This document shows, in pieces, positions 1 to 20,981 of a stretch of DNA of 20,981 nt. The notes beneath the pieces are model-generated. The model was given only the letters and a program-made list of their open reading frames with translations, was not told where the DNA came from and made no database searches. The DNA comes from a virus. Position numbers and translations under genes: made by a program. The DNA lies in the IMG/VR virus record IMGVR_UViG_3300037071_005043, positions 1 to 20,981 of that record. The stretch is one strand, 5' to 3'. Position 1 is the first letter of the stretch, and every line of letters starts with the position of its first letter.

Positions 1-93
1 GAGATACTGGTGATATTATGAATAGGTCTATTAGGTAAGCTTAGCTTATTTGCATAGTAGTAGACGACTTCACATAACAAAGGAGGTAACAAG
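1..93. promoter_or_regulatory. Leader upstream of the helicase operon
   Basis: No complete gene is visible. An extended -10-like element, TGA followed by TATTAT, lies at 11-19, but any -35 box would fall off the window edge, so this is only a candidate promoter. A short inverted repeat TAAGC/GCTTA lies around 36-48. A strong ribosome binding site, AAAGGAGG at 79-86, sits 7 nt before the GTG at 94 and fixes that gene start. Short open frames ending at 21 and 38 could be the tail of an upstream plus-strand gene. Confidence 0.35.
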
Positions 94-459
94 GTGAAGA
101 GTGCTATCAAGCGGTATGATCTTACCATATCAGAATCAGAGATGATATCATCTCTGATACAGGGCGAATTTACTATTAATTTATCTATGCCTGTTGGTTC
201 TATTCCTCTCTATGTCGAGGTATATAAGGGGATACCTCATTTATATGTCCTATCTGATATAGATAATAAGTCATCCTTCAGAATATTCAAGGTACTCTCA
301 ACAGGAGAGGTATTTCATGTTGAGGATGACTTCTTTTTTTCTACAAGCATCTCCTATATAGGATCATTCAAGCTACACGAGAAGGCTTCACCATACCATG
401 TTGTTGAGATTGTTAGGGTTAATGAGATGACACCTATAAACGATGAGGACATTGTGTAA
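94..459 (+). CDS. Hypothetical protein coupled to the helicase
   Basis: A protein of 121 residues that I do not recognise. The start is GTG at 94, chosen because AAAGGAGG lies 7 nt upstream. No signal peptide, membrane segment or cysteine motif is visible. The sequence is rich in beta-branched and aromatic residues and suggests a small alpha/beta cytoplasmic domain; an acidic DDEE-type tail ends it (NDEDIV). Its stop overlaps the next start in a TAATG arrangement (1 nt shared), so it is almost certainly translated together with the helicase. It may be a partner or loader of that helicase, but this rests on position alone. Confidence 0.75.
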   Translation: MKSAIKRYDLTISESEMISSLIQGEFTINLSMPVGSIPLYVEVYKGIPHLYVLSDIDNKSSFRIFKVLSTGEVFHVEDDFFFSTSISYIGSFKLHEKASPYHVVEIVRVNEMTPINDEDIV

Positions 460-1964
460 TGGAGTGGTCTAGGTATAGCTTAGATATCTTCGATCATTAC
501 GTGAATAGCCCTAGTAACCTAATGGTACAAGCTGCTCCAGGTAGTGGGAAGACTACGAATATCCAGCACATGTGGTCACTATTACCAGATGTACCTACTG
601 TTTACTTAGTATTTGGTAAGTCTAATCAGCTCTATGCTGAGTCGGTACTACCTCAGAAGGATGGTAGTAGTATCATGACGCTCAACTCACTAGGAGCTAG
701 AGCGATATATAGCAATCATGGTAGGACTGCTTTAGATACAAAAAAGGTAGCAGATATTGTTAAGAGGACTATCGTTAAGTGTAATTTATATTATGTCAGT
801 AAGAGTACGACTGAAAGGAATGATAATAGTTACGCCTTAGTAAGGGCAGTCAATACGGCAAAGATGTATAGCATAACTAATTTGTTAGCAGAGGATACCT
901 TTAATGAGATGGTGTCTCTGTATGATTTAGACGTTTATGAAGGTATCTATGAGGATACCAGAGAGATACTACGGATAAGTGATGAGATGGTAAGTACTAT
1001 TGACTTTAATGACCAAATACGTTTACCAGTTATACATGGTATGACTATGCCATTCTTCAAGCATGCCTTGAATGATGAGGTACAGGATTATTCACCTATA
1101 CAGGCTTTGTTAGTCGCTTCTCTCAGCGCTGAGAAGTATGTATTTGTAGGTGATAACAGGCAGTCAATATATGGTTTTAGGGGAGCAATGAACGATTCTA
1201 TGGAATACCTACGTCACAGGTTCAACTGTGATGTTTTACCTTTATCAATAAGCTACCGTTGTCCTGTATCGGTAGTGAATGAAGCAAAGAAGGTATATCC
1301 GTTAGATATAGAAGCTTGGGATAAGGCTACTAATGGTACTGTACAGGTTATCAGTGAGAGAGAGAGTATAGATCACTTGATGGAATTTCTCTCACAGTCT
1401 GATAAGGAGAATATAGATAAAGGTGAGAGATGGAAGGATACTCTTATCCTTTGTAGGGTGAATCGGCCACTTATCTCACTAGCCTTTGACTTGTTAAGGG
1501 AAATGATTCCTTGCTACGTAGTAGGTAGGGGGATAGAGCAAGGCTTATTAAGCCTGATTAAGAAAATGAAGGTGGTTACTGTTGGTGAGTTAATAAAGGC
1601 TCTCTCTATCTGGCTGGATAAAGAGAGAGCTATTGCTTTTGAAAAGGAAGATGAGGGTAGGCTAGCTAGGGCACAGGATAAGGTAGAGTCTGTCAGCTTA
1701 TTCTGTGAAAGGTGTCATGAGGATGACCATGTAAGCATGGTTAGCTCAATGATTAAGGATATCTTCGATAATGGGAATGGGGTATGTCTCTCAACAGTGC
1801 ATAAGGCAAAAGGAGCACAAGCGAAGTATGTTTTCCTTCTTGACTATGGCTTGTTCGGTAGTGCAATGAAGCGAGCTAAGAAAGCTTGGCAAAGGGAACA
1901 AGAAAAGAATGTGTTATACGTTGCTATCACAAGAGCACAGGAGGTATTGACGTATCTTTATTGA
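459..1964 (+). CDS. UvrD/Rep-like superfamily 1A DNA helicase
   Basis: ATP-driven 3'-5' DNA helicase of the UvrD/PcrA/Rep type, acting on phage DNA in replication, repair or recombination. All main motifs are visible: Walker A AAPGSGKTT (residues 25-33), Walker B DEVQD (206-210; DExQD is the SF1A hallmark), motif III VGDNRQSIYGFRG (about 230-242), motif IV SYRCP (about 264-268), motif V STVHKAKG (445-452) and motif VI LYVAITRA (486-493). Its 501 residues are well below the roughly 650-720 of cellular UvrD/Rep, so the 1B/2B subdomains must be reduced. It shares one nucleotide with the upstream gene (TAATG). A role in replication rather than repair is inference. Family assignment is firm. Confidence 0.93.
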   Translation: MEWSRYSLDIFDHYVNSPSNLMVQAAPGSGKTTNIQHMWSLLPDVPTVYLVFGKSNQLYAESVLPQKDGSSIMTLNSLGARAIYSNHGRTALDTKKVADIVKRTIVKCNLYYVSKSTTERNDNSYALVRAVNTAKMYSITNLLAEDTFNEMVSLYDLDVYEGIYEDTREILRISDEMVSTIDFNDQIRLPVIHGMTMPFFKHALNDEVQDYSPIQALLVASLSAEKYVFVGDNRQSIYGFRGAMNDSMEYLRHRFNCDVLPLSISYRCPVSVVNEAKKVYPLDIEAWDKATNGTVQVISERESIDHLMEFLSQSDKENIDKGERWKDTLILCRVNRPLISLAFDLLREMIPCYVVGRGIEQGLLSLIKKMKVVTVGELIKALSIWLDKERAIAFEKEDEGRLARAQDKVESVSLFCERCHEDDHVSMVSSMIKDIFDNGNGVCLSTVHKAKGAQAKYVFLLDYGLFGSAMKRAKKAWQREQEKNVLYVAITRAQEVLTYLY

Positions 1965-1984
1965 TCCCTCTTAGGGTAGGAGTA

Positions 1985-2045
1985 GCTTACCAAGTAGTAG
2001 GCTCTCCTCCCCCTGAAAGGAGGGTAGGCTAGGCATCTGGTAAGC
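1985..2045 (+). terminator. Nested hairpins after the helicase gene
   Basis: Starts 21 nt after the helicase stop. The outer perfect 8-bp stem is GCTTACCA (1985-1992) with TGGTAAGC (2038-2045). Inside it, TCCTCC and GGAGGG can form a 6-bp stem with one G-U pair. The only following tract is CTAAAAAGG, not a run of T, so this is not a classical intrinsic terminator. It may stop transcription or protect the 3' end of the mRNA. Confidence 0.4.
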
Positions 2046-2124
2046 CTAAAAAGGAGGGTAACTCACTCTTGTCTCATATGACATATGGGGAAAGTAGGAG
2101 ATGTTGAGGTAAAGGGTAGTGGTT

Positions 2125-2217
2125 GGTGTAGGTGGTTGAATTGTATGAGGTTATGAGTTTGTGGGAAGAGAAGTATTGATCTAATCCTCTCCATACCAAT
2201 ACCTCTTAACCTACACC
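2125..2217. repeat. Nested inverted repeats, possible structured RNA
   Basis: A 9-bp perfect stem GGTGTAGGT (2125-2133) pairs with ACCTACACC (2209-2217). Directly inside its right arm, CAATACCTCTT (2197-2207) pairs with AAGAGAAGTATTG (2166-2178) as 5+6 bp with a 2-nt bulge. Outside, AGGGTA (2113-2118) can pair with TACCCT (2229-2234). The stacked arrangement suggests a folded RNA or bidirectional terminator. No known RNA family is recognised. Confidence 0.4.
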
Positions 2218-2578
2218 TATTCATCCTATACCCTCTACTATCCCTAGTAGGTAAGCTCTGATATATGACCTATGTTCACACATGAGTGATGTATGCTCTC
2301 TGTGAGAGGAAGTAAGTAGCATAAGACTAAGTGGTATAGAAGATAGTCCTATCCTCCTGCTACCTATTAGAGATAACAAAGAAAGAGTAGTGAGGTAAGG
2401 CTACCTGTACTAGAAGAGAGATAATGAAGTGATGCTAGATGTACTAAGAAAGGAGAGAGTGGTATAGTAGCAAGTGTAGTAGTGTTAATAGAACACCACC
2501 TAATGAAAGTAGTTGTCCAGGGAACCCATCTAAATGACCTATAATCCCCCTTACACCCCCTAGTAAACACACAAATAC

Positions 2579-2664
2579 GAAATAAACATCCTTAGAATAA
2601 CAATCCTAGAATAAACATTCCTATACCAACGAATAACAAACTAAGGAAGAATAAAATCCTCTTA
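2579..2664. repeat. Five degenerate GAATAAacATcCTa repeats (iteron-like)
   Basis: Copies lie at about 2579-2594, 2595-2608, 2609-2623, 2631-2643 and 2649-2664. The first three are head to tail with a period of about 15 nt, and the clearest is GAATAAACATTCCTA at 2609-2623. The tract is AT-rich and lies outside any gene. Direct AT-rich repeats of this kind occur at replication origins, as initiator sites or unwinding regions, but no initiator gene is next to it, so the role is open. Confidence 0.5.
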
Positions 2665-2754
2665 GTCCTAACAGGCATATCCTCTTTTCCTCTGCTTAAG
2701 CTATCTGGAAGGGTTACTAGAAAGGTTACTAGAAGGAAGGAATCTGAAAGGGAA

Positions 2755-2778
2755 AGGAGGAATGAGGGTACTCCTCCT
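2755..2778 (-). terminator. Candidate terminator for the minus-strand operon
   Basis: A perfect 7-bp stem, AGGAGGA (2755-2761) with TCCTCCT (2772-2778) and a 10-nt loop, lies about 50 nt beyond the end of the HNH gene. Read on the minus strand it is followed by TTTCCCTTTC, a weak pyrimidine tract. It could end the long minus-strand transcript. The U tract is poor, so confidence is limited. Confidence 0.4.
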
Positions 2779-2823
2779 AGTGTTCTATAAAACCCTCCTA
2801 TCTAAATGAGCTACTTATCTACA

Positions 2824-2851
2824 GAGCTACTTGTAAGGAGTTACTTGTAAG
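2824..2851. repeat. 14-bp tandem duplication across a stop codon
   Basis: GAGCTACTTGTAAG (2824-2837) is followed at once by GAGTTACTTGTAAG (2838-2851), differing at one position; a partial third unit GAGCTA follows at 2852. The minus-strand stop codon of the HNH gene (2827-2829) lies in the outer copy. Because 14 is not a multiple of 3, the duplication shifted frame and set the last residues of the protein. Confidence 0.6.
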
Positions 2852-3714
2852 GAGCTATCTCTATGGTGGAGGAAATCACACTGCTTCCTTTCCAACGAAT
2901 CCTTAATCAGTGATTCTTCCCAAGTCTGCCATTGCATATTTTCTACTGAATCCTTCCCACCTGCACATAGTGGCGTAATATGATCTACCACATACCCATG
3001 ACACTTCCCTACAAAGCTATTTGTCAAAGGACAAGCATAGAGTTTTCTAAAATGAGAAACAGTACTCTTCCTCCTCTTCTCCACTACTGGTACCTTACCT
3101 GGTACTGGTACTGATGCGGAAGTAGCTATTGGTACAAATGGTATAGGATCAACATATGGTGTCTCCTTATCTGGAACATCTGGAAGTGGTATCTGGTAAG
3201 GAACAAAGGCTTTCTTACTAGGATCAACTAAAGGATCATTCCCTATCGGTGGAACAAACGACATAACAGGGACAATAGTTGATATCACATTACTTGCTGG
3301 TGAAGTAGCTGTGGCAATAGCAGCAACAGCAGTTATCTTCCAACAATATGTACCTATCTTCAAAGGAGGAGAACTCCATTGCTTCGTAGGATGTATCACA
3401 GTAGCAACATTACTCCATACCTTCCCATTACTAAGAGGATCACTCTCCACCTGCTTACAACCCTTATTCATCCATACCACATACCAAGTAACATCAGGCT
3501 GTCCCTCCATCGGTATATATGCCCATTCCAATAAAACAACCTGTTTCTCTACCACAGCTTTCTTCATCTTCTTACCACTACCAGCATGACTTGATGAACT
3601 TGATAAAGATAAAGGAAGAGAAAAACCACTACCAACCATACCAAGCATTGTACTAAGCATTATGCTACCATAGGCAAACAATAGAATAAGCAACATAATA
3701 AAGTAATTAAACAT
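2827..3714 (-). CDS. Exported or membrane-anchored FnIII-like/HNH endonuclease
   Basis: A 295-residue protein with three parts. Residues 1-30 are a strongly hydrophobic signal sequence or membrane anchor (FIMLLILLFAYG). Residues about 55-148 resemble a fibronectin type III fold, with a WYVVW strand, YCWKITAV near 123-130 and a closing SPASNV. A Pro/Val-rich linker (about 150-212) follows. Residues about 222-280 are an HNH nuclease: C228 and C238 bracket a CPLTN...GKC turn, then VDHITPLCAGG (243-253), N259, MQWQT (260-264) and C279. DHI-PL-GG-NMQWQT is typical of one bacterial HNH family. The start has AGGAG 7 nt upstream. It is the last gene of the minus-strand run. A secreted nuclease could act in the periplasm or outside the cell, for instance against incoming DNA; this is inference. 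Confidence 0.82.
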   Translation of the reverse strand: MFNYFIMLLILLFAYGSIMLSTMLGMVGSGFSLPLSLSSSSSHAGSGKKMKKAVVEKQVVLLEWAYIPMEGQPDVTWYVVWMNKGCKQVESDPLSNGKVWSNVATVIHPTKQWSSPPLKIGTYCWKITAVAAIATATSPASNVISTIVPVMSFVPPIGNDPLVDPSKKAFVPYQIPLPDVPDKETPYVDPIPFVPIATSASVPVPGKVPVVEKRRKSTVSHFRKLYACPLTNSFVGKCHGYVVDHITPLCAGGKDSVENMQWQTWEESLIKDSLERKQCDFLHHRDSSLQVTPYK

Positions 3715-3767
3715 TACCTAACTCCTCTTCTTTATTCCTATTACCGATAGGGATAGGGAAAGGAACA

Positions 3768-5828
3768 TTACTTAATCCCCCTTCTAAGAATCGGTGGAGC
3801 TATAACAGGAGGATTCACAGTGATATTAAAAAGATTACTTAACCCTGGTAAAATAGCACTATTCCCTGGTGTACTCGCAACTAACCTATACCCTATACCT
3901 GGAGCAGTAATCTTCAAGGTAGTAAATGAAGAAGCACCACTAACAGCAGCAACATCTACTGTCCCTATAAGAGAACCTGGTAAAGCTGAAGCTGTGGATA
4001 CAGTAACCTCTGCTGCACTTGCAAAAGGAAGAGAACCACCTGATGTTTCATTTAGAGAAGTCAACCTAATATACCTACCAGAGGTAGCAGTGAAACTAGC
4101 ATTCTTCAATGTAGAACCAGCAGACCATGTACCACTAGCTACAGCAGAACCCCAGGTAGAACCATTAGAGGAAACATGAACCTGATATCCTCCTATATTC
4201 CCACCTGTACCACCATCTTGCCTTGGCAAATAACCTAATCCATTTATGTTATATAAACCACCAAGATCAAGTATAAGCACATGTGGATGATTTGTACCAG
4301 CAGCGGAGTAATCTGTATGCCAGAAGGTACCACTATTTAAATCAACAGCTAACCCACCTGGATGTGATATATCAAAACTATCTGTGCTAACGAACGAGAG
4401 AACAGGAGTTCCCTGAGTATCACTCAATGCTAAGTGAATAACATCAGTACTCGTTGTATCAAGTGAACCATTACTATTCCTTACCTCTACCTTAACCAGA
4501 GGTAAAAAAGTACTCTCTACAGTATCAGCAGGTTGTATGCTAAAAACAAGAGTCTTTGGAGATACCACAACTCCACTTTCAAATGCTCCTATATCTGGTG
4601 CAGAGCCATTAAATGGAAATGTTGGTATCGCTACACCTGCATTTATAGCAGGGCTTCCTACATCTAGATTATAATTCCCACCGGGAGCATTAACAAATAA
4701 AGGATCACCTACCACACTACAATTCGTCTTAAAGGAGTCACATAGAGTATTACTAATGCTATTAGCAGAGCTACCTGCTTCTTGATAAACCCCATCTGAG
4801 GCATTCTGATAACAGAGATTATTCTTCGCCTGTGAATTATTCGTATACCCTAAATTCACACATTGCTGATTCCCTTGCACCACTGTATTATTCACCACTA
4901 AATTATTATTAGAAGTCTGTCCAGAACATGAAGATGCTAGTTGTATCCCATTTCCTGAGTTCCTCCCTGCCTTTATAATAAGATTATTATAAATTTGATT
5001 ATTTACCCCACAAAGGAGAATACCCGTTGCTCCTATCGTATCAAAGGTGTTATTCTTAACAATATTATTACTAGCTCCGTTTCCACCTCCTGCATATCCA
5101 TGAACCCCATAGCCAGAGATGTTAGCAAACCTACTCCCATCTAGTGTATATCCTGAACCAGACATATAAATCCCATAGGAGTAGCAGCAATTACAGGTAC
5201 TCCCTGGTGCCTGATTATAACCTATATCATGTATATCAAGGTTCTTAAAGATAACGTTAGTTACGTTACCCCCTCCAGATAAAGCATTAGTCACTGCACA
5301 ACTATCCCAACCTACAAACGTCTTCAGTTCTATATTCTGGAAGAGTAAATTATCTGTACCAATATCTGGCCTAATGTCAATACCAACTACAGGAGCAAAA
5401 GCATTTACTCCATCAAATACAAAGCCATCAAACACTAACCATTGAGAGTTCTGATATTCCCAGAATTGAAGAAATCGAGCACCTCCACTAGGTCTTAACA
5501 CCGCACCATGAAATACCTCTGACTTTACAGTGGTCTTTGCACCTGATGTTCCATTAGGAACTGACGCAGTGGTAATAACCTCAGTATAAACACCTGACTT
5601 GACTATTAAAGTATCACCTCCACTCATACACCCTATACCAGCTGCTATTGTTAACTTAGGTGTACCTGATGACTGAGCTGTTTGGCATGATACTCCATTA
5701 CTCCCATTTGTAGCGACATAGTACGTTGTTGCTTCACTTACAGATACAGATGTAAAGAGCGAAGCTGAAGCTGAGAATATACATAGGATAAGTGAAAGGA
5801 CACGTAGGTATTTATGAGCATGAACCAT
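3768..5828 (-). CDS. Exported beta-helix/discoidin-domain protein (tailspike- or adhesin-like)
   Basis: A 686-residue protein. Residues 1-34 are a Sec-type signal peptide with a likely cut near SEA-TTYY. Residues about 35-360 form a right-handed parallel beta-helix, as in tailspikes and polysaccharide lyases: Asn-rich rungs such as NNIVKNNTF and NNLVVNNTV. Residues about 375-418 match the bacterial 'choice-of-anchor Q' ending (NYNLDVGSPAINAG, PDIGAFE). Residues about 428-474 and 613-674 look like two halves of one bacterial Ig-like domain. Between them, about 477-611, lies an F5/8 type C (discoidin, CBM32-like) domain with FWHTDY, DLGGLYNINGLGYLPRQDGG and GRYIRL. It most likely binds, and may cut, surface polysaccharide. 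No catalytic residues can be named. The start follows AGGGG, which overlaps the upstream gene's stop. Confidence 0.8.
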   Translation of the reverse strand: MVHAHKYLRVLSLILCIFSASASLFTSVSVSEATTYYVATNGSNGVSCQTAQSSGTPKLTIAAGIGCMSGGDTLIVKSGVYTEVITTASVPNGTSGAKTTVKSEVFHGAVLRPSGGARFLQFWEYQNSQWLVFDGFVFDGVNAFAPVVGIDIRPDIGTDNLLFQNIELKTFVGWDSCAVTNALSGGGNVTNVIFKNLDIHDIGYNQAPGSTCNCCYSYGIYMSGSGYTLDGSRFANISGYGVHGYAGGGNGASNNIVKNNTFDTIGATGILLCGVNNQIYNNLIIKAGRNSGNGIQLASSCSGQTSNNNLVVNNTVVQGNQQCVNLGYTNNSQAKNNLCYQNASDGVYQEAGSSANSISNTLCDSFKTNCSVVGDPLFVNAPGGNYNLDVGSPAINAGVAIPTFPFNGSAPDIGAFESGVVVSPKTLVFSIQPADTVESTFLPLVKVEVRNSNGSLDTTSTDVIHLALSDTQGTPVLSFVSTDSFDISHPGGLAVDLNSGTFWHTDYSAAGTNHPHVLILDLGGLYNINGLGYLPRQDGGTGGNIGGYQVHVSSNGSTWGSAVASGTWSAGSTLKNASFTATSGRYIRLTSLNETSGGSLPFASAAEVTVSTASALPGSLIGTVDVAAVSGASSFTTLKITAPGIGYRLVASTPGNSAILPGLSNLFNITVNPPVIAPPILRRGIK

Positions 5829-5837
5829 AAGGAACCC

Positions 5838-6401
5838 CTACTTCTTAACTGTTCTAAAGAGAGCTATGAAGCAACGTAGTATCTTCTTTGCTAGGAAATA
5901 CTCTTCATCTACAACACCATGTAATCCACCTTTCAACGTAGCTAAATTCACAACAGCTATCCCATCTATCTGAGCATCTAAAGTAGCCTTTCTTGCATCA
6001 AGGGCAGCTTCTGCCGCTGCTAACGTCGTAATATTACATATATTACTATTAGCTAACTCATCTAGCAAAGCTTGTATCGGTGCATTAGCAGCAGCAATAG
6101 CAGCATCTACAGCATTCTTCTCTGTCTGAGTCATCTCAACAGCAAGTCCACCTACTACCTTCAGATACTTAAAAGGTGTAGCCACTAACAAAACTCTCTG
6201 TGACACTATAGATGCCTCAGCTACAGAAGTACAAGTACCATCACTTACAGTAGATGGGTCAACTGAGTAGATATACCTTACAAGGCGAGATGAATCACCA
6301 CAAACAAAATCGTTAGCCATCACTACATCTGATGTAATAGCTAAGGCTATAAGGGTTAAAAGGAGAAACGTCACCTTGTTTCTCATGTTCATAACCATCA
6401 T
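5838..6401 (-). CDS. Exported small tail-protein-like protein
   Basis: A 187-residue protein. A clear signal peptide covers residues 1-29 (TFLLLTLIALAI, likely cut VMA-ND). Residues about 78-118 carry KYLKVVGGLAVEMTQTEKNAVDAA, a pattern I associate with phage tail and appendage proteins (a V-EMT-EK-AVDAA segment), followed by an Ala-rich helical stretch likely to form a coiled coil (about 95-145). The C-terminus has a short hydrophobic, basic segment (KILRCFIALFRTVKK) that could be amphipathic. Cysteines at 34, 57 and 122 may form disulfides after export. GAGGAG lies 7 nt before the ATG at 6401. The gene lies 9 nt upstream of the beta-helix gene. The biochemical role is unknown. Confidence 0.72.
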   Translation of the reverse strand: MMVMNMRNKVTFLLLTLIALAITSDVVMANDFVCGDSSRLVRYIYSVDPSTVSDGTCTSVAEASIVSQRVLLVATPFKYLKVVGGLAVEMTQTEKNAVDAAIAAANAPIQALLDELANSNICNITTLAAAEAALDARKATLDAQIDGIAVVNLATLKGGLHGVVDEEYFLAKKILRCFIALFRTVKK

Positions 6402-6440
6402 ACATAAGCTCCTCTATACCTCTACTGATATACTGATAAG

Positions 6441-7232
6441 TTACTGATAGGATAAATACTCTGATGCCCTACATGTCATACCTGTCCCATTACCTCCATT
6501 ACCTGCTGTAGCTGTTCTAAACGAACCAGAGCCATCTACAAACACTACACCATTTCCAGAGGTACCATCACTACATTGGTCGAATCTCCACTGTCCAGTT
6601 ACAGCTCTGCTAAGAGAAGGATTTACTAACCTACTCTTACCAAGACTCTCTATTTCTCCTGGTGACAGAGCTACATTATAATACGTCACTGCTGTCAACT
6701 GTCCATTATATGCTACCGATGTACCTGAAGCAATATCAAAACACATCTTTAACACATTAGATGATATACTATCTCCTGCTGCAGTACTATTTACCAATAC
6801 TCCATCTTTATAAAGGTAAAGAGTACCAGAGGAATGCACCCATGTGAGATGTATCCATGTATCATTAGTAAACGTAGTACCTACACTTGAAGTACTTCCA
6901 GGATAGCTAAAAGCCCATAATTGGTCTGTAGTAGCTGATGCTCTATAGAAGCCTGTACTCTCATTTTGATCGGCTATTATAACCCTGCCATAGTATATAG
7001 CACCAGCTCCATTATCTGCTCCTGCTGATCCTGTAGGCTTAATCCATGCTGAAAGTGTACCTGTGCTAGCAGTGATAAAGTCACTTAGGATAGCACTTGT
7101 ACCGATGGTATCATCTACACCATCACAAAGGACACCAGCTCTTGTTACAGATACAGGTATGGATACCAATAGAAAGATGAGTAATAAGAAAGAGAGAAGA
7201 CTAATTCTTCGTATATTCCAATGTCGCACCAT
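6441..7232 (-). CDS. Exported LamG/concanavalin A-like lectin-domain protein
   Basis: A 263-residue protein. Arg-rich N-terminus and hydrophobic core (residues 11-30) make a signal peptide ending about at TRA-GVLCDG. Residues about 33-200 are a LamG-type jelly roll (Laminin_G_3/ConA-like): VLCDGVDDTIG, LSAWIKP (60-66), IHLTWVHSSGTLYLYKDG (127-144) and AVTYYNVALSPGEI (181-194). The last 60 residues, including GQWRFDQCSDG, are typical of the same family in phage and bacterial surface proteins. It should bind carbohydrate or a surface ligand. Its start codon and GGAGG binding site lie inside the 3' end of the upstream gene (32-nt overlap), implying translational coupling. A GTG two codons later is less well placed. 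Confidence 0.82.
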   Translation of the reverse strand: MVRHWNIRRISLLSFLLLIFLLVSIPVSVTRAGVLCDGVDDTIGTSAILSDFITASTGTLSAWIKPTGSAGADNGAGAIYYGRVIIADQNESTGFYRASATTDQLWAFSYPGSTSSVGTTFTNDTWIHLTWVHSSGTLYLYKDGVLVNSTAAGDSISSNVLKMCFDIASGTSVAYNGQLTAVTYYNVALSPGEIESLGKSRLVNPSLSRAVTGQWRFDQCSDGTSGNGVVFVDGSGSFRTATAGNGGNGTGMTCRASEYLSYQ

Positions 7233-8883
7233 ATACCTCCATATCTCCTGTGGCTGTATCTGCTGAGTCTGCTGGTGCTCTACATAACTTAACCTTAGCT
7301 AAGTCATTAGCTGCCATTGAATCAGTATTCACTATCGAGCAAACAATAACATCAAGAAAACCAACCGTTCCAGGTACAGCAGCATCATCACAATTATTCA
7401 CTGTGGCATAACTCTCCGTATTCACATCTATTGCATCCCCTGGTGTTGTAGCCATGATAGACACATCTATTGATACTCCTCCACTGGTAGCAGAAAGCAT
7501 GCTATACGGTACTCTTAACTGCGGAGCTGTACCATAATCAGGAGGTACAATAAACTGCCACCATAAACACTCTTGTGTAGCAGCATCAAATAATAACCTT
7601 GTATGATTCTCACTATTATCAATTACGCCAGGATTAGAAGTAGGTAACTTAGCTGAAGCTGCTGTGAAAGAAACCCATCCCTTCTGTATAGTCGAAACAA
7701 CCACCTCAGAAGATAATGTAGCATCAGCTGTTGTAACAACATAAGTAGCAGTTACAGGTGCTCCAGTACCACCAACAAGTAAGCTCTCTACCTTCCAACT
7801 ATTACCTGTCATACCTGTTGCTGTGAATCCTTCATCCTTATTACTCACAGTTATAGGTACATTTGCTACACCATTAAGGTTATCAGTAGCATTACCTGCT
7901 GCTATGCTAACAGTACCAGCTCCACTATCTGCTTTGTAGCATTCATACCTCTGTCCTATTGTACTAGAAGAAGCTACTGGAAGTGTACAGGTATAATTAG
8001 AAGCACCTGTTGTTATGTTAACTATATTATGTACTAGCAACGATACGTTAGTAGAAGCAGCAGTTACCTTCTCTCTCTTAGCTAAGATCGAAGTAGCATC
8101 TACCAACACACCAGTAGAACCAGCTATCACTGTTCCTGCAGCATTATAGAAAGGTACCTCATTTATATTCCCTGATGTTACAGTACCAACACCAGTACTA
8201 CTACTACATCCAGTCCCAGCATCACTCAAGTCAGCACAAGTTGGTCTTACAACTGTGAATGGTGCTCCAAGACTAGCCTGCTTTATGAACCTTGATGTAC
8301 CTCCTGTAGTAGAGAAATCTGTTACACCTGAAGGAAAGGTAATAACAGAAGCTCCTCCTGTAGAAGGTGCATATAAATCAAGTGTACCAGATGTAGTACC
8401 TCGTAACCGAAAATTACCTGAGAGGAAGGAATGTAAACCAGTCCATACAGGAGCTATGGCAGGATCAATAGCATGTGCAGCATCACTTCTTAAACACGTA
8501 GTAGCTACACCATTAACTACAGTCATACCGATTAAGGATGAAGGATTAGCAAAGGTACATCCTCCTCCTACACCACTACCTGATGTTCTAATCTGATGAT
8601 TAGGCTTATCCCATATATCATTCCATATCGTGGTCTCTTGTTCAAATGCTCCTTGTGCTCCTACACCTGGAGTATTCATTAACTGATGATTAACTCTATC
8701 CCATACATCATTAAGTATAGTCCGATACGATGCTTGTGTACTCTGAGCACTTGTATCACTTGTAGTGGGAATATCACTTGTCGTAGAAAGATGTTGTGTT
8801 ATACCAATGAAGCAGATACTGATTAATAAAGTAAGCAAGACATATTTATTCCTTATCCCTCTACGTAGTAATGGCTTCAACAT
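7201..8883 (-). CDS. Tail-fibre-like protein with N-terminal membrane/signal segment
   Basis: A 560-residue protein. Residues 1-14 are basic (LLRRGIRNK) and 15-29 hydrophobic, giving a signal peptide or signal anchor. Two related short repeats follow: NDVWDRVNHQ (58-67) and NDIWDKPNHQ (88-97). Residues about 158-240 match a motif series common in phage fibre proteins: LRGTTSGTLDLYAP, ITFPSG, then TCADLSDAGTGCS. The C-terminal 180 residues are a beta-rich, probably jelly-roll domain (LWWQFIVPPDY near 440) ending VYGATLEYTKN. The start at 8883 has GGAAGG 10-15 nt upstream and a candidate promoter at 8921-8951. It is the first gene of the exported cassette. Function as receptor-binding appendage is inferred. 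Confidence 0.78.
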   Translation of the reverse strand: MLKPLLRRGIRNKYVLLTLLISICFIGITQHLSTTSDIPTTSDTSAQSTQASYRTILNDVWDRVNHQLMNTPGVGAQGAFEQETTIWNDIWDKPNHQIRTSGSGVGGGCTFANPSSLIGMTVVNGVATTCLRSDAAHAIDPAIAPVWTGLHSFLSGNFRLRGTTSGTLDLYAPSTGGASVITFPSGVTDFSTTGGTSRFIKQASLGAPFTVVRPTCADLSDAGTGCSSSTGVGTVTSGNINEVPFYNAAGTVIAGSTGVLVDATSILAKREKVTAASTNVSLLVHNIVNITTGASNYTCTLPVASSSTIGQRYECYKADSGAGTVSIAAGNATDNLNGVANVPITVSNKDEGFTATGMTGNSWKVESLLVGGTGAPVTATYVVTTADATLSSEVVVSTIQKGWVSFTAASAKLPTSNPGVIDNSENHTRLLFDAATQECLWWQFIVPPDYGTAPQLRVPYSMLSATSGGVSIDVSIMATTPGDAIDVNTESYATVNNCDDAAVPGTVGFLDVIVCSIVNTDSMAANDLAKVKLCRAPADSADTATGDMEVYGATLEYTKN

Positions 8884-9015
8884 TTAATAATCCTTCCTTC
8901 CTATCAAACATATCCGTGTTATCATATACAACACAACGTCGATAATATCAAAGCACTTATGCATTACCTTTTCAAAAGGAGATAATACCCTCTGCTCATC
9001 TGTATGACTCACAGC
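8884..9015 (-). promoter_or_regulatory. Internal promoter region before the exported cassette
   Basis: On the minus strand, TTGATA (8946-8951) stands 17 nt before TATATG (8923-8928), or 19 nt before TATGAT (8921-8926). Both fit a sigma-70-like promoter imperfectly. An odd palindrome CCTTTTcAAAAGG (8967-8979) lies just upstream of the -35 and could be a regulator site. The 132-nt gap is one of the longest inside the minus-strand run, consistent with separate control of the five exported genes. Confidence 0.45.
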
Positions 9016-9426
9016 TTACTCCTCAGTATCTACTCCATTAGCTACTCTAGTACCTACCTTTACCTCTACACTCCCTTCCATCATAGCCTTATCTACCATA
9101 TCCTGATTCAACTGATGGAGTTTATTCCTAGCTTCATCAAGAAGTGAGATGATACTAGCTAAAGCATCACTAGATAAGATACTCTTACTTATCTCAAAGG
9201 CTTGTTCCAATGTAGTAATCATCATAACGATACCATTAAGACTCAGAAGTAGTGGTGAAGGAGCTTCTACTTTTTCTTCCTCCTTTTCTTCTGGTATCTC
9301 TTCTACTGGTGTAGTAGAATCATACTTCTCTTCAGCATTTACTTCAGGAGAATCATTCTTTCCTTCAGCTTCTTCAGTAGACCCTCCAGAAAGCATATCA
9401 CGAATAATCCTACGTCTCTCTGCCAT
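9016..9426 (-). CDS. Hypothetical acidic protein
   Basis: A 136-residue protein that I do not recognise. A basic start (MAERRRIIRDML) is followed by a very acidic, probably disordered stretch (residues about 17-55, many E, D, S, T and P). Residues about 58-112 form a predicted helical region (LLSLNGIVMMITTLEQAFEIS, then SIISLLDEARNKLHQL), perhaps a coiled coil, and a short strand-rich tail follows. There is no signal peptide or metal motif. AGGAG lies 7 nt before the ATG. Its place just before the exported cassette could point to a chaperone or assembly role, but nothing in the sequence proves this. Confidence 0.68.
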   Translation of the reverse strand: MAERRRIIRDMLSGGSTEEAEGKNDSPEVNAEEKYDSTTPVEEIPEEKEEEKVEAPSPLLLSLNGIVMMITTLEQAFEISKSILSSDALASIISLLDEARNKLHQLNQDMVDKAMMEGSVEVKVGTRVANGVDTEE

Positions 9427-9479
9427 TCTTTACTCCTTTTCCTTATACCTTTATATCCATATAAATTACTTTACCACCT

Positions 9480-9689
9480 TCATGCACACTCACATACACC
9501 ACGCATCTCTACTCTTACACCACACACCACACACTTCACCTTACAACAACTCACTACACTTTCACACTTTGTACACAACACACACTTACATGTATCTTTA
9601 TTACCTTCATTAATCTCACCTAGATCATCTTTAACCATACCACTATTACCCTTACCTGGTAGAGGAAATATCTGATATAAACCTACCAT
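9480..9689 (-). CDS. Small cysteine-rich protein
   Basis: A 69-residue protein if started at the ATG at 9689 (GAAGGAAG immediately upstream). A longer form from a GTG at 9731 has no binding site. The last 36 residues hold ten cysteines in CxC, CxxC and CC spacings (CKCVLCTKC, SCCKVKCVVC, VCEC), which suggests zinc binding or a disulfide-rich knot. It overlaps the 3' end of the 127-residue gene by 38 nt in another frame. The DNA here is a biased TGTG/CACA-rich tract, so part of the cysteine content could be a composition effect. It may not be a real gene. Confidence 0.45.
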   Translation of the reverse strand: MVGLYQIFPLPGKGNSGMVKDDLGEINEGNKDTCKCVLCTKCESVVSCCKVKCVVCGVRVEMRGVCECA

Positions 9690-10035
9690 TCTTCCTTCTA
9701 AGGCTAGTACCTTTCTTTTCTTTAGGGTCACTACTCACACAACTATTCACATCATCTTTCTCTACAAAACTACCATTATTCACACTAATCTTAACTAGAT
9801 CACCTTCCTTCACACCAGCTACACTACTTACATCAATACTTAGCTTATCCACCTTATCTGGTAAAGGAAGAACATCAGGAATAAACTCAAGAGCAAAAGC
9901 ATATCCACTACTCGTACTATGCAAGTCAACAATCCTTACCTTCTGCTTTAGCAACACCTCATTAAAATGAACCTCCATCACCTCTGCTATCTTATCACTA
10001 CTTAATGTAATAAGAATATCCGCTTCACCTTCCAC
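9652..10035 (-). CDS. Hypothetical protein
   Basis: A 127-residue protein, not recognised. It starts with GTG at 10035, preceded by AAAGGGG 4 nt upstream; no in-frame ATG is as well placed. The sequence alternates short hydrophobic strands and charged turns (ILITLSSDKI, VRIVDLHSTSSGYAFALEF, GDLVKISVNNG), suggesting a small beta-rich cytoplasmic protein, with a basic C-terminus. Its first residues (EGEAD) and its binding site are nearly the same as those of the sigma-like gene upstream, part of a 33-nt direct repeat. Three 9-bp tandem repeats lie in its leader. Confidence 0.65.
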   Translation of the reverse strand: MEGEADILITLSSDKIAEVMEVHFNEVLLKQKVRIVDLHSTSSGYAFALEFIPDVLPLPDKVDKLSIDVSSVAGVKEGDLVKISVNNGSFVEKDDVNSCVSSDPKEKKGTSLRRKNGRFISDISSTR

Positions 10036-10048
10036 ATTTCCCCTTTCT
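10016..10048. repeat. Direct repeat copy A flanking the sigma-like gene
   Basis: 33 nt covering the ribosome binding site and first codons of the 127-residue gene. It matches 10613-10645 at 28 of 33 positions in the same orientation. The two copies lie 597 nt apart and bracket the sigma-like gene exactly from its start to beyond its stop. Confidence 0.75.
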
Positions 10049-10050
10049 TA

Positions 10051-10077
10051 TCTGTTATATCTGTTATATCTGTTATA
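10051..10077. repeat. Three 9-bp tandem repeats TCTGTTATA
   Basis: Perfect TCTGTTATA three times, with a partial fourth TCT. On the minus strand each unit offers TATAAC, a weak -10-like hexamer, just upstream of the AAAGGGG site of the gene starting at 10035. Such microsatellites can change copy number and so change leader length or promoter spacing. Confidence 0.85.
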
Positions 10078-10095
10078 TCTACTCTTCTTCAGATG

Positions 10096-10632
10096 TCATA
10101 CAAAAAATCTCTTTGCTATGTTTTTTGTACGCCAGACGCTTGATGCAGCAGCACTGACACTACTTCCTGTTTTTCGCTTTATCTGCTCAAAACTATAGCC
10201 TAAAACCCATAGATCGTACAGATAAAGTTCTTTTTCTTGCACAGTGTTTGATAAGTGCCAATAAAGTTCCTTGATAAGACAGCGTAAATACCCTCTATGT
10301 GCAAGTTGTGGGTGAAGTGGTTGAGGTATTTTGTTCCCAAGTTTCTTTTCTTCCCGAAGAACTTTTTGCATTGTATGCTGCATGTATTGACGAATATGCA
10401 GTAACTTATCAGCGTTTTTTGTGACATCAAACGTATCAAGTCCTTCAGCGATCCCTAGATTTCCTGCGCTGATATATTCTTCAAGTGGTATGCGGTAGGC
10501 ATGTCTCCAACACCAGTATTTTGCCATATCTTTTCGCTGCTCAAGAAGATACTGTAGTTCATCCTCTGTAAGAGGAGTAGTCACTTCATGCTGTTCTAGA
10601 GGAGATACCATCATATCTTCTTCACCTTCCAT
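10096..10632 (-). CDS. Sigma-70-like RNA polymerase sigma factor
   Basis: A 178-residue protein resembling a minimal sigma-70 family factor, which would bind host core RNA polymerase and direct it to chosen promoters. Residues about 27-95 match region 2: a leading helix with EQRKDMAKYWCWRHAY, then EEYISAGNLGIAEGLDTFD (51-69; the usual form is DLIQEGNIGLIKAVEKFD), then a helix with IRQYMQHTMQKVLREE. Residues about 137-176 look like a region 4-type helix-turn-helix (LWVLGYSFEQIKRKTG, then SAAASSVWRTKNIAKRFF). The classical -10-recognition residues are only partly kept. The start at 10632 has AGAAAGGG upstream and overlaps the membrane-protein gene by 11 nt. It uses CGN and GCG codons and T runs more than its neighbours, hinting at transfer. 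Confidence 0.7.
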   Translation of the reverse strand: MEGEEDMMVSPLEQHEVTTPLTEDELQYLLEQRKDMAKYWCWRHAYRIPLEEYISAGNLGIAEGLDTFDVTKNADKLLHIRQYMQHTMQKVLREEKKLGNKIPQPLHPQLAHRGYLRCLIKELYWHLSNTVQEKELYLYDLWVLGYSFEQIKRKTGSSVSAAASSVWRTKNIAKRFFV

Positions 10633-10645
10633 CTTTACCCTTTCT
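10613..10645. repeat. Direct repeat copy B flanking the sigma-like gene
   Basis: 33 nt covering the ribosome binding site and first codons of the sigma-like gene, and the last codons of the membrane-protein gene. It is 28/33 identical to 10016-10048. The shared core is TGGAAGGTGAAG preceded by AGAAAGGG. Confidence 0.75.
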
Positions 10646-10933
10646 CACATCATACCTAGAATTATTCATCATGCTTAAACAGAGACCAATAACACCAGTA
10701 GCTAACATGAGTCTAGCTATCATATTGGTATAAGATTCCTCATGTCGTGGTATAAATCCCTGACCAAATGATATATCAAAGGTTATTAATCCTAATGTAA
10801 ATGAAAGACAAGAGAAAAGTATGAATAACTTATCCTTCCAGTCATCCTTAAAGCACCAGAGGATAATAAGACTACAAGTAAAGCCTAGTATCGTCCATAT
10901 GTTGCATATATATACCATAACTGATACCATCAT
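10622..10933 (-). CDS. Three-helix membrane protein (holin-like candidate)
   Basis: A 103-residue inner-membrane protein with three predicted transmembrane helices at about residues 7-26, 34-54 and 70-88, a charged loop (KDDWKDK) between the first two, and a basic C-terminal tail (RYDVRKGKDGR). Size and topology fit a class I-type phage holin, but no family signature is seen and no lysin gene is in the window. Its start overlaps the stop of the upstream coiled-coil gene in an ATGA arrangement; M1, M2 or M6 could be used, as the binding site is weak (GGTGA). The pairing with a tail-anchored protein supports a lysis role by context only. Confidence 0.65.
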   Translation of the reverse strand: MMVSVMVYICNIWTILGFTCSLIILWCFKDDWKDKLFILFSCLSFTLGLITFDISFGQGFIPRHEESYTNMIARLMLATGVIGLCLSMMNNSRYDVRKGKDGR

Positions 10934-11319
10934 TTCACCAATGGCGTAGTAGAAAATAACGCTAGTATCTTTGGTAACACAAAGGGAGCTACTATAGCTA
11001 TAACAGTTAAACCACCCATTATCTTCTTCACAAGAGACGATATATCATCAAATTTCCTTTCGATAGCATCTAAATGAGTCTTAGACTCAATTTTAGACTC
11101 TTTTATATTTAACGAAGTCTCTATCCTCATATCCTTCAAGTTATTCTGTATACTCGTAACTGTAGCATCTATACCTGTTATTCTGGTGTTAATTACACCT
11201 CTCCATTCAGCGAACTTCTCTATATCTATGGAAGGTAATAGATGTTTATTATCTGGTGATTCATTTGTGTATATAATTTTTTTTCCCCATTCAGTTCCAT
11301 ATAGTATCTCTTTATCCAT
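10930..11319 (-). CDS. Coiled-coil protein with C-terminal membrane anchor (XhlA-like)
   Basis: A 129-residue protein starting at the ATG at 11319, chosen because GAGG stands 6 nt upstream; a start four codons earlier (11331) is possible. Residues about 42-98 form a long amphipathic helix or coiled coil (VINTRITGIDATVTSIQNNL, IERKFDDISSLVKKI), followed by one transmembrane helix (about 100-122) and a short tail. This layout resembles haemolysin XhlA-type proteins, which work beside holins, and also some spanin-like or superinfection-exclusion proteins. It overlaps the three-helix membrane protein by 4 nt. The function is not proven. Confidence 0.65.
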   Translation of the reverse strand: MDKEILYGTEWGKKIIYTNESPDNKHLLPSIDIEKFAEWRGVINTRITGIDATVTSIQNNLKDMRIETSLNIKESKIESKTHLDAIERKFDDISSLVKKIMGGLTVIAIVAPFVLPKILALFSTTPLVK

Positions 11320-11364
11320 TCTATTCCTCATCTAATAAGTAAGATGATGAGTAAGCTAATAGGG

Positions 11365-13020
11365 TTATAACCCACATTCCCCACTTCTACAGTTAAAGCC
11401 TTCTTCAAGAGAAGCATTCCCTTTACCAAGCATAGATAAAGCCTCTGGTAAATCAACTGGTACTACTGGCTGATTATCTCTAGCTCCATCAGGGTAGAAA
11501 GTGATACCCCTAAGATATGGTAGGTACTTAATCAACACAGGAGCTATCTTATCCTCTATCCCCTCCTCATACGTAGGTAAATTAACTGTGGATGAAATAG
11601 CATTATCAACATACCTCTGCATAAATGCTTGAAACTTTATCCTTCTCTCTATCCCCTCAATACTCTGGGATAAGGTATAAGCTGTATCAATATCTCTTAC
11701 ATCATACCCCTCATCTATCCACTTCTGTACAATAGGCTCAACGACATACTCTGTAACATACCCTTCACCATGCTCTTGTGTCTTTAATGTATTATACGTC
11801 CTCTTATATGCTGTATGAAATACAGGTTCAATACCTGGAGTAGTTCTACCTCCTGCTATAGAAATAGTACCTGTTGGTGCAATAGCCCTTTTCGCTACAG
11901 GTTCATTCATTGATAGATAGCTAGACCATTGCTTAGCTGAACCTTCACTACCTCTTACATAAGCCTGTAACCATAATGGTAACTCACCTTCACAATAACC
12001 ATAAGGTAATCCCCTCTGAATAAACCATTCAGCTAATCCCATAATACCTAGACCAAGCCTTCTATACTTATTCTTTACATCTCTAACTAATGGTAGTGGT
12101 ACATCTGTGTATATTGTATTACATAATAAGAATATCACTCCTAACTCAGATATAAAATCCATCTCATCTGGACTATCAATATTAGCTATATTAACTGAAC
12201 CTAAACAGCATGAGTCACCAGATGTATCACTAATAATCTCTGTACAAGCATTCCTTAATACCTGTCTATCATCATCAAACTGAAATCCAGGTTCACCATA
12301 TTGACATGCGCTCTTTAATGTATTATAAAAAGAATCATTTGCTTTTGTATAAGTAGTACGTTCTGTAGAGGAATGGAAAGAGTATAACCAGTTCTGGTCA
12401 AATCGAGTAGATATATTTGTATGACTTAGCGAGACCTTATCCTGCTTCATCTTTATAAAGGATAATATATCAGGATGATCCCATGGTAAAGAAGCATATC
12501 CTGCTCCTCTCCTTTCACCACCTTGTCTAGCGGCTTCAGCAACAGCATTCTGTAGCTTAATCAAAGCTAATGGTCCTGATGCAATCCCTCCACTTCTACC
12601 TAGAGGAGAACCATAGTGTCTTATATTACTATAATCAACACCTATACCACCACCAGACATAAACATTAAAGTACACTTATGTATAAGATCAGCCCAACCT
12701 TCCCTTGTATCTTCAGCCCTTAAGCAGTAACAATTATCTGTTTGGTGATAAGGTCTACCTGCTTGACTAAGTATCCTTCCACCTGGTATGAATTTTCTTG
12801 TTAATATAGCCTCATAGATAGCATCATATATATCTCCTGGTAGAGACTTACCTGTTCTATACTCTGAACATCCAAGGACATTCTTACATACCCTCTCAGT
12901 GATATCCCTCCATGACTCAATTCTATCCTTATATACATGAGCATATCTTAGAGTGAGAATCCTCTCAGCGTAGTTATTAAAGGAAGGGGAGTGTATATTT
13001 TCGGATAGAACTAGTGTCAT
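11365..13020 (-). CDS. nrdJ: Class II (adenosylcobalamin-dependent) ribonucleotide reductase
   Basis: Makes deoxynucleotides from ribonucleotides in the cytoplasm for phage DNA synthesis. The active-site triad is visible as NACTE (N257, C259, E261; compare NxCxE). The redox pair is C97 (in DNCYCL) with C271 (in SCCLGSVN). C544 and C549 (CRSGEC) form the C-terminal shuttle. Other family signatures are SGGGIGVDYSNIR (122-134), APTGTISIAGG (381-391), VDNAISSTVNLP (471-482) and LRGITFYPDGARDNQP (503-518). The last is typical of class II and replaces the YY radical-path region of class I; no small-subunit gene is nearby. At 551 residues it is compact, with no N-terminal ATP-cone, so dATP feedback at that site is probably absent. 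Class II is likely but not certain. Confidence 0.9.
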   Translation of the reverse strand: MTLVLSENIHSPSFNNYAERILTLRYAHVYKDRIESWRDITERVCKNVLGCSEYRTGKSLPGDIYDAIYEAILTRKFIPGGRILSQAGRPYHQTDNCYCLRAEDTREGWADLIHKCTLMFMSGGGIGVDYSNIRHYGSPLGRSGGIASGPLALIKLQNAVAEAARQGGERRGAGYASLPWDHPDILSFIKMKQDKVSLSHTNISTRFDQNWLYSFHSSTERTTYTKANDSFYNTLKSACQYGEPGFQFDDDRQVLRNACTEIISDTSGDSCCLGSVNIANIDSPDEMDFISELGVIFLLCNTIYTDVPLPLVRDVKNKYRRLGLGIMGLAEWFIQRGLPYGYCEGELPLWLQAYVRGSEGSAKQWSSYLSMNEPVAKRAIAPTGTISIAGGRTTPGIEPVFHTAYKRTYNTLKTQEHGEGYVTEYVVEPIVQKWIDEGYDVRDIDTAYTLSQSIEGIERRIKFQAFMQRYVDNAISSTVNLPTYEEGIEDKIAPVLIKYLPYLRGITFYPDGARDNQPVVPVDLPEALSMLGKGNASLEEGFNCRSGECGL

Positions 13021-13073
13021 TGAAACTACCTATCTCTTTCTGGTTTCTACTTATAATGAAGGGAAGGACAGAA

Positions 13074-13418
13074 TCATAATGAAGGTGGTTTAAAGTAAAC
13101 TAACCACTCCTGAAACAGTCTAGGAGCCTTTTTAAAGTAGATATTTTCTAGGAGCCATTGGTATACCATGGAACCTCTAAAATCAGTCCTGCCATCCGGT
13201 GAGAGGGACGCTTGGAGCATTCCCTTTTGTAGCTCCTGGGGGAAGAGAGTTTCCAGAGTATCCTCTATCCAATTCTCTGTTAAAACATCTCTAGACTTCC
13301 TCCCCTTTAAGGGCAAATTGTACCAATAAGCATAACCACCTGGGCTATGAGTAATATCATAAATAATATTACTGATGGCAGCATCAGCTTTTTTGTATAA
13401 CTCGCATCGTTTATCCAT
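13074..13418 (-). CDS. Hypothetical protein, first gene of the minus-strand run
   Basis: A 114-residue protein that I do not recognise. It is rich in aromatic residues (W, Y and F) and mixed charge, with helical stretches (KKADAAISNIIYDI, ENWIEDTLETLFPQEL) and a tail FQEWLVYFKPPSL; there is no signal peptide, metal site or P-loop. The ATG at 13418 has only a distant AAAAGG (about 12 nt upstream). A TTGACT-18-TAGAAT promoter places the expected transcription start at or within 1-2 nt of this ATG, so the mRNA may be nearly leaderless. Position upstream of the reductase suggests an early or middle gene. Confidence 0.65.
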   Translation of the reverse strand: MDKRCELYKKADAAISNIIYDITHSPGGYAYWYNLPLKGRKSRDVLTENWIEDTLETLFPQELQKGMLQASLSPDGRTDFRGSMVYQWLLENIYFKKAPRLFQEWLVYFKPPSL

Positions 13419-13424
13419 ATGGGG

Positions 13425-13454
13425 ATTCTACCTTTTAAGATGTATAGGAGTCAA
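13425..13454 (-). promoter_or_regulatory. Sigma-70-like promoter for the reductase operon
   Basis: On the minus strand TTGACT (13449-13454) is followed after 18 nt by TAGAAT (13425-13430). Each hexamer matches 5 of 6 consensus bases. The expected start site falls at about 13418-13419, on the ATG of the first gene, so either the message is leaderless or another promoter lies further upstream. Confidence 0.5.
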
Positions 13455-13689
13455 TATAAATTTTCTCCTATCCTTTAATATACGCCATCGAGAAAAGAAA
13501 AACGGCGTAGCCTGCTATCCTCCTTTCACTATCAAAAGGTATAGAGACTCATACGGTTAGTTCACTATTTCTATATAACCGGCTTACTACCCATCATGTC
13601 TAGGAATGATCTATTGAGAGGGATAAGGAGAATTAATAGATAACCTTCTTCGCAACATGAAATGATAGGACTAATAGGAAAAAGTAGGT

Positions 13690-13817
13690 CTATCTGTACA
13701 GAAAAGTTTACACTTTGCACTTCATTTAGGTCTAAAGACTGATACAGATAGTTAAGTTTGAGAAGAATCGCTAATACCTGGAGTTGTCTACCTTATCAGA
13801 AAGGGAGCTATCTGTAC
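13690..13817. repeat. Three CTATCTGTA motifs, possible operators
   Basis: CTATCTGTACA at 13690-13700, the inverse TACAGATAG at 13743-13751, and CTATCTGTAC at 13808-13817. Centre-to-centre distances are roughly 53 and 65 nt. Direct and inverted copies of one 9-mer inside a divergent promoter region suggest regulator binding and perhaps looping, or alternative RNA hairpins. Confidence 0.5.
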
Positions 13818-14021
13818 TGGTATAAAGAGAAAACTAACCATTCTCATTATTGACCATGATTGATTTATAAGAATTTACCTGAACAGGATGAAAAGTTAGC
13901 ATGTATATGTGAATGTTCCCCCGATTGTAAGCATTACATTTCTTCATAACAGGAGGTAAAGGAAACTGAAAACGGCTTGTTTCCTCATGAAAATGAAAAT
14001 ATAGGGTAGTGGAAAACCCCC

Positions 14022-14050
14022 TTGACAGATTTTCGTTATAGTAATACACT
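14022..14050 (+). promoter_or_regulatory. Sigma-70 promoter for the packaging/head operon
   Basis: A perfect TTGACA (14022-14027), a 17-nt spacer, and TACACT (14045-14050; matches TATAAT at 4 of 6). This is the best promoter in the window. The expected start is about 14056-14057, giving a leader of about 178 nt before the gene at 14235. An inverted repeat AGGAAAC/GTTTCCT at 13960-13985 lies about 37 nt upstream of the -35. Confidence 0.7.
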
Positions 14051-14055
14051 CTGTG

Positions 14056-14234
14056 AACCCCGGAGGGGGAGACCGAGAGCTGTGAAGCCTGTGTAGGCAG
14101 GATATGGGGGAAGGGATCATCCTATGATGTATGGTTAAGGGGAGGATAGCTATTTGGTATTGTTGGTGGTATAATTTATTGTAGTAGGGGATGGGTATGT
14201 GTAGGTGAGAATGAAAGAAGGGAAAGGGTAGGGA
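14056..14234 (+). promoter_or_regulatory. Structured 5' leader with a second, extended -10 promoter
   Basis: The predicted transcript opens almost at once with a CCCC-GGA-GGGG stem (14058-14068), then GCCT-GTGT-AGGC (14087-14098), then ATCAT-CCT-ATGAT (14116-14128). Further down, TGG directly followed by TATAAT (14167-14175) is an exact extended -10 element, with no good -35. The 5'-terminal hairpin could protect the mRNA; the whole could also be a sensing leader, but no known riboswitch is recognised. Confidence 0.45.
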
Positions 14235-14462
14235 ATGTATGAAATAGGAGATGAGAGAGTTGTTAGATTAACAAGTATGATTGATAAAGGATTAACTAAG
14301 GAGCAGTTAATAGAACTAGAAAAGGTACCTGTAGATAAGATTACAGTAGAACATGTAAGGATGATTCTTGATGCTATAAGGTTAAAGACTTCTACTAGGA
14401 AGTGTTTTTATTGTAGCATGATGAATGATGGAGGAGAAGGTAGGCATGTCTTTGTCTTGTGA
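14235..14462 (+). CDS. Small hypothetical protein with a CxxC motif
   Basis: A 75-residue protein, first gene of the plus-strand late arm. The start ATG at 14235 follows GGAAAGGGTAGGGA. Residues 1-52 look helical and charged (TSMIDKGLTKEQLIELEKVP, VEHVRMILDAIRL), possibly a small helical DNA- or protein-binding module. Near the end, KCFYC plus a later H could hold a metal with help from a partner. It overlaps the next gene by 17 nt. Not recognised. Confidence 0.6.
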   Translation: MYEIGDERVVRLTSMIDKGLTKEQLIELEKVPVDKITVEHVRMILDAIRLKTSTRKCFYCSMMNDGGEGRHVFVL

Positions 14463-14679
14463 GCATAAGTCTCTCTACCATGTGGTAACAGCTCAGAATG
14501 AAATGATATGCTTAATCTGTGAATGTTCTAAGCGTATTACTGATAGTAAAAGAGAAGGGGATACATCACCTGTTAACTATACTGAGGAAGAAGAAGGATA
14601 TATACGGAATAAGATGGAAGAGAAGCTGTTAAAATTACTAGAACCATTTAAGAAGCTTTTCTCAATATCATTATCATGA
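14446..14679 (+). CDS. Small zinc-ribbon-like protein
   Basis: A 77-residue protein when started at the ATG at 14446, which has GGAGGAGAAGG just upstream. A start at 14425 would lack a binding site. Residues 5-30 hold CEH and CLIC with a further C close by (SCEHKSL, ICLICECSKR), a plausible single zinc-binding knuckle. An acidic segment (YTEEEEGY) and an amphipathic C-terminal helix (KMEEKLLKLLEPFKKLF) follow. It overlaps both neighbours (17 nt upstream, 4 nt downstream), so it is translated as part of the operon. The role is unknown; small zinc proteins next to terminase genes can act in packaging. Confidence 0.6.
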   Translation: MSLSCEHKSLYHVVTAQNEMICLICECSKRITDSKREGDTSPVNYTEEEEGYIRNKMEEKLLKLLEPFKKLFSISLS

Positions 14680-15047
14680 TTACCAAGATGACAATAAGGA
14701 AGAACCACATGGGTACAGGTACTATAACCTTCCTACAAGACTTCTATGACTACATGAGACCAGATAAGAAAGCTGTTTTACAAGAGTGGATTAATAAAGG
14801 TAAGGTTACTAACATAAAGAGAAATGTCCCATTAGGTACAGGTGGATTTAAGCAAGTTGAGTTAAGGATAACTCACCCTGATTTTCCAGATAAGTATAAA
14901 GATGGCACATTCAGGCTTAACTTTGCTATGGTATACAACGGATGGAATAAGAACGTTATCCTTGATAACATCTCTGTCTGTATTGATAAGAAATGGATAG
15001 TAGTAAAGGAGTATGCCTCAAAGCATGAGAAGCACGAAGAAGAGTAA
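14676..15047 (+). CDS. Hypothetical protein upstream of terminase
   Basis: A 123-residue protein from the ATG at 14676, which overlaps the preceding stop (ATGA). An in-frame ATG at 14709 with AAGGAAG 6 nt upstream gives 112 residues and is an equally good choice. The sequence is basic at the start, then alpha/beta, with TFLQDFYDYM, VELRITHPDFPDKY, FRLNFAMVYNGWNKNVILDN and a Lys/Glu/His-rich tail. No helix-turn-helix is obvious, so although its place just before terL would suit a small terminase subunit, the sequence itself does not show that. It overlaps terL by 35 nt. Confidence 0.6.
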   Translation: MITKMTIRKNHMGTGTITFLQDFYDYMRPDKKAVLQEWINKGKVTNIKRNVPLGTGGFKQVELRITHPDFPDKYKDGTFRLNFAMVYNGWNKNVILDNISVCIDKKWIVVKEYASKHEKHEEE

Positions 15048-16617
15048 TGAATATAACATAATAGACTTCTTTCCTAACTGTGTACTTCCTTCATGCGAGA
15101 GAGCTAAGGATGGATTACATCAGCATATCTATCCTCATCAACAAGCTATCCTTGACAGTACAAGTAAATACCTATACTGTCAAGGTGGTGTTGGATCAGG
15201 GAAAAGTGTACCGTTCGCTATCAAAACTGTCTATCTATCTCTTACAGTACCAGAAAACGTTGGTGTTGTATCGAGAAAAGACTTTAAGATTTTATTCAAG
15301 TCTTCTTGGTTAGATATTAAGAACTGTATCAAGCGTTTAGTACAGAAGAATATCATAGAGCCACCTAGATATAGTGATAAGCATCAAGGTGATTATACAA
15401 CAATTGAATTTAAGGAAAACGGCTCTATACTGTACGCTATGCAAGGGAAAGCATGGATTGAAGCTCTAGGCCCATCTTATGGTCTCTTCTGGATAGATGA
15501 TGCACAGGAGTCATCAGAGGAAGTCTTTGTAGGGAATGAAGTATCTGCTGGTCTTATCTCTCGCCTTCGCCTACCTCATGTTCACTTTGATAAGAAGACA
15601 TATAAGAAAGATACTAGGGAACATGGTTCTCTTCATGGTATGATCTCTACTAACCCACCTCCTTATGGTCACTACCTTCATAAGCTATTTGGTAAAGAAT
15701 CTGGCTTCTATAAACTTGGTGATGACTTTGTTGAACATATGCAGGTTAATACGAATGAAAATCCTGCTGTTGGTGATGATTATATTAAAGGTATCACTGC
15801 TATTCAGTTAAAGATGGGTCGTTCTAGTAATGTTATTAGGAGAGTGATCGGTGGAGAAAGCATAGCTGCCTATGGTGGTCTTAGGGTCTACCCTGAGTTC
15901 GTCCATGCTAAGCATGTTGATTACGTTACATATAAACCAGAGGTACCTATTGTACGTAGCTGGGATTTTGGCTTTCTCCATCCTGGCGTCTTATTTAGCC
16001 ACCTTTATAAATGTCCTCTCTCATTTAACCACTATGTCTCCTTATCAGAGATAGCTGATGAGTCTTCACTAAATGTATGGGATTTATATAAAGTAGTAAA
16101 GGACATGACTGATAGACTCTATAAAGATTGCTGTCTTATCCTAGACGCTGGTGATAGAGCTGGTGCTAGAGCATCTTCGAGTAATAGAGATAACAGAAGT
16201 GATATGAGAATCCTCTCTAATGACTATAACTTATCCTTCAAGTGGAGACACTTAGACTTAGCTAAGTCTCTTGAATACATGAGATCACTACTAAAGACAA
16301 AGTGTAAGTGTGGTCTTGAGATGATAGTTATATCTAACAACTGTCCTGTCCTTATCGGAGCACTAGAAGGAGGGTATAAGTATGGTAAGCAGAGAGATGG
16401 AAAGATAAGTGAGAAGCCTGTAGAAGATAGATACTTTGCAGATATAGCTTGTGCATGGCGTTATGGTGCTGAGTGCTATGTGAAGTGGGGTATCCCTTTC
16501 TCATATCATAATGAGATATCTTCTGAAAGTAGGTTATATCATAGTAGGAATCGTAAGGAATCATGGTCGTGGATGGAAGCATCCCCATCTGACATAGCAA
16601 AGCTAGTTACGTCATAG
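15013..16617 (+). CDS. terL: Terminase large subunit (packaging ATPase/nuclease)
   Basis: The 534-residue motor that pumps DNA into the procapsid at the portal and cuts concatemers. Walker A is GGVGSGKS (58-65). Walker B is LFWIDDAQE (158-166), where DD stands in place of the commoner DE; E166 may be the catalytic glutamate. The coupling motif is STNPPP (212-217). The RNase H-like nuclease acids are likely D318 (SWDFG), D378 (LILDAG) and D477 (FADIACAWRYG). Length is usual for the family. The ATG at 15013 lies only 1 nt after AAAGGAG, so the in-frame ATG at 15025 may be used. An 11-bp perfect inverted repeat lies within it at 15150-15185, just before the P-loop codons. Confidence 0.93.
   Translation: MPQSMRSTKKSNEYNIIDFFPNCVLPSCERAKDGLHQHIYPHQQAILDSTSKYLYCQGGVGSGKSVPFAIKTVYLSLTVPENVGVVSRKDFKILFKSSWLDIKNCIKRLVQKNIIEPPRYSDKHQGDYTTIEFKENGSILYAMQGKAWIEALGPSYGLFWIDDAQESSEEVFVGNEVSAGLISRLRLPHVHFDKKTYKKDTREHGSLHGMISTNPPPYGHYLHKLFGKESGFYKLGDDFVEHMQVNTNENPAVGDDYIKGITAIQLKMGRSSNVIRRVIGGESIAAYGGLRVYPEFVHAKHVDYVTYKPEVPIVRSWDFGFLHPGVLFSHLYKCPLSFNHYVSLSEIADESSLNVWDLYKVVKDMTDRLYKDCCLILDAGDRAGARASSSNRDNRSDMRILSNDYNLSFKWRHLDLAKSLEYMRSLLKTKCKCGLEMIVISNNCPVLIGALEGGYKYGKQRDGKISEKPVEDRYFADIACAWRYGAECYVKWGIPFSYHNEISSESRLYHSRNRKESWSWMEASPSDIAKLVTS
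15150..15185. repeat. 11-bp perfect inverted repeat inside terL
   Basis: CCTTGACAGTA (15150-15160) and TACTGTCAAGG (15175-15185) are exact reverse complements with a 14-nt loop. This is the longest perfect stem noticed in the window. It encodes part of LDSTSKYLYCQGG, just before Walker A. It could be a packaging signal, a nuclease or regulator site, or an RNA hairpin that tunes expression. Confidence 0.7.
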
Positions 16618-16641
16618 CTCCATTGAAGAAAGAGATAAAAG

Positions 16642-18432
16642 ATGCCTGCTGTACAAAATGAGGACATGAAGAATGAGTTAGGTAAACTCCTTGCTGAGCA
16701 GTGTATTGGTATAAGAGATAGGAGAAGAGTAGTAGAAGAGAAATGGCTTAGAGTTAGACGAATGTGGATGAATAATGATGTAGAAGCCCGCTTCATGAGT
16801 AGTGATACTGGATCAGGTAGATATTCTATTCCTGCTGGTCGTAGGTCTACTGAAAGGACTGTTGTTCGTGGTGTGAAGTTACTAACCCCACAAGTAAAGT
16901 GGTTTGACTGTCAGCCAGTATCTTCTCTTGGTGAAAAGAATGCTGGTAACACTGACAAATACATGTGGTATATCTTACGGAAGAAGATAAAGTCAAGGAG
17001 TAATATTAACCAACTCATACGATCTATCTTTATCTATGGTCTATGTCATCAGAAGACTTCTATCATGGTAAGGAATGGCCTTGTATGGCCTACACAGAGA
17101 GCTGTTGACCCATTTGCTTATTATACCTACCCTGAAACATCCTCTATCTCTGATGAAGCAGAGTTATCTTTTGAAGATATACTTATGTCTTATGAACGAT
17201 ACCGTACCTTTGTGAAGAAAGGTATAGTAGATGAAGTAAAAAGGGATGATATAACAACACCGAACTGGCCTTATCACTTAGTAGAGAGATTAGCTTACCA
17301 AGGGATTACTAGCCCTGGACAGAATATAGATATAGCTATAGAGAAAGTAGGAGAGCAGCTTAATCGTATTAGTAACTCCTCCATGTCCTTATCAGAAGTA
17401 TGGACATCAAGGGAGGATAAGCTATATCAAGCATATATCCTCTGGAACCATCGTGAAGGGCCTAAGTGTGTAGGATTTATTGAAAGCCAGTACGATGAAC
17501 CTTTAATCAGAACTGCTATACATAGAGGACTTCCTGGTGAGACGTATACCAATAGCATGGCTGATGATATCGTAGAACTTGATGCTCTCCAAAATGACCA
17601 GTTGAATAAATTCCAGGAAGCAGTAGACTTTGAACAAGGTTTCTCCATTGTAGATGCCCAAGCTCGACATGACTCATGGAAGATGAAGGGTAGAGCCATC
17701 TGGCTTGCTAATGGAAATGCGAAGGATTTAGTAACCTTCATTCAACCCCCTGTGACATCGACAAACCAGTTAAGAGCTTGGCAGATATATCAAGCAATGA
17801 TTAATTCCTTTGCTGGAGCTGGTACGATAGCAGAAGGTCAACCTGGTCGTAACATGCCTAGAGCTGGCTTTGCTATGCAGTCCTTATTAGAGATGGGTAT
17901 GGCTGACGTACAGGATGTAGCAGAGCTAGTGGAACAAGAGGTACTAACACCTGGTCTCTCTGACATCTACAAGGTATCAAGTCAATTTATACCACCAAAT
18001 CAGTTAATGCGGGTACCAGGAGGTGAAGGAATTGCTTCCTCTGGACAGAAATTAAGATCGGTTCTGAGAAGGCAGGATATCTTAGGTGACTACGAATTTG
18101 ACTGGATAGGCTCATTACAGAGTCAAGATAATCAGGCAAGAGCACAGCAATCCTTGATCTTCCTCAACATGATGCCTACGCTTGCTCCCCTTCTGCAGCA
18201 GCAAGGATACGCCCCTAACATCGTAGAACTCATGCGGTCTATCTGGAGAGATGCATTAGGAGAAAGAGGACTAAGTGATATTATAGTGAAAATTACTGAT
18301 TTAGAGCGTACAATTACGGAAGATATGCAAGGTGATGGTGAAGGTGATGACGATGTAAAAGGTGAACCTGGTCTATCTGGCTTAGGTTATAACCTACCAA
18401 GTCCTACTAATGGCTTTGTTCAACAGAAGTAG
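16642..18432 (+). CDS. Portal (head-to-tail connector) protein
   Basis: A 596-residue protein following terL by 24 nt, the usual place for the dodecameric portal through which DNA enters and leaves the head. The N-terminal 50 residues are helical and charged. SIPAGRRSTERTVVRGVKLLTPQVKWFDCQP (about 62-92) and the following helix with a KKIKSRSNINQLIRSIFIYGLCHQKTSI segment (about 113-140) resemble the clip/wing start of podovirus-type portals, where a transmembrane-like helix precedes the first strand. A long helical region, AGAGTIAEGQPGRNMPRAGFAMQSL (about 393-417), fits the stem/crown segment. The tail is acidic and Gly-rich (EGDDDVKGEPGLSG). The binding site is weak (AAAGAGAT). The family call rests on position, size and pattern. 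Confidence 0.82.
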   Translation: MPAVQNEDMKNELGKLLAEQCIGIRDRRRVVEEKWLRVRRMWMNNDVEARFMSSDTGSGRYSIPAGRRSTERTVVRGVKLLTPQVKWFDCQPVSSLGEKNAGNTDKYMWYILRKKIKSRSNINQLIRSIFIYGLCHQKTSIMVRNGLVWPTQRAVDPFAYYTYPETSSISDEAELSFEDILMSYERYRTFVKKGIVDEVKRDDITTPNWPYHLVERLAYQGITSPGQNIDIAIEKVGEQLNRISNSSMSLSEVWTSREDKLYQAYILWNHREGPKCVGFIESQYDEPLIRTAIHRGLPGETYTNSMADDIVELDALQNDQLNKFQEAVDFEQGFSIVDAQARHDSWKMKGRAIWLANGNAKDLVTFIQPPVTSTNQLRAWQIYQAMINSFAGAGTIAEGQPGRNMPRAGFAMQSLLEMGMADVQDVAELVEQEVLTPGLSDIYKVSSQFIPPNQLMRVPGGEGIASSGQKLRSVLRRQDILGDYEFDWIGSLQSQDNQARAQQSLIFLNMMPTLAPLLQQQGYAPNIVELMRSIWRDALGERGLSDIIVKITDLERTITEDMQGDGEGDDDVKGEPGLSGLGYNLPSPTNGFVQQK

Positions 18433-18477
18433 TCGTAAAGATAACTGTTCTTCTAAGACATCTGTAAGGGGATGAAT

Positions 18478-18942
18478 ATGCCTGTTGATTCTAACCTCGT
18501 TATCAAGGGTGGGTCTGGTGCTGGTGTTACTATCCTAACCCTTGATGATAAGGGTATAAAGGATGAGATAAGCGGTGGTTTCTTTTCCTCTCACTATCGC
18601 TTTACGGTACCTGCTCTAGCAGCATCAGTAGATGGCTTTATCTGGACGTGTGAAGGTGGTACATGGCAATTAACAAGTGTAGCTGAAGCTCATACTGTAG
18701 TAGGTGGGGCTAGCTGTGCTGCTCAAGTAGTTGTATGTCCTGGCTCTGGAACTATCGCTTCTGGTGTAGCACAGTTATCATCCGCTTTAGACTTTACTGT
18801 AACTGCTCCTGCTAAATCTTTTGGAATACTAATAGCTTCTCCTACACAGATATTCAGGGGTGATTCTCTTGCTCTTGACTACTCTGGAACCATGACAGGA
18901 CTTGTAGGAGCTATCTCGTTTACACTTAGGAGAATTGGGTAA
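18478..18942 (+). CDS. Small beta-rich head protein (decoration/head-fibre candidate)
   Basis: A 154-residue protein. The ATG at 18478 is chosen because AAGGGG ends 6 nt upstream; the ATG at 18472 directly abuts that site. It is Gly, Ala, Ser and Thr rich with repeated short strands (LVIKGGSGAGVTILTLDDKG, RFTVPALAASVDGFIWTCEGG, GILIASPTQIFRGDSLALDYSGT), as in jelly-roll or Ig-like capsid decoration and head-fibre proteins. There is no signal peptide, unlike the beta-rich proteins on the other strand. It lies between portal and scaffold and its stop is next to the scaffold start (TAAATG). Decoration role is inferred. Confidence 0.6.
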   Translation: MPVDSNLVIKGGSGAGVTILTLDDKGIKDEISGGFFSSHYRFTVPALAASVDGFIWTCEGGTWQLTSVAEAHTVVGGASCAAQVVVCPGSGTIASGVAQLSSALDFTVTAPAKSFGILIASPTQIFRGDSLALDYSGTMTGLVGAISFTLRRIG

Positions 18943-19488
18943 ATGGCTGAAGAACAGAGTGACTTTGAGAAAGCACAGAACTTTATCAAGGAACAAGTAG
19001 ACAGTCGATTTGACCAGAAGTATATTGAACAGCAACAGAGGCAACAACAGAGGGATGTTAATCCACAAGAAGTAGCTCGTAGACAGATGGGTGATACTGT
19101 ACGTTCCTTTGTAGGACAAGATATTGATGAAGCTAAATTCATAGCTGCTGATGCTCGTGATTATACACGCTTTTATAAGAGCAATCCTTTAGCAGGTGAA
19201 TATGAAGCAGAGGTAGAGGATACCTTTACTAAGTTGAAAGATGCAGGGAGAGCTACTACTCGTGAGGACATCCTTCGTTACATCGTAGGTAAGCAAGCTG
19301 TAGATGAACCTGATAAGTTTACTGAACGTCAGACAGCTAGAAGTAAAGCTGCTCTTGATAAGGCTAGTTCTGCTGTTGACTTTGGTAGTGGTAGCTTGGA
19401 AAAGGCAAGGAATGATCCTAAGTGGACAAACTTTAGTGAGTTATCACTAGAGGAGATGGAGAAAGCTCTTGATGGTGTTACGTTCTAG
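18943..19488 (+). CDS. Scaffold-like protein
   Basis: A 181-residue, highly charged, helical protein placed directly before the major capsid gene, as scaffolds usually are. Residues 1-50 include the Gln-rich coiled-coil YIEQQQRQQQRD. The middle holds amphipathic helices rich in D, E, K and R. The C-terminus ends FSELSLEEMEKALDGVTF, similar to the short helix by which many scaffolds grip the capsid protein. The start codon immediately follows the previous stop, with AGGAGA 9-14 nt upstream. No protease is seen in the window, so whether it is cleaved or leaves intact cannot be told. Confidence 0.72.
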   Translation: MAEEQSDFEKAQNFIKEQVDSRFDQKYIEQQQRQQQRDVNPQEVARRQMGDTVRSFVGQDIDEAKFIAADARDYTRFYKSNPLAGEYEAEVEDTFTKLKDAGRATTREDILRYIVGKQAVDEPDKFTERQTARSKAALDKASSAVDFGSGSLEKARNDPKWTNFSELSLEEMEKALDGVTF

Positions 19489-19651
19489 TTGCTGATTCAT
19501 TCTGAGCAATAGTAGATAAATGAACTAAAAGGAAACTGTCTACTAACTGTAAGTACAATGTGGTGGTTTCTCTTTGTATACTAATACCAACTAATGTATA
19601 CTAATGTTAATCAAGAGTGAAACCACTAACTAATAATGAAGAGGAAACAAG
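19489..19651 (+). promoter_or_regulatory. Leader of the major capsid gene with paired repeats
   Basis: The 163-nt gap holds TGTATACTAAT twice (19575-19585 and 19595-19605), set exactly 20 nt apart, inside the loop of an inverted repeat GTGGTTTC (19563-19570)/GAAACCAC (19619-19626), which extends by CTTT/AAGAG pairs after one mismatch. TATACT in each copy resembles a -10 box but no good -35 is present. This may raise or time capsid expression, through a promoter, an RNA processing site or a stabilising hairpin. GAGGAAAC before the ATG is the binding site. Confidence 0.5.
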
Positions 19652-20947
19652 ATGGCTGCTGATGCATATACTACCTTTGCAGCGATGGCAAATGATGCTC
19701 CTAATGTATGGATTGCTGCTAAGACTATTGAGCTAACTACAAGGATGCTGGTCCTCCAGAAAGGAGCAGATCAGTACAAGCTAGAGCAGAAGAATGGTAA
19801 GACTATTAGGGTTATCCGAGTAGAGCGTTTAGCATTACCATATGCTACCTTGATAGAAGGTGTCTCTCCTCCATCTAATAGCTTAGTGATGACCAACGTA
19901 GATGTTACCGTTGAACAATGGGGTATTATCGTAGCATTAACAGATATGCTTCAGTTTACAGTCAGGCATAACATGCTTAATGCTGCTATCGAACGTGTCT
20001 CTATGGCTATTAAAGAGACAATGGAAAGGGAAGATGCTCTTGTTCTTATGTCTGCTACTAATGTGACCTACCCTGGTGTAGTAACAACACGAGGAGGTTT
20101 AGCTGCTACTGATGTTTTCAATACCGCTCTTGCTATCTCTGTCAATGCAAAGCTAGAGATGAGAGGAGCACCTAAGTATAGCAATGATGGTCTATACCTT
20201 GGTTTCTTTCAACCACCACATAAAGCTGCTGTGTTAGGTAGTGACCAGACCTTTCAGCAAGCATCTAACTTCAGTAAAGAACGACGTTTAGAGTATGGTT
20301 ACATCGGCCCTTGGATGGGTATTGACTGGGTGCTAGGTAACTTTCTCCCTATGTATGTTGGTGTAACTGCTGCTGATACTGCTGCTGCAACTGCTACTAA
20401 AGCGCAGTATACTGTTGGTAGTAGTGGTACCCTTACTAGTGCTAACTATCAGTTGAAGGTAGTAGCTCGTGAGGTAACTACCGACTACGAACGTCGTTTA
20501 TCTGTTCAAACAGGTAACATTGCCATTGGCGCTTTAGGTTCCCTAGCTGTTAAGATGCCTACATCTGTTAACTACACCTATGATGTCTATCTAACACAAG
20601 CAGCAGGAACAGTAGCATACCTTGTTGCAAGTAGGCAAGCTGCTAGCTCCACTTATACAATAACCACACCTCCTGCTGGTACTGAAGCTATTGCTCCTGC
20701 TTCACCTGCATTAGGCATCAATGTCTACCCTGGCTTTGTATGTGGTAAAGGTGCTTATGGTACAGTTGAGTTAAATGGTATGTCTCTACAAACCTTCACT
20801 ACTCCTGATGTTTCATCTGATACTGATGTTTTACGGCAGAGAAGGAAGGTAGGAGCTAAGGTAACTCGTAAGACTTTTATCGAAGAACAAGCATTCATTG
20901 AACGCTTTGAAACATCTAGCTCATTTGCAGCTACTATTCCAGCATAG
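19652..20947 (+). CDS. Major capsid protein, N4-gp56-like HK97 fold
   Basis: A 431-residue protein forming the icosahedral shell. Family pattern: GKTIRVIRVERL (49-60), ATLIEGVSPPSNSLV (65-79), VDVTVEQWGIIVALTDML (83-100), a long helix with SMAIKETMEREDALVL (117-132), FFQPPHKAAVLGSD (185-198), YIGPWMGIDWVLG (217-229), then GFVCGKGAYGTVELNG (361-376) and LRQRRKVGAKV (394-404). These follow the order of the N4-gp56 family (P22-gp5/N4-like capsids). Residues about 252-348 are an extra Thr/Ser-rich beta domain that looks Ig- or FnIII-like and splits the core; it probably projects from the shell. No N-terminal delta domain is evident. Confidence 0.88.
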   Translation: MAADAYTTFAAMANDAPNVWIAAKTIELTTRMLVLQKGADQYKLEQKNGKTIRVIRVERLALPYATLIEGVSPPSNSLVMTNVDVTVEQWGIIVALTDMLQFTVRHNMLNAAIERVSMAIKETMEREDALVLMSATNVTYPGVVTTRGGLAATDVFNTALAISVNAKLEMRGAPKYSNDGLYLGFFQPPHKAAVLGSDQTFQQASNFSKERRLEYGYIGPWMGIDWVLGNFLPMYVGVTAADTAAATATKAQYTVGSSGTLTSANYQLKVVAREVTTDYERRLSVQTGNIAIGALGSLAVKMPTSVNYTYDVYLTQAAGTVAYLVASRQAASSTYTITTPPAGTEAIAPASPALGINVYPGFVCGKGAYGTVELNGMSLQTFTTPDVSSDTDVLRQRRKVGAKVTRKTFIEEQAFIERFETSSSFAATIPA

Positions 20948-20981
20948 TAGTTATCTACTGAATAAGAAAGGTAAGGAATCC
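20948..20981 (+). other. Start of the next intergenic region
   Basis: 34 nt after the capsid stop, ending the window. AAGAAAGGTAAGG near the end could be the binding site of a further plus-strand gene lying outside the window. Confidence 0.3.

Follow-up and report, generated by a model that had tools for sequence, protein, structure and literature searches.

The window analysed in this study, a stretch of 20,981 nucleotides that represents one metagenomic contig and is a fragment, codes for the terL, portal and MCP of a tailed phage. The ORF check of the window showed five ORFs, here named A to E, on the minus strand at 8883-2827, exactly where the earlier note had placed a run of five genes. 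They are packed as one operon with intergenic gaps of -32, 39, 9 and 53 nt, and Shine-Dalgarno sequences are clear upstream of A, B, C and E and weak upstream of D. Head genes occupy the other strand, which in this window places the cassette outside a tail or structural block. Upstream within the same minus-strand block is the gene for the ribonucleotide reductase (RNR) large subunit (11365..13020, minus strand; phrog_84, E=2.6e-67), which shares 60% identity with the RNR of the related locus G004 and serves as a synteny marker; in G004 its own run of exported genes follows. Directly after E, a terminator-like hairpin (2755..2778, minus strand) with a 9-pair stem and a T-rich tail was identified as a consensus match only. 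A promoter proposed earlier for the cassette was not recovered, as no minus-strand promoter-like site occurs near 8.9-9.1 kb and promoter-like sites in the window are fewer than in shuffles. A longer minus-strand unit thus seems to finish with the cassette and the terminator-like hairpin at 2778-2755.

Gene A (7201..8883, minus strand) encodes a 560-aa fibre-like protein with 10 cysteines in its mature part. Its signal sequence or signal anchor spans aa 1-28 (8800..8883, minus strand), MLKPLLRRGIRNKYVLLTLLISICFIGI, with the ribosome site AGGAAGGA upstream. A conserved 'ILNxVWDxxNxxLxxTP' module was found at aa 53-105, and sister phages encode the C-terminal domain (aa 414-558) as a protein of its own in the tail block (G001_24425, L002_14803); the AlphaFold model of A is poor, with a pLDDT of 34. 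Gene B (6441..7232, minus strand) encodes a 263-aa LamG (concanavalin A-like) protein that reaches 50.4 bits against Laminin_G_3 (PF13385, E=3.4e-13; curated cut-off 27.6). Its signal sequence, aa 1-32 (7137..7232, minus strand), is supported by the classifier and by alignment with sister proteins, and is likely cut between SVTRA and GVLC. Signal-less LamG proteins occur in sister tail blocks. The 187-aa product of C (5838..6401, minus strand), with 4 cysteines, belongs to no family. Its signal sequence (aa 1-29; 6315..6401, minus strand) has an n/h/c pattern with a V-x-A site, a GAGGAG ribosome site and a likely cut between VVMA and NDF. No relatives of C were found by a single-protein scan or by tblastn against 50,697 phage records, and its AlphaFold model has a pLDDT of 50.5; with no family match and a poor model, the label 'tail-like' once given to C was not supported. 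Searched by tblastn against the same 50,697 phage records, B and D also gave no match.

Gene D (3768..5828, minus strand) encodes a 686-aa protein composed of a right-handed beta-helix (PF13229) and a CBM32-type F5/8C domain (F5_F8_type_C, PF00754, E=3e-19; 70 bits, curated cut-off 28.2), and its PDB relatives are CBM32-containing galactose oxidase/sialidase with E down to 1.5e-28. Its signal sequence (aa 1-33; 5730..5828, minus strand) is an exact extension relative to sister proteins, with cleavage likely between SVSEA and TTYY. Gene E (2827..3714, minus strand) encodes a 295-aa exported FnIII-like and HNH nuclease-type protein, with a signal or anchor region at aa 1-30 (3625..3714, minus strand), MFNYFIMLLILLFAYGSIMLSTMLGMVGSG, and a GAGGAG ribosome site. 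Against HNH (PF01844), E reaches 13.5 bits, below the curated cut-off of 21.4, and single-protein scans with full-length E and with the portal gave no matches; alignment queries returned matches where single-protein scans gave none. E carries the signal, the Cys pair and the DH-GG-D-NMQWQ-KD-E motif of the exported phage HNH family as defined in this analysis, and its cysteines and motif are conserved with relatives from that family. Among the viral relatives, a signal of the Sec or lipoprotein type is found from at least one in-frame start in 78/80 and from the first start in 59/80. The FnIII-like domain of E resembles exported small proteins of G001, G004 and G030. A member of this widespread family, E is probably a free enzyme.

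Sec-type signals were predicted with a logistic classifier trained on 122 HNH-family signal sequences versus 96 phage packaging, capsid and enzyme proteins, with an AUC of 0.993 in 10-fold cross-validation and false positives at P>0.9 in 0/96 cytoplasmic controls. All five cassette proteins scored high (A, P=0.988; B, P=0.996; C, P=0.992; D, P=0.993; E, P=0.960), and TerL, portal, scaffold, MCP, helicase, RNR and other credible window genes had P <=0.48, which agrees with the claim that the head proteins are without export signals; the exceptions in the window were a spurious antisense ORF at 9149-9613 (P=0.94) and a doubtful 67-aa ORF (P=0.60). In the window's own phage family, which comprises 52 loci, P>0.9 was recorded for 30/508 proteins of at least 110 aa, and thus at this background of about 6% five consecutive signals would occur by chance with a probability of ~7e-7, positions not counted. 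A basic n-region, a hydrophobic h-region and small residues at -3/-1 were all found in B, C and D, while A is without a clear cut site and E without a basic n-region. The basic N-terminus and hydrophobic stretch reported earlier for all five were therefore confirmed as Sec-type signals, each with P>=0.96, except for the n-region of E, which has no positive charge ahead of its hydrophobic stretch and makes E the weakest case. Judged from the sequences, export of A to E is near certain. A lipobox or outer-membrane anchor was not seen in A to E, and lipoprotein anchoring was rejected, as was a SAR endolysin, for which A to E have no muralytic domain.

It might be argued that the signals are false, and that virion proteins of the usual cytoplasmic kind simply have hydrophobic N-termini or that starts were called wrongly, since the signals rest on an in-house predictor and neither A nor E has an ideal signal. 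We consider this very unlikely in view of the clean controls and of the strong ribosome sites at 4/5 called starts, which speak against misannotated starts. Furthermore, signal character is retained in diverged A homologues (29-32% identical), signal-less homologues start at the signal ends, and cysteine numbers are biased to even. Even cysteine counts were found in 29/35 exported phage proteins versus 151/341 signal-less ones (p=9e-6), and in 5/5 window proteins (10, 4, 4, 12 and 6 for A to E). An even cysteine number is a mark of disulfide-folded periplasmic proteins (PMC7678975), thus the excess fits proteins that form disulfides as they fold in the periplasm, and it is evidence independent of hydrophobicity.

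Among the family loci, exported fibre and beta-helix genes are found repeatedly next to the terminase but on the other strand, and some members have them within the tail block; signal-bearing appendage-like sets thus recur in relatives. Signal-bearing A homologues were identified in G008, G036, G039 and L288. An assembly chimera, or contamination by a fragment of a bacterial secretome, could be suspected in a single metagenomic contig, yet this is extremely improbable and is contradicted by the independent contigs G008, G036, G012, G004 and others, which have these gene types in the same position. Sister homologues further indicate how the signals are placed. D consists of a signal plus TTYYVATNG, and sister tail proteins start M-TTYFISTTGN (others M-TNYF). 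The ATGTI protein and LamG of L002 consist of a signal plus the start shared with signal-less G001 proteins, and neighbouring ATGTI-domain and LamG proteins are signal-less in several unrelated phages. The collar fibres of L002 and L171 are a signal plus a start equal to residue 1-2 in L172, with the tail-fibre N-terminal segment retained directly after the cut site; a single annotated phage record matched this collar-fibre N-terminus. Because the first residues of signal-less sister homologues coincide with those of the mature window proteins, the signals look like precise additions. In G008, exported and signal-less members of the module are mixed.

The tagged sets in related viruses suggest that the attachment apparatus of some tailed phages is completed outside the cytoplasm, and we tentatively prefer a model in which the proteins mature in the periplasm and then dock on tails when the cell lyses, with free lectins, depolymerases and nuclease as a close second. 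A to D, of adsorption and matrix type (a fibre, a LamG lectin, a small protein and a beta-helix/CBM32 protein), would be produced as Sec preproteins; their movement over the inner membrane by host Sec and their folding with disulfide bonds in the periplasm have good support in the sequences, and signal peptidase would cut most of them. At lysis, the periplasmic appendages may meet the cytoplasmic tail-bearing heads, and at least the fibre-type proteins may attach to tails as a last extracytoplasmic assembly step, with E most likely released alongside as a separate free nuclease. Related tailed phages could then swap cytoplasmic and periplasmic appendages by exact gain or loss of a signal, the appendages being Sec-made and disulfide-folded and the virion completed at lysis, which we put forward with equal reserve.

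It is also quite conceivable that the exported proteins never enter the virion and act as free disulfide-bonded lectins, a depolymerase-like beta-helix and a nuclease in the periplasm, at the infected-cell surface and in the matrix after lysis. They might there loosen polysaccharide and extracellular DNA, or cover receptors on debris and so spare the progeny, and we give these roles the same credence. The export and cysteine evidence applies identically to this reading, and free soluble phage depolymerase spreading around plaques is well known (PMC8253255). In addition, the cassette lies opposite the head genes and near RNR and other non-structural genes, with like positions in G008, G036, G012 and G030, and an exported HNH nuclease and FnIII proteins occur in the same run. 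Docking is further weakened because E is an enzyme type and not an appendage, because signals could be placed this precisely through exact domain boundaries alone, and because the window, as a fragment, leaves its own tail block unseen. Signal-less fibre- or spike-like genes are kept in the tail block of six relatives (G001, G002, G008, G012, G030 and G039), and G030 has beta-helix proteins of both kinds, a separate signal-less one in its tail block and an exported one, thus exported copies may be accessories.

On the other hand, the tail blocks of G039, G004 and ctLwi270 have exported homologues among their genes, and the tail-fibre segment after the cut site in L002/L171 would be needless in a free protein; both argue against purely free proteins. 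In G039 the exported A homologue lies inside the tail block, flanked by two virion structural genes. G004 is complete, with a 127-nt end overlap; its exported proteins include a tail-block spike and a 590-aa fibre (phrog_9942 tail fiber), and none of the fibres recognised in it lacks a signal. In the complete Manatee Spring phage ctLwi270, all fibre-type proteins have P >=0.93 (one only from an upstream start), among them a Collar-domain tail fibre (PF07484, E=1.7e-23).

The strong hydrophobic stretch of A in the window has no good cut site and may be an uncleaved anchor, which would suit surface display and superinfection exclusion, whereby envelope-attached proteins mask or occupy receptors and E cuts incoming DNA in the periplasm. 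Exported lectin-like domains bind sugars, and a periplasmic nuclease would be well placed against incoming DNA. However, B, C, D and the A homologues of G039 and L288 have signals predicted to be cleavable, A to E carry no lipobox or outer-membrane anchor, and the literature searched held no precedent, so that this explanation is unlikely. The set of meanings first proposed (display, secretion, receptor shielding and membrane-dependent tail assembly) was the right one, and two of them remain with comparable weight.

Tailed-phage assembly is taught as cytoplasmic, and known tailspikes fold in the cytoplasm; to our knowledge, no tailed phage assembles appendages outside it. The open-access literature searched contained no description of tailed phages with Sec-exported tail appendages; on tail fibres that are exported, or on an HNH nuclease exported by phages, it yielded only exported endolysins and unrelated papers. 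Recurrent precise signals on fibre, lectin and beta-helix proteins, together with the cysteine signature, would mean that tail assembly has a new extracytoplasmic step or else that phages have a 'secretome' of lectins, depolymerase-like proteins and nucleases. Either reading alters the prediction and production of receptor-binding proteins with regard to export, disulfides and true N-termini, and homologue pairs with and without a signal allow the question to be tested directly.

Podovirus tailspikes and fibres that contain pectate-lyase or lectin domains share with the cassette the beta-helix, LamG and CBM32-like domains, the collar domain (in relatives) and the tail-block location (in some members), but they are signal-less, whereas the cassette proteins have Sec signals and the even-cysteine signature. 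Exported phage endolysins, such as fOg44 Lys44 with a true signal peptide and the SAR endolysin of P1, some of them under disulfide control (PMC6116005), are likewise phage late proteins on host Sec; they are lysis enzymes, in contrast to the adhesin-type, beta-helix and nuclease-type proteins of the cassette. Inovirus coat proteins (M13 pIII and pVIII) are virion proteins made as Sec preproteins, as is proposed here for the appendages of the cassette. Inoviruses are filamentous ssDNA phages extruded through the membrane and have no terminase or portal, and assignment of the window to Inoviridae was rejected since it carries terL, portal and the major head protein of a tailed phage. Exported phage and prophage HNH proteins ('CP...CxGYVVDHI...NMQWQ...KDxxE') resemble E in sequence, signal and cysteines, but they are mostly stand-alone proteins of ~90-130 aa, whereas E is a fusion that includes an FnIII-like domain and a proline-rich linker.

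The window is a linear IMG/VR virus record of 20,981 bp and an incomplete genome. Its plus strand carries terL (15013-16617), a portal gene (16642-18432), a scaffold-like gene (18943-19488) and the MCP gene (19652-20947); A to E are the last five genes of a minus-strand block that runs from 13418 down to 2827. A first rule set identified a signal or anchor in all five A-E products, a signal in no other window gene and a bare hydrophobic stretch in two further ones. Since it was permissive when run on shuffles, a logistic model was trained with 122 N-termini of an exported HNH family as positives and, as negatives, 96 from packaging, capsid and enzyme proteins (cross-validated AUC 0.993; at P > 0.9, sensitivity 80% with no false positives). 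With this model, which is calibrated yet not a fully independent substitute for SignalP because its positives were HNH proteins alone, with signals passed by the first rule set, A-E scored P = 0.960-0.996 and the remaining credible window genes P <= 0.48, bearing out the earlier note, which had claimed export signals on all five proteins and none on the head proteins. Ribosome sites back the start codons of A, B, C and E, that of D being weak; gene starts outside the window were set by a simple rule.

Comparison with relatives suggests that the signals are precise additions to the proteins. Sister D proteins are signal-less and begin M-TTYFISTTGN or M-TNYFLSTTGN, while window D has a 33-residue signal ending SVSEA, followed by TTYYVATNG. 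LamG proteins start M-PLTFDGVDD in the sister phage G001, signal plus GVLCDGVDD in the window, and signal plus RQSAAGATD in ctLwi270 (MW202554), a complete Manatee Spring phage outside the family. The neighbouring ATGTI domain lacks a signal in G001, G008 and several unrelated phages and is exported in ctLwi270; likewise, the Collar-type fibre lacks one in L172 and is exported in ctLwi270 and L171. Since forms without a signal outnumber signal-bearing ones among the relatives found, we infer that gain of signals is the simpler direction. In ctLwi270, exported fibre, ATGTI-domain, LamG, polygalacturonase-like (0.93, from an upstream start only) and Collar-domain fibre proteins were found, and portal and MCP scored low; three further Manatee Spring phages have fibres of the ordinary kind, with no signal, thus the trait is not universal among them.

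Exported proteins of bacteria favour even cysteine numbers (PMC7678975). Among exported phage proteins of at least 150 aa with cysteines, HNH proteins omitted except window E, 29 of 35 had an even number, against 151 of 341 lacking a signal in the same genomes (Fisher p=8.9e-6), and with three or more cysteines 25/29 vs 94/223 (p=5e-6), p-values that are optimistic because homologues are not independent and a few likely ORF artefacts were taken out by hand. The bias is independent of hydrophobicity, and cysteine content was about twice that of signal-less proteins. Export and oxidative folding are well supported by sequence.

Domain matches were LamG for B, beta-helix plus F5/8C for D and a weak HNH, below the Pfam cut-off, for E; a family match was sought for A and C and none was found, nor did either give a structure model of usable quality. 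The F5/8C part of D is nearest to carbohydrate-binding modules of galactose oxidase, sialidase and NagJ, thus D probably binds carbohydrate and belongs with the beta-helix proteins of depolymerase/tailspike type. Adjoining the cassette are a small membrane protein with several hydrophobic stretches (10622-10933) and a protein with a single C-terminal membrane segment (10930-11331), possibly lysis genes; upstream, a 178-aa protein (10096-10632) with weak sigma-factor similarity (phrog_351, E=0.018) could regulate the cassette.

An MCP alignment search recovered 52 loci, with G004, G008 and G010 among the closest relatives (MCP 69-73%) and the sisters G001, G002, G030 and G039 at about 45%. The earlier note's cassette has counterparts in the family. 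The window, G008 and G036 carry exported beta-helix and/or A-type genes in the interval from helicase to terL, oriented against terL; G030 and, by inferred contig wrap-around, G012 have them at equivalent places. G004 (L233-L235) is apparently complete, its ends overlapping by 127 nt (45,226 bp unique), and can serve as reference genome for the family. Its minus block resembles that of the window, with a 114-aa gene, RNR, small genes, an exported 102-aa gene, an exported fibre of 590 aa (phrog_9942 tail fiber, E=1e-7), a gene whose 150-aa product starts with a hydrophobic stretch (P=0.30), an exported 125-aa gene and exported FnIII genes.

That the exported products dock on tails is a tentative reading, to which we give somewhat short of an even chance; it draws on tail-block positions in G039 (an exported A homologue of 826 aa with 10 Cys, the number in window A), G004 (an exported spike) and ctLwi270, on the signal-bearing Collar-domain fibre, and on complete genomes in which no signal-less fibre was recognised. 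Alternatively, the products might act free, off the virion, which we consider only slightly less likely: the window cassette lies on the opposite strand, an exported nuclease-type protein adjoins the other cassette proteins, and signal-less fibre- or spike-like genes coexist in G030, G039 and other members. Expression from a vector with the pelB Sec signal is reported to yield a Klebsiella phage depolymerase in soluble, active form (PMC8253255), and endolysin export via signal peptides is known in phages (PMC6116005).

Searching with an alignment of E and a Manatee Spring phage protein matched 129 viral loci and 70 from bacteria or prophages. In 78 of 80 viral proteins some in-frame start gives a Sec or lipoprotein signal (in 59 the first start does), C228 and C238 (E numbering) are each 87% conserved, and DH, GG, D, NMQWQ, KD and E are near-invariant. 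Exported HNH proteins, putative nucleases, thus form a widespread phage/prophage family. Its pattern is CP..CxGYVVDHI..NMQWQ..KDxxE plus signal and conserved cysteines, on at least 129 viral contigs (viral set L007-L086) and at least 70 bacterial contigs (genomes L087-L156), many of the latter Proteobacteria and Acidobacteria MAGs; no description of the family was found in open-access literature. Between scaffold and MCP genes, G001 (L164, 9442-10110) and G030 (L258, 10836-11638) encode small FnIII-like proteins that are exported and carry a conserved Cys pair, G002 has an exported HNH protein in that slot instead, and the two domains are fused in window E. L055 (4919-10109) and L056 encode two exported proteins in close proximity, one GDSL-lipase/CBM-like (496 aa) and the other of 861 aa, with an exported HNH gene nearby. 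An otherwise unrelated phage, L288, encodes a 1720-aa protein with NPWDKPNE repeats (585-5747) and, nearby, a small protein that is exported and bears the A-type ILNNVWD motif (7914-8069).
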